Below, in pieces: positions 1 through 46,509 of a DNA stretch of 46,509 bases. This DNA comes from an uncultured Eubacteriales bacterium (GTDB taxonomy: Bacteria > Bacillota > Clostridia > Oscillospirales > Oscillospiraceae), in NCBI GenBank assembly GCA_900319935.1, contig ONQJ01000010.1, positions 1 through 46,509 on the forward strand, written 5' to 3'. The translations under genes were made by a program, and so were the position numbers. A model generated the notes under the pieces. The model was given only the letters and a program-made list of their open reading frames with translations. It was not told where the DNA came from and did no database searches. Position 1 is the stretch's first letter. Every line of letters begins with the position of its first letter.

Positions 1-1308
1 GGCGAGGTCGTCTCCGTCGAGAGCGGCGAGCACACCGTCGCCGACGTGATCGCCGTCGTGCGCGACGCGAAGGGCGCCGAGCACAAGGTGCAGATGATGC
101 AGCGCTGGCCCGTGCGTATCGCCCGCCCCTATACCCGCAAGTACGTGCCGAGCCGCCCGATGAACAGCGGCCAGCGTATCATCGACACGCTCTTCCCGAT
201 CGCCAAGGGCGGCACCGCCGCCGTCCCCGGTCCCTTCGGTTCCGGCAAGACCGTCGTGCAGCACCAGCTGGCGAAGTGGTCCGACGTGGACATCGTCATC
301 TACATCGGCTGCGGCGAACGCGGCAACGAGATGACCGACGTTCTCATGGAGTTCCCCGAGCTGAAAGACCCGCGAAACGGCGAGCCGCTGATGAAGCGCA
401 CGGTGCTGATCGCCAACACCTCCGACATGCCCGTCGCGGCGCGCGAGGCTTCGATCTACACCGGCATCACGATCGCGGAGTATTTCCGTGACATGGGCTA
501 CGACGTGGCCGTCCTGGCCGACTCCACCTCCCGCTGGGCCGAGGCTCTGCGTGAGATGTCCGGCCGACTCGAGGAGATGCCCGGCGAAGAAGGCTACCCC
601 GCCTACCTGGCCTCCCGTCTGGCGCAGTTCTACGAGCGCGCCGGCGTGGTCGAGTGTCTCGGCAGCGACGACCGTCAGGGCTCCGTCACCGCCATCGGTG
701 CCGTGTCTCCTCCGGGCGGCGACATCTCCGAGCCCGTCTCGCAGGCCACGATGCGTATCGTCAAGGTCTTCTGGGCGCTGGACTCCTCGCTGGCCTATGC
801 CCGTCACTTCCCCGCCATCAACTGGCTGACCTCGTATTCGCTGTATCTCGACACGCTCGCGCCGTGGTACACCGAGAGCTTCGGCGAGGGCTACATGCGC
901 AACCGCGAGCGCGCGATGCACATCCTGCAGGAGGAAAGCGAGCTGCAGGAGATCGTCCGTCTGGTCGGTCAGGACGCGCTGAGCCCGAACGACCGTCTGA
1001 CGATGGAGACGGCCAAGATGATCCGCGAGGACTTCCTGCAGCAGAACGCCTTCGTGGACGAGGACGCCTATTCCTCCTACAAAAAGCAGTTCCGTCTGCT
1101 GGACATCGTGCTGCACTACGACAGCCTCTGCCGCGAGGCGCTGGGCAAGGGTGCGAATATGAACGGACTCTTCGCGATCGACGCGCGCGAGAAGATCGGC
1201 CGCGCCAAGATGGCCGATCCCAAGGCCTTTGAAGAGGTCTACGACGCGATCGACGCGCAGATGAAACAGGAGATCGAAGCGGTGATCGCGGGAGGTGAGG
1301 ACGCATGA
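1..1308 (+). CDS. ntpA: V/A-type ATP synthase catalytic subunit A (5' partial)
   Basis: Catalytic, nucleotide-hydrolysing subunit of the membrane-bound V/A-type ATPase, which couples ATP to H+ or Na+ movement. The frame is open from base 1, so the N-terminus (roughly the first 150 residues of a protein usually near 590) lies outside the window. The P-loop GPFGSGKT is encoded near 230-255. It is followed by the family segments [23 protein letters not shown] and [16 protein letters not shown], then the helical C-terminal domain. The stop codon overlaps the start of subunit B (ATGA at 1305-1308), indicating translational coupling. The A-B-D gene order is the usual end of bacterial ntp/atp V-type operons. 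Whether the coupling ion is Na+ or H+ cannot be read from this subunit. Confidence 0.97.
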
Positions 1309-2678
1309 TCAAGGAATATAAGACCATCAAAGAGATCGCCAGCCCTCTGATGATCGTAGATGGCGTCGAGGGCGTCACCTACGACGAGCTGGGCGAGCTT
1401 GAACTTCCCAACGGTCAGGTCCGCCGCTGCAAGGTGCTGGAGGTCGAGGGGAACAAGGCCGTCGTCCAGCTCTTTGAGAGCGCGCAGGGCATCAACCTGG
1501 CCCAGACCAAGGTCCGCTTCCTCGGACATCCGCAGCAGCTCGCCGTCAGCGAGGACATGCTCGGCCGCGTCTTCAACGGCATGGGCCTGCCCATCGACGG
1601 CGGCCCGGAGATCCTGCCGGACGCGTACATGGACATCAACGGTCTGCCGATGAACCCGGCGGCCCGCGCCTACCCCGCCGAATTCATCCAGACCGGCGTC
1701 TCCACGATCGACGGTCTGAACACCCTGGTCCGCGGCCAGAAGCTGCCGATCTTCTCCGGCTCGGGCCTTCCCCACGCCGCGCTGGCCGCGCAGATCGCGC
1801 GCCAGGCCCGCGTCCTGGGCGACGACGAGACCTTCGCCGTCGTGTTCGCCGCCATCGGCATCACCTTTGAGGAGTCCGAGTACTTCATCAACGACTTCCG
1901 GCGCACCGGCGCCATCGACCGCACGGTCGTGTTCTCCAACCTCGCCAACGACCCGGCCGTCGAGCGTATCGCCACCCCGCGTATGGCGCTGACCGCCGCC
2001 GAGTATCTGGCCTTTGAGAAGGACATGCAGGTGCTGGTCATCCTCACGGACATCACGAACTACGCCGAGGCGCTGCGCGAGGTCTCCGCGGCCAAGAAGG
2101 AAGTCCCCGGCCGCCGCGGCTATCCCGGCTATCTCTACACCGACCTGGCCACGATGTACGAGCGCGCCGGCCGCCGTCAGGGCAAGAAGGGCTCGATCAC
2201 GATGATCCCGATCCTGACCATGCCCGAGGACGACAAGACCCATCCGATCCCCGACCTGACCGGCTACATCACCGAGGGCCAGATCATCCTCTCGCGCGAT
2301 CTGCACCGCAAGGGCATCGTCCCGCCCGTGGACGTGCTGCCTTCTCTGAGCCGTCTGAAGGACAAGGGCATCGGCGTCGGCAAGACCCGCGAGGATCACG
2401 CCGGCACGATGAACCAGCTCTTCGCCGCCTACTCCCGCGGCAAGGACGCCAAGGAGCTGATGACGATCCTCGGCGAGGCCGCGCTGAGCGAGGACGACAA
2501 GCTCTTCGCCAAATTCGCCGACGAGTTCGAGCGTCAGTACGTCTCCCAGGGCAACACGACCAACCGCAGCATCACCGAGACGCTGGATCTCGGCTGGCAG
2601 CTGCTGAAGATCCTCCCGCGGCGCGAGCTCAAGCGTATCAAGCCCGAGATGATCGAGAAGTACATGCCGAAAGACTGA
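1305..2678 (+). CDS. ntpB: V/A-type ATP synthase subunit B
   Basis: Non-catalytic regulatory subunit that alternates with subunit A in the A3B3 head of the V/A-ATPase. The 457-residue length is normal for the family. The start ATG overlaps the stop of subunit A. Family signatures include an early [21 protein letters not shown] segment, the region [21 protein letters not shown] where catalytic subunits carry a P-loop (here lacking GKT, as expected for B), and [32 protein letters not shown]. It is followed after 36 bp by subunit D with a strong ribosome binding site. Normal composition and no disruption. Confidence 0.97.
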
Positions 2679-2714
2679 GCCGTCTTTTGAAGAATTCATA
2701 GGAGGTGATGTTTT

Positions 2715-3368
2715 TTGGCAGGTACCGCCGTAACCCCGACCCGTATGGTGCTCAATCAGCTCAAGGGCAGATTGAAGACCGCGCGGCGCGGGCACAAGCT
2801 CTTGAAGGATAAGCGCGACGAGCTGATGCGTCAGTTCATGGACGTGGTGAAGCAGAACAAGCAGCTGCGTCTCCGCGTCGAGGAAGGGCTGACGAAGGCC
2901 TTTGCCTCGCTGCAGGTGGCAAGCTCGATCATGTCGCCCGAGATGCTGGAGCAGGCGCTGCTCTATCCGCGCCAGAGCGTCGAGCTCGGCATGGATTTCC
3001 GGAACATCATGAGCGTGAACGTGCCTCTGTACAGCTTCACGACGAAGAACAACGACCCCTCCGAGATCTACCCCTACGGCTTCGCGCAGACCTCCGGCGA
3101 GCTGGACGACGCGCTGGACAAGCTGGCCCGGGTGTTTGAGGATATGCTGGAGCTGGCGCAGGTCGAGAAGACCATGCAGCTCCTCGCCGAGGAGATCGAG
3201 AAGACGCGCCGCCGCGTCAACGCGCTGGAATACGTCATGATCCCCGAGCTCGAGGGCAACATCAAGTATATCTCCATGAAGCTGGAGGAGAACGAGAACT
3301 CCACGAAGGTCCGTCTGCTCAAGGTCAAGGAGATGGTGCTTCAGGACGCGCATCATTATCAGCAGTAA
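2715..3368 (+). CDS. ntpD: V/A-type ATP synthase subunit D
   Basis: Central rotor-shaft subunit linking the A3B3 head to the membrane ring. It is 217 residues and mostly helical, with the conserved start TPTRMVLNQLKGRLKTARRGHKLLKDKRDEL and a long C-terminal coiled-coil helix rich in Glu/Lys. Translation most likely starts at TTG 2715, because GGAGGTGAT at 2701-2709 is placed correctly for it; the ATG at 2708 is in another frame. It is the last gene of the ATPase operon: a hairpin terminator follows at 3385. Confidence 0.95.
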   Translation: MAGTAVTPTRMVLNQLKGRLKTARRGHKLLKDKRDELMRQFMDVVKQNKQLRLRVEEGLTKAFASLQVASSIMSPEMLEQALLYPRQSVELGMDFRNIMSVNVPLYSFTTKNNDPSEIYPYGFAQTSGELDDALDKLARVFEDMLELAQVEKTMQLLAEEIEKTRRRVNALEYVMIPELEGNIKYISMKLEENENSTKVRLLKVKEMVLQDAHHYQQ

Positions 3369-3384
3369 GTGCTTTTCAAAGGAA

Positions 3385-3414
3385 AACTCCCCGTCGAAAG
3401 GCGGGGAGTTTTAT
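3385..3414 (+). terminator. Intrinsic terminator of the V-ATPase operon
   Basis: Perfect 9-bp stem AACTCCCCG / CGGGGAGTT (3385-3393 with 3402-3410) followed by a short T-rich tract, 16 bp after the subunit D stop. Confidence 0.9.
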
Positions 3415-3463
3415 TGTGCGTCTGACTTTCTGTAAAAAATAAAAATATTTTTGTAATATATAC

Positions 3464-3492
3464 TTGACATATCGGAAAGTCTGTGCTACATT
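3464..3492 (+). promoter_or_regulatory. Sigma-A type promoter of the XRE regulator
   Basis: TTGACA (3464-3469), 17-bp spacer, TACATT (3487-3492). It lies in an AT-rich stretch that also holds the palindrome AAAAATATTTTT (3441-3452), a possible operator or UP element. The ribosome binding site AGGTGAGG follows at 3501. Confidence 0.75.
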
Positions 3493-3511
3493 ATGTCCAG
3501 AGGTGAGGAAC

Positions 3512-3718
3512 ATGGCAAAAAACCTGAAATTAAAAGCCGCCCGCGCCGGGCGCGATCTGTCGCAGCAGGAACTGGCCGAACTGGTCGGCGTCTCGCGCCA
3601 GACGATCAACGCCATCGAGAAGGGCGAATACAATCCGACGATCAAGCTCTGCCGCGCGATCTGCCGTGCGCTGGGCACGACCTTAAACGATCTGTTCTGG
3701 GAGGAGAATGAGGAATGA
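3512..3718 (+). CDS. XRE-family helix-turn-helix regulator
   Basis: Small DNA-binding protein of 68 residues, essentially one Cro/C1-type helix-turn-helix: LSQQELAELVGVSRQTINAIEKGEYNPTIKLCRAICRAL. It matches the short YozG-like regulators that usually sit next to a small membrane protein. I start it at ATG 3512, because AGGTGAGG at 3501-3508 fits that codon and the promoter -35 box occupies the upstream part of the longer open frame. Its stop overlaps the next ATG (3715-3718), so the two genes are co-translated. The target genes are not known; autoregulation is an inference from the palindromic AT-rich upstream region. Confidence 0.9.
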   Translation: MAKNLKLKAARAGRDLSQQELAELVGVSRQTINAIEKGEYNPTIKLCRAICRALGTTLNDLFWEENEE

Positions 3719-4182
3719 AAAACGTCAAAAGCAATCTGGATGAAATGCAGGAAGCAAAGCTTCTGCAAATCGAGCACAAGGGCTGCTGGCTCGCCTTCTG
3801 GGGGCTGCTGGCTGCGATGATCGTTGAACTCTTCGTCTTCGGCGTGGAGAACATGCGCTATTTCATCGGCGAGTGGATCGTCTTCATGGTCTTGTGCATC
3901 TATATGACCGATGCCTGTCTGCGAAACGGGATCTGGGATCGCCGCCTCAAGGCTGACCGCAAAACCAATCTGACGATCAGTTTGATCGCCGGCGCAGCCG
4001 CGGGCCTGATTTTCGCAGCGGTCTCTCTCGTTCGCTACCACAGTGTCCCCGGTGCGATCGCCTCTTTCGCGCTGCTCTTCGTCTTCGTAGGGATCTGCTG
4101 TTTTCTCGCGCTCTCCCTCACGGCCAGGGAATACCGGAAAAAGCTCGCCCAGCTTGAGAACGACGGGGAAGAGGATGCCTGA
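3715..4182 (+). CDS. Small polytopic membrane protein (DUF6773-like)
   Basis: 155-residue integral membrane protein with about four hydrophobic segments (residues ~25-45, 50-65, 90-112, 120-142), a charged N-terminus and a basic/acidic cytoplasmic tail. The conserved-looking piece RNGIWDRRLKADRKTN follows the second helix. Small membrane proteins paired with a short XRE regulator in this arrangement are common in Clostridia; I assign it to the DUF6773-like group by resemblance only. No catalytic motif is visible and the function is unknown. It overlaps the regulator gene by 4 bp and is followed by a terminator. Confidence 0.8.
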   Translation: MKNVKSNLDEMQEAKLLQIEHKGCWLAFWGLLAAMIVELFVFGVENMRYFIGEWIVFMVLCIYMTDACLRNGIWDRRLKADRKTNLTISLIAGAAAGLIFAAVSLVRYHSVPGAIASFALLFVFVGICCFLALSLTAREYRKKLAQLENDGEEDA

Positions 4183-4205
4183 TCCGCGCATAAAACCGGA
4201 TAACA

Positions 4206-4232
4206 AAAGGGAGCAGCCGGGCTGCTCCCTTT
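4206..4232 (+). terminator. Intrinsic terminator after the XRE/membrane-protein pair
   Basis: Perfect 12-bp stem AAAGGGAGCAGC / GCTGCTCCCTTT with a 3-nt loop. It can serve both strands and is the only obvious terminator for the minus-strand operon ending at 4351; no other structure stands out in 4233-4350. Confidence 0.8.
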
Positions 4233-4350
4233 CGCTATATGGATGAGGACAAAATGAAAAAGATGAGGCATCTCTGATGGTATTTCTATCTTATGTAAAA
4301 TATGTTACGTAAACAAGACCGAAATTGTTTCAAAAATGTAAAATCGTTTC

Positions 4351-5154
4351 TCAGTCCAGCGTGAGATCCCAGACCGTACCGGGAGGCAGCGGCGTGTCGG
4401 AGACGACGTACGACTCGCCGCCCTGCGCGGCGGGCGTGTAAAACACAGCCTCGCGGCAGCCGAGATAGGCCGCGGCGGAAGCGGCGGTATCGGCCGGAAC
4501 GCCTTGCGCGCAAAGGATCTCGGGGATGATGAGCCGCTCGCCGTCGCGGCAGGCGGCAAAGACGCCGTCGCTCGAGGCGAACAGGCCGCCGTCATAGCTC
4601 TCGCACAGCGCGCGCTGCAGCTCCATCATCGGGGTGGAGAGGTGGACATGCGCTCTGCCGCGCAGCAGGTTTTCGCGCCAGAGCATGTATTCCGTCCCGG
4701 TCAGCTTCATTATGTCAACCACATTGTCCGCCGGGACCGCGCTTTTCTCTCTCCGCAGCGCGTACTTTGTGCCGATCTGTTTTTCGTACCAGGCGTAGAG
4801 CCTTTCCTCCGCGGGCAGGGTGGCGACGATGACGGCCTCGCGCTCGCGGCAGATCGCTGCGGCGGCCTTCGTCAGTTCTCCGCCGAGACCCTGTCCTCTG
4901 GCGTTCTCATCCACGGCCACGGCGTAGACGTAGCCCAGGTGCGGGCTTTCCTTTCCCGCCAGCAGCTCATAGCCCGTCATCGCATAGGCCGAGCCGAGCA
5001 GCGCGCCCTTCCCGTCCACCGCGACGGCCGCGCCGCCGACGTCCGGAAGCAGCGTGAAAACGGCGTCGAGATAGGCCTCCCGCTCGTCGAACACGCGCTT
5101 CCACAGCGCGCGCATGGCCGGGATATCGTCCTTCTGATAGTGCCGGATCTTCAT
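4351..5154 (-). CDS. GNAT-family N-acetyltransferase
   Basis: Cytoplasmic acetyl-CoA-dependent acyltransferase of 267 residues. The N-terminal half is a GNAT fold: MKIRHYQKDDIPAMRALWKRVF, then the acetyl-CoA pyrophosphate-binding signature VYAVAVDENARGQGLGGELTKAA (Q/R-x-x-G-x-G/A form). The C-terminal half has no signature I recognise and may be a degenerate second GNAT or sterol-carrier-like domain. The start is placed at ATG 5154 because it overlaps the TGA of the upstream gene and AGGTGG lies 8 bp upstream. Last gene of the cca-led operon. The acceptor substrate is unknown. Confidence 0.87.
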   Translation of the reverse strand: MKIRHYQKDDIPAMRALWKRVFDEREAYLDAVFTLLPDVGGAAVAVDGKGALLGSAYAMTGYELLAGKESPHLGYVYAVAVDENARGQGLGGELTKAAAAICREREAVIVATLPAEERLYAWYEKQIGTKYALRREKSAVPADNVVDIMKLTGTEYMLWRENLLRGRAHVHLSTPMMELQRALCESYDGGLFASSDGVFAACRDGERLIIPEILCAQGVPADTAASAAAYLGCREAVFYTPAAQGGESYVVSDTPLPPGTVWDLTLD

Positions 5155-6056
5155 TCCCCGATCCACCTCGCCGTATATTTTTTCAGCAGATACGCGGGCT
5201 TGTAGCTCTCCTTCGAGCGGCGCAGCGCCTCGATGCCCATGTCGTCCTCGCGGTTGATATAGCGCAGCTTCGGGTATTTCGCCGTCAGCATGCGCGTGAG
5301 CTCGCGGCAGGTCATCGGGTAGGCGCCGTTGAGTCCGCCCTCGGCCTTTTCAAAGTGGACGTCGAAGGTGTCCTCGCAGCAGAGCTCGCCGAGCGTGAAG
5401 CCGACGATCCTGTCGTTCGCGTACAGCACGCCTCCCTCGAGCCCCAGTTTTTCAAAGGCGGCGAAGGCGCGCACGATCGCCGTGTGCTCATAGACGATGC
5501 TTCGAAACAGTCTGTCGGCGTTCTCCTCCGTCCAGACGTCCAGCATATCCAGACACCCCGGGATCAGCTCGCGCGTGAGCGGCACGAAGCGCCAGTCGTT
5601 TTCCGCCTCGAAGCGGTTGCAGTGGTTTTTCTTGCCGTGCAGGGCCTTTCCCGCGTAGGTCGCGAGCCTTTCCGCCTCATAGAGGTAATCGGCGTTGTCC
5701 ACGTCCTCGGTGAAGGAAAAACGGCCGGGATACTCGCTCTCAAGCAGGGCGCGGTGTTCTTCGGTGATGCCGCGCAGGCAAAAAGGCTCATAGCCCTTCG
5801 CGGCCGCGAATTCCCGCAGGGTCTCGATCGCGGGGCGCAGCGGCCCCGAACCGATCGGGAAAACGAAGGTGGGCCGGCCCTCGTAACGCAGCTTGGTCAG
5901 CATCCTGTCGCCCGCGCGGGCGATCAGCTGGCGGTAGCGGCTGTCCCAGATGTATATGTTGCCGAAGTTATAGTCCGCGCTCCGGCTTCCCTCGGTGCGG
6001 ACGATCTCGTCCACCCAGGGCTTGTCGCAGAGTGTGACGGTTTTGAATTCTATCAT
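5151..6056 (-). CDS. DUF2156 domain protein (phosphatidylglycerol lysyltransferase-like fold)
   Basis: 301-residue soluble protein of the DUF2156 group, related to the C-terminal acyltransferase-like domain of MprF-type aminoacyl-phospholipid synthases but without the membrane part. Features typical of the group are the N-terminal ADYNFGNIYIWDSRY, the GKALHGKKNHCNRFEAEND segment, VGFTLGEL, and the ending YPKLRYINREDDMGIEALRRSKESYKP. It is probably a GNAT-fold aminoacyl- or acyl-transferase; the substrate is unknown. It overlaps the downstream GNAT gene by 4 bp, so two acyltransferase-like proteins are translationally coupled and may act on related substrates. Confidence 0.85.
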   Translation of the reverse strand: MIEFKTVTLCDKPWVDEIVRTEGSRSADYNFGNIYIWDSRYRQLIARAGDRMLTKLRYEGRPTFVFPIGSGPLRPAIETLREFAAAKGYEPFCLRGITEEHRALLESEYPGRFSFTEDVDNADYLYEAERLATYAGKALHGKKNHCNRFEAENDWRFVPLTRELIPGCLDMLDVWTEENADRLFRSIVYEHTAIVRAFAAFEKLGLEGGVLYANDRIVGFTLGELCCEDTFDVHFEKAEGGLNGAYPMTCRELTRMLTAKYPKLRYINREDDMGIEALRRSKESYKPAYLLKKYTARWIGE

Positions 6057-6065
6057 GGAGTTCTC

Positions 6066-6638
6066 TTATCCTTCGTAAAGGGCGGTGTCCCGGCGCAGGA
6101 CGCGGCGCAGCTCGCGCAGGTCCGCAAAGGTCTCGGGGCGTTTGGATACGTCGCGCAGCAGAGCTGAGGGATGGTAGATCGCCATCGTTTTGATCCCGTT
6201 GACGTCAAACCACTGGCCGTGCTCGCGCGTGATGCGGAAATCTTTTTTGATCAGCTCGCCCGCGGCGATGCGTCCGAGGCAGACGATGATCTTCGGACGG
6301 ACGAGGGCGATCTGCTCGTCCAGCCAGTGACGGCAGGCGGCCATTTCCTCCTGGGCCGGGTCCCGGTTCATCGGCGGGCGGCATTTGACGGTGTTGGCGA
6401 TATAGATGCGTGTTCGGTCCAGACCGATCATCTCCAGCATGTCGTCGAGCAGCTTGCCGGCCGGGCCGACGAAGGGCTCGCCCTGCAGGTCTTCCTGCTC
6501 GCCGGGACCTTCGCCGATGAGCATCAGCTCGCTCGGAGCCCTGCCCACGCCGAAGACCAGCTTCGTCCTCGTCGCGCCGAGCGGGCAGCTCCCGCAGAGC
6601 GCGCAGCGCGCCTCCAGCTTTTTCATTTCTTCGCTCAC
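6066..6638 (-). CDS. Type-4 (Fe-S) uracil-DNA glycosylase
   Basis: DNA base-excision repair enzyme that removes uracil formed by cytosine deamination. It is 190 residues, normal for type 4/5 family UDGs. Motif 1 [20 protein letters not shown] and the motif 3 region HPSALLR are both present. Cysteines in the N-terminal [10 protein letters not shown], in VKCRPP and in AACRHW are positioned to ligate a [4Fe-4S] cluster. Start is GTG 6638, supported by AGGAG seven bases upstream; the internal ATG four codons later is less well placed. Sits between cca and the DUF2156 gene with gaps of 1 and 9 bp. Confidence 0.93.
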
Positions 6639-6639
6639 G

Positions 6640-7839
6640 TCAGCTCTCCTCCGTGCCGCGTACCAGCTGCAGCAGCAGCTCGCGGCGGTTGTTCTCGGGA
6701 TAGTCCATCACATATTCCAGCAGGAAGTTCAGCATTTCGCCGAGCTCCTTCCCGCGCAGGCCCATTTCCACCAGATCGTCTCCCGTGACGGCGAGATGCC
6801 GCACGGAGAAGCACTCGCCGCTTTTCAATACGGCGCGCAGGGCGTCGTAGCAGCGGCGGCTCTGCAGCGCGTCGCTGCACTGAGCGGCGCAGGACGCGGT
6901 GTCCACGCCGTAGCGGTTGAGGAGTATTTTCCACTCCTTCGGCGTTTTCGGCGGCTCGGTGTGCAGCAGATCGCAGCAGTCGGAACAGCAACGCTGCGTG
7001 CGCCCGTCGAGGCGCAGCGCGCTCAGAAAATCGCGCGCCGAGCTGATCAGACCGTGCCGCTCGAGCACGGCGCAAAGGCCCGCCCAGCGCGGCAGCGCCT
7101 TCTTCGGCAGCGCCGTGAGACGGATCAGCTCCGAGACCGGGTCGTCCTCCCGGCGCGGGAGCAGATAGCGGTCGAGCAGCCCCGCCTCGATCACCGTCAG
7201 CAGGATCTGCGGACGGTTCGTCAGCAGCATCTTTTCGACCTCGTCGCGCACGCGCTCCGGCGAGAGCGAGGCGGCGAGCTGCGCCTTGTCGTAGATCGCG
7301 GCAAGCGTCTCTTCTTCGATGCCGAAGCCGAGCCGGGCGGAGAAGCGCAGCGCGCGGAACATGCGCAGCGCGTCCTCTTCAAAGCGGCGCGCCGGCTCGC
7401 CCACGCAGCGGATAAGGCCCTTGCGGATATCCTCGACCCCGCCGAAGGGATCGACCACCAGGCCGTCCGGAGGCAGAGCGATCGCGTTCATCGTAAAGTC
7501 CCGCCGCGCCAGGTCCGAGGTCAGATCGCCGACGAAGCTGACCGCCTCCGGGTGGCGGTGGTCGGCGTAGCTGCCGTCGCTGCGGAAGGTCGTGACCTCG
7601 ACGGCGTGGGAGTTGATCAGCACCGTGACCGTGCCGTGACGGATGCCAACCGTCAGCGTGCGCGGGAAAAGCTCCCGCACCTGGTCCGGCAGGGCGCTGG
7701 TGCAGACGTCCCAGTCCTGCGGGTGGACGCCGAGGATCATATCCCGCACACAGCCGCCGACAAGATAGGCCAGATAGCCGCGCGACTGGAGCGTGACAAG
7801 CACCTGTTTGACATATTTGGGCGGTGTGACCTTCGACAT
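6640..7839 (-). CDS. cca: CCA-adding tRNA nucleotidyltransferase
   Basis: Class II nucleotidyltransferase that builds or repairs the 3' CCA end of tRNAs from CTP and ATP. The 399-residue protein has the head-domain motif [12 protein letters not shown], the catalytic Asp pair in [16 protein letters not shown], and the neck signature [21 protein letters not shown]. The C-terminal body and tail contain several Cys residues but no HD phosphohydrolase motif is obvious. First gene of a four-gene minus-strand operon (cca, UDG, DUF2156, GNAT). No clean promoter could be chosen upstream, where it diverges from murC. Confidence 0.95.
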
Positions 7840-7867
7840 GGACGACCTCGTTTCCCTTCGATAATAC

Positions 7868-7896
7868 TTGCATAATACCGTGGGCGGTATTATAAT
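7868..7896 (+). promoter_or_regulatory. murC promoter containing an inverted repeat
   Basis: TTGCAT (7868-7873), 17-bp spacer, TATAAT (7891-7896). The spacer lies within a perfect inverted repeat ATAATACCG-tggg-CGGTATTAT (7872-7893) that overlaps both promoter elements, so a bound protein could block the polymerase. The leader up to 8012 is about 110 nt and holds a weak AGGGC/GCCCT hairpin near 7922-7942. Confidence 0.65.
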
Positions 7897-8012
7897 ATAG
7901 GATAATGGACCACAGGATATAAGGGCTTCGGGCTTTGCCCTCCACTATATCTATATTCATTTTATCATTTCGTCTGACCAACATCAATACTCTTTTTCGG
8001 AGCGCTGATACC

Positions 8013-9386
<1,374 letters not shown>

Positions 9387-9397
9387 TCTGTTAATCG

Positions 9398-9436
9398 AAA
9401 AAAGCTCCCTGATGCAAAGCATCAGGGAGCTTTTTT
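9398..9436. terminator. Bidirectional terminator between murC and the surface operon
   Basis: Perfect 18-bp stem (9398-9415 with 9419-9436) with AAA loop; A-tract on one side and T-tract on the other let it stop murC on the plus strand and the CotH operon on the minus strand. Confidence 0.93.
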
Positions 9437-9444
9437 CATATTTC

Positions 9445-10839
9445 TCATTCAAAGGCCGACATCGTCGCGGCCAGCCACTGTCCTTCCTCACCGCGGAGGA
9501 AGACCATCTTGTAGCCGTCCTCTCTGGCATAGGAATCCTTTCCGTACCACTGCGTGGCGGTGAAGTCCGCCTTGTAGAGGATCGTACAGGTGAAGCACTT
9601 GTCGCCCACGCGGTGGAAGTTGCCGAAGCGCAGCTCCTTCTGATCCATCTCCGTGGCCGAGGCCCAGATCATGGCGTCGTAGGAGTGGGAAAAATAGCTG
9701 TCCAGCTCGGTGCCCGGCAGGATGCGGTCCCGCACGTTTTTGAGCGCGACGCCGTTGTATTTGTCGGAGGTGTAGAACAGATAATCCGCGAAGAAGCCTT
9801 CGGCCGCCTCGTGCATCGCGATTGAGATGTCGTCGTCGTCGGGATAGAAGTAGATGTATCTCCCGTCCCCGCCGATCACGGGCGTGAGCTCGACGCCGTT
9901 GTACGAAGCGCGGATCTGCGGTTCGATATACAGACCGTCCGTCTCGTAGAGCAGCGTGTCGTAGCCGCCCTCCGGCAGATAGTCGCTCAGGCCGCGGAAC
10001 ATGGTCTGTTCCCGGCTGCGGACCTGCTCCTCGCCCAGCTCCGCGCCGCAGGCGTAGACCTTGACGCCCTCCGGCGCTTCCACGCGGAAGGAATAGGTCG
10101 TCGTGGGCATGATCACATAGCGCAGCACGCCGTCCTCCGGCTCGCCCACGGGAGCGATCTCGTTCCCGTCGGGATCGCTCACCGCGATCTGGCCGTAGAG
10201 CGGGCCCACCTCGTAGCGAACCATGCGCGGCCCGGGCGCGTCAAAGCGCCGCTCGAGCTCGCTGAGCTGCGTGAGCGCGACCGCCGGATCGACGATCTTC
10301 TCCTGTCCCACGGCCGTGCCGTTGAGATAGGGCGTCACGCCGTCCGGGGCGTCGATCTGTACCGTGAGCGCCTGGAGGCTGTCCGAGAGCGTTTCGGAGG
10401 TGATGCTCTCGAGTTTCCACTCCTTGCGGCCGAAGCTGAATCGCTCGGCGGTCTCGTAAGGGAGCAGGCGGATCTCGCCGATCCGCGCGGCACCCGCGTA
10501 GAGCACGAACACGGTCTGCGTCTCGTCGCTGCGGGAGATGTCGCGGCGATAGCTGAGCTTGTTGCCCTTGACCGTGCTGTCGAAGTAGTCGTTGAAGAGG
10601 GCGCGCGCATCCTCATATTCGCTGACGCCGCCGGCGGTGGCCGCAAGCGTCTCGCGCCAGTCGTCCTCGCTCATCTCGGCCATCAGCGCGTCCATGGTCC
10701 GCTCGGGGCGGGTCTGCTCGTAAACGGCCGTGTACTTGTAAAAGACCACGCACACGAGGAAGCCCAGCAGAAGCAGCAGCATCGTCCAGAACAGCAGGAA
10801 CAGGCCCCAGCCGCGGCCTTTTTCTTTTCTCTCAGTCAT
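9445..10839 (-). CDS. Membrane-anchored extracellular protein of the CotH operon
   Basis: 464-residue protein with a basic N-terminus (MTERKEKGRGW), one strong transmembrane helix (residues ~14-35) and a large extracytoplasmic region, i.e. a type II anchored surface protein. The outer part has repeated beta-rich segments such as TVQIDAPDGVTPYLNGTAVG and FRVEAPEGVKVYACGAELG. Both read 'V.I/VEAPDGV..Y.NG/CG', suggesting two related small beta domains like TcaA/YcdA-type anchored proteins. The last ~100 residues have an NTF2-like look. Start is ATG 10839 with AGGAGG upstream, overlapping the previous gene's stop by 8 bp. Last gene of the operon. Function unknown; a scaffold or sensor role is a guess. 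Confidence 0.8.
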   Translation of the reverse strand: MTERKEKGRGWGLFLLFWTMLLLLLGFLVCVVFYKYTAVYEQTRPERTMDALMAEMSEDDWRETLAATAGGVSEYEDARALFNDYFDSTVKGNKLSYRRDISRSDETQTVFVLYAGAARIGEIRLLPYETAERFSFGRKEWKLESITSETLSDSLQALTVQIDAPDGVTPYLNGTAVGQEKIVDPAVALTQLSELERRFDAPGPRMVRYEVGPLYGQIAVSDPDGNEIAPVGEPEDGVLRYVIMPTTTYSFRVEAPEGVKVYACGAELGEEQVRSREQTMFRGLSDYLPEGGYDTLLYETDGLYIEPQIRASYNGVELTPVIGGDGRYIYFYPDDDDISIAMHEAAEGFFADYLFYTSDKYNGVALKNVRDRILPGTELDSYFSHSYDAMIWASATEMDQKELRFGNFHRVGDKCFTCTILYKADFTATQWYGKDSYAREDGYKMVFLRGEEGQWLAATMSAFE

Positions 10840-11841
10840 GGAGATCCTCCTCTCTGAGCACGATAAAGCCCGTGGGGATCCCGCGCGGTCCGGTGACGGA
10901 GGCGCAGTTGTTGATGATCTCGTCGCCGTAGACCATGACCGAGGACGAACCGCCGTCGAGGTTGCCGGCGTTGACCGCACCGTACTGCAGCATGATGTCC
11001 ACGACGTTCTCCAGCGTCGCGCCAAGGGTCTTGCTGCTTCTGCCGTCGAGCACGAGCAGCAGGATCGCGCCGTCCTCGCGCTGGCCGATGGCCGTGCGCG
11101 GGTTGACGCCGGGCCCGCAGTTCTGCGTCTGCACCTCGCCGTTGATGATCAGCGAGGAGGCGATGCCGTCGTGCGTGACGAAGCTGACGCCGTATTTCAT
11201 GCCGCGCTCGAGCGCCTCGCTCCCGGTCATGGTCCCGACGAGCAGCACGCCGTCCTTGTCGAGGCCGATGACGTTGTAGCGCGTGGAGGCCTCGCCGTAG
11301 AGGATCTCGCCCTCGGAAATGACCATGCCGGTCGGCGTGCCGCCGTTGCCCAGGCCGTTGTTGTCGATGAAGCCGCCGGCGTTGGTGCCGGCCAGGCCGT
11401 TGTATTTGGCCACCATCTCCGTGAGCTGCAGCCCCGGATCGACGCCGAAGCGGCCGGAGGTGCCGAGGATGACGCTCTTCGGCTCGCGGACGATCAGCAG
11501 CTTGCCGCGGCAGGTCCCGTAGGCGATGTCCACCAGCTCGAGATAGGGCGTCTCCGGGCCGCTCTCGCTCTGACGCGCCTCGGCGATATGGTGCTCTTCA
11601 GAAGGTAGGAGTCCAGCTCCTCTTCCGAAAGGAACAGGCCGGGGATCCAGCGCAGCGCACTGGTCTCGCGCAGAGAGTTGCACACCGCGCCCGTCATCGT
11701 GGGCGAGGGCCCTCTGAGCGCCACCCACACCACGCCGGCAAGCGTGAGGATCACGCACAGCAGCGTCAGGCCCAGAAAAGCCATCAGTCTGCCGAAAACG
11801 TGCTTTTTCTTTTTCGGTCTTCGCTTTTCGTTTTCAACCAT
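10832..11841 (-). pseudogene. Phosphodiester glycosidase (NAGPA-domain) protein with an internal frameshift
   Basis: Related to the N-acetylglucosamine-1-phosphodiester alpha-N-acetylglucosaminidase catalytic domain, which cleaves sugar phosphodiesters. The 5' part starts at ATG 11841 and encodes MVENEKRRPKKKKHVFGR, a transmembrane anchor and FLSEEELDSYLLKST. The catalytic part continues in another frame from about 11600 down to 10832, with ELVDIAYGTCRGKLLIV, NAGGFIDNNGLGNGG and NLDGGSSSVMVY. The two frames overlap at 11494-11758 and the natural junction is near 11585-11605; one missing base explains it. Everything else is intact, so this is a recent mutation, a consensus error, or (less likely) recoding. 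If real, the cell would make only an unanchored or truncated product. It follows the LRR gene by 6 bp. Confidence 0.85.
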
Positions 11842-11847
11842 GCTTGA

Positions 11848-13257
11848 TCAGTCTTCCTCTCCCGACGGTGAATTTGACAACATCAGCTGCCAATTGATCA
11901 GGTCGTAGCGCATCTGTTCGCGCAGCAGCGCGTAGCGCTCGGTGGGATTGCTCTTGTCTCCGTTCGTTTTGAAGCGCCAGCCGCCGGAGCTGTTCGGGTC
12001 TCCGCCGTAGTCGCTCACAAAGGTGTCGGGCAGCTGCTCTTTGAGCTCGTCCACCTGCGCCTGGGTGACGTGGGTAAAGGTCGAGCCGCAGATACGGACG
12101 ATCTTGAGCTGCTTGAGACCGTAGAGCGGCGTGAGATCCGTCAGATTCGGCAGGTTGGCGATGTTGAGGTATTCGAGCTTTTCCTTGTCCGCGAGCACGC
12201 TGATGTCGTCGATCGGCGTGCCGTGGCACTCGAAGAACTCCAGATCCGGGCAGTCCTCCAGCGGCGTGATGTCCCGGATATTCGTCAGCGTCAGGATGAC
12301 GACCTGCAGCTTGGGCCAGCTGCGGACAAATTCGATGTTCGACAGGCCCTTGTAGTGGCCGATGTCGAAGTACAGCACGTCCGGCATGTAACGCAGCAGG
12401 TACGCGTTGTCGTCCCGCAGCAGGATGCCCGCGTTGATGAGCGTCGTGTCGGTCATGAAGGTATAGCCCTCGATGGGAATGCTCCAGACGACGCGTTTTT
12501 CGGGAAAGTCGGCGCGCAGCGCGGCCATCTTGTCGTTGTCGGTGATGCCGCATTCCTCAAAGCGCAGCAGATCCAGCGCCCGCAGATAAGGCAGCGCCTC
12601 GCGGAAAAGATCGACGCCGTCGTCGCCGATGTCGGTCTTGTAGTATTTCAGCTTTTCGGTCGTCCAGTCGGCCGTCTGGCCGAAAAGCTCGAAGCGGCAG
12701 TTCAGCTCCGCCTCCGGCGCGGCGGCCGCGAGCGCGGAAAGGCTGTCGAAGGACAGGCTCGTCACGCCGTCCTCCGGCGCAAGCTCCAGCGTTCTGACTT
12801 CCGGCAGCACGGCCAGTGCGGAGACGATCTGCGGCACGTCCTCGTCCGCCGCGGCGCGCAGGTCCAGGCTGTCGGCGCGGCAGTCGATCTCCTCGCCGAG
12901 CAGCTCCGCCTTCCAGCTGACGACTGCCTGCGGGAACGCCGTCTCCACCGCGCGCAGCTGCGCGAGCGTCGCTCCGGTCACGCCCAGCGAGATCTCCTTC
13001 ACGTTCTCAAGCCGGTCGGAAACGCTCATGAGTTCCTCGATCGAAGCGCCGGTTTCTTGCAGATCGACGCTCCCGGTATCCGGCGTGAGCGTGAGCGAGC
13101 CAAGCTGAAATTCACGGGGCGGCTCCTCCTCCGGGACGTTCTGCTCCGGGGGCGGCGTCTCCTGTGCTTCGGCGGGCTGCGCCGCGCCGCCGCAGCCGAC
13201 GAGCAGCAGCGCCAGAAGCAGCGCGGCAACAAGCAGCATGGTTTTTTTGAAAGACAC
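11848..13257 (-). CDS. Leucine-rich-repeat lipoprotein
   Basis: 469-residue surface lipoprotein. The GTG start at 13257 has AGGAGGT at ideal distance. The signal peptide ends in the lipobox LLVGC (Cys22), followed by a Pro/Glu-rich linker. The body contains irregular leucine-rich repeats in two blocks, e.g. VRTLELAPEDGVTSLSFDSLSAL, LEFFECHGTPIDDISVLADKEKLEYLNIANLPNLTDLTPLYGLKQLKIVRI. Such repeats generally bind proteins or glycans. A Trp- and Tyr-containing C-terminal tail (SDYGGDPNSSGGWRFKTNGD) ends the protein. Fourth gene of the CotH operon, 5 bp after the small membrane protein. Ligand unknown. Confidence 0.88.
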   Translation of the reverse strand: MSFKKTMLLVAALLLALLLVGCGGAAQPAEAQETPPPEQNVPEEEPPREFQLGSLTLTPDTGSVDLQETGASIEELMSVSDRLENVKEISLGVTGATLAQLRAVETAFPQAVVSWKAELLGEEIDCRADSLDLRAAADEDVPQIVSALAVLPEVRTLELAPEDGVTSLSFDSLSALAAAAPEAELNCRFELFGQTADWTTEKLKYYKTDIGDDGVDLFREALPYLRALDLLRFEECGITDNDKMAALRADFPEKRVVWSIPIEGYTFMTDTTLINAGILLRDDNAYLLRYMPDVLYFDIGHYKGLSNIEFVRSWPKLQVVILTLTNIRDITPLEDCPDLEFFECHGTPIDDISVLADKEKLEYLNIANLPNLTDLTPLYGLKQLKIVRICGSTFTHVTQAQVDELKEQLPDTFVSDYGGDPNSSGGWRFKTNGDKSNPTERYALLREQMRYDLINWQLMLSNSPSGEED

Positions 13258-13262
13258 GGCCC

Positions 13263-13454
13263 TTACCTCCTCCTTTGATGGACGATCAGGATCAGCGATT
13301 CGACGATCACCAGAACGAGAAAGATCGCGAAGGGGATCTTGAAAACGTCGCGCGAGAGAAAATGCATGGCCTCGTTGAAGCGGTCGAGCACAAAGAGGAC
13401 CAGGAAGACGACCGCGGTGTCCAGGCAGATATGGGGCAGCAGCCTTTTGAACAT
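13263..13454 (-). CDS. Small two-helix membrane protein
   Basis: 63 residues with two hydrophobic segments (about 8-24 and 40-58) joined by a short loop (DRFNEAMHFLSRDVFKIP) and ending in a basic HQRRR. It starts at ATG 13454, with GGAGGG upstream that overlaps the end of the preceding gene, and ends 5 bp before the LRR start, so it is clearly part of the operon and probably translated. No family recognised; it could be an assembly or anchoring partner for the surface proteins. Confidence 0.75.
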   Translation of the reverse strand: MFKRLLPHICLDTAVVFLVLFVLDRFNEAMHFLSRDVFKIPFAIFLVLVIVESLILIVHQRRR

Positions 13455-13457
13455 ATC

Positions 13458-14531
13458 TCAGCCCTCCCCCGTCCCGGCGGTCTCGGGCAGGAAGTCCGCG
13501 ACATAGATGATATCGGGGATGCTGCGGTCGTAACGGAAGCTGACCAGCTCGCCCATCCATGCCAGGCCGACGCTCTGTCCGCCGTCGAGATTGTAAGCGC
13601 TCTTGCAGCCGAGGGACTCGAAAAGATTGGCCAGCTCATACATTTTCATGCCGCGGGAGCCGGAATAATAGCCGGTGCGGGTACCCTCGACCTCGACGAG
13701 ATAATAGTGTCCCGGCTCGACGTAGCCGATGGCCGCGCGGGGATTGTTGGGCAGCACGATGCTGTTGAAGCTCGTGAGCGCATGGCCCTCGTCGTCAAGA
13801 AGCTCCGGGCCGAAGGCCCAGACCTGCCAGGGCGCGGCCGCCTTGAGATCGTCCATGTCCAGTTCCGCATTCGTCAGCGTGACCATCGTGCCGTCGGAGA
13901 GCAGGACGCACACATCCTGGAAGCGTGTCTCGCGGTAGAGCACGCCGTTGCGGACGACAAGCCCCTCGCCCCGCCCGGCGTAGTGATCGCCGGAGAGGGC
14001 GACGACCGCGTTCTCCTGCCGGGCGATCTCGTCGATCATCTGAAAACCGCCGTTGTATTTGCCGTTGGCAAAGCCGGAGCGGAGATAGCCCAGATCGCTG
14101 ACGTAGACGTCGGCGACGAAGTAAATGACGTCGTTCTCCTCGATGCGCTGATAGCTGACGTTCACATTTGCGCTTTGATAGCTGTTTTCGGTCTGAATGA
14201 CCTCGCCGTCGGTGAACTTGTCGGCGAACTTTTCTCCCCATCTGCCGGAATAGACGCGCACGGGCTCCGGCGTTTCTTCCGGAGGCGTCTCCTCCGGTTC
14301 CTCAACGGGGACCGCGGTCGGCTCCGGCGTGGGCTGCGGCGCGAGCGTGACGAGCACGACGGGTTCGCTTTCCTCGCCTCTGAGGATGCCGTAATGCGGC
14401 AGCACGTGGTGGAACAGCGCGAAAACGAGCAGTCCCGCGGCGATCGCAAGAAGGTCCAGCGCGATCGTCGCGCCGACGCTCATGCGCTTTTTCTTTTTAA
14501 CATGCGCGGCTTTTTGTTTTTCTTCCTTCAT
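13458..14531 (-). CDS. Phosphodiester glycosidase (NAGPA-domain) protein, membrane anchored
   Basis: 357-residue surface enzyme: basic cytoplasmic start (MKEEKQKAAHVKKKKRM), one transmembrane helix (~18-42), a Pro/Glu-rich spacer (~60-90), and a NAGPA-type catalytic domain (~120-350). Family features are VSYQRIEENDVIYFVADVYV, VALSGDHYAGRGEGLVVRNG, PRAAIGYVEPGHYYLVEVEG and the conserved NLDGGQS near residues 314-320. The family cleaves phosphodiester-linked sugars; bacterial members are linked to cell-wall or exopolysaccharide turnover. It is 6 bp downstream of the CotH gene and is a distinct paralog of the second NAGPA gene in the same operon. The true substrate is not shown by the sequence. 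Confidence 0.88.
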   Translation of the reverse strand: MKEEKQKAAHVKKKKRMSVGATIALDLLAIAAGLLVFALFHHVLPHYGILRGEESEPVVLVTLAPQPTPEPTAVPVEEPEETPPEETPEPVRVYSGRWGEKFADKFTDGEVIQTENSYQSANVNVSYQRIEENDVIYFVADVYVSDLGYLRSGFANGKYNGGFQMIDEIARQENAVVALSGDHYAGRGEGLVVRNGVLYRETRFQDVCVLLSDGTMVTLTNAELDMDDLKAAAPWQVWAFGPELLDDEGHALTSFNSIVLPNNPRAAIGYVEPGHYYLVEVEGTRTGYYSGSRGMKMYELANLFESLGCKSAYNLDGGQSVGLAWMGELVSFRYDRSIPDIIYVADFLPETAGTGEG

Positions 14532-14537
14532 GTTCTG

Positions 14538-16988
14538 TTATCCTCTCGGCGGGAAAAGCTCCGCCATCGTTGCGTCGTCCGCCTCGGAGTAGGCCTGGAT
14601 AAAGACCTGGAACCTGTCGTCGCGATACTGTCCCATCATGTCGCGCTGCCACGCGACGTTGTTCTCGTACAGCGCCTTGCTCTCGCCCCAGCGGCTGAGA
14701 TTGCGGTCCATTTCCGGGGCGAGCTCCGCGACCATGCGGTCGAAGATCTCGACGAGCAGTTCGTGACGAAGGCCGTTCTGATACATGCCGGCCGCGGTCT
14801 CCAGAAAGATCCGGCGGAAGTTTTCGTTCTTGAGCAGGTTGCACAGCAGATTGCCGACCTGCGAGGGTTTGTGGCCCATGCCGAGCGCCTCGAAGATCGA
14901 CGCGTCCTGATTCATCAGGCCCTGGTCGAGGTCGAAGAACATCGTGCGCCATTTGTTGTCCGGCCGGTTGCCGATCGCATAGCGGATGTTGCCCGTCGGG
15001 TCATAATTGTTGAAATAGGTCTCCAGGCAGGTCCATTGGGCGAAGTTGACCAGATCAAGCCGGTCGGCGACGTAGTTGTAATTGTCCGGATCGGTCATGT
15101 CCTTGTAGGTGGCGAACATGAACAGATCATACAGCTCCGGCTGGTACTTGGACTTGACGGGCGCACGGCTGATCGACACCAGATCCTCGTCCGAGCCGGT
15201 GTGGCTCGCGACATACTTCTTTGAGTAAGCCTCACGCAGGGTGTAGATGCCCCAGTAGTTCCCGTTGACGTACAGGATGCAGAAGCGCGAATCGAGCGTA
15301 AAGGGCTCCGTCACCGCCACGCGCTCGGCCACCTCGGCCGCAAGCGGTTCGCGGTAGGTGAGCATGCCCACGGAATCGCCGCCGCGCAGATTGAGCGAGT
15401 GGAATTCCGTGATGCCCTGTCCGAAGAGGTCGAAATGGACGTCGCCGCCGTAGCGGTCGCGGAACACGATCTTGAAGCTCTTCTTGTCCCATACGCTGCG
15501 GGAGGCGGCGCCGTGCAGCGTGATCATGCAGTCGGAGGCGAAGCTCCCCTCCGGCCCGTAATACTCCGCGTGGGAGTCGTATTCCATGTTCCCGTTGTGG
15601 TTGTACAGGATGTCCAGCTTGCGCGGATCGAGCGTCACGCAGACGACGGGCAACGTGTGCCTTTCTCCGAGCAGATAAGTATAGGCGGCGGCCTCGCTCG
15701 TCAGCTTGCCGTCCGCGACGGCGATCGCGCGGATCTGCGTCGTGCCGCCGAGATGGATCGGCCCGTCGTACACAGCCGAGCCGGTCGTCGGATCGGAGCC
15801 GTCGGTCGTATAGTAGATCGTGCCCTCGGCGGAGAGCTCGACGTCCAGAGAGCTCAGATCGTCGTAAATGCCGGGAGGCGTCACGCTGACCGGACGCTCG
15901 GTGATATAGCGCGCCCCGTCGCGGTTGGCCTCGTCGGGCGTCCGCCTCGCGAAGAGGAAGAAGCCGCTCTTTCCGTCGATCCTGCCCTTGCTGTGGTTGA
16001 GCGGGACGCCGTAGAGGCTGATATAATCCGAGAGCGTCCCGTCGGCGCGGAAAACGTAAAAGCCCTCGCCCGCGGCGTTGAGCTTGAAGTGCGTGTGGCA
16101 GACGGCCGTATCAAACTGCGCGTCGCCGCAGTAGATCACATAGATCGCGCCCGGGGCGAGCGTGTCGGAAGGCAGCCGGAAGCGGGTCGGGTCCTCGGGA
16201 TCGTCGCTGACGTAATAGTCGCTGAGCGTGATCGTCTCATTCGAGACGTTTTTCAGCTCCACCCAGTCGTAATAGCCCGCCGCGTGGAAGTTGTAGTCGT
16301 CGTTGTAGGTGACGGCCTCGTTGACCACGAGCGCGCCGTGGCGGTCGTTTTCCGCGGCGAAGGCCTCATAGCCCTCCGGCGTGTTGGGAAAGCCCGGCGT
16401 GGGGTAGCGCGTGGAGCGCGGCTCCTCGCCCTCGAAGCAGATCGAGCAGTCGGCCGCGCAGCTCTCGTAGGACTGTTCCCAGAGCAATTCTCCCCGCGGG
16501 GAAGAGAAGAAGACCGCGTCTCCGTCGCCGGAGAGCTTGAAGTTCGTATGCAGCCCGTCCTCGGCCCGATCCTTCTTCGAGCAGAAGATCACCGCGTAAG
16601 CGCCGCCTTCGATCGTCAGCGAGGGGATCTGCCATTTGCAGGGCTCGTTCTCGTCGTCCGAGAGCCAGCAGCCGCTGATATCGCTCGGCTCCGCGTCGGG
16701 ATTGTACAGCTCGATCCAGTCGACGAAGTCGCCGTCGGCGTCCGGCACGGTGGCCTTGTTGGAGGCCTGCAGCTCGCTGAGGACGATCCCGGTACGGAAG
16801 GGCTCGGGCGTCGGCTCGGGCGTCGGCTCGGGCGTCGGCGCCGCGGCCGTCTCCTCAGGCGGCGCGCTCTCCTCCGCAGGCGCGGAGGCGGGAGCGGGGG
16901 CCCCGCAGGCCGAGAGCAGCATGGCGCACAGCAGCAGACAGGCTGTGAGCGTCCTTGACATTTTATGGCGAACAAGCAGTTTGAACAC
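14538..16988 (-). CDS. CotH-kinase-family surface lipoprotein with lamin-tail domains (copy 1)
   Basis: 816-residue exported lipoprotein. The GTG start 16988 is supported by AAAGGAG eight bases upstream. Signal peptide with lipobox LLSAC (Cys28), then a PTPEPTPEPTPEP spacer. Domains in order: two lamin-tail-like beta domains (~65-190 and ~215-345, with FVDWIELYNPD and YDWVELKNVSNE), a chitobiase/hexosaminidase C-terminal-like domain (GTIYYTTDGSDPTTGSAVY), and a CotH domain (~455-790) with LHGAASRSVWDKKSFKIVF, FCILYVNGNYWGIYTLREA and MFFDLDQGL. Bacillus subtilis CotH is an atypical protein kinase; the sequence here keeps the general motif order, so extracellular kinase activity is plausible but unproven. 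First gene of a six-gene surface operon. Confidence 0.9.
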   Translation of the reverse strand: MFKLLVRHKMSRTLTACLLLCAMLLSACGAPAPASAPAEESAPPEETAAAPTPEPTPEPTPEPFRTGIVLSELQASNKATVPDADGDFVDWIELYNPDAEPSDISGCWLSDDENEPCKWQIPSLTIEGGAYAVIFCSKKDRAEDGLHTNFKLSGDGDAVFFSSPRGELLWEQSYESCAADCSICFEGEEPRSTRYPTPGFPNTPEGYEAFAAENDRHGALVVNEAVTYNDDYNFHAAGYYDWVELKNVSNETITLSDYYVSDDPEDPTRFRLPSDTLAPGAIYVIYCGDAQFDTAVCHTHFKLNAAGEGFYVFRADGTLSDYISLYGVPLNHSKGRIDGKSGFFLFARRTPDEANRDGARYITERPVSVTPPGIYDDLSSLDVELSAEGTIYYTTDGSDPTTGSAVYDGPIHLGGTTQIRAIAVADGKLTSEAAAYTYLLGERHTLPVVCVTLDPRKLDILYNHNGNMEYDSHAEYYGPEGSFASDCMITLHGAASRSVWDKKSFKIVFRDRYGGDVHFDLFGQGITEFHSLNLRGGDSVGMLTYREPLAAEVAERVAVTEPFTLDSRFCILYVNGNYWGIYTLREAYSKKYVASHTGSDEDLVSISRAPVKSKYQPELYDLFMFATYKDMTDPDNYNYVADRLDLVNFAQWTCLETYFNNYDPTGNIRYAIGNRPDNKWRTMFFDLDQGLMNQDASIFEALGMGHKPSQVGNLLCNLLKNENFRRIFLETAAGMYQNGLRHELLVEIFDRMVAELAPEMDRNLSRWGESKALYENNVAWQRDMMGQYRDDRFQVFIQAYSEADDATMAELFPPRG
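16801..16836 (-). repeat. Three 12-bp tandem repeats in the CotH linker
   Basis: Unit ggctcgggcgtc three times in a row, encoding Pro-Glu-Pro-Thr repeats between the lipobox and the first lamin-tail domain. Such repeats vary in copy number by slippage and would alter linker length without shifting the frame. Confidence 0.85.
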
Positions 16989-17041
16989 GCTTTTTTCTCC
17001 TTTGAAAAAAAGGTCTGAAGAAGGACATAACCATTCATGTT

Positions 17042-17070
17042 AGTTTACCATTTTCGCCCTGTGGTGTCAA
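17042..17070 (-). promoter_or_regulatory. Promoter of the CotH surface operon
   Basis: On the minus strand TTGACA (17065-17070), 17-bp spacer, TAAACT (17042-17047); transcription would begin about 50 nt before the GTG start. Confidence 0.75.
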
Positions 17071-17251
17071 GATTCCGGGGCCTTCCGGCCGGGAGGGGCG
17101 GGCGAGGGCTTTCCTGCGAAATTTTTACGTATTTTACAATTCCGAAATACTATTTCTCTTATTTGTGAAACAACTTGCTGCTATCTTATAGGTGTAAAGT
17201 TCAAAAGAATCTTTTTCATTTTTCTCCTTTTTTCCTCTCACTTATACAAGA

Positions 17252-17288
17252 TCGGGACGGGGCAGCGAAGGCTGTCCCGTTCTGATTT
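17252..17288 (+). terminator. Orphan plus-strand terminator-like hairpin upstream of the polymerase gene
   Basis: 12-bp stem with two G-T pairs (GGACGGGGCAGC / GCTGTCCCGTTC) closed by GAAG and followed by TGATTTTTT. No gene precedes it on this strand, so it would end a short transcript or attenuate a longer leader. Confidence 0.6.
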
Positions 17289-17329
17289 TTTCTGTCCCGT
17301 TTTTCGGGCCGTATGCGGCGGCGGATCGC

Positions 17330-17358
17330 TTGCATTGTTCCGGGCATACTGATAAGAT
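17330..17358 (+). promoter_or_regulatory. Promoter of the Y-family polymerase gene
   Basis: TTGCAT (17330-17335), 17-bp spacer, TAAGAT (17353-17358). No GAACNNNNGTTC-type LexA box is visible around it. Confidence 0.6.
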
Positions 17359-17379
17359 AGACGCAGAAAGAAAAGGGAG

Positions 17380-18909
17380 GTGAGGACGACGGAAGAGCGG
17401 ACCTTCATCGCGATCGATCTCAAGAGCTTTTACGCCTCGGTCGAGTGCCGCGAGCGCGGCCTGGATCCGCTGGACGCCCATCTGGTCGTGGCGGATCCCG
17501 CGCGCACCGACAAGACGATCTGCCTGGCCGTGTCGCCCTCGCTGAAGGCCTGCGGCATCTCCGGGCGGGCGCGCCTGTTCGAAGTCGTGCAGCGTGTGGA
17601 AGAGCTCAACGCCCTGCGCCGCAGCCGCGCCCCGGGGCGGGAATTCAGGGGCAGCTCGCACTTTGCAGGCGAGCTGGCAAACGATCCTTCGCTCGCCCTG
17701 GATTATATCGTGGCGCCGCCGCGCATGGCCTATTACATGGAATACAGCACGCGCATCTACGGGATCTATCTCAAATACGCCGCGCCGGAGGATATCCACG
17801 TCTATTCCATCGACGAGATCTTCCTCGACGCGACGGACTATCTGCGCACGCGCGGCGTCTCGGCGCGGGAATTCGCGATGCTCATCGTGCGCGACGTGCT
17901 TGAGACCACGGGCATCACGGCCACGGTCGGTATCGGCACGAACCTGTATCTGGCCAAGATCGCGATGGACGTGATGGCCAAGCGCATGAAGCCCGACCGC
18001 GACGGCGTGCGCATCGCCGAGCTCGACGAGATGAGCTACCGCCGCGCGCTGTGGGATCACCGGCCCCTGACGGACTTCTGGCGCGTGGGCCGGGGCATCG
18101 CCAAAAAGCTGGAGGACAACGGGCTGTATACGATGGGCGACGTGGCGCGCTGCTCGATCGGCAAGGCGGGCTCGGGCCACGACGAGGAGCTGCTCTACCG
18201 CCTCTTCGGCGTCAACGCCGAGCTGCTCATCGACCACGCCTGGGGCTTTGAGAGCTGTCTGATCTCCGACATCAAGGCCTATCGTCCCGCCTCGCGCAGC
18301 ATCAGCTCCGGCCAGGTGCTGATGACGCCCTACGATTTCGAGAAAGCGCGGCTGATCGTGCGCGAGATGACCGAGCAGATGGTGCTCGAGCTTGTCGAGA
18401 AGGCGCTGGTGACGGATCTTGTAGAGCTGTATATCAGCTACGACCGCGTCAGTCTCGCCGACGAAGGACTGGCGAGGGAATACGGCGCGCAGGCGGAAAG
18501 CGATTTTTACGGCCGCAAAGCGCCCAAGAGCGCGCACGGCTCCGTGCGGCTGGATCGCTACGGCTCCTCGTCGAAGCAGATCACGGAGGCGATGCTCGCG
18601 CTCTACGACCGCATCGTCGACCCGGCGCTGAGCGTGCGGCGCGTCACCGTCGCCGCCTGCGAGCTGGAGGATGAGAGCTTTCTCGGCCGCGAGAGCGAGA
18701 AGCAGCTCGATCTTTTCGGTGAAATGGAGAGCGCGAAGGACGAGAGCTCCGGGGAAAGGGCGGCGCTCGAGAGCGAACGCAAGCGCCAGCGGGTGATGCT
18801 GGACATCAAGAAGAAATACGGCAAGAACGCCATTTTGAAGGGCACCAACCTGGAAAAGGGCGCGACGGCGAGGGAACGCAACCGCCAGATCGGCGGGCAC
18901 AAGGCATAG
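17380..18909 (+). CDS. Y-family DNA polymerase (UmuC/DinB-like)
   Basis: Translesion DNA polymerase of 509 residues. Catalytic signatures are IDLKSFYASVE (Asp13) and SIDEIFLD; TVGIGTNLYLAKIA and a helix-hairpin-helix-like WRVGRGIAKKLEDNGLYTMGDVA follow. QLDLF at residues 442-446 matches the beta-clamp binding consensus, and the tail YGKNAILKGTNLEKGATARERNRQIGGHKA is typical of clostridial UmuC-type proteins. The start is uncertain: GTG 17380 overlaps the best ribosome binding site (GGGAGG), and no better-spaced ATG, GTG or TTG follows. Co-transcribed with a YolD-like gene 9 bp downstream, the standard arrangement in Bacillota. Confidence 0.93.
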   Translation: MRTTEERTFIAIDLKSFYASVECRERGLDPLDAHLVVADPARTDKTICLAVSPSLKACGISGRARLFEVVQRVEELNALRRSRAPGREFRGSSHFAGELANDPSLALDYIVAPPRMAYYMEYSTRIYGIYLKYAAPEDIHVYSIDEIFLDATDYLRTRGVSAREFAMLIVRDVLETTGITATVGIGTNLYLAKIAMDVMAKRMKPDRDGVRIAELDEMSYRRALWDHRPLTDFWRVGRGIAKKLEDNGLYTMGDVARCSIGKAGSGHDEELLYRLFGVNAELLIDHAWGFESCLISDIKAYRPASRSISSGQVLMTPYDFEKARLIVREMTEQMVLELVEKALVTDLVELYISYDRVSLADEGLAREYGAQAESDFYGRKAPKSAHGSVRLDRYGSSSKQITEAMLALYDRIVDPALSVRRVTVAACELEDESFLGRESEKQLDLFGEMESAKDESSGERAALESERKRQRVMLDIKKKYGKNAILKGTNLEKGATARERNRQIGGHKA

Positions 18910-18918
18910 GAGGGACGC

Positions 18919-19320
18919 ATGGGCAAATACGACGATATCATCTCTCTCCCCCATCCCGTTTCGAAAACGCATCCGCCGATGCCGCGCGCCGAGCGCGCCG
19001 CGCAGTTCTCCTCCTTCGCCGCGCTGACCGGCTATGAGGAGATCGTGGCGGAGCGCGCGCGGCTGACCGAGACGCGCGCCGAGCTTGACCGAGACGCGCT
19101 CGAGGCGCTGGACGAAAAGCTGCGCGCGGTCGCGGCGGAGATCGACGCGCGGCCGGAGCTGGAGCTGCGGTATTTCGTGCCGGACAAAAAGAAAGCCGGC
19201 GGACGCTATGAGACCATCCGCGGCTGCGTGAAAAAGATCGACGGACAGGCCGGGCTGCTCATCCTTACGGACGGAAAAAAAGTTCCTCTCGGCGATATCG
19301 TGTCGATCGAAAAGCTATAA
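18919..19320 (+). CDS. YolD-like protein
   Basis: 133-residue partner of the preceding polymerase. The N-terminal signature YDDIISLPHPVSKTHPPMPRAERAAQFSSFAALTGYEE is that of clostridial YolD-like proteins, followed by an Arg/Glu-rich helix and a C-terminal beta-rich part (IRGCVKKIDGQAGLLILTDGKKVPLGDIVSIE). Family members are encoded next to UmuC-type polymerases and are thought to play a UmuD-like role in controlling them, though the mechanism is unclear. It starts at ATG 18919 with GGAGG upstream and ends at a strong terminator. Confidence 0.92.
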   Translation: MGKYDDIISLPHPVSKTHPPMPRAERAAQFSSFAALTGYEEIVAERARLTETRAELDRDALEALDEKLRAVAAEIDARPELELRYFVPDKKKAGGRYETIRGCVKKIDGQAGLLILTDGKKVPLGDIVSIEKL

Positions 19321-19351
19321 GTGTGCAAAGCCTTAAGACTTTCTTAACATA

Positions 19352-19385
19352 AAACGCCCCCGGAATTCCATCCGGGGGCGTTTCG
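19352..19385. terminator. Terminator shared by the YolD-like and phosphoribosyltransferase genes
   Basis: Perfect 13-bp stem AAACGCCCCCGGA / TCCGGGGGCGTTT (19352-19364 with 19371-19383) lying between convergent genes. Confidence 0.9.
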
Positions 19386-19416
19386 GTTGAAAACTCGGCT
19401 TCTGGAAGCGAAAAGC

Positions 19417-19971
19417 TCACGCTTTGACGCTTCCGTCGGCATTGAACAGCGGCAGCGGCGCGAGGACGATGATGTCGTCGCGCTCGATCGCGTCGCCCTC
19501 GGCCAGAACGGCCATGCGGCCCGCGACGATGCCGCCCGCGGCGGTGACCAGCTCTTCCATCGCGCGCAGGCTCTCGCCCGTGGAGATCACGTCGTCGAGG
19601 ATCAGCATGCGCTTGCCGCGGATCTCGGCGGCGTCGGCGCTGTCGATGATGAGGCGCTGCACGGCGGCGGTGGTGATGGACTTGACGTTCACCTCGAACA
19701 CGCCGGACATATAGGCCTTGGCGACCTTGCGGGCGAGGAAGTACTTCTCCGCGCCGCTCTGACGCGCCATCTCGTAGAGCAGAGGGATGGCCTTGGCCTC
19801 GGGCGCGATGAGATAATCATACTCGGGCGCGCGCTTGAGAAGCTCCTCGGCGCAGTGGACCGTCAGCTCCACGTCGCCGAACATGACGAAGGCGCCGATG
19901 TAAAGATCGTCCGTGACCTTGCAGATGGGCAGATCCCGCTTCAGGCCGGCGATGTCGATTTCATAAGTCAT
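19417..19971 (-). CDS. Phosphoribosyltransferase family protein (APRT/XPRT-like)
   Basis: 184-residue cytoplasmic type I phosphoribosyltransferase. The PRPP-binding loop is LILDDVISTGESL, preceded by the flexible loop region KVAKAYMSGVFEVNVKSITTAAVQRLIID. The N-terminal part (YDYLIAPEAKAIPLLYEMARQSG) resembles adenine phosphoribosyltransferases, and the hood YFLARKVAKAYM replaces the canonical APRT RKxxKLP. It probably joins PRPP to a purine or related base, but the base specificity cannot be assigned. Single gene, RBS GGGAGG before the ATG, its own promoter upstream. Confidence 0.85.
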   Translation of the reverse strand: MTYEIDIAGLKRDLPICKVTDDLYIGAFVMFGDVELTVHCAEELLKRAPEYDYLIAPEAKAIPLLYEMARQSGAEKYFLARKVAKAYMSGVFEVNVKSITTAAVQRLIIDSADAAEIRGKRMLILDDVISTGESLRAMEELVTAAGGIVAGRMAVLAEGDAIERDDIIVLAPLPLFNADGSVKA

Positions 19972-20013
19972 GGTTCATATCCTCCCAAACAGTAGTGGAT
20001 CAAGACACCTTGT

Positions 20014-20041
20014 ATTTTACAGGATGTGCGTGAAAAATCAA
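20014..20041 (-). promoter_or_regulatory. Promoter of the phosphoribosyltransferase gene
   Basis: Minus strand TTGATT (20036-20041), 16-bp spacer, TAAAAT (20014-20019), about 45 nt before the start codon. Confidence 0.55.
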
Positions 20042-20076
20042 GTGCCAAAGTCTTTTTTTCGGTGTCGATTTGAGGA

Positions 20077-20105
20077 TTGCGGAAAAGCGCGGAATATGAT
20101 ATTGT
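20077..20105 (+). promoter_or_regulatory. Probable promoter of the second CotH gene
   Basis: TTGCGG (20077-20082), 17-bp spacer, TATTGT (20100-20105), about 45 nt before ATG 20152. Confidence 0.5.
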
Positions 20106-20151
20106 AAATTAGTTACCGGACTTTTTCCTTCTTTGAAAGGAGCCTTCATAG

Positions 20152-22629
20152 ATGCCCATGAAACCCATCTGCCGAAAGCTGATCGCGATCGTTTTGTTTC
20201 TGACCATGCTTCTGCCGCTGGCCGCCTGCAGCTTCAGCGGCGGCGAGACCGCGCAGACGCCGGCCGCGCAGAGCCCTGACGCGGTCGTCCCGGCGGAAAC
20301 GGCCGCGCCGACCGCGGAGCCCACGCCATACGAGGTCCCGGCCGATCTGCCGCTGCGGATCAGCGAGGTCATGCCCTCGAACAAGGCGACGCTGGCCGCG
20401 GGCAGCCTTTTCCCCGACTGGGTGGAGCTGCACAACGCCGGAGAAGAGCCTGTTTCGCTCAGGAACGTCTTTCTCTGCTGCGGGACGGACAGCTTCGAGC
20501 TGGGCGAGGGCGAGCTGGCCGCCGACGCGTACATGATCGTATTCTGCGACGACAGCGGTCTGAGCGGCCACGCTCCCTTCTCGATCGCGAAGGAGGGCGA
20601 GAGCCTTGCGCTGCGTACCGACCGCGGCCTGGTCCTCGACGAATTCGAGCTTCCCGCCTGCGAGGCCGACCGCAGCGCCTGCCGTGCGGAGGACGGCGGC
20701 ATTTTCGTCACTTCCATGGCCACGCCCGGCTGCGCCAACACGCCGGAGGGCTTTTCGCAGTATCTCTCCGGGCAGAGCTGTGATTCTCCGCTGCAGATCA
20801 GCGAGGTCATGGTCTTCAAGCAGTTCGGCAACAGTCCCAAGGGCGTCGGCAGCGACTGGGTGGAGCTGAAAAACGTCAGCGGCGGCGACGTGCAGCTGTC
20901 GGAGTACTATCTCTCCGACAGCGCCAAGGACCGTCTGGCCTACCGTCTGCCCGAACAGGTCCTTTCAAGCGGAGAGTACGTGCTGATCTACTGCGACGGC
21001 TCCGCGGACGGCGGCGTATACGCTCCCTTCCGGCTGGATTCCCAGCGCGAGCACCTCTATCTCAGCCGCGCGGACGAGACGCTTGCCGATTATGTGCTGC
21101 TGGAAAGGATCCCCTACGGTTACAGCTACGGCCGTCCGGAGGGCGAGGGCGGCTTCCGCTACATCGCCTCCCCCACGCCCGGCTCCGCCAACGGCGACGG
21201 TGCGCTCCGCGTCTCCGACAAGCCCGTGCTGCTGAGCAGCGAGGGCGTGTTCAACGATGTGGAATCCGTCGAGGTCGTGCTCGGCGCGCAGGGCGAGATC
21301 CACTACACCACCGACGGCTCCGCGCCGACGGAGAGTTCCCCCGTCTACACCGCTCCGCTGAGCGTCAGCTCCACCTCGGTGCTGCGCGCGATCAGCGTCG
21401 AGCCCGGCTGCCTTGCGAGCGAGGCGCTGAACCTGAGCTACATCATCAACGAGCACCACACGCTCCCCGTCGTGAGCGTGATGACCGATCCCGCCAACAT
21501 TTATCCGCTCGGCGGCATGTACAACGACGTCGACAACGTCTACGAGGTCCCCGGCGCGATCGAATACTTCGGTGAGGACGGCAGCTTTTCCATCGCATGC
21601 GGACTTAAGCTGCACGGAGACGTCTCCAAGCGGGTATCCGGGAAGCGGACGCTCAAGGTCTGCTTCCGCGCGGCCTATGAGGGCAACCTGCACTACGATC
21701 TCTTCGGCAACGGCGTGACCGAGTTCGATTCGATCCTGCTGCGCCACCCGGCGGAGGACTCGATGTCGACCTATCTGCGCGACATTCTGATCCACGACAT
21801 GGCCAAGCAGTGCTTCCCCGCGCTGCCCTGTCTGGACTACAAGTTCTGCATCCTGTACATCGACGGCGACTACTGGGGCATCTACGGCATCCGCGAGGCG
21901 CACTCGGCGACCCACTACGCCATGCACTACGGCTACGATCCCGACACGGTCTCGAGCTGGCAGCGCCTGTGGGACCGCAACACCGTCGTCGGCGAGGCCT
22001 GCGAGTTCGCGCTCAGCAACAATCTCGTCGACCAGGATAACTTTGACCGCGTCGCGGAGCATCTCGACATGGACAGTCTGATCGGCTGGACCATCCTGCA
22101 GGCCTGGTGCGCCAACTACGACTGCAACCCCTCCAACGTGCGCTATTATTACTCCAGCACGGACAATGTGATGCACTTCGCGCTGTCCGATCTGGATCTG
22201 GGCATGTTCACCCACGATCTCTTCGACGTGCCGCTCTACGGCTCGGTCAACGACGGCGTGCGCAACAACTATGACTTCAACGTCCTCGCGCGCAAGGCCT
22301 TTGCCAACCGCGGCTATCAGCTGCGCATGGCGCAGCAGCTCTCCGACGCCCTGCACGGGGCGATGTCCGACGAGAACGTGGTCGCCATGATCGAGGGTTA
22401 CCGCGAAACGCTCTCTCCGGAGGTCCGGCGCGACATGGCCCGCTGGTACGGCGGCATGTCAGAGGACGACGCGGTGAATTCCTGGAACATCCTGGTCGAC
22501 AGGATGTGCAGCTACGTCACCTGGGGGCAGGGCCGCGCGCGGCAGGTGATCGATTCCTTCATCGCCCATACCAGCCCGCGCTTCACGCAGGAAGAGGTCG
22601 CGTACTACTTCGGGGATCTGATGAACTGA
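20152..22629 (+). CDS. CotH-kinase-family surface lipoprotein with lamin-tail domains (copy 2)
   Basis: 825-residue exported lipoprotein with the same layout as the CotH gene at 14538-16988. The signal peptide has lipobox LAAC (Cys26); then a PAETAAPTAEPTPYEVP linker, two lamin-tail-like domains (FPDWVELHNAGEEP, SDWVELKNVSGGDV), a chitobiase-C-like domain (GEIHYTTDGSAPTESSPVY) and a CotH domain with LHGDVSKRVSGKRTLKVCF, FCILYIDGDYWGIYGIREA and SDLDLGMF. AAAGGAG nine bases upstream fixes ATG 20152. It is monocistronic, on the opposite strand from copy 1, with no NAGPA partner. Kinase activity is inferred from the family only. Confidence 0.9.
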   Translation: MPMKPICRKLIAIVLFLTMLLPLAACSFSGGETAQTPAAQSPDAVVPAETAAPTAEPTPYEVPADLPLRISEVMPSNKATLAAGSLFPDWVELHNAGEEPVSLRNVFLCCGTDSFELGEGELAADAYMIVFCDDSGLSGHAPFSIAKEGESLALRTDRGLVLDEFELPACEADRSACRAEDGGIFVTSMATPGCANTPEGFSQYLSGQSCDSPLQISEVMVFKQFGNSPKGVGSDWVELKNVSGGDVQLSEYYLSDSAKDRLAYRLPEQVLSSGEYVLIYCDGSADGGVYAPFRLDSQREHLYLSRADETLADYVLLERIPYGYSYGRPEGEGGFRYIASPTPGSANGDGALRVSDKPVLLSSEGVFNDVESVEVVLGAQGEIHYTTDGSAPTESSPVYTAPLSVSSTSVLRAISVEPGCLASEALNLSYIINEHHTLPVVSVMTDPANIYPLGGMYNDVDNVYEVPGAIEYFGEDGSFSIACGLKLHGDVSKRVSGKRTLKVCFRAAYEGNLHYDLFGNGVTEFDSILLRHPAEDSMSTYLRDILIHDMAKQCFPALPCLDYKFCILYIDGDYWGIYGIREAHSATHYAMHYGYDPDTVSSWQRLWDRNTVVGEACEFALSNNLVDQDNFDRVAEHLDMDSLIGWTILQAWCANYDCNPSNVRYYYSSTDNVMHFALSDLDLGMFTHDLFDVPLYGSVNDGVRNNYDFNVLARKAFANRGYQLRMAQQLSDALHGAMSDENVVAMIEGYRETLSPEVRRDMARWYGGMSEDDAVNSWNILVDRMCSYVTWGQGRARQVIDSFIAHTSPRFTQEEVAYYFGDLMN

Positions 22630-22652
22630 GCCTGAAAAAAGCATAAAAAAAG

Positions 22653-22682
22653 AACGTCTCTCTCGAGACGTTTTTTTTTTTG
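22653..22682. terminator. Terminator between CotH copy 2 and the lactate operon
   Basis: 8-bp stem AACGTCTC / GAGACGTT (22653-22660 with 22665-22672) with an A-tract on one flank and a long T-tract on the other, so usable from both convergent transcripts. Confidence 0.9.
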
Positions 22683-22685
22683 CGA

Positions 22686-23939
22686 TCATTTCACGATCAC
22701 GGAGATGCCGTTGGGGATGAAGCAGAGGCTCTTCTTTCCCATCGCGCGGGCCATGTCCAGCGCGTCGGACAGCGCGGGAGCGTAGCGCATCTTCATCTCC
22801 TCGACCATGCCTTTGAGTTCCGGCCGCGTGACGAAGACGACCGTGTGGTGCATCAGGATGCGCGCGAGGATCTGGCTCTCCCACTGGTCGGGCACGGTGC
22901 GGTCCTGCGGCGTGGCCATCTGCTCGGCATAGAGCGCGGCGGGGCTCTCGCAGTCGCGCAGCGCGTGATAAAAGCCCTCGCCGCCGTGGCCGTCGGCGCA
23001 TTCGGCGCACAGCACGATCACGCCGTCCTCGACGCAGCTGGCCTCCGCGGCCGTCATGCTCTTGACGCACTGGTAAAGGTTCTGATCCAGCGGCGCGCCG
23101 CCGTTGGAGGTCACGACGATCTCGGAGGGCACGGGCGCGACCTTGAAGTAGTCGAGCATGTAGTCGCAGCCGCGGCGATGCGCCGTGCGGAAGTTGCCCG
23201 CGAAAGCGGCCACGGTCTTTTTCTCCTCGTCGATGACGACGTTGACGATGAAGGCCAGCTTCGCCATCTCCGCCGCGGCGAGCATGTCCTCGTGGATCGG
23301 GTTGCCGTCCAGGACGCCCGTCCGGGCGAAGGGGCTGTCGATAAAACGCGAGCAATGGTTGCCCAGCACCGTCACCTGGTCGGCCACGCCGGGCAGCACG
23401 CTCTTGCGGCCGCCGGAGAAGCCGGCGAAGAAGTGCGGCTCGATGAAGCCCTCGGCCACGAGCAGCTCGGTCTCGACGGCCAGACGGTCGATCACGCAGG
23501 GCGCGCCGGAGGGCAGCGTTCCGATCTCGATGTTGGAGCTTCCGTCGCGGCAGTCGTGCACGACGACGCGGCAGCTCTCCATGATCTCTTTTCCGAGCTT
23601 GTCCTCCAGCTCTTTCATGCTCGTCGGGCGGTGGAAGCCCGTGGCGACGAGCAGCGTGACCTCGATATCCGGACTCCCCGCGCGCAGCTCCTCGAGCATG
23701 GGGGGCAGGATATCGCGGCTCGGCACCGGACGGGTGTGGTCCGAGACGATGACGACGCAGTTCTTTTTGCCGCGCGCGAGCTCGCGCAGCCGCGGGCTGT
23801 CGATGGGCTCCGCCATTGCCGCGCGCACGATCTCAACGCCGCTGCCCGCGGCCTTGAGCTCCCCGATGCGGGAAGTCAGGACGGGAGCGCCGCCCTCGTC
23901 GTATTCGATAAAGCTCTTTCCGTATGGGATGCGGATCAT
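22686..23939 (-). CDS. larA: Nickel-pincer lactate racemase
   Basis: Racemase interconverting D- and L-lactate with a nickel-pincer (NPN) cofactor. The 417-residue protein keeps the residues reported for Lactiplantibacillus plantarum LarA at a constant offset of five: Arg70 (R75), His103 (H108), His169 (H174), Lys179 that carries the cofactor (K184), His195 (H200), Gln290 and Lys293 (Q295, K298) and Trp353 (W358). Signatures are VSDHTRPVP, EPHFFAGFSGGRKSVLPG and LDQNLYQCVKSMTAAE. LarA-fold enzymes can act on other 2-hydroxy acids, but the lactate operon context favours lactate. It abuts etfA directly. The cofactor genes larB, larC and larE are not in the window. Confidence 0.93.
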   Translation of the reverse strand: MIRIPYGKSFIEYDEGGAPVLTSRIGELKAAGSGVEIVRAAMAEPIDSPRLRELARGKKNCVVIVSDHTRPVPSRDILPPMLEELRAGSPDIEVTLLVATGFHRPTSMKELEDKLGKEIMESCRVVVHDCRDGSSNIEIGTLPSGAPCVIDRLAVETELLVAEGFIEPHFFAGFSGGRKSVLPGVADQVTVLGNHCSRFIDSPFARTGVLDGNPIHEDMLAAAEMAKLAFIVNVVIDEEKKTVAAFAGNFRTAHRRGCDYMLDYFKVAPVPSEIVVTSNGGAPLDQNLYQCVKSMTAAEASCVEDGVIVLCAECADGHGGEGFYHALRDCESPAALYAEQMATPQDRTVPDQWESQILARILMHHTVVFVTRPELKGMVEEMKMRYAPALSDALDMARAMGKKSLCFIPNGISVIVK

Positions 23940-24941
23940 TTACGCTCTTCCTTTCAGCTGTGCGATCATCGCGTCGCAGACCTCGTCCATATCGCCGACG
24001 ATGCCGTAGCTGCAGTAGCCGAAGATTGCGGCCTCCGGATCGCGGTTGACGGCGACGATCACGTCCGAGTCGGTGATGCCGGTGACGTGGTTGACCGCGC
24101 CGGACACGCCGAAGGCGATGTAGACCTTCGGTTTGACGACGACGCCGGACTGGCCGATGACCAGCTTGTAGGGCAGCACGCCGCGGTCGAAGACCGGGCG
24201 GGTGCAGCCGAGCTTGCCGCCGAGCAGGGCGGCGAGCTCGCGGTAGCGCCCCAGCGCGTCCGCGCCCTTGAGACCGTTGCCGACGCAGACGATGTATTCC
24301 GCGTCCGCGATGTTCAGGCTCTCGTCCTCCTCGTCGGGCAGGAAATCCAGGACCTTCGTACGGATCTTCTCAACCGGGAAGTCGATCCGCTCCTCGATCA
24401 GCTCGCAGGGACGCGGTCCGGCGGGCTGGTACTTGAAGGTGCCGGGCCGGATCGTGCCGACCTGCGGGCGCACGAAGGGCACGGTGATGACGGCCATCAT
24501 CTTGCCGCCGACGGCGGGCTCGATGAACTCGATATCGCCCGTTTTCGGGTCGTAGACGAGCTGCGTCGCGTCCGAGGTGCAGCCGGTGGGCAGGCGGCAG
24601 GCGAAGCGCGGCGCGAAGTCGCGTCCGTCGATCGTGCCGCCGACGAGCACCGCCGAGGGCTTGTATTTGCGGCAGAGCCGGGTGAACAGTTCGGTGTAGG
24701 CGTCGACGGAGAAGCGCTCGTAGCCCGTGCCGGAAACGCGGATGAGCTTTTCCACGCCGCAGTCCATGACCTTTTCGATCTCGCTGCGGTGCAGCTCGCC
24801 CACGATCACGGCGCAGAGCTTTTCGCCCGCCGCGTCGCAGAGCTTTCTTGCCTCGCAGCAGAGCTCGAGTGAGACGGGCAGGACCTTGCCGCCGTCGTGC
24901 TCGATGTAGACCCACATGTCTTTGTAATCGGTTTTATTCAT
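23940..24941 (-). CDS. etfA: Electron transfer flavoprotein alpha subunit (lactate operon)
   Basis: 333-residue EtfA/LctC-type subunit carrying FAD. The C-terminal FAD-binding signature is intact: VIGQSGVVVKPKVYIAFGVSGAVNHVTGI followed by VNRDPEAAIFGYCSYGIVGD. The N-terminal domain begins with MNKTDYKDMWVYIEHDGGK. Unlike the Acetobacterium woodii LctC there is no N-terminal ferredoxin-like Cys cluster, so any ferredoxin would dock as a separate protein. Start at ATG 24941 because AGGAGG is 8 bp upstream; a GTG three codons earlier overlaps that site. Lies between etfB and larA with gaps of 13 and 0 bp. Confidence 0.95.
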   Translation of the reverse strand: MNKTDYKDMWVYIEHDGGKVLPVSLELCCEARKLCDAAGEKLCAVIVGELHRSEIEKVMDCGVEKLIRVSGTGYERFSVDAYTELFTRLCRKYKPSAVLVGGTIDGRDFAPRFACRLPTGCTSDATQLVYDPKTGDIEFIEPAVGGKMMAVITVPFVRPQVGTIRPGTFKYQPAGPRPCELIEERIDFPVEKIRTKVLDFLPDEEDESLNIADAEYIVCVGNGLKGADALGRYRELAALLGGKLGCTRPVFDRGVLPYKLVIGQSGVVVKPKVYIAFGVSGAVNHVTGITDSDVIVAVNRDPEAAIFGYCSYGIVGDMDEVCDAMIAQLKGRA

Positions 24942-24954
24942 CCCGCTCACCTCC

Positions 24955-25749
24955 TCACAGCCTGTCCGCGATCAGCGCGAAGAGCTTTTCGGCGTCCTTC
25001 GCCGCGCTGCCCTCGCGGATCATCTCGCCGCCGGGGCCCTTCTCGGGCGGATAGGTGCGCGGCACCTTCGTCGGCGAGCCGGGGTCGCCGATCTGCGCGC
25101 GGTCGAGCCCGGGGATGGTGTCGGACGTGTACTTTTCGATCTCCGCCGTGCGCGAGGCCTTCCAGCTTTTGAGGTTGGGGATGCGCGGACGGTAGTTCGT
25201 CTTTTCGACGGTCATCAGACAGGGAAGCTGTGCCTGCGCCGTCTCGATCCCGCCCGCGAGCTCGCGCTCGGCGGTGACGGTCCTTTCTTTTTCGTCGACC
25301 TCCAGCACCGTGCGCACGGAGCTGAGCTGGCTGGCGTCGAAGCGCTCGGCAAGCTGGCTGGCCATCTGGCCTGTCGCGCCGTCGAGAGATTCCTTGCCGC
25401 AGAAGATGAGATCGTATTCGCCCAGCAGCTTCGCCGCCGTGACGATCACGTAGCTGGTCGCCAGGGTGTCGGCGTTGGCAAAGGCGCGGTCGGACAGCAG
25501 CACAGCGCGGTCGGCCCCGGCGGCGAGACACTCGCGCAGGGCCTCGGCGGCCTGGTCGGGCCCCATCGTGATCACGGTCACGGCGCCGCCGTATTTTTCC
25601 TTCGTGCGGACGGCGGCCTCGAGAGCGTTGCCGTCCAACGGGTTCAAGATCGCGGGCACGCCCGCGCGGATCAGGCTGCCGGTCACCGGGTCGATCTTGA
25701 CGAGGTTGACGTCCGGCACCTGCTTGACGCACACAAGGATCTTAAGCAT
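24955..25749 (-). CDS. etfB: Electron transfer flavoprotein beta subunit (lactate operon)
   Basis: 264-residue EtfB/LctB-type subunit, partner of the EtfA encoded next. It starts MLKILVCVKQVPDVN at ATG 25749 with AGGAGG upstream; the open frame extends further but those codons lie inside lctD. Motifs: AILNPLDGNALEAAVRTKEKYGG, GADRAVLLSDRAFANADTLATSYV, FCGKESLDGATGQMASQLAERF (family nucleotide-binding loop) and LPCLMTVEKTNYRPRIPNLKSW. In bifurcating Etf complexes this subunit binds the bifurcating FAD. It overlaps the end of lctD by 8 bp, consistent with stoichiometric synthesis of the complex. Confidence 0.95.
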   Translation of the reverse strand: MLKILVCVKQVPDVNLVKIDPVTGSLIRAGVPAILNPLDGNALEAAVRTKEKYGGAVTVITMGPDQAAEALRECLAAGADRAVLLSDRAFANADTLATSYVIVTAAKLLGEYDLIFCGKESLDGATGQMASQLAERFDASQLSSVRTVLEVDEKERTVTAERELAGGIETAQAQLPCLMTVEKTNYRPRIPNLKSWKASRTAEIEKYTSDTIPGLDRAQIGDPGSPTKVPRTYPPEKGPGGEMIREGSAAKDAEKLFALIADRL

Positions 25750-27187
25750 CGAGCGCACCTCCTTCCCAGTCGTGGCAGACCTTGCCGGGGTTGAGGATGC
25801 CCTTCGGGTCAAAGACCTGCTTGATCGCGCCCATCAATCCGTAGGCCGTATCGCCCACGGACTCGCGCAGATATTCCTTCTTCGCGTGGCCGATCGAATG
25901 CTCGCCGGAGACCTGGCCTTCGAATTCGGTGCACTTGGCGTAGCAGGCGTCCATCAGCTTCTTGACGCGGCGCTTGAACTCGTCCTCCTCCAGATCGTTG
26001 GAGCAGCAGTAGATGTGCAGGTTGCCGTCGCCCGCGTGGCCGAAGGAGCGGACGTACACGCCCTGGCGCTCGGCTTCGTCGTGGGTGTAGACGAGGAATT
26101 CCGCGATGCGGTCGACCGGGACGACGACGTCCATCTCGTCGAGCAGCTTCGTCTCGGCCTCGATGACCGTGAGGAAGGCGCTGCGCGCAGCCCAGACGTC
26201 CTTTTTTAGTCCGTCCGTCCATACGACCAGCGTGTCGTAGGCGCCCGCTTTCTCGGCCACCTCGCCGAGACGGTCCATCTTGGCGGTGAGCTCGGCCTCG
26301 CCCTCGCCGACGAGCGTGACGAGGATATAGGCTCCGGCTTCCCTGCCGTTCACCACCGTGGGAAACACGGCGTTGCCGGTAAAGGCGGCGGAGGAGTCGA
26401 CGATGTCGCGCTCCATGAATTCGATCGACTGGGGATCGAGATTGGCCAGCTTGATCGCCGGAACGGAGGCGATCGCCGTGGCGATATCCCGGAAGGGCAG
26501 GATCAGGCTCACGTCCATGCGCGGCTTGGGCACGAGCTTCAGCGTCAGCTCCGTGATGACGCCCAGCGTGCCCTCCGAGCCGATCATCAGATGAAGCAAG
26601 CTGTAACCGGAGCTGGTCTTGCACACGGTCTTGCCCAGCTTCATGATCCGCCCGTCCGGCAGCACGACGGTCATCGCCAGGACGTAGTCGCGCGTGACGC
26701 CGTATTTGACGGCGCGCATGCCGCCGGCGTTGGTCGAAACGTTGCCTCCCACCGTGGCGGTCTTCTCGCCCGGGTCGGGCGGATACATCAGCCCGTGGGC
26801 AAGCGCGTCGGCCGCCAGGTCGCAGAGCCGTACGCCCGGCTGGGTGTGGACGACGAGATTGTTCATGTCATAAGACAGGATCCGGTTCATCCGCATCGTG
26901 CTGAGCACGACGCCGCCCGCGACCGGCACGCAGCCGCCGACGAGACCGGTGCCCGCGCCGCGCACCGTGACGGGGACGTTCTCCTCGTGGCAGATCTTCA
27001 GGATCGCGGAGACCTCCTCGGTGCTCTCGGCAAGGCAGACCGCCTCGGGCAGATAGCGCCCGTAGATCGGCATTTCATCGTGGGAATACTCCTCCCGCAC
27101 CGCGTCGCCGTACTGGAAGCGGCCCTCGCCGACGACGGCGCGCAGCTTCTCCGCGGCGGCGGGCGAGAGACGATTGTATGAGGCCAT
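25742..27187 (-). CDS. lctD: FAD-binding lactate dehydrogenase (LctD/GlcD family)
   Basis: 481-residue flavoprotein oxidising 2-hydroxy acids. The N-terminal PCMH-type FAD domain has PVTVRGAGTGLVGGCVPVAGGVVLS, YPPDPGEKTATVGGNVSTNAGGMRAVKYGVTRD and HLMIGSEGTLGVITE; the C-terminal domain has FGHAGDGNLHIY and GQVSGEHSIGHAKKEYL. Followed by etfB-etfA-larA, it matches the gene set of the A. woodii lactate dehydrogenase/Etf complex, which oxidises lactate with NAD+ by confurcating electrons from reduced ferredoxin. Glycolate or another 2-hydroxy acid is a possible alternative substrate, but larA in the operon favours lactate. Start ATG 27187 has AAGGAGG upstream. Confidence 0.92.
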   Translation of the reverse strand: MASYNRLSPAAAEKLRAVVGEGRFQYGDAVREEYSHDEMPIYGRYLPEAVCLAESTEEVSAILKICHEENVPVTVRGAGTGLVGGCVPVAGGVVLSTMRMNRILSYDMNNLVVHTQPGVRLCDLAADALAHGLMYPPDPGEKTATVGGNVSTNAGGMRAVKYGVTRDYVLAMTVVLPDGRIMKLGKTVCKTSSGYSLLHLMIGSEGTLGVITELTLKLVPKPRMDVSLILPFRDIATAIASVPAIKLANLDPQSIEFMERDIVDSSAAFTGNAVFPTVVNGREAGAYILVTLVGEGEAELTAKMDRLGEVAEKAGAYDTLVVWTDGLKKDVWAARSAFLTVIEAETKLLDEMDVVVPVDRIAEFLVYTHDEAERQGVYVRSFGHAGDGNLHIYCCSNDLEEDEFKRRVKKLMDACYAKCTEFEGQVSGEHSIGHAKKEYLRESVGDTAYGLMGAIKQVFDPKGILNPGKVCHDWEGGALDA

Positions 27188-27235
27188 GGAAACCCTCCTT
27201 TATGATTCGTTTTTCGGTGTTTACTCTTGTTTTTC

Positions 27236-27265
27236 AGTATAACACTCCGCTCCGCTCCCGGGCAA
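27236..27265 (-). promoter_or_regulatory. Promoter of the lactate operon
   Basis: Minus strand TTGCCC (27260-27265), 18-bp spacer GGGAGCGGA+9, TATACT (27236-27241). The same sequence TTGCnCGGGAGCGGA-N9-TATACTGAAA precedes the kinase homolog at 41163-41192. Confidence 0.6.
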
Positions 27266-27309
27266 CTGTCATTTGCATCAAAGTCGCTCCCGGGCAAAAC
27301 GGAGCGGAG
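27245..27309. promoter_or_regulatory. Inverted and direct repeats upstream of the lactate operon (operator candidate)
   Basis: CTCCGCTCCG (27245-27254) is repeated inverted at 27300-27309, and GCTCCCGGGCAA occurs twice as a direct repeat (27254-27265 and 27286-27297, 32 bp apart, about three helical turns). The first copy overlaps the -35 region of the lactate promoter. A dimeric regulator, for example a GntR-type lactate repressor, is a plausible but unproven binder. Confidence 0.5.
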
Positions 27310-27334
27310 GGCTCTGCCAAAAAAATATCAATTC

Positions 27335-27362
27335 TTGAAAAGCTTTTTTTCCGTATTATAAT
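27335..27362 (+). promoter_or_regulatory. Promoter of the MMPL/GLUG operon
   Basis: TTGAAA (27335-27340), 16-bp spacer, TATAAT (27357-27362), about 55 nt before the ATG at 27421. Confidence 0.7.
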
Positions 27363-27420
27363 GTGTCCTCGGTCATGGAATTCTCCGGATCTGTTCGCTC
27401 GCCGAAAGGACGCTTGATAT

Positions 27421-29880
27421 ATGGACAGCAAACACAATATGATGGTAAAGATCTCGCGCTGGATCGTAGATCGGCGCAGACTGATCACGATCGTCTTCCT
27501 CGCGCTCGCCGCGCTGAGCGTGTATACCGGCACGCTCGTCGTCACCAACGACAGTCTCGAGCACTTTCTCCCCTCCGACACCGAGACGCGTCTCGGTCTG
27601 GATATCATGGACCGGGAGTTCGTCACCTATGACACGGCTCAGATCGTCGTGCGCAATATCTCGCTCGAGCAGGCCAGGAGCATCGCCGCGGAGATCGAGA
27701 GCGTGGAGAACGTGAAAAAGGTGGAGTTTGAAGACGCCGAGGGGCATTACGAAAAGCTCTCCGGTCTCTTTGACGTGACCTTCCAGGGGGCGAACGACGA
27801 TCCCTCCAGCAAGGCCGCGCTCGATGAGATCGAAGAACGGCTGGGCATATACGACCTCTACGTCAACACCAAGGTCGGCAATCCGCTGAAGGCGATCATC
27901 GACAGCGAAATGGTCATCGTGGACGTCATCGCCTTTGTGATCATCGTCCTGGTGCTGCTTGTCACCTCGCGCACCTACGGCGAGATCCCGGTGCTGATCC
28001 TGACCTTCGGCGCGGCCGCGCTGCTGAACATGGGCACGAACTTCCTCATGGGCGAGATCTCCTTCGTCACCGATTCCATCGCGCTGGTGCTGCAGCTCGC
28101 GCTCGCGATCGACTACGCCATCATCCTCTGCCACCGCTTCACCGAGGAGCGCGCCGCCGGCGGGGAGCCGCACGAGGCCGCCGTCAACGCGTTGAGCAAG
28201 GCCATCCCCGAGATCACGGGCAGCAGCATGACGACGATCTCCGGTCTGCTTGCCCTGACCTTTATGCAGTACAAGCTCGGCGCGGACATGGGCTTTGTTC
28301 TGATCAAGGCCGTCCTGATCAGCCTGCTCACGGTCTTCTGCCTGATGCCCGGGCTGCTGGTGAGCTTCTCGGGGCTGATCGAAAGGACCGCCCACCGCCG
28401 TTTTCTGCCGGACGTCCCCTTCCTCGGCAAATTCGCATACAAAACGCGCCGGGTGATCCCGGTTTTGTTCGTCGTCCTGCTGATCGGCGCCTTCTTCTGC
28501 TCGAAACGCGCCAATTACGTGTACGACCAGTACAGCGTCGAATCGATCCGCAAGAATGAGATCCAGCTGGCCAGGGAAAAGATCAAGTCCACCTTCGGCA
28601 CGCCCAACACCTTCGCCATGATCATCCCCGCGGGCGACAATGAGAGCGAAAAGGAGATCGTCGCAGAGATCAAGGAACTGCGCCACACGATCTCCGTCAC
28701 AGGCCTGTCCGATATCGACGCGATCGACGATTATAAGCTGCTCGACGAGGTGACGCCGCGTCAGTTTGCCGAGCTTTTGGATATCGACATCGAGATCGCC
28801 GAGCTCGTCTACGGCGGCTACGCGCTGGAACACAACGAATACGGCAAGGCCGTGACCGGTATGGACAGCTACCGCATCGCTCTGCTGGACGTTTTCGACT
28901 ATCTGCTCGAGAGCAAGGACAGCGTCGCGCTTGACCTGGACGAAGAGACGCAGGACCGGATCGACGAGATGAAGGAGGAGCTCGACGACGGCAAGCTGCA
29001 GCTTCTCAGCGACGACTGGAGCCGCATCGTCATCGACTCCGACGTTCCCTCGGAGGGCACGGAGAGCTATGAATATCTCAGCGCTCTGCGCGGCATTGCG
29101 GCGCGGTATTACGACGTGAGCTTCATCGTGGGCGACACGACGAGCTGCAGCGACCTGAAGGCCGCCTTTGAGAACGACAACACCGTCATCACGATCCTTG
29201 AGATCGTCTTCGTGACGCTGATCCTGATCTTCACCTTCCATTCGGTCGGTCTGCCGCTGCTGCTGATCCTCGTGATCCAGGGCAGTATCCTCATCAACTT
29301 CTCCTCGCCTTATCTGCTGCACAAGAATCTGTTTTTCCTCACCTATCTGATCATCAGCGCCATACAGATGGGCGCCAACATCGACTACGCCATCGTGATC
29401 TCCGACCGCTATCTGGAGTCGCGCAGGCATCTCGAACCGAAAGAAGCCATCACCGACGCGCTGAACAAAGCCTTTCCGACGATCGTGACCTCCGGCACGA
29501 TGATGGCCTCGGCAGGCGTCGTCATCGCGCTCGTCGCTTCCAACGAGACGATCTCGGCCATCGGCGTGTATCTCGGGAAGGGCACGCTGATCTCGATCCT
29601 GCTTGTCACCTGCGTTCTGCCGCAGATCCTGCTGCTGGGCGACGGGCTGATCAGCAAGACCAGTTTTACCGGCCGCCGCGGCACGATCTTCAGCCACGCG
29701 GGCGTTATCCATCTCGACGGCCGCATCCGCGGCTACGTCAACGGCTATATAGACGCCGAGATCCACGGCCGCTTCACCGGCGACGTCAACGCCCATATGG
29801 AGATCGACACGCTCACGGGCGGAGGGATTATCGGAGAGGATCTCTCACAGGAAAAGGAGGCGCAGGGCCATGAAGAATAA
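27421..29880 (+). CDS. MMPL/RND-family transporter with a beta-repeat cytoplasmic tail
   Basis: 819-residue RND-superfamily permease. Two halves each have one transmembrane helix, an extracytoplasmic domain and a five-helix bundle; the paired signatures are ALAIDYAIILCHRFTEE and ANIDYAIVISDRYLESR (Asp residues of the proton relay). The N-terminal external domain carries VTNDSLEHFLPSDTETRL. Unusually the C-terminus ends in a glycine-spaced repeat VIHLDGRIRGYVNGYIDAEIHGRFTGDVNAH, which looks like a few rungs of a bactofilin-type beta helix. It is translationally coupled to the GLUG-repeat protein (11-bp overlap). MMPL proteins move lipids or hydrophobic molecules; the cargo is unknown. Confidence 0.88.
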   Translation: MDSKHNMMVKISRWIVDRRRLITIVFLALAALSVYTGTLVVTNDSLEHFLPSDTETRLGLDIMDREFVTYDTAQIVVRNISLEQARSIAAEIESVENVKKVEFEDAEGHYEKLSGLFDVTFQGANDDPSSKAALDEIEERLGIYDLYVNTKVGNPLKAIIDSEMVIVDVIAFVIIVLVLLVTSRTYGEIPVLILTFGAAALLNMGTNFLMGEISFVTDSIALVLQLALAIDYAIILCHRFTEERAAGGEPHEAAVNALSKAIPEITGSSMTTISGLLALTFMQYKLGADMGFVLIKAVLISLLTVFCLMPGLLVSFSGLIERTAHRRFLPDVPFLGKFAYKTRRVIPVLFVVLLIGAFFCSKRANYVYDQYSVESIRKNEIQLAREKIKSTFGTPNTFAMIIPAGDNESEKEIVAEIKELRHTISVTGLSDIDAIDDYKLLDEVTPRQFAELLDIDIEIAELVYGGYALEHNEYGKAVTGMDSYRIALLDVFDYLLESKDSVALDLDEETQDRIDEMKEELDDGKLQLLSDDWSRIVIDSDVPSEGTESYEYLSALRGIAARYYDVSFIVGDTTSCSDLKAAFENDNTVITILEIVFVTLILIFTFHSVGLPLLLILVIQGSILINFSSPYLLHKNLFFLTYLIISAIQMGANIDYAIVISDRYLESRRHLEPKEAITDALNKAFPTIVTSGTMMASAGVVIALVASNETISAIGVYLGKGTLISILLVTCVLPQILLLGDGLISKTSFTGRRGTIFSHAGVIHLDGRIRGYVNGYIDAEIHGRFTGDVNAHMEIDTLTGGGIIGEDLSQEKEAQGHEE

Positions 29881-32800
29881 TCGGCAGCCGCTTTTCGTTC
29901 TGATCGCCGTGCTTTGCGCGCTCTCGGTCATGTTTTCCCTGTTTCCCGCCGCAGTCTTTGCGGAAGGGCAGGACGAGGAAGCGGACGGGGACGGGATCGA
30001 AAGCGTCTCCGGCGCGGACGGACAGCTTGTCATCGGGTATGCGGACGGTTCCGCCGGCGAGAACGAGGGCAAGATGATCACCATCTCCTCGGCCGAGGAT
30101 TTTGAGGCCTTTGCGCGCAATTGCCGCAGCAGCGCCTGGTCGATCGGGCTGAACGTGCGGCTGATCGACGACATCGATTTCGCCGGCCGCTCTCTCATGC
30201 CCGTCCCCTCCTTCTCCGGCACTTTCTACGGCAACGGCCATACGATCAAAAACTTTTTCTGCGCCTCCAACGGCTCGCATCAGGGTCTGTTCCGCTATCT
30301 GGAGCAGGACGGGCGCATCCTTGATCTGAACGTGTCCGGCACGGTCATGCCCGACGGCAGCCGCAGCAGCGTCGGCGGTATCGTCGGCACGAACCGCGGC
30401 ACGCTGTCCGGCTGCAGCTTTACCGGCACGGTGGAGGGCCTGGTCTCCGTCGGCGGCGTCGTCGGCGAAAACCTGGGCGTGATCAGCAACTGCCGCTCGG
30501 CGGGCAGCGTCAACGGCAAGCACTTTTCCGGCGGCATCGCCGGATACAGCGAGGGCACGATCAGCCGCTGCAGCAGCAGCGCAGAGGTCAACATCGAGAT
30601 CCGCGACCGAACGCTCGATATCGAAACGCTGGATATCCACGACATCGTCGGGATCAATCTCGTCTCTACCGAGGATGAAGATACCGTCTCCGACGTCGGC
30701 GGCATCGCCGGCATCAGTCTGGGACTGATCGAAAGCTGCAGAAACGACGGCACCGTGGGTTATCAGCATTACGGCTACAACATCGGCGGCATCGCCGGCC
30801 GTCAGTCCGGTCAGATACAAAACTGCATAAACGACGGCACGGTCTTCGGCCGCAAGGACGTGGGCGGCATCGTCGGACAGATGGAGCCCTATCTGATCCT
30901 GGACGATTCCTCCTCTCTCGCCGACGAGATCAGCGCTCTGCAGGCGGCCATGGACAGCGCTATGGGCAACATGAGCTCCAACTCCGCGGGACTCGGCTCC
31001 TCCGCGCAGCAGGTCCGCGACAGCGGCTCGAACATCAGCAACCACTACGTGGGCAAAGCGATCGACGAGAAGTCCGGCGCGGCCGAGGAGCGGGAGAAGC
31101 AGGAGCGCCGCGACGACTTCAGGGACGCCGCCTCCGGCGCGGGCAACGCTATCGGCGGGACGGCGGATTCGCTGGGCGACGACACGATCAGCGATATCGC
31201 CAACGGCAGCGTGACCGATTCGGACAAGGAAAAGCTGATCGACGCGGGCGGCGGTCTCGCCATACAGGGCGGGACCGACCTGATCGACCGGATCAACCTG
31301 CGCGACGCGCAGCGGGACGCCGAGCTGGCCGCGATGGAGGAGGAGAACGCCCGCATGCGGGCGGAGTTCGCCTCTCTCTCCTCCGGGCTCAATAACATGG
31401 GCAGCACGATCCACAGCACGCTCTCCGGCCTTGCCGGTGACATGCAGAGCGTCAACGCCCATTACAGCAACATCCTCACGATGTTCACCAACGCGCTTTC
31501 GGGCAACCTGCAGCTGCGCGTTATGGAGGATATCTCCGATCTGGATACGGATGAGGATATGAACGGCAAGGTCCTTTTCTGCACCAACAACGGCGAGATC
31601 AACGGCGACACAGACGTCGGCGGCATTGCCGGCGCGATGGGCGTCGAGGCCGAATTCGACCTTGAAGGCATTCTTTCGGCCAACATTACCGACAGCGTAC
31701 AGATCTCGACCGACTCCTACTTCGCGCGCTGCATCGTGCGAAAATGCCTCAACAACGGCCTCATATCCGCCAAAAAGGACTTCGACGGCGGCATCTGCGG
31801 TCTGGCAGAGCTGGGCGTGATCTCCTCGTCCGAAAACTACGGCGACGTCAAGGCGGGCGGCAACTACTGCGGCGGGATCGTCGGGCAGTCCAAATCCATC
31901 GTCACGGCCAGCTATGCGATGTGTCTCGTAGACGGAAGCGAATACGTCGGCGGCATCGCGGGTCAGGGCAAGCGCGTGGCGGAATGCAGCTCGATCGTCG
32001 ATCTTGACGAGACGATCGCCTGCAGCGGCGCGATCTGCGGATGGGCGGACAGCGAGGATGAAGATCTGTTCATCTATCACAACACCTTCGTCAGCGACAC
32101 CCTCGGCGGCGTGGACGGCATCAGCTACGATCAGGCCGCCACGCCGGTCAGTTACGGCGAGCTCTGCGAAATGGAGGGTCTTCCCGAACGCTTCCGTTCG
32201 CTGAAGGTCTGCTTCCGCGCGGACGGCCTTGTCATCCGCGAGCTGTCCGTCCCCTACGGCGGCGCCGTCGATCCCACGCAGATCCCCGCCGTGCCGGAGA
32301 TCCACGGGTACAGCGGCTTCTGGCCGACGACGGATCTGACGCGCCTGACCTCGTCCGTCACCGTGGATGCGGTCTACCTCGACCGTCTGACGGGTCTCGC
32401 CGCCGACTACGTCCGCGAGGGCTCCGTCCTGCCTGCCGTGATCATCGAGGGCATGTTCGAGCCCGGCTCCAGCGTCAGCGTCAGCGACTGGAGCGACGGG
32501 ATACTCCCCTATGAGCACTACATCCTCTGCGAGGCGCTGAAGGTGGACGTCTTCAGCCATGTGGCCGATCTGGAATCGTATTCGATCCACTATCAGATGC
32601 CGCAGACCTCCTTTCTGCAAGGCCGCCCGATCCTGTGCGTCAAAGGCGAAAATGGGCTGGAGACGCGTGAATACACGGTCGACGGCAGCTACATGATCTT
32701 TGAGGCCACGGGATCGGAGATCCGCTTCTGCGTGCTGACGCGCAGCGTCGATCCCGGTATCCTCGCGGCCGGAGCGGCTCTGCTCGCGCTGCTGCTCATC

Positions 32801-32947
32801 CTTCTGTCGGCCGCGCTGCTCAAGCGCGCACGCAGGCGCAGAACGGCCGCCGCAGCCGAAGCTGCGGACGCCGGAGCGGCGCAGCGCGATGAAGAAACGG
32901 ATCCGCTCGCCGCGGAAGAAAAAGAGACGGTCGGGACCGTCTCCTGA
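29870..32947 (+). CDS. GLUG-repeat surface protein with C-terminal membrane anchor
   Basis: 1025-residue exported protein: signal peptide (ends near VFAEG, residue 32), acidic linker, a beta-helix-like N-terminal region (LIDDIDFAGRSLMPVPSFSGTFYGNGHTIKNFF), then about nine GLUG-type repeats (GGIVGTNRGTLSGCSFTG, GGVVGENLGVISNC, GGIAGYSEGTISRC and so on). The repeats are split by a ~200-residue Glu/Arg/Ala-rich probably helical insert (about 345-560). A transmembrane helix near residues 965-990 and a basic/acidic cytoplasmic tail end the protein. GLUG repeats form beta-helical adhesin-like structures. It overlaps the MMPL gene, so the two are likely a functional pair. Ligand unknown. Confidence 0.87.
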   Translation: MKNNRQPLFVLIAVLCALSVMFSLFPAAVFAEGQDEEADGDGIESVSGADGQLVIGYADGSAGENEGKMITISSAEDFEAFARNCRSSAWSIGLNVRLIDDIDFAGRSLMPVPSFSGTFYGNGHTIKNFFCASNGSHQGLFRYLEQDGRILDLNVSGTVMPDGSRSSVGGIVGTNRGTLSGCSFTGTVEGLVSVGGVVGENLGVISNCRSAGSVNGKHFSGGIAGYSEGTISRCSSSAEVNIEIRDRTLDIETLDIHDIVGINLVSTEDEDTVSDVGGIAGISLGLIESCRNDGTVGYQHYGYNIGGIAGRQSGQIQNCINDGTVFGRKDVGGIVGQMEPYLILDDSSSLADEISALQAAMDSAMGNMSSNSAGLGSSAQQVRDSGSNISNHYVGKAIDEKSGAAEEREKQERRDDFRDAASGAGNAIGGTADSLGDDTISDIANGSVTDSDKEKLIDAGGGLAIQGGTDLIDRINLRDAQRDAELAAMEEENARMRAEFASLSSGLNNMGSTIHSTLSGLAGDMQSVNAHYSNILTMFTNALSGNLQLRVMEDISDLDTDEDMNGKVLFCTNNGEINGDTDVGGIAGAMGVEAEFDLEGILSANITDSVQISTDSYFARCIVRKCLNNGLISAKKDFDGGICGLAELGVISSSENYGDVKAGGNYCGGIVGQSKSIVTASYAMCLVDGSEYVGGIAGQGKRVAECSSIVDLDETIACSGAICGWADSEDEDLFIYHNTFVSDTLGGVDGISYDQAATPVSYGELCEMEGLPERFRSLKVCFRADGLVIRELSVPYGGAVDPTQIPAVPEIHGYSGFWPTTDLTRLTSSVTVDAVYLDRLTGLAADYVREGSVLPAVIIEGMFEPGSSVSVSDWSDGILPYEHYILCEALKVDVFSHVADLESYSIHYQMPQTSFLQGRPILCVKGENGLETREYTVDGSYMIFEATGSEIRFCVLTRSVDPGILAAGAALLALLLILLSAALLKRARRRRTAAAAEAADAGAAQRDEETDPLAAEEKETVGTVS

Positions 32948-32948
32948 A

Positions 32949-32993
32949 AAAAAGAAGCTCCGGTCTCCTCTGCGGAGACCGGAGCTTCTTTTT
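32949..32993. terminator. Bidirectional terminator between the GLUG gene and the minus-strand operon
   Basis: Perfect 20-bp stem (32949-32968 with 32974-32993) with loop TCTGC and A/T tracts on the two flanks. Confidence 0.93.
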
Positions 32994-33009
32994 GCTTGTC
33001 AAAGGCTTT

Positions 33010-33618
33010 TTATCCGGGCAGCCTGAATTCGCGCAGTCCGGCCTTGTCCAGCGTCCTTACGCCGAGAAGCAGCAGGATCTGGCCGAGCGTGTTCACGCCC
33101 TGCTCGATCCAGTTGGAGGCGGCGCTGCCGTCCTTTTTCGCGGCGAGATAGCCCATGCCCATGTAGCAGAAGAAGCAGAGGATGAACACGGCGATCAGGG
33201 CCTTTTTCTTCATTTTCACGGCCACCACGCTCAACCCCGCGCACATGCCGCCGAGACCGAGCACCATCATGCCGATGAAGCCAAAGGTCAGCGGGGCCAT
33301 CAGCGCGGCCTTTTTCCGCAGCGCGAGCATCAGCACGATCGCAAGCCCCGTCAGCAGAAGACCGGAGGACTGCAGCGGCAGGAATATGTCGTTGAGGACC
33401 TCGAAGGCGCCGACGCCCAGCGCGATCAGCAGCTTGTAGAGCGCCTTGAGAAAGCCCGCGAGAAAAGCCACGCAGCTGCCGACGCCGAGGCACGCGGACG
33501 TGCCCTTCGGCATCTTGTTGTACAGACCGCGCATCAGAAGTACGGCGCTGATCCCGAAAAGGATGACCGGGATAAAATCGACCAGCGCCATCGGAACGGT
33601 AAATACGTATCCTTCCAC
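33010..33618 (-). CDS. Polytopic membrane protein of unknown function
   Basis: 202 residues with about six transmembrane segments and Lys-rich short loops (RKKAALMAPLTFGFIGMM, MKKKALIAVFILCFF). No motif of a known transporter or enzyme is evident. The GTG start at 33618 is preceded by AGGAGG, which lies across the end of the upstream gene, so it is the third and last gene of an operon with the flavin-reductase-like and seven-helix membrane proteins. Confidence 0.75.
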   Translation of the reverse strand: MEGYVFTVPMALVDFIPVILFGISAVLLMRGLYNKMPKGTSACLGVGSCVAFLAGFLKALYKLLIALGVGAFEVLNDIFLPLQSSGLLLTGLAIVLMLALRKKAALMAPLTFGFIGMMVLGLGGMCAGLSVVAVKMKKKALIAVFILCFFCYMGMGYLAAKKDGSAASNWIEQGVNTLGQILLLLGVRTLDKAGLREFRLPG

Positions 33619-33630
33619 AGGCGCCTCCTT

Positions 33631-34605
33631 TCAGCCCTTGCCCTTTTCCTTCGAGCGCTTGTCGTTGATGATCTTCATCTCCGCGGCCGTGACCTCGCTC
33701 ACGCCGTGCTCCTTGGCCCAGGCCACGCAGCCCTTGAGCACCGTGGGCAGGAAGATGCGCGGGACGTTGAGCAGCATCTCCAGCGCGTCGTCGGTAAAGT
33801 GGACGTCGGGATCGGTGCGGTCGGCCGCGTAGCGGACGGAGGAGAGCGTGGCGTTGCGGATCGGCAGCAGCTCGGGCACGAGGCGCGGGGTCCTGGCGAA
33901 CCAGAAGTTCTTGCTGTCGCGGTAGCCGTGGCAGATCAGCACGTTGGGCCAGAGCTTGCCTTTCACGCCGTTGATGATGTTGTCGTAGAACTTGGGCTTC
34001 ATCAGCACCTTGTCGATGCGCAGGATGAAGTGCGCGCCGTACTGGCTGGTGATGCCGTTGAAGTTTTTGTAGGGGGGCGGATAGCAGCCGTCCTCGAGCT
34101 TGCGGCCGATGTCCTCGTCGGCGTTGTCCTCGAGCTTGCGGCCGATGTCCTCGTCGGCGTTTTCAAGCTCGCTCACCCAGGTGCACTCGAAGACCTGATA
34201 GGCCTCGGCCACCACCTTGGGGCGCGGCGTGGAGGGGTCGGCCTCGATGCAAAGGCCGTCCTCGAGCGTGAAGCCGAAGTTCTTCATCTTCTCCGCGGGG
34301 GTGTCGCCGGGCCAGCCCTGCGCGACGATCTTCTTGTGGTAGCCGCGGCCCTCGGGCATGAAGTTGATGGCGACCTGCTTTCTGCCCGCCAGCAGATGCT
34401 GGGCCGTGTTGGAGGAGTTGCGCGCCTCCAGGATCATGGCGTAGTAGCCCTTGCCCGCGATGTAGTACGGGAAGCACAGGGAGTATGAACCCACGGAGGT
34501 GCTGCCGTCCTCGGCCAGGGTCGAGAGCATGACGGTAGGCATGGGGATGTAGGAGCTGGTCTGATAGAAGTTGTCGACGATGCGGAGGTCTTTGAAGCTG
34601 CTCAT
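33631..34605 (-). CDS. Flavin-reductase-like split-barrel protein
   Basis: 324-residue cytoplasmic protein whose N-terminal half resembles the FMN-binding split barrel of flavin reductases: PMPTVMLSTLAEDGSTSVGSYSLCFPYYIAGKGYYAMILEARNSSNTAQHLLAGRKQVAINFMPEG. The C-terminal ~100 residues end in a helical segment similar to proto-chlorophyllide-reductase-like or recA-linker tails (VHFTDDALEMLLNVPRIFLPTVLKGCVAWAKEHGVSEVTAAEMKIIND). A perfect 36-bp tandem duplication doubles NADEDIGRKLED in the middle. Start at ATG 34605 (AAAGGA upstream) rather than the longer frame from 34653. Encoded between two membrane proteins. Substrate unknown. Confidence 0.78.
   Translation of the reverse strand: MSSFKDLRIVDNFYQTSSYIPMPTVMLSTLAEDGSTSVGSYSLCFPYYIAGKGYYAMILEARNSSNTAQHLLAGRKQVAINFMPEGRGYHKKIVAQGWPGDTPAEKMKNFGFTLEDGLCIEADPSTPRPKVVAEAYQVFECTWVSELENADEDIGRKLEDNADEDIGRKLEDGCYPPPYKNFNGITSQYGAHFILRIDKVLMKPKFYDNIINGVKGKLWPNVLICHGYRDSKNFWFARTPRLVPELLPIRNATLSSVRYAADRTDPDVHFTDDALEMLLNVPRIFLPTVLKGCVAWAKEHGVSEVTAAEMKIINDKRSKEKGKG
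34090..34161 (-). repeat. Perfect 36-bp tandem duplication in the flavin-reductase-like gene
   Basis: Two identical 36-bp copies (34090-34125 and 34126-34161) encode NADEDIGRKLED twice in frame. Perfect identity suggests a very recent duplication or an assembly artefact. Confidence 0.95.
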
Positions 34606-34630
34606 GTTGTTGGACGTCCTTTCATGTATG

Positions 34631-35302
34631 TTATTTTTCTTTTTGCTTTGCATAGATGAGGAAGAAGAGCGCCATGCACACCTCTCCGAACATGCTGATG
34701 AAGAAGATCAGGTCAAAGTTGCCCGTGGCGGGGCCGAGCGCGGAGAAGGCGAACATCAGAAAGCCCGCGAGGAAGAGCGCCGGGGTCTTCTGTCGGATCC
34801 AGACGACGATCCCCGCGATGATCAGCGGGACGACCGTGCCGTAGGAGAGGACGGAGCTCACGGCCTTCGCCCAGCCGGGCGTGCCCTCGCCGGAGGTGCA
34901 GCGCAGGACTCCCGCGACCTGCTGTACGCTCAGGTCCGTGGCAAAGCCCTCGGCGACGCCGAGCACGATCAGGACGCCGGTGAAGATCCAGACGATCGTT
35001 TTCCAGGTCTTGCCGAGATCCAGCGCATAGGCGCAGATCGCAAACAGCAGCGGGATCAGCGCGCCGTGGAAGACGAACCTCAGGCGGCTGAGGAACATGA
35101 AGGCCGCGCCCTCGCCCAGCCGTGAACCCAGCGCGATGATCAGCGCGTCGTAGAAAAGCCCGAAGCACACCAGGCCGGTGAGCAGATGCAGGGGCTTTTT
35201 GCCCTTGCCGCTCCCCTTCAGGGCCAGGAGCATGATCACCAGCTCGATCGCGGCGATGAGCCACAGGGCGGCGGGGCAGACGCCGATAAGAAACTCTCTC
35301 AA
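34631..35302 (-). CDS. Seven-helix membrane protein of unknown function
   Basis: 223 residues with about seven hydrophobic helices and little soluble sequence; the charged pieces are GKGKKPLH, SRLRFVFHG and VWIRQKTP. No recognised family. The start is TTG 35302, supported by AAGGAGGAGAGG just upstream. First gene of a three-gene operon with a consensus sigma-A promoter at 35369-35397. Its place next to a flavin-reductase-like protein leaves open a role in membrane redox chemistry, but nothing in the sequence (no CxxC, no paired haem histidines that I can identify) proves it. Confidence 0.75.
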   Translation of the reverse strand: MREFLIGVCPAALWLIAAIELVIMLLALKGSGKGKKPLHLLTGLVCFGLFYDALIIALGSRLGEGAAFMFLSRLRFVFHGALIPLLFAICAYALDLGKTWKTIVWIFTGVLIVLGVAEGFATDLSVQQVAGVLRCTSGEGTPGWAKAVSSVLSYGTVVPLIIAGIVVWIRQKTPALFLAGFLMFAFSALGPATGNFDLIFFISMFGEVCMALFFLIYAKQKEK

Positions 35303-35368
35303 AAGCCTCTCCTCCTTAACGGTTTTTTCTCCGTTGCGGGTCTTTGAAAACCGCGTTTTCTACCAAAT

Positions 35369-35397
35369 ATTATAGGGCCAACGAAGGGGAATGTCAA
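35369..35397 (-). promoter_or_regulatory. Consensus promoter of the membrane/flavin operon
   Basis: Minus strand TTGACA (35392-35397), 17-bp spacer, TATAAT (35369-35374): a perfect match to the sigma-A consensus. Confidence 0.85.
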
Positions 35398-35410
35398 CCG
35401 CGGCGGGGGC

Positions 35411-35440
35411 TTTACAGCCTCCTTGGGTCTTTGCTATAAT
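35411..35440 (+). promoter_or_regulatory. Candidate promoter reading through the hairpin element
   Basis: TTTACA (35411-35416), 18-bp spacer, TATAAT (35435-35440). The -10 box is the first six bases of the element's left inverted end, so the element would be transcribed as a leader of about 220 nt before the aldo/keto reductase. Confidence 0.55.
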
Positions 35441-35637
35441 GAACATCGGATGGCGAAATCAATCGTGGATTCGATTGATTTCGCTGCCAAACGACAAGTT
35501 TGGCGGCGAATGATTTGCCAAATCATTCGCCCGATGCTCATTGCAATGAATATATGGCACAGCTCTGCTGTTTTGCTGCGCCGCAAAGCGGCGCGGCGAA
35601 AAGCGTTTTGGCTTTTCGCCATCATATAGTCATTATA
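35435..35637. repeat. 203-bp multi-hairpin element with terminal inverted repeats (MITE-like)
   Basis: The ends are 24-nt imperfect inverted repeats of form TATAATGA-N6-GATGGCGAAA (35435-35458 and 35614-35637), both bounded by TA. Inside lie consecutive perfect hairpins: 12-bp arms 35453-35464/35473-35484; 7-bp arms 35486-35492/35498-35504; 12-bp arms 35505-35516/35520-35531; 7-bp arms 35578-35584/35588-35594; 10-bp arms 35595-35604/35611-35620. A weaker ACAGC/GCTGT hairpin lies near 35549-35561. There is no open frame of consequence. The terminal TA and non-coding size resemble IS630/Tc1-type miniature elements; a structured RNA leader is the alternative. Confidence 0.75.
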
Positions 35638-35666
35638 ATGAAGAAAAAAAGCAGGGAGGAAACGCC

Positions 35667-36695
35667 ATGAAAACGATCCCGCTCGGCTCGACCGGGCTTT
35701 CCGTAACCAAGACGGCGATGGGCTGTCTGCCGCTGCAGCGCTGCGAAAAGGACTATGCCGTGCGGCTGCTGCAGGCCGCGTACGACGGCGGCATCCGCTA
35801 TTTCGACACGGCCAACGCCTACACCGACAGCGAGGAGAAGATCGGTCTCGCGCTCGCGGACGTGCGCGGCGAGATCGTGCTTTCGACCAAGAGCCAGGCG
35901 CGCGACCGCGCGGGCGTGCTCGCGCACATCGAAAACAGCCTGAAGATGCTGCGCACCGATCACATCGACCTATTCCAGTTCCACAACGTCCCCGAAATGC
36001 CCGACCCGAACGACCCCGACGGCGCCTTTGCCGGCGCGGCGGAGGCGAAACGCCGCGGCTGGATCGACCACATCGGCGTGACGACGCACCGCGTCGGCGT
36101 GGCCGAGGACTGCATCGCCTCGAGTCTTTTCGAGACGCTGCAGTTCCCCTTCAGCTATATCTCCAGCGAGCGCGATCTCGCTCTGGCCGATAAATGCAAA
36201 GCCGCGGGCATGGGCTTCATCGCGATGAAGGGGCTCGCGGGCGGGCTTCTGACCAACGCGCGGGCCTGCCACGCCTTTATGAAGGGCTATGACAACGTGG
36301 TGCCGATCTGGGGCATCCAGCGCATGGAGGAGCTGGAGGAGTGGCTCGCCGTGGCCGCGGAGGACCCGGACATGGACGACGAGCTCGCCGCCGTGATCAA
36401 AAAGGACCGGCAGGAGCTCGCCGGCAGCTTTTGCCGCAGCTGCGGCTACTGCATGCCCTGCCCGGTCGGCATCGAGATCCGCAACTGCGCGCGCATGGAC
36501 AGGCTGCTGCGCCGCTCGCCGTGGAAGCAGTACTTCACGCCCGCGTGGCAGGAAAAGATGAATCGGATCGAGGACTGTCTCGGCTGCCGCCAATGCGCCT
36601 CGCGCTGTCCCTACGGGCTGGACACGCCGAATCTCCTGAAATACATGCTCAAGGACTACCGCGCGTTTTACGCCGAGCACAAGGACGAGCTGTAA
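35667..36695 (+). CDS. Aldo/keto reductase with C-terminal 2x[4Fe-4S] ferredoxin domain
   Basis: 342-residue oxidoreductase. The N-terminal AKR barrel has the catalytic tetrad in DTANAYTDSEEKIGLAL (Asp, Tyr), LSTKSQ (Lys) and LFQFHN (His). The C-terminal ~70 residues carry two cluster motifs, CRSCGYCMPCP and CLGCRQCASRCP. This AKR-ferredoxin fusion is common in anaerobic Clostridia and Bacteroidia, but its physiological substrate is not known. ATG 35667 has GGGAGGA upstream. The gene lies directly behind the multi-hairpin element, which probably forms its 5' leader, and ends at a strong terminator. Confidence 0.92.
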   Translation: MKTIPLGSTGLSVTKTAMGCLPLQRCEKDYAVRLLQAAYDGGIRYFDTANAYTDSEEKIGLALADVRGEIVLSTKSQARDRAGVLAHIENSLKMLRTDHIDLFQFHNVPEMPDPNDPDGAFAGAAEAKRRGWIDHIGVTTHRVGVAEDCIASSLFETLQFPFSYISSERDLALADKCKAAGMGFIAMKGLAGGLLTNARACHAFMKGYDNVVPIWGIQRMEELEEWLAVAAEDPDMDDELAAVIKKDRQELAGSFCRSCGYCMPCPVGIEIRNCARMDRLLRRSPWKQYFTPAWQEKMNRIEDCLGCRQCASRCPYGLDTPNLLKYMLKDYRAFYAEHKDEL

Positions 36696-36701
36696 AGGCA
36701 A

Positions 36702-36745
36702 AAAAGCTCCCGAAAGAATTCTCTTTCGGGAGCTTTTCTTTTTTT
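36702..36745. terminator. Terminator between the aldo/keto reductase and AEC transporter genes
   Basis: Perfect 16-bp stem (36702-36717 with 36722-36737) with loop ATTC and T-rich tract; placed between convergent genes. Confidence 0.92.
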
Positions 36746-36746
36746 G

Positions 36747-37621
36747 TCAGAAGCAGGCGGCCCACAGCGGGATCGTCAGCGCCGAGAGCGCCGTGGAGAG
36801 GAAGATCAGCTTGGCCGAGAGCTCGCGGTTGCCGCCGTAGATCGCGCAGCGGGCATGGCCGCCATCAGCACCAGTACGCCCTCGAGCACGGGATCGGCGT
36901 TCACGAAGCGCAGCAGCAGCAGGACGAAAAAGGCGACGCCGCCCAGGCGCAGCAGCACATAGGGGATCGCGCGCCATTCGTCGAAGAGCTTTCGCAGGGG
37001 CACGCCGCCGAGCACCGAGCCGATGATCAGCATCGCGCAGGGCGAGGTCGCCTGGCCGATGAAGGCGCAGCCGTCGAGCACGACGGCGGGCATCGGGACG
37101 CGCAGCATATAGAGGATCGCCGCGGCGAGCGCCGCGAGAAAGGCCGGATTGAAGATCTTCTTCCAGGGCAGCTTGCCCGCCAGCAGAAAAACGCCCAGCG
37201 AGAAGCAGATGAGGTTGTAGGGGATGTTCAGCAGCGAGGCGTAAAAGGCGGCGGAGGGGCCGAGCACCGCGGCGCAGACCGGGATGCCGATGTAGGTGAC
37301 GTTGCCGCACATCAGCTCGAAAAGATACACGCCGCGGTCTTCCCGCTTCGGGCGCGTCAGCACGACGAAGATCCACGCGATCAGCCCGCTGAAGAGGAAC
37401 AGCAGCGCCGAGAGCAGCAGCGCGCCCAGCACGCCGCCCGCGGCGACGTCCACGGAGGTGTTCAGGATCGCCGCGAAGAGATAGAGCGGCAGGATGAGCT
37501 TGACGACGAGATTCGACAGCGTGCCCGTCCCCTGCTCGGAAAGCACGCCGAGGCGGCGGCAGACAAAGCCTGCCGCGATGCCGATGAAGATGACGACGAT
37601 CTGATGCAGCGCGGCGGACAT
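36747..37621 (-). pseudogene. AEC-family transporter, frame-disrupted near the C-terminus
   Basis: Auxin-efflux-carrier-type membrane transporter with about ten helices, starting MSAALHQIVVIFIGIAAGFVCRRLGVLSEQG at ATG 37621. Family signatures: NLVVKLILPLYLFAAI, FELMCGNVTYIGIPV. The frame runs to VLEGVLVLMAAMP and then leaves the conserved sequence near 36848-36858 (stop at 36806). The true ending, CAIYGGNRELSAKLIFLSTALSALTIPLWAACF, is in another frame down to 36747. Relatives have roughly seven more residues between MAAMP and the YGG motif, so about 20 bp seem to be missing, which removes part of a conserved helix. The gene is therefore probably inactive, or the site is an assembly error. Substrate unknown. 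Confidence 0.85.
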
Positions 37622-37653
37622 GGGATCCCCCCCTTCCGACAGAAGTTTTTTAT

Positions 37654-37683
37654 ATTATACCACTCCGCGCCGGCTCTTGGGAA
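37654..37683 (-). promoter_or_regulatory. Promoter of the AEC transporter gene
   Basis: Minus strand TTCCCA (37678-37683), 18-bp spacer ending GCGGAGTGG, TATAAT (37654-37659). The GCGGAGTG spacer end is shared with the lactate promoter. Confidence 0.55.
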
Positions 37684-37707
37684 GAGCGCAAAGCGGAAAA
37701 ATGAGTG

Positions 37708-37736
37708 TTTACAGGAGTCGTTCGATTTGATAGAAT
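37708..37736 (+). promoter_or_regulatory. Promoter of the kimA-like gene
   Basis: TTTACA (37708-37713), 17-bp spacer, TAGAAT (37731-37736); transcription would start near 37743. Confidence 0.65.
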
Positions 37737-37742
37737 AAATTG

Positions 37743-37863
37743 TTGTATGACTTATCGCGGAGAGGGACTTCCGGGACGGATCCCACTCCGAAAAGACGGC
37801 TTTTTCGTTCAGGCCCGATCGACGCAGTTTCGCGCGGGCCTGCTTTTGAAAGGTGGAGCTGCA
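37743..37863 (+). promoter_or_regulatory. Structured 5' leader of the kimA-like gene
   Basis: About 120 nt of untranslated RNA with three possible helices: GGGA/TCCC around 37765-37784, CGAAAA/TTTTTCG around 37790-37808, and CAGGCCC/GGGCCTG (37811-37817 with 37837-37843), which ends six bases before the ribosome binding site at 37849. It could control translation. It does not match the c-di-AMP (ydaO) riboswitch consensus that I know. Confidence 0.5.
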
Positions 37864-39714
37864 TTGAAAGAAAAGATCCTTGCTTTCTTCCTCGGACGGC
37901 GTCTGGAGGACACCGAACTGAGCGAAGAAAAATTCAACGTCCTGTGGGGCATCCCGATCTTTGCCAGCGACGCGATCTCCTCCGTCAGCTATGCCGGGGA
38001 AGAGATCCTGCTGGTTTTGATACCGGTGCTCGCCATGGCGTCCTTCCGTTACTTCCTGCCCATCGTCGCGGCGATCATCTGTCTGCTCGCCATCCTCGTG
38101 TTCTGCTACCGCCAGACCATCGAGGCCTATCCCGAGGGCGGCGGCGCGTATATCGTGGCCTCGGACAACCTCGGTGAAAAGATCGGCCTGATCGCCGGCG
38201 GCTCGCTGATCATGGACTATATCCTGACCGTGGCGGTCAGCTCCTGCGCGGGCGCGGCGGCCATCACCTCGGCCTTTCCGTCCATGCTCCCGTACAAGGC
38301 GCTGCTGGCCTTTGCGATCATCTGCCTGCTGACCTGGGGCAACCTGCGCGGCATCCGCGACTCCTCCGTGATGTTCGGCGTGCCGACCTATCTGTTCATC
38401 CTGACGATGTTCTCGATGATTGCGACCGGCATCGTCAAGTACAGTCTTGGCATGGTCACGCCCGCCGAGGAAGCGGTCATGGCCGCCAATTCCGCCGAGC
38501 TCGCGACCGACGCGATGGTGATCCTGATCCTCAAGGCCTTCGCCTCCGGCTGCACGGCGCTGACGGGCGTGGAAGCGGTCTCCAACGGCGTGCCCAATTT
38601 CAAGGACCCCGCGCCGAAGCACGCCAAAAAGGTCCTGCTCGCCATGGCGAGCTTTGTGTGCGTCATCTTCTTCGGCGTGAGCCTTCTGATCACGCTCTAT
38701 AAGATCGTGCCCAGCGACGACGCGACGGCCGTCAGCCTGCTGGCCGCAGCCGTCTTCGGCAAGGGCAGCGCGATGTTCTACGTCACGCAGGTCATGACTG
38801 TGGTCATCCTCTCCCTCGCAGCGAACACCGCTTTCGCGGATCTGCCGCTTCTGATGAGTCTGATCGCCAGCCACGGCTATCTGCCGAAGCAGCTCGTCAA
38901 CCGCGGCTCGCGTCTGAACTTCTCCAACGGCATCCTGTTCCTCTTCGCGATGGCCTCGCTGCTCGTGTTCATTTTCCGGGGCAGCCAGCACCTGCTGCTC
39001 CCCCTGTACGCCAGCGGCGTGTTCATCTCCTTCTTCCTCAGCCAGTTCGGCATGCTCACGCACTGGCGCAAGCGGAAAGGGCCGCACTGGAAGCTCAAGG
39101 CGGCGATCAACGGCTTCGGCAGCGTGCTGACCGGCTCGGTGCTGATCATCATCGTGATCATGAAGTTCATGCGCGGCGCGTGGGTCGCGCTGCTGCTGAT
39201 CTTCCTGTTCATCATGATCATGCTCAACATCAAGCGCCACTATGAAAAGGTCAGCGCCGACCTGACCATCTCCTCTGTGGAAAACGCGCTTGCGGAGATC
39301 AACCATGAGAAGACCGCGCGCGTCATCATCCCCGTGCAGGGCCTGAACAAGTCCTTTATCAAGACCCTCAACTGCGCGCTCAGCTGCGGCTTCCCGGCCA
39401 TGGAGCTTTACAGCGTATGCAGCACGGAGGAACAGGCGCTGAAGATCCGGGAACAGATCGAGGCGCTGGGCGTAGACTGCGAGTTCCGCTACGACGTCAC
39501 GACGCTGCGCAACACCAACGACATCCTGCTCGCGCATATCAAGCAGGAGGCCGAGTCCCTCAAGAACGAGAGACTGATCGTCATGATGGGCGGCCTCGTG
39601 GTGACCTCGCCCTTCAAAAAGATCCTGCACAACAGCACCACGCACCGTCTGATGCGGAAGATGGAGACCTATCGGAACGTCTACGTTTTCTCCGTCCCCT
39701 ACGTCATCGAATAA
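37864..39714 (+). CDS. kimA: KimA-like potassium importer (APC superfamily)
   Basis: 616-residue APC-superfamily permease closely resembling Bacillus subtilis KimA (YdaO), a high-affinity H+/K+ symporter inhibited by c-di-AMP. Shared features: SSDA-like FASDAISSVSYAGEEILLVL, YRQTIEAYPEGGGAYIVASDNLGEKIGLIAGGSLIMDYILTVAVS, KAFASGCTALTGVEAVSNGVPNFKDP and LYASGVFISFFLSQFGM. These lie in 12 helices followed by a ~165-residue cytoplasmic domain with the end LHNSTTHRLMRKMETYRNVYVFSVPYVIE. I start at TTG 37864 (AGGTGGAG upstream), since the open frame above it is the leader RNA. A gap of 39 bp separates it from proC. Confidence 0.88.
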   Translation: MKEKILAFFLGRRLEDTELSEEKFNVLWGIPIFASDAISSVSYAGEEILLVLIPVLAMASFRYFLPIVAAIICLLAILVFCYRQTIEAYPEGGGAYIVASDNLGEKIGLIAGGSLIMDYILTVAVSSCAGAAAITSAFPSMLPYKALLAFAIICLLTWGNLRGIRDSSVMFGVPTYLFILTMFSMIATGIVKYSLGMVTPAEEAVMAANSAELATDAMVILILKAFASGCTALTGVEAVSNGVPNFKDPAPKHAKKVLLAMASFVCVIFFGVSLLITLYKIVPSDDATAVSLLAAAVFGKGSAMFYVTQVMTVVILSLAANTAFADLPLLMSLIASHGYLPKQLVNRGSRLNFSNGILFLFAMASLLVFIFRGSQHLLLPLYASGVFISFFLSQFGMLTHWRKRKGPHWKLKAAINGFGSVLTGSVLIIIVIMKFMRGAWVALLLIFLFIMIMLNIKRHYEKVSADLTISSVENALAEINHEKTARVIIPVQGLNKSFIKTLNCALSCGFPAMELYSVCSTEEQALKIREQIEALGVDCEFRYDVTTLRNTNDILLAHIKQEAESLKNERLIVMMGGLVVTSPFKKILHNSTTHRLMRKMETYRNVYVFSVPYVIE

Positions 39715-39753
39715 GCCTTATCGGAACAAAGCAGAAAAAGGAGTTGTTGCAGC

Positions 39754-40539
39754 ATGGCTGTCACCGCTTTTATCGGCACCGGCAACATGGGCGGCGCGCT
39801 GGCGCGCGCGGCCGCGAAGAGCCCGCTGTGCACGAGGCTGCTGCTTTCCAACCGCAGCCCGGAAAAAGCAAAAAAGCTCTGTGAGGAGCTGGGCGCGGAG
39901 CTGACGGACAACCGCGGCGCCGCGGCGCAGGCGGAGGTCCTTTTCCTCGGCGTCAAGCCGCAGGGACTCGAAGAAATGGCCGCCGGCATCCGGGACGTGC
40001 TCGCCGGGCGCGGGCGCTGCGTCGTGGTCTCGATGGCCGCGGGATGGACCGTGGCGGAGCTGGAGGAGCTGCTCGGCGGCCTGCCCGTCGTGCGCATCCT
40101 GCCCAACATCCCCGTCGCCGTGGGCGAGGGCGTGACGCTGCTGTGCGCCTCGGACAAGGTCACTCGGGAGGAAAAGGAGCTGGTAAAGAGCCTGCTCGCG
40201 CCCTCCGGCATGGTCGCCGAGCTTTCGGAAGATCAGATGGACGCGGCCTCGGGCGTCACGGGCTGCGGCCCGGCCTTCGCCGCGATGTTCATCGACGCCC
40301 TCGCCGACGGAGCGGTGGCCTGCGGCCTGCCGCGCCGCGAGGCGATCGCCTTTGCCGCGCAGATGCTCGCGGGAACGGCGAAGGCGATGCTGTCCTCCGG
40401 CGAGCACCCGGACGCGCTCAAGGACCGCGTCTGCTCCCCGGGCGGGAGCACGATCCAGGGCGTGCGCAAGCTGGAGGAGGGCGCTTTCCGCGCCGCGGTG
40501 ATGAACGCCGTGATCGCCACCTACGAAAAGGAGTTCTGA
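39754..40539 (+). CDS. proC: Pyrroline-5-carboxylate reductase
   Basis: Last step of proline biosynthesis: NAD(P)H-dependent reduction of pyrroline-5-carboxylate. The 261-residue protein has the Rossmann motif FIGTGNMG (G8-x-G-x-x-G13), VRILPNIPVAVGEG, and the C-terminal signature VCSPGGSTIQGVRKLEEGAFRAAVMNAV. AAGGAG ten bases upstream supports ATG 39754. Likely cotranscribed with the kimA-like K+ importer; K+ uptake and proline are both osmotic solutes, so an osmoadaptation unit is a reasonable inference. Confidence 0.95.
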   Translation: MAVTAFIGTGNMGGALARAAAKSPLCTRLLLSNRSPEKAKKLCEELGAELTDNRGAAAQAEVLFLGVKPQGLEEMAAGIRDVLAGRGRCVVVSMAAGWTVAELEELLGGLPVVRILPNIPVAVGEGVTLLCASDKVTREEKELVKSLLAPSGMVAELSEDQMDAASGVTGCGPAFAAMFIDALADGAVACGLPRREAIAFAAQMLAGTAKAMLSSGEHPDALKDRVCSPGGSTIQGVRKLEEGAFRAAVMNAVIATYEKEF

Positions 40540-40545
40540 ACAAAC

Positions 40546-40587
40546 AAAAGAAGCTCGGAAGCGAAAGCTTCCGAGCTTCTTTTTTTC
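40546..40587. terminator. Terminator between proC and the guanylate-kinase-like gene
   Basis: Perfect 17-bp stem (40546-40562 with 40567-40583), GAAA tetraloop, T-tract; between convergent genes. Confidence 0.93.
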
Positions 40588-40592
40588 TGTTC

Positions 40593-41132
40593 TCAATCGA
40601 GCAGGCTCTCGATCTCGGCCGCGGCGGCGGCGATATCGTCGCTGCAGACGCGCTTATCGCAGAAGCCGGCGGCAGCGCGCAGCCTCTCCGCCGTCTGCAG
40701 ACGGAGCCCCAGCTCCAGCTCGCTGCGGGAGACCGCGCGCAGACGCTCCTCGAGCACCTTTTCGGACGGCTCGACATAGACGCACAGCGCCTCGGGCATG
40801 TTCCGTTTGATCTGCGCGGCGCGGTCGAGCTCGCGCTCCATGAGGACGCTTTTCCCCTGTGCGAGCTGTTCCTCCACCAGCTTGCGCGAGGTGCCGTAGT
40901 CGTTGCCGGCGAATTCCGTCGTCTCGAGCAGATCGCCGGATTCCTTCATCGCGTTCCAGCCTTCGAGCTCAAAGAAATAAAAGCCGACGCCGTCGCGCTC
41001 GCCCTCCTTCATTTTACGGGCCGTCACGGGGACGACGGGCACGAGACGGGCACTGCGCGCGAACAGGGCGGCGACGATCTCGCCGATGCCGGCGCCGGAC
41101 GGGCCGGAGATCACGATCAGTTTGGCAGACAT
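40593..41132 (-). CDS. Guanylate-kinase-like protein lacking the P-loop lysine
   Basis: 179 residues with the guanylate kinase layout: IVISGPSGAGIGEIV, VTARKMKEGERDGVGFYFFE, ETTEFAGNDYGTSRKLVEEQLAQGKSVLMERELDRAAQIKRNMPEALCVYVEPSEKVLEERL. In true Gmk the loop is GPSGxGKGT. Here Lys16 is Ile and Thr18 is Glu, and the R-G lid region (RGtes) is not seen. So it probably does not bind ATP normally and is unlikely to be the housekeeping gmk. It may be a regulatory or scaffold homolog. Start ATG 41132 has GGAGG eight bases upstream. It has its own promoter and is 76 bp downstream of the EamA gene. Confidence 0.82.
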   Translation of the reverse strand: MSAKLIVISGPSGAGIGEIVAALFARSARLVPVVPVTARKMKEGERDGVGFYFFELEGWNAMKESGDLLETTEFAGNDYGTSRKLVEEQLAQGKSVLMERELDRAAQIKRNMPEALCVYVEPSEKVLEERLRAVSRSELELGLRLQTAERLRAAAGFCDKRVCSDDIAAAAAEIESLLD

Positions 41133-41162
41133 GGGCCATTCCTCCGCATTTGACTTTATTTC

Positions 41163-41192
41163 AGTATAGCATGTCCTTCCGCTCCCGTGCAA
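41163..41192 (-). promoter_or_regulatory. Promoter of the guanylate-kinase-like gene
   Basis: Minus strand TTGCAC (41187-41192), 18-bp spacer, TATACT (41163-41168), nearly identical to the lactate operon promoter at 27236-27265. Confidence 0.6.
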
Positions 41193-41208
41193 GCCCCGGG
41201 AGGGGATC

Positions 41209-42114
41209 TCAGTCCCCCGCTTTTTCCGCCGCAGTCGGCAGGTTCATGCCCACGACGGCCGCGACGACCAGCGCGACGCCCAAAAGCTCCGGCAGCGAAA
41301 GACGCTGGGAAAAGAGCACGGCCCCGAGCAGCGCGGCGAATACCGGCTCGATCGTGGCGAGCTGGGCGGCGCGCGAGGGCTCGAGCTCCCGCAGGCCCGC
41401 CGTGTAGAGCAGATAGGCCAGCAGGCCCGTGAAGAGGCCGCAGACGACGGAAAGCAGCGCCGCGCCGGGCAGGCCGACGATCTGCGCGGCCGTGCCGTCT
41501 CCGAGCGCGATCGCGAGGTAAGCGGCAGCGGCGATCAGAAAGGTCCAGCACACGTTGGTGTAAGTCGAGTAGCCCTTCTGCTGGATCAGGCGGCTGAAGA
41601 TCGAGTAGAGCGCGTAGCCCAGGCCCGCGCCGAGGCCGAGCAGCAGGCCGCGGAGATTCAGCGCCGCGCCGCCGCTGCCCAGGCCGGAGACGAGCGCGCA
41701 GCCCAGGACCGAGAGCAGCACGCAGACGATCTTGCGCGGCGTGAGCTTTTCGGAAAAGAGCAGCGCCGAGAGCAGCAGCACGATGGCCGGCGCGGTGTAG
41801 AGCAGCGCCGCTGCCGTCGCGATCTTCGTCTCGCGGATCGCCGCGGCGTAGCAGGCGGTGAAGAACAGGATGCTCGCCAGGCCGTTGGCCGCGAAGAGCC
41901 AGAGGTCTTTCCTTTTCACGCGCAGCGCAGCCCTGTCCTTTATCAGCAGATACGCCAGGATGGGCAGCGAGGTGGAGGCAAAGCGCAGAAAATTGACAAC
42001 GTTCGCGTTCATGCCGCGCGCCGTGATGGCCGTGAGGAAGGAGCCGTAGGTGCCCCAGAGCATGGCCGCCGCGATCACCGGGACCGCCGCTTTTTTCCCT
42101 TTCGTCTTCCTCAC
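41209..42114 (-). CDS. EamA/DMT-family transporter
   Basis: 301-residue membrane protein with ten helices in two EamA repeats. The first begins AAAMLWGTYGSFLTAITARGMNANVVNFLRF and holds ETKIATAAALLYTAPAIVLLLSALLFSEKLTPRKI; the second repeats the pattern with LEPSRAAQLATIEPVFAALLGAVLFSQRLSLPELLG. Drug/metabolite transporters of this type export amino acids, sugars or other small metabolites; the substrate is not readable. Start is GTG 42114 after AAAGGGG. It has its own promoter, divergent from pfkA, and lies upstream of the guanylate-kinase-like gene. Confidence 0.9.
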   Translation of the reverse strand: MRKTKGKKAAVPVIAAAMLWGTYGSFLTAITARGMNANVVNFLRFASTSLPILAYLLIKDRAALRVKRKDLWLFAANGLASILFFTACYAAAIRETKIATAAALLYTAPAIVLLLSALLFSEKLTPRKIVCVLLSVLGCALVSGLGSGGAALNLRGLLLGLGAGLGYALYSIFSRLIQQKGYSTYTNVCWTFLIAAAAYLAIALGDGTAAQIVGLPGAALLSVVCGLFTGLLAYLLYTAGLRELEPSRAAQLATIEPVFAALLGAVLFSQRLSLPELLGVALVVAAVVGMNLPTAAEKAGD

Positions 42115-42134
42115 GCCCCTTTCTTTTTTCTGCG

Positions 42135-42162
42135 ATTATACCATAAAAAGAGGGATTGTAAA
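42135..42162 (-). promoter_or_regulatory. Promoter of the EamA transporter gene
   Basis: Minus strand TTTACA (42157-42162), 16-bp spacer, TATAAT (42135-42140). Confidence 0.7.
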
Positions 42163-42191
42163 TTGATTTTCACGTTTTCATCTGTTAAAAT
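42163..42191 (+). promoter_or_regulatory. Promoter of pfkA
   Basis: TTGATT (42163-42168), 17-bp spacer, TAAAAT (42186-42191). It abuts the divergent EamA promoter back to back. Confidence 0.65.
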
Positions 42192-42244
42192 ATGTTTGTC
42201 CAAAAAGCTATCTACCATTACCGAACAGATCTGGGGGCATTGAT

Positions 42245-43246
42245 ATGGATAAAAAGATCAAACGTATCGGCGTTCTGACCAGCGGCGGCGACGCTCCGGG
42301 CATGAACGCGGCCGTCCGCGCCGTCGTGCGCACCGCCATCGCCAACGGCATCGAGTGCGTCGGCATCCGCCGCGGCTGGCAGGGCCTGATCAACAGCGAT
42401 TTCGTCATGCTCACCCGCGAGAGCGTCGGCCATATCCTCTCCCGCGGCGGCACGATCCTCTATACCGCGCGCAGCGAGGAGTTCATGACCGAGAAGGGCC
42501 GCCTCAAGGCCGTGGCCACCTGCAAGATGCTGGGGCTTGACGGCGTCGTCGCCATCGGCGGCGACGGTACCTTCCGCGGCGCGCTGGAGCTTTCGAGGCT
42601 CGGCGTTCCCGTCGTGGGCGTGCCCGCCACGATCGACAACGACGTGGGCTGCACGAACTACACGATCGGCTTCGACACCGCCTGCAACACCGCGATCGAC
42701 TGTATCGACAAGCTGCGCGACACCATGCAGTCGCACGAGCGCTGCTCGGTCGTCGAAGTCATGGGCCGCAACGCGGGCTTCCTCGCGCTCTACGTCGGCA
42801 TCGCCGTCGGCGCGACGACCGTGCTGGTGCCGGAGCGGCCGATCGATTTTCAGAAGGACGTGGTGGAGCGCATCCAGGATTCCCGCCTCGCCGGCAACAC
42901 GCACTTCATGATCGTCGTGGCCGAGGGCGTGGGCAGCGCCGTGGAGATCGGCAAGCGCATCCACGACGCCGTGGGCATGGATCCGCGCGTGACCGTGCTG
43001 GGCCACATCCAGCGCGGCGGCGCGCCCAACGCGCGCGACCGCGAGACCGCGACGCGCATGGGCTATTACGCCGTCAACGCCTTTGTCGAGGGCCGCGGCA
43101 ACTCCATCATCGCCACGCAGGAGGGCGGTATCGTCGAGATCCCCATCGAAGAGGCGCTCCAGCGCAAAAAGCATCTCCAGATGGACCGTTACCGCATCAT
43201 GGAGATCATGCAGTACGGCACCAAGCACAACCTCTTCGGCGTCTGA
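42245..43246 (+). CDS. pfkA: ATP-dependent 6-phosphofructokinase
   Basis: Glycolytic enzyme phosphorylating fructose 6-phosphate. 333 residues. Motifs: LTSGGDAPGMNAAVR, IGGDGT (residues 104-109; Gly108 at the position of E. coli Gly104 indicates ATP rather than pyrophosphate as donor), PATIDND with the catalytic Asp pair (131, 133), and VEVMGRNAGFLAL with GHIQRGGAP. ATG 42245 follows a G-rich site. It is monocistronic with its own promoter and terminator. Confidence 0.96.
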   Translation: MDKKIKRIGVLTSGGDAPGMNAAVRAVVRTAIANGIECVGIRRGWQGLINSDFVMLTRESVGHILSRGGTILYTARSEEFMTEKGRLKAVATCKMLGLDGVVAIGGDGTFRGALELSRLGVPVVGVPATIDNDVGCTNYTIGFDTACNTAIDCIDKLRDTMQSHERCSVVEVMGRNAGFLALYVGIAVGATTVLVPERPIDFQKDVVERIQDSRLAGNTHFMIVVAEGVGSAVEIGKRIHDAVGMDPRVTVLGHIQRGGAPNARDRETATRMGYYAVNAFVEGRGNSIIATQEGGIVEIPIEEALQRKKHLQMDRYRIMEIMQYGTKHNLFGV

Positions 43247-43261
43247 CAAAGCGGCATATCG

Positions 43262-43293
43262 AAAGCGCCCCGCTTGAGGCGGGGCGCTTTTTG
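43262..43293 (+). terminator. pfkA terminator
   Basis: Perfect 12-bp stem AAAGCGCCCCGC / GCGGGGCGCTTT (43262-43273 with 43279-43290) ending in a T-tract. Confidence 0.92.
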
Positions 43294-43325
43294 TCGAAAA
43301 AAGTGTTTCATATATTTTTGAACGA

Positions 43326-43367
43326 TTTATGAAATGTGTCAAATATTTCATAAAACCTATTGACACA
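43326..43367. promoter_or_regulatory. Two nested inverted repeats over the promoter of the recombinase-like gene
   Basis: TTTATGAAA (43326-43334) is inverted at 43346-43354 (TTTCATAAA), and TGTGTCAA (43335-43342) is inverted at 43360-43367 (TTGACACA), which covers the -35 box. This is a likely operator, perhaps for the protein encoded downstream. Confidence 0.6.
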
Positions 43368-43388
43368 CTTTTGGGTCTGTGCTATACT
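43360..43388 (+). promoter_or_regulatory. Promoter of the recombinase-like gene
   Basis: TTGACA (43360-43365), 17-bp spacer, TATACT (43383-43388) with an upstream TG (extended -10). The ten bases GTCTGTGCTA just before and into the -10 also occur in the XRE promoter near 3479-3488. Confidence 0.8.
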
Positions 43389-43419
43389 GCGCTCGTAAAC
43401 GACAGAGGAGGTGTTCGAC

Positions 43420-44163
43420 ATGACGATCTATACCGCCGCCGACAGGCAGGCCTTTCAGGCTCTGCTCCCCGCGCTCCGCGAAGGAGACTGCGTACAGATC
43501 GGCTCCCTTTCCGTGATCGCCGCCGACAGCGCCGGGCTTTTTGAGGCCGCGGCGGAGCTGGAAGCGCGCGGCGCGGAGCTCATCAGCCTCGGCGAGGCGC
43601 TCGATACGCGCAGTGAAAGCGGAAAGCTTTTCTTTGCGCTGTGCCGCTCGCTGCGCGAGCTGGACGGCTCGAAGCCGCCGCGGCGCCGCGAGGGCGTCGA
43701 GCGGGCGAAGGAGGAGGGCCGCTACCGCGGCCGCAAGCCCATCGCCGTCGACGAGAGTCTGTTCGATTCCGTCGTTTCGCTCTGGCAGAGCGGCCAGATC
43801 ACGGCGCGCGACGCCATGGCCAGGCTGGACCTGAAGCCGAACACCTTTTACCGCCGCATAAAAGAACGGGAGGAACAAAAAATGAAAGACTATAAGAAGG
43901 TCGAGCACGAGATCAGAGACGAGATCAAGGAGGCGGCCAAACAGAGCCGCCGCGACCTTGACGAGCTGAAGAAGCAGGTCAGGGCCGAGGCCAAGGAGGT
44001 CAAGGAGGTCGCCGACGAGAAGCTGAAGCTCCACGACGTGGAGCGTGAGATGCGCCACGACCGCATCCGCGCCGAGGTCGAGCATCGCGACGCCGTCCGT
44101 CAGATGAAGAAGGACGTCGAGGCCGAGGCCAAGGAGCTGAAAAAGCTGGCGGAACAGGGCTGA
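43420..44163 (+). CDS. Serine-recombinase-derived DNA-binding protein with coiled-coil tail
   Basis: 247 residues. Residues ~11-82 match the middle and end of a resolvase catalytic domain (LFEAAAELEARGAELISLGEALDTRSESGKLFFALCRSLREL), but the N-terminal strand with the catalytic Ser is missing. The usual DRLxR arginines are replaced by SLSVIAAD (29-36), so strand exchange is not possible. The DNA-binding part is retained: an arm REGVERAKEEGRYRGRKP and a helix-turn-helix ITARDAMARLDLKPNTFYRRIKE. A highly charged ~90-residue coiled coil (156-247) is fused at the end. ATG 43420 has AGGAGG eight bases upstream. Probably a domesticated regulator or nucleoid protein; function unknown. Confidence 0.83.
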   Translation: MTIYTAADRQAFQALLPALREGDCVQIGSLSVIAADSAGLFEAAAELEARGAELISLGEALDTRSESGKLFFALCRSLRELDGSKPPRRREGVERAKEEGRYRGRKPIAVDESLFDSVVSLWQSGQITARDAMARLDLKPNTFYRRIKEREEQKMKDYKKVEHEIRDEIKEAAKQSRRDLDELKKQVRAEAKEVKEVADEKLKLHDVEREMRHDRIRAEVEHRDAVRQMKKDVEAEAKELKKLAEQG

Positions 44164-44180
44164 AAAAAGTCTTTCTGTGC

Positions 44181-44211
44181 GGGGAGGCCGGGAACGGGTC
44201 TCCCCTTTTTT
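44181..44211 (+). terminator. Terminator after the recombinase-like gene
   Basis: GGGGAG (44181-44186) pairs with CTCCCC (44200-44205), followed directly by TTTTTT. Confidence 0.8.
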
Positions 44212-44238
44212 ACCCCCTGAAGAAGGAAGTGTAGTCCC

Positions 44239-44973
44239 ATGAGCGTTTTTCTTACGCTTGCTTATCTGTTTTTCGTCGGCTCGGTATTCGGCTGGGTGCT
44301 GGAGCTGTTTTTCCGCAAATTCTTCTCCTCGTCCAACCCGGAGCACAAATGGATCAACCCCGGCTTCTGCACGGGGCCCTATCTGCCGATCTACGGCTGC
44401 GGGCTGTGCGTGCTGTATCTGCTCGCCTCCCTGGGCGAGCGCTGGAGCGCGGGGAGCTCGGCCGGCGGGAAGCTGCTGCTTTTCGCGCTCATGGCGCTGA
44501 GCATGACGGTCATCGAATATCTCGCCGGTCTTGCGCTTCTGAAATGGGCGAAGCTGCGTCTGTGGGATTACAGCGACTGCCGCGGGAACGTGCAGGGCCT
44601 GATCTGCCCGCTGTTCTCCTTCTTCTGGGCCGTGCTCGGCGCGCTGTATTACTTTCTCGTGCACCCGCACGTGCTGCAGGCGCTGGACTGGCTGGCGCAC
44701 AATCTCGCCTTTTCCTTCGTGATCGGCTGGTTCTTCGGCGTGTTCACGCTGGACGTGGCCTACTCGGCGCATCTGGTCTCGCATCTGAAGGCCTTCGCGG
44801 AGGAAAATCAGGTCGTCGTGCGCTACGAAGCGCTCAAGGCGCATATCCAGAGCGCGCAGCGCGCAGCCGAGCGGCGCGTCCACTTTTTCTTTTCGCTGCG
44901 CTCCGAGCTGCCGCTGTCCGAGCATCTGAAAAACGCGAAGGGCGCGCTCGAAGAGATCCGGCGCAGGATCTGA
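44239..44973 (+). CDS. CmpB-type membrane protein (putative ABC transporter permease)
   Basis: 244-residue membrane protein of the ABC_trans_CmpB family. Signatures: FVGSVFGWVLELFFRKFF, KWINPGFCTGPYLPIYGCG, and WDYSDCRGNVQGLICPLFSFFWAVLG. About six transmembrane helices are followed by a cytoplasmic helical tail (~185-244). The family is annotated as transporter-like but the function is not established. GAAGGAAG upstream of ATG 44239. It follows the recombinase-like gene after a terminator and no separate promoter is evident in the short gap, so read-through is likely. Confidence 0.88.
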   Translation: MSVFLTLAYLFFVGSVFGWVLELFFRKFFSSSNPEHKWINPGFCTGPYLPIYGCGLCVLYLLASLGERWSAGSSAGGKLLLFALMALSMTVIEYLAGLALLKWAKLRLWDYSDCRGNVQGLICPLFSFFWAVLGALYYFLVHPHVLQALDWLAHNLAFSFVIGWFFGVFTLDVAYSAHLVSHLKAFAEENQVVVRYEALKAHIQSAQRAAERRVHFFFSLRSELPLSEHLKNAKGALEEIRRRI

Positions 44974-44985
44974 GCAACATACGGC

Positions 44986-45018
44986 AAAACGGCCTCCCCG
45001 CATGGGGAGGCCGTTTTG
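44986..45018. terminator. Terminator between the CmpB-type and glycerate kinase genes
   Basis: Perfect 14-bp stem AAAACGGCCTCCCC / GGGGAGGCCGTTTT (44986-44999 with 45004-45017), loop GCAT, convergent genes on both sides. Confidence 0.92.
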
Positions 45019-45027
45019 CTTTCCGTA

Positions 45028-46263
45028 TCATCGGTCCAGCAGCGCGATGCACAGGTCGTTGACGTTGGTACCCGTCGCCCCGGTGACGATGAGGCCGCCG
45101 ATGGCCGCGAGCGCATGGTAGGAGTCGTTCCTTCGCAGCACGTCGTTCAGGTCGAGCCCCGCGGCGCACAGCGCGTCGAAGCTCTCTGAGTCCACGTAGC
45201 CGCCCGCCGCGTCGGTGGGTCCGTCCGTTCCGTCGGAGCCGACGCTGAGCACGGCCGCGCCGTCGAGACCGCGGATCCCTTCGCAGGCCGCGAGGGCCAG
45301 CTCCTGATTGCGGCCGCCGAGCCCGTCGCCCGTGAGATGCACCACCGTCTCGCCGCCGGCGAGGAAGGCCAGCTTCCCGCCCTCCCCCGCGTGAGCGCGC
45401 AGGACCGAGGCGAGATAACGCCCCGCCTCGCGCGCCTCGCAGTCGAGACGGTCGGTAAGCAGGATCGGCTCGTAGCCCATGCCGCGGCAGGCCTCCGCCG
45501 CGGCGCGGCAGAGCTCCCGCACGCTGCCGATGATCTGCACGCCGACATGATCGAGCCGCTTGGGCGTCTCGACCTGCAGGCATCGGCGCGCCGCATCGCT
45601 CAAAACGAGATCGTATTTCTCCGCGATCCTCTGCGCGTCGGCGCAGCTTGCGCTGTCCGGGCTGACCGGGCCGGAGGCGATCATGTCCGGCGGGTCGCCC
45701 AGCACGTCCGAGAGGATCAGCGCTTCGATCCGCGCGGGGGCGCAGTGCGCGGCGAAGCGGCCGCCCTTCACGGCGGAGAGGCGCTTGCGGATCGTGTTGA
45801 TCTCGACAATATCCGCGCCGCAGGCGAGGAGCTGCTTGGTGATATCCCGCAGCTCGCCCAGCGGGATCAGCGGCTTCTCAAACAGCGCGCTGCCGCCGCC
45901 GGAGAGCAGGAAGAGCACGGTGTCGTCCCCGCGCAGATCCTCCGTCAGCGCGAGGGCCGCCGCGGCCGCCAGGACGCTGTTTTCGTCCGGCACGGGATGC
46001 CCTGCCTCCATGAAGCGCAGCGGCGGGAGCGTATCGCCCAGATGGCCGTATTTGCTGATGACGAGGCCGTCTTCGACGGGGGCTTCGAGCGTCCGCAGCG
46101 CGGCCGCGGCCATACGCCAGGCCGCCTTGCCGACGGCGACGGGAAAAACGCGGCCCGGGAAGCGCTTCCCTTTCAGTGCCCGCTCCACCGCCTTGTCCGG
46201 CAGCACGGCGTCGATGGCGGCCAGGGCCGCCGCTTCGGCGTCGGCGCGCAGTTTCCTTTCCAT
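45028..46263 (-). CDS. Glycerate 2-kinase (DUF4147/MOFRL type)
   Basis: 411-residue cytoplasmic kinase that phosphorylates glycerate at C2 to give 2-phosphoglycerate, entering lower glycolysis. The family start is AALAAIDAVLPDKAVERAL, then FPVAVGKAAWRMAAAALRTL, MEAGHPVPDENS, FLLSGGGSALFEKP and NTIRKRLSAVKGGRFA. Next come ALILSDVLGDPPDMIASGPVSPD and the C-terminal MOFRL-like domain with AGGETVVHLTGDGLGGRNQELAL and SVGSDGTDGPTDAAGGYVD. The start at ATG 46263 has GGGAGGGACGG upstream. Single gene with its own promoter and a shared terminator. Confidence 0.93.
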   Translation of the reverse strand: MERKLRADAEAAALAAIDAVLPDKAVERALKGKRFPGRVFPVAVGKAAWRMAAAALRTLEAPVEDGLVISKYGHLGDTLPPLRFMEAGHPVPDENSVLAAAAALALTEDLRGDDTVLFLLSGGGSALFEKPLIPLGELRDITKQLLACGADIVEINTIRKRLSAVKGGRFAAHCAPARIEALILSDVLGDPPDMIASGPVSPDSASCADAQRIAEKYDLVLSDAARRCLQVETPKRLDHVGVQIIGSVRELCRAAAEACRGMGYEPILLTDRLDCEAREAGRYLASVLRAHAGEGGKLAFLAGGETVVHLTGDGLGGRNQELALAACEGIRGLDGAAVLSVGSDGTDGPTDAAGGYVDSESFDALCAAGLDLNDVLRRNDSYHALAAIGGLIVTGATGTNVNDLCIALLDR

Positions 46264-46306
46264 ACTCCCGTCCCTCCCTTTTCAAGTCTCTTCGGCTCGT
46301 AGTTTT

Positions 46307-46335
46307 ATTGTACCACATGCCGCGTCCCGGGAAAA
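46307..46335 (-). promoter_or_regulatory. Promoter of the glycerate kinase gene
   Basis: Minus strand TTTTCC (46330-46335), 17-bp spacer CGGGACGCGGCATGTGG, TACAAT (46307-46312). The CGGGA-GCGG spacer resembles those of the lactate and kinase-homolog promoters. Confidence 0.5.
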
Positions 46336-46356
46336 GCCCGCGAAAAGAAAAAGAAC

Positions 46357-46387
46357 AGGTCCGGCCTGCGAAAGACAGGCCGGACCT
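46357..46387 (-). terminator. Terminator of the minus-strand gene at the window end
   Basis: Perfect 12-bp stem AGGTCCGGCCTG / CAGGCCGGACCT (46357-46368 with 46376-46387), followed on the minus strand by a T-rich stretch. Confidence 0.85.
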
Positions 46388-46413
46388 TTGGTGCTTTTCG
46401 GGGGCTGCGCCGA

Positions 46414-46509
46414 TCAGATCACGTGAGACATGCGCAGCACGATCTCGGCGATGATGGCCGAGCCGATATAGGTGCCGATGAACGCGAGGATGGCGGTGCA
46501 GACGATCGC
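46414..46509 (-). CDS. C-terminal end of a membrane protein (partial)
   Basis: The last 31 codons before TGA (46414-46416) read AIVCTAILAFIGTYIGSAIIAEIVLRMSHVI: one hydrophobic helix and a short tail. The frame runs off the window edge. It is likely an integral membrane protein, but the family cannot be recognised from this piece. A strong minus-strand terminator follows it at 46357. Confidence 0.6.
   Translation of the reverse strand, partial: AIVCTAILAFIGTYIGSAIIAEIVLRMSHVI

What the first reader, a model, noticed from the sequence alone, without database searches (positions are those of the whole stretch)
9445..16988. Six-gene surface operon: CotH kinase-fold lipoprotein, two phosphodiester glycosidases, LRR lipoprotein and two membrane proteins
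Six minus-strand genes are packed with gaps of 3-6 bp or an overlap behind one consensus promoter. Every product is exported or membrane bound. A CotH-type protein (atypical protein kinase family) together with two different NAGPA-domain enzymes (family that cleaves sugar phosphodiesters) suggests an extracellular system that adds and trims phosphate-linked groups on a surface polymer or protein. The LRR lipoprotein and anchored beta-domain protein could be binding parts. I know of no named system with this composition.
Basis: partly seen in the sequence, partly recalled or inferred. Interest (0 to 1): 0.8.

Follow-up and report, generated by a model that had tools for sequence, protein, structure and literature searches.

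The report
Conserved surface operon: kinase plus phosphodiesterases
A gut bacterium of ruminants and its relatives keep together six genes for cell-surface proteins (a kinase-like lipoprotein, two enzymes of a family that cuts sugar-phosphate links, each beside its own membrane partner gene, and a leucine-rich lipoprotein), a grouping for which no description was found and whose target on the cell surface is still unknown.

Summary
Six minus-strand genes at 9445-16988 are packed with gaps of 3-6 bp or an 8-bp overlap. The promoter's two hexamers are identical in the window and the 9 relatives checked. The fifth gene, the second NAGPA enzyme, is frameshifted here: 40 bp present in 9 of 9 compared relatives are missing; deletion and assembly error cannot be separated.

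The grouping is not chance. Of 32 loci found through the last gene only, 12 have all six genes in order, 3 lack only the LRR gene, and 32 have NAGPA2 just upstream of beta. The operon is made of two recurrent pairs: NAGPA1 plus a small two-helix membrane protein (34 of 38 listed p63-like places), and NAGPA2 plus an anchored protein with a predicted NTF2-like fold (56 of 63 places). CotH lies within 8 kb of 20 of 58 NAGPA1 places against roughly 1.2 expected, in several gene orders. CotH motifs and fold fit CotH kinases.

Best reading: a membrane-tethered machine editing sugar-1-phosphodiesters of a wall polymer or glycoprotein. Substrate and CotH activity are inferred only.

The parts
17042..17070 (-). 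promoter TTGACA-N17-TAAACT with extended -10 (TG)
   Evidence: both hexamers identical in window and the 9 relatives checked
14538..16988 (-). CotH1: lipoprotein, 816 aa, LTD (two stretches), CHB_HEX_C_1, CotH kinase domain (residues 490-781)
   Evidence: Pfam; lipobox; N-x-D and D-x-D motifs; 5jd9 and 5jda rank 1 and 3 in PDB although the model is poor
13458..14531 (-). NAGPA1: N-terminal hydrophobic helix, phosphodiester glycosidase domain, 357 aa
   Evidence: PDB profile matches 6u11, 3ohg, 6pku
13263..13454 (-). p63: 63-aa membrane protein, probably two helices; partner gene of NAGPA1
   Evidence: 34 of 38 p63-like places directly downstream of NAGPA1-type genes
11848..13257 (-). LRR lipoprotein, 469 aa, GTG start
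   Evidence: LRR_4; lipobox; orthologue alignment
10832..11841 (-). NAGPA2: N-terminal hydrophobic helix plus NAGPA domain, frameshifted (frames 11494-11841 and 10832-11758)
11590..11593 (-). place where 40 bp present in 9 of 9 compared relatives are missing (placed to within a few bases)
9445..10839 (-). beta protein, 464 aa: TM helix and extracellular domains of NTF2-like type; partner gene of NAGPA2
   Evidence: model mean pLDDT 86.9, Foldseek, NAGPA2 upstream in 32 of 32 loci
9397..9437 (.). hairpin terminator (19 pairs), T run on both strands
20152..22629 (+). second CotH lipoprotein, not in the operon; possible functional neighbour
   Evidence: a CotH domain also lies about 8 kb from the operon in G005

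Best explanation
The operon encodes a membrane-tethered, cell-surface machine that edits sugar-1-phosphodiester links. Shown by comparative data: two separate modules, NAGPA1 with its own small membrane protein and NAGPA2 with its own anchored NTF2-like protein, recur together at many loci and are combined here with a CotH lipoprotein and an LRR lipoprotein under one conserved promoter with housekeeping-type hexamers. Inferred: each NAGPA enzyme forms a complex with its partner at the outer face of the membrane and hydrolyses the glycosyl-phosphate bond of a phosphodiester-linked sugar on a wall glycopolymer or glycoprotein, leaving a phosphate on the acceptor; CotH phosphorylates a surface acceptor, creating or renewing such phosphate groups; the LRR lipoprotein docks the substrate. 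The substrate I consider most likely is an alpha-GlcNAc-1-P-6-sugar link such as the murein linkage unit of secondary wall polymers, which has the same chemistry as the known NAGPA substrate GlcNAc-1-P-6-mannose.
For: Gene order and co-occurrence. CotH within 8 kb of 20 of 58 NAGPA1 places (rough random expectation 1.2; 10 of the 20 lie in operon orthologues of nine genomes and so are not independent), in several arrangements: operon order, NAGPA1-p63-CotH (L137), CotH-CotH-NAGPA1-p63-LRR (L109), divergent pairs (L104, L108, L134, L136). Promoter footprint in 10 of 10. Kinase motifs and fold of CotH. NAGPA profiles match mammalian uncovering enzyme and DUF2233 structures. LCP ligases, which make the wall phosphodiester link, are matched in 34 of 37 genomes including this one (link chemistry from passages of PMC7831098). 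[quoted passage not shown]
Against: No substrate, activity or physical interaction was tested. CotH would need a phosphate donor outside the membrane, where ATP is scarce (general knowledge). NAGPA2 is frameshifted in this very genome. The complete operon was found in a minority of the genus (8 of 61 genomes). The one LCP gene found in this genome is on another contig. Outside the genus the NAGPA1-p63 pairs examined had no CotH match in the DNA held, some of it only 5-8 kb (L098, L127-L132), so CotH is not obligatory for them. A first distance count, CotH against the highest-scoring NAGPA places (mostly NAGPA2 type), gave only 10 of 134 within 5 kb.
Confidence: 0.42

Rival explanations
1. Lipid-carrier recycling: the NAGPA-p63 module acts in the membrane on polyprenyl-phosphate sugars, releasing the sugar and free carrier phosphate; the wall is affected only indirectly.
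For: Both enzymes carry an N-terminal hydrophobic helix and NAGPA1 is paired with a small membrane protein in 34 of 38 places; a polyprenyl-phosphate sugar is itself a sugar-1-phosphodiester (general knowledge).
Against: The LTD, LRR and NTF2-like parts point to large extracellular substrates. In NAGPA1 some 130 residues lie between helix and catalytic domain, which argues for reach away from the membrane. None of the six genes is a known lipid-carrier gene.
Confidence: 0.2
2. Polyphosphate-linked system: CotH acts with VTC polyphosphate polymerase, using or modifying polyphosphate at the surface, and the NAGPA pair only shares the operon.
For: VTC is in 60 of 61 genomes of the genus, this one included; 30 of 134 CotH places used have VTC within 3 kb on the same strand.
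Against: CotH places near VTC and near NAGPA1 are nearly separate sets (30 and 21 of 134, 2 in both); none of the nine operon contigs checked has a listed VTC match, though several of these contigs are short.
Confidence: 0.12
3. Spore coat system: CotH phosphorylates coat proteins as in Bacillus subtilis.
For: Same kinase family; the Spo0A C-terminal domain is found in this genome and in 48 of 61.
Against: The protein looks like a lipoprotein with surface domains, its partners are exported or anchored, and the conserved promoter has housekeeping-type hexamers rather than a late sporulation one (sigma assignment from general knowledge).
Confidence: 0.07
4. Competition or conflict system: exported enzymes and diversifying LRR lipoproteins act on neighbouring cells.
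For: LRR lipoproteins are expanded, some in tandem arrays; NAGPA domains occur with prok-TelC in proteins proposed to act in conflicts (PMC12419801 passage).
Against: All six products appear anchored; no toxin or secretion family turned up among the 20 window proteins scanned with Pfam, though no defence library was run; the orthologous operon sits at the same place beside murC in five genomes (window, L042, L043, L044, L046).
Confidence: 0.1

Closest known systems
Bacillus CotH spore-coat kinases (Pfam PF08757; PDB 5jd9, 5jda)
   Same: Same domain family above cut-off, aspartate pattern with spacing 23, ranks 1 and 3 among structural matches of the model.
   Different: Lipoprotein with LTD and CHB_HEX_C domains, in an operon of exported or anchored proteins, housekeeping-type promoter.
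Mammalian uncovering enzyme NAGPA and bacterial DUF2233 proteins (PF09992; PDB 6pku, 3ohg)
   Same: Both window enzymes match the family and these structures by profile.
   Different: Anchored by an N-terminal helix and each beside a dedicated membrane partner gene.
CotH-VTC gene neighbourhood (polyphosphate polymerase)
   Same: CotH proteins beside a phosphate-polymer enzyme; present elsewhere in the same genus. That this neighbourhood is known from other Clostridia is recalled.
   Different: The operon's CotH has NAGPA pairs and no VTC.
ShfP-type surface phosphoesterases (PMC11488536)
   Same: Surface phosphoesterases fused to LTD, Ig and other adhesion domains; some are further fused to NAGPA (passages).
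   Different: Calcineurin-like enzyme, not a kinase; domain fusions rather than an operon.
NAGPA plus prok-TelC proteins (PMC12419801)
   Same: NAGPA joined to a second enzyme in proteins of spore-forming Bacillota (passage).
   Different: Single large proteins with a lipocone enzyme; the passage names no CotH and no small membrane partner.

Membership tests
CotH kinase family | Pfam CotH domain above the curated cut-off | tested here: met
   117.6 bits against 23.8
CotH kinase family | Catalytic and metal-binding aspartates (D228, D251 in B. subtilis) | tested here: met
   Invariant N-x-D and D-x-D in 12 aligned domains, spacing 23 in the window protein; that D228 and D251 changes inactivate CotH is from PMC7821199 passages, their roles are recalled; no residue-level alignment to a Bacillus CotH was possible
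CotH kinase family | Protein kinase-like CotH fold | tested here: inconclusive
   5jd9 and 5jda rank 1 and 3 in Foldseek (TM by target 0.52 and 0.59), but mean pLDDT is 59.9; sequence searches of PDB found no CotH
CotH kinase family | ATP-dependent phosphotransfer to protein | not testable with these tools
   needs assay
NAGPA phosphodiester glycosidases | Pfam NAGPA domain above cut-off in both genes | tested here: met
   77.9 and 117.3 bits against 25
NAGPA phosphodiester glycosidases | Conserved core motifs (R-x-A/S-x-G, D/E-G, NLDGG) | tested here: met
   alignments with 6u11, 3ohg, 6pku, 6pki, 6pkg; NAGPA1 of the window has E for D in the second; which residues are catalytic was not checked in a source
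NAGPA phosphodiester glycosidases | Intact reading frame of NAGPA2 in this genome | tested here: not met
   40 bp missing relative to 9 of 9 compared relatives, frame changes
TcaA-type wall proteins (beta protein) | Pfam TcaA NTF2-like domain | tested here: not met
   no TcaA match in 11 beta proteins at E 1 and no PF22819 match in the window's genome; likeness of domain order is recalled only
CotH-VTC polyphosphate cluster | VTC gene beside CotH | tested here: not met
   no listed VTC match on the contigs of nine operon orthologues, window's included
NTF2-like superfamily (beta protein) | NTF2-like fold | tested here: met
   model mean pLDDT 86.9; leading Foldseek matches include structures titled NTF2 or NTF2-like (RsgI9 S1C-NTF2, TraM, a conjugation protein) and ARC6/PARC6 domains (their fold class recalled), E about 2e-4 to 6e-3, one domain aligned

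The most novel reading that the evidence does not exclude
An undescribed phosphoglycan-editing machine of Clostridia: NAGPA enzymes with dedicated membrane partners cut the alpha-GlcNAc-1-phosphate link that LCP ligases make between wall polymers and peptidoglycan, while an extracellular CotH kinase with a non-ATP donor re-phosphorylates the site, so that polymer attachment becomes reversible.
Probability: 0.12. Interest if true: 0.88.

Novelty: new variant of a known kind. Interest (0 to 1): 0.6.

Why it matters
Two enzyme families whose role outside the cell is unclear in these bacteria (CotH-type kinases and NAGPA glycosidases) are tied together here by conserved gene order, and each NAGPA type is tied to a membrane partner gene that matched no family in Pfam or NCBIfam at E 0.01. 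This gives concrete pairs to co-purify and a specific substrate class to assay. If NAGPA enzymes release wall polymers, it would answer how Gram-positive cells could undo the phosphodiester attachment of glycopolymers.

Tried and rejected
Programmed frameshifting in NAGPA2: rejected, because the relatives have one frame and 40 more bases at that place. TcaA membership of the beta protein: no support. Matching CotH to solved structures by sequence: no CotH found; only the fold search found it. Promoter scan alone: not above chance, decided by the footprint. LCP next to NAGPA: one instance about 3.4 kb apart noticed in G012:C24 by comparing by eye; not pursued. p63 in the class at large: 10 of 293 genomes match, the window's included; three of the ten only weakly and without NAGPA beside.

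Literature: 10 searches of the openly licensed PMC library only; 'CotH' with 'phosphodiester glycosidase' 0 papers, 'CotH' with 'NAGPA' 0 papers. Two key primary papers (PMC3675612, PMC4922149) are not held. Of the five papers cited I saw passages only (PMC12419801, PMC12024695, PMC7821199, PMC11488536, PMC7831098).

Rows dropped before counts. One search used 63 of the 68 beta rows listed (five second matches of genes already listed dropped) against the 150 NAGPA rows that one search listed before its cut. Seven of 63 had no listed NAGPA directly upstream: four are second members of tandem beta-like genes, one (G000:C59:369) has a NAGPA fragment just upstream at the contig end, one (G010:C204) lies at a contig end, one (G001:C55:17190) is unexplained. 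Searches used 134 CotH places (second fragments of one domain and two short lone fragments left out; the tool's list was itself cut); NAGPA1 58 of 80 rows listed (22 weaker rows left out). The 8-kb limit was chosen by me after the 5-kb count with another NAGPA list. The expectation of 1.2 assumes 2.4-Mb genomes and random placement. p63: 34 of 38 places listed = 7 operon copies, 20 annotated, 7 by coordinates; the other four are weak (E 1.2e-4 or worse).
Full report
What is there. Six genes lie on the minus strand between 16988 and 9445: CotH lipoprotein, NAGPA1, a 63-aa membrane protein (p63), an LRR lipoprotein, NAGPA2 and an anchored protein called beta here. Gaps are 6, 3, 5 and 6 bp, then an 8-bp overlap. 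Each start has a purine-rich stretch before it. A promoter TTGACA-17-TAAACT with TG before the second hexamer ends 53 bp upstream of the cotH start. Both hexamers are unchanged upstream of cotH in the 9 relatives checked, while much of the flanks has drifted. A hairpin terminator follows beta.

A correction. NAGPA2 changes frame near 11591. Aligned with nine relatives whose gene is open, the window lacks 40 bp there, including the stretch coding a motif (NTSLI) that is conserved in the other copies aligned. The rest of the domain is well kept: 62-80 % identical to the relatives compared, 72-80 % to the five closest operons. This is either a recent lesion or an assembly error; the data cannot say. 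Intact copies exist in relatives.

The window's genome (1.94 Mb, 150 contigs) is unnamed. Relatives found by name are uncultured Oscillospiraceae, Ruminococcaceae and Clostridiales assemblies and two labelled Lachnospiraceae, many with ruminant gut sites in their titles.

Conservation of the whole. A search of named genomes with the beta alignment returned 32 loci. Twelve have CotH, NAGPA1, p63, LRR, NAGPA2, beta in this order (L062, L064-L070, L074, L076, L088, L092; L062, L065 and L070 with an extra NAGPA1 copy), three lack only LRR (L071-L073), and all 32 have NAGPA2 just upstream of beta. Several of these are the same assemblies as G-numbered genomes, so the sets are not independent. In 61 genomes of the genus, eight have the full set (window, G005, G009, G017, G025 split over two contigs, G031, G034, G350) and G363 lacks LRR; the 24 genomes beyond the first 37 were judged through their NAGPA1 matches only. 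In the window, L042, L043, L044 and L046 the operon lies beside murC and the tRNA nucleotidyltransferase gene; in L045 and L048 it lies elsewhere.

Two modules inside it. p63-like genes were sought in 60 genomes. Of 38 places, 34 follow a NAGPA1-type gene directly; in the 20 that were annotated outside the operon the gap is -73 to +9 bp. Two of these are in other families of the order (L098, L105). In 293 genomes of the class the pair is rare: ten genomes match, the window's included. Of the seven strong places in six other genomes, six have NAGPA1 directly upstream and one starts at a contig end; three weak matches have none. Beta-like proteins, many matching only in the first half, follow a NAGPA gene by 20-152 bp between matched segments in 56 of 63 places; two tandem copies of the NAGPA2-beta pair, the first cut by the contig end, are in this genome at C59 (L110). 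In the 60 genomes searched beta had matches in the window's genus only (1 of 24 genera). The beta model is good (mean pLDDT 86.9): one TM helix, an alpha-beta region, beta strands and a C-terminal alpha-beta region, with NTF2-like domains as leading structural matches.

CotH belongs to the picture. CotH lies within 8 kb of 20 of 58 NAGPA1-type places where about 1.2 would be expected at random. Ten of these places lie in operon orthologues. The other ten show different arrangements: NAGPA1-p63-CotH in L137, CotH-CotH-NAGPA1-p63-LRR in L109, divergent NAGPA1 and CotH in L104, L108, L134 and L136, and looser linkage of 5.5-6.3 kb in four more. An earlier count with a 5-kb limit and a list made mostly of NAGPA2-type places gave 10 of 134 CotH places. 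Other CotH copies of the genus sit beside VTC polyphosphate polymerase genes: 30 of 134, against 21 near NAGPA1 and only 2 near both. So the genus seems to have two kinds of CotH neighbourhood.

Are the enzymes plausible? CotH domains from 12 proteins share N-x-D-x(3-4)-N and D-x-D motifs; the first aspartates of both are 23 residues apart in the window protein, as are D228 and D251, whose change inactivates B. subtilis CotH (PMC7821199 passages). The CotH1 model is poor (59.9) but its best structural match is B. cereus CotH. NAGPA1 and NAGPA2 match the mammalian uncovering enzyme and DUF2233 structures in the core motifs, with E for D in one motif of NAGPA1.

How it may work. NAGPA, the uncovering enzyme, takes GlcNAc off GlcNAc-P-mannose. 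Wall polymers of Gram-positive bacteria are frequently tied to the C6-OH of muramic acid by a phosphodiester whose other side is, in the conventional unit, alpha-GlcNAc. The two links have the same chemistry, and LCP ligases that make the wall link are matched in 34 of 37 genomes here. I therefore propose that the anchored NAGPA modules trim such links, with CotH supplying or renewing phosphate on an acceptor and the LRR lipoprotein binding it. The co-occurrence is shown; complexes, substrate and CotH's donor are inferred.

Against this: nothing was assayed; extracellular ATP is scarce; the window's own NAGPA2 is interrupted; the full operon was found in a minority of the genus; and the NAGPA1-p63 pairs outside the genus that were examined have no CotH match in the DNA held. 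Rival readings (lipid-carrier recycling, polyphosphate, spore coat, conflict) are listed with their tests.

Novelty. Within the openly licensed PMC library no paper holds CotH together with phosphodiester glycosidase or NAGPA. The parts are known families; the combination and the two partner pairs appear undescribed within that limit. I call it a new variant of a known kind and score it 0.6.

Noticed in passing
L056 5517-11922, L057 5299-11330, L058 5020-11187: Tandem arrays of four LRR lipoprotein genes in congeneric genomes; each of the 37 genomes of the genus searched has 3 to 13 matches to the family.
   Followed up: partly
L110 2-3652 (G000:C59): Two head-to-tail NAGPA2-beta pairs in the window's own genome, the first cut by the contig end, both diverged from the operon's pair.
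   Followed up: partly
window 20152-22629: Second CotH lipoprotein 3.2 kb upstream of the operon on the other strand; a third at G000:C81 (L060).
   Followed up: partly
genus-wide, 134 CotH places: CotH genes fall into nearly separate neighbourhoods, with VTC (30) or with NAGPA1 (21), both in only 2.
   Followed up: partly
window 27421-32947: An MMPL-family protein followed by a 1025-aa GLUG-motif protein on the plus strand.
   Followed up: no
window 22686-27187: Nickel-dependent lactate racemase (LarA), an electron transfer flavoprotein subunit, a protein without a family match and an FAD-linked oxidase in a row on the minus strand.
   Followed up: no
L042 7650-8636, L062, L070: An extra NAGPA1 copy follows p63 in three operons (L042 is the same place as L065).
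   Followed up: no
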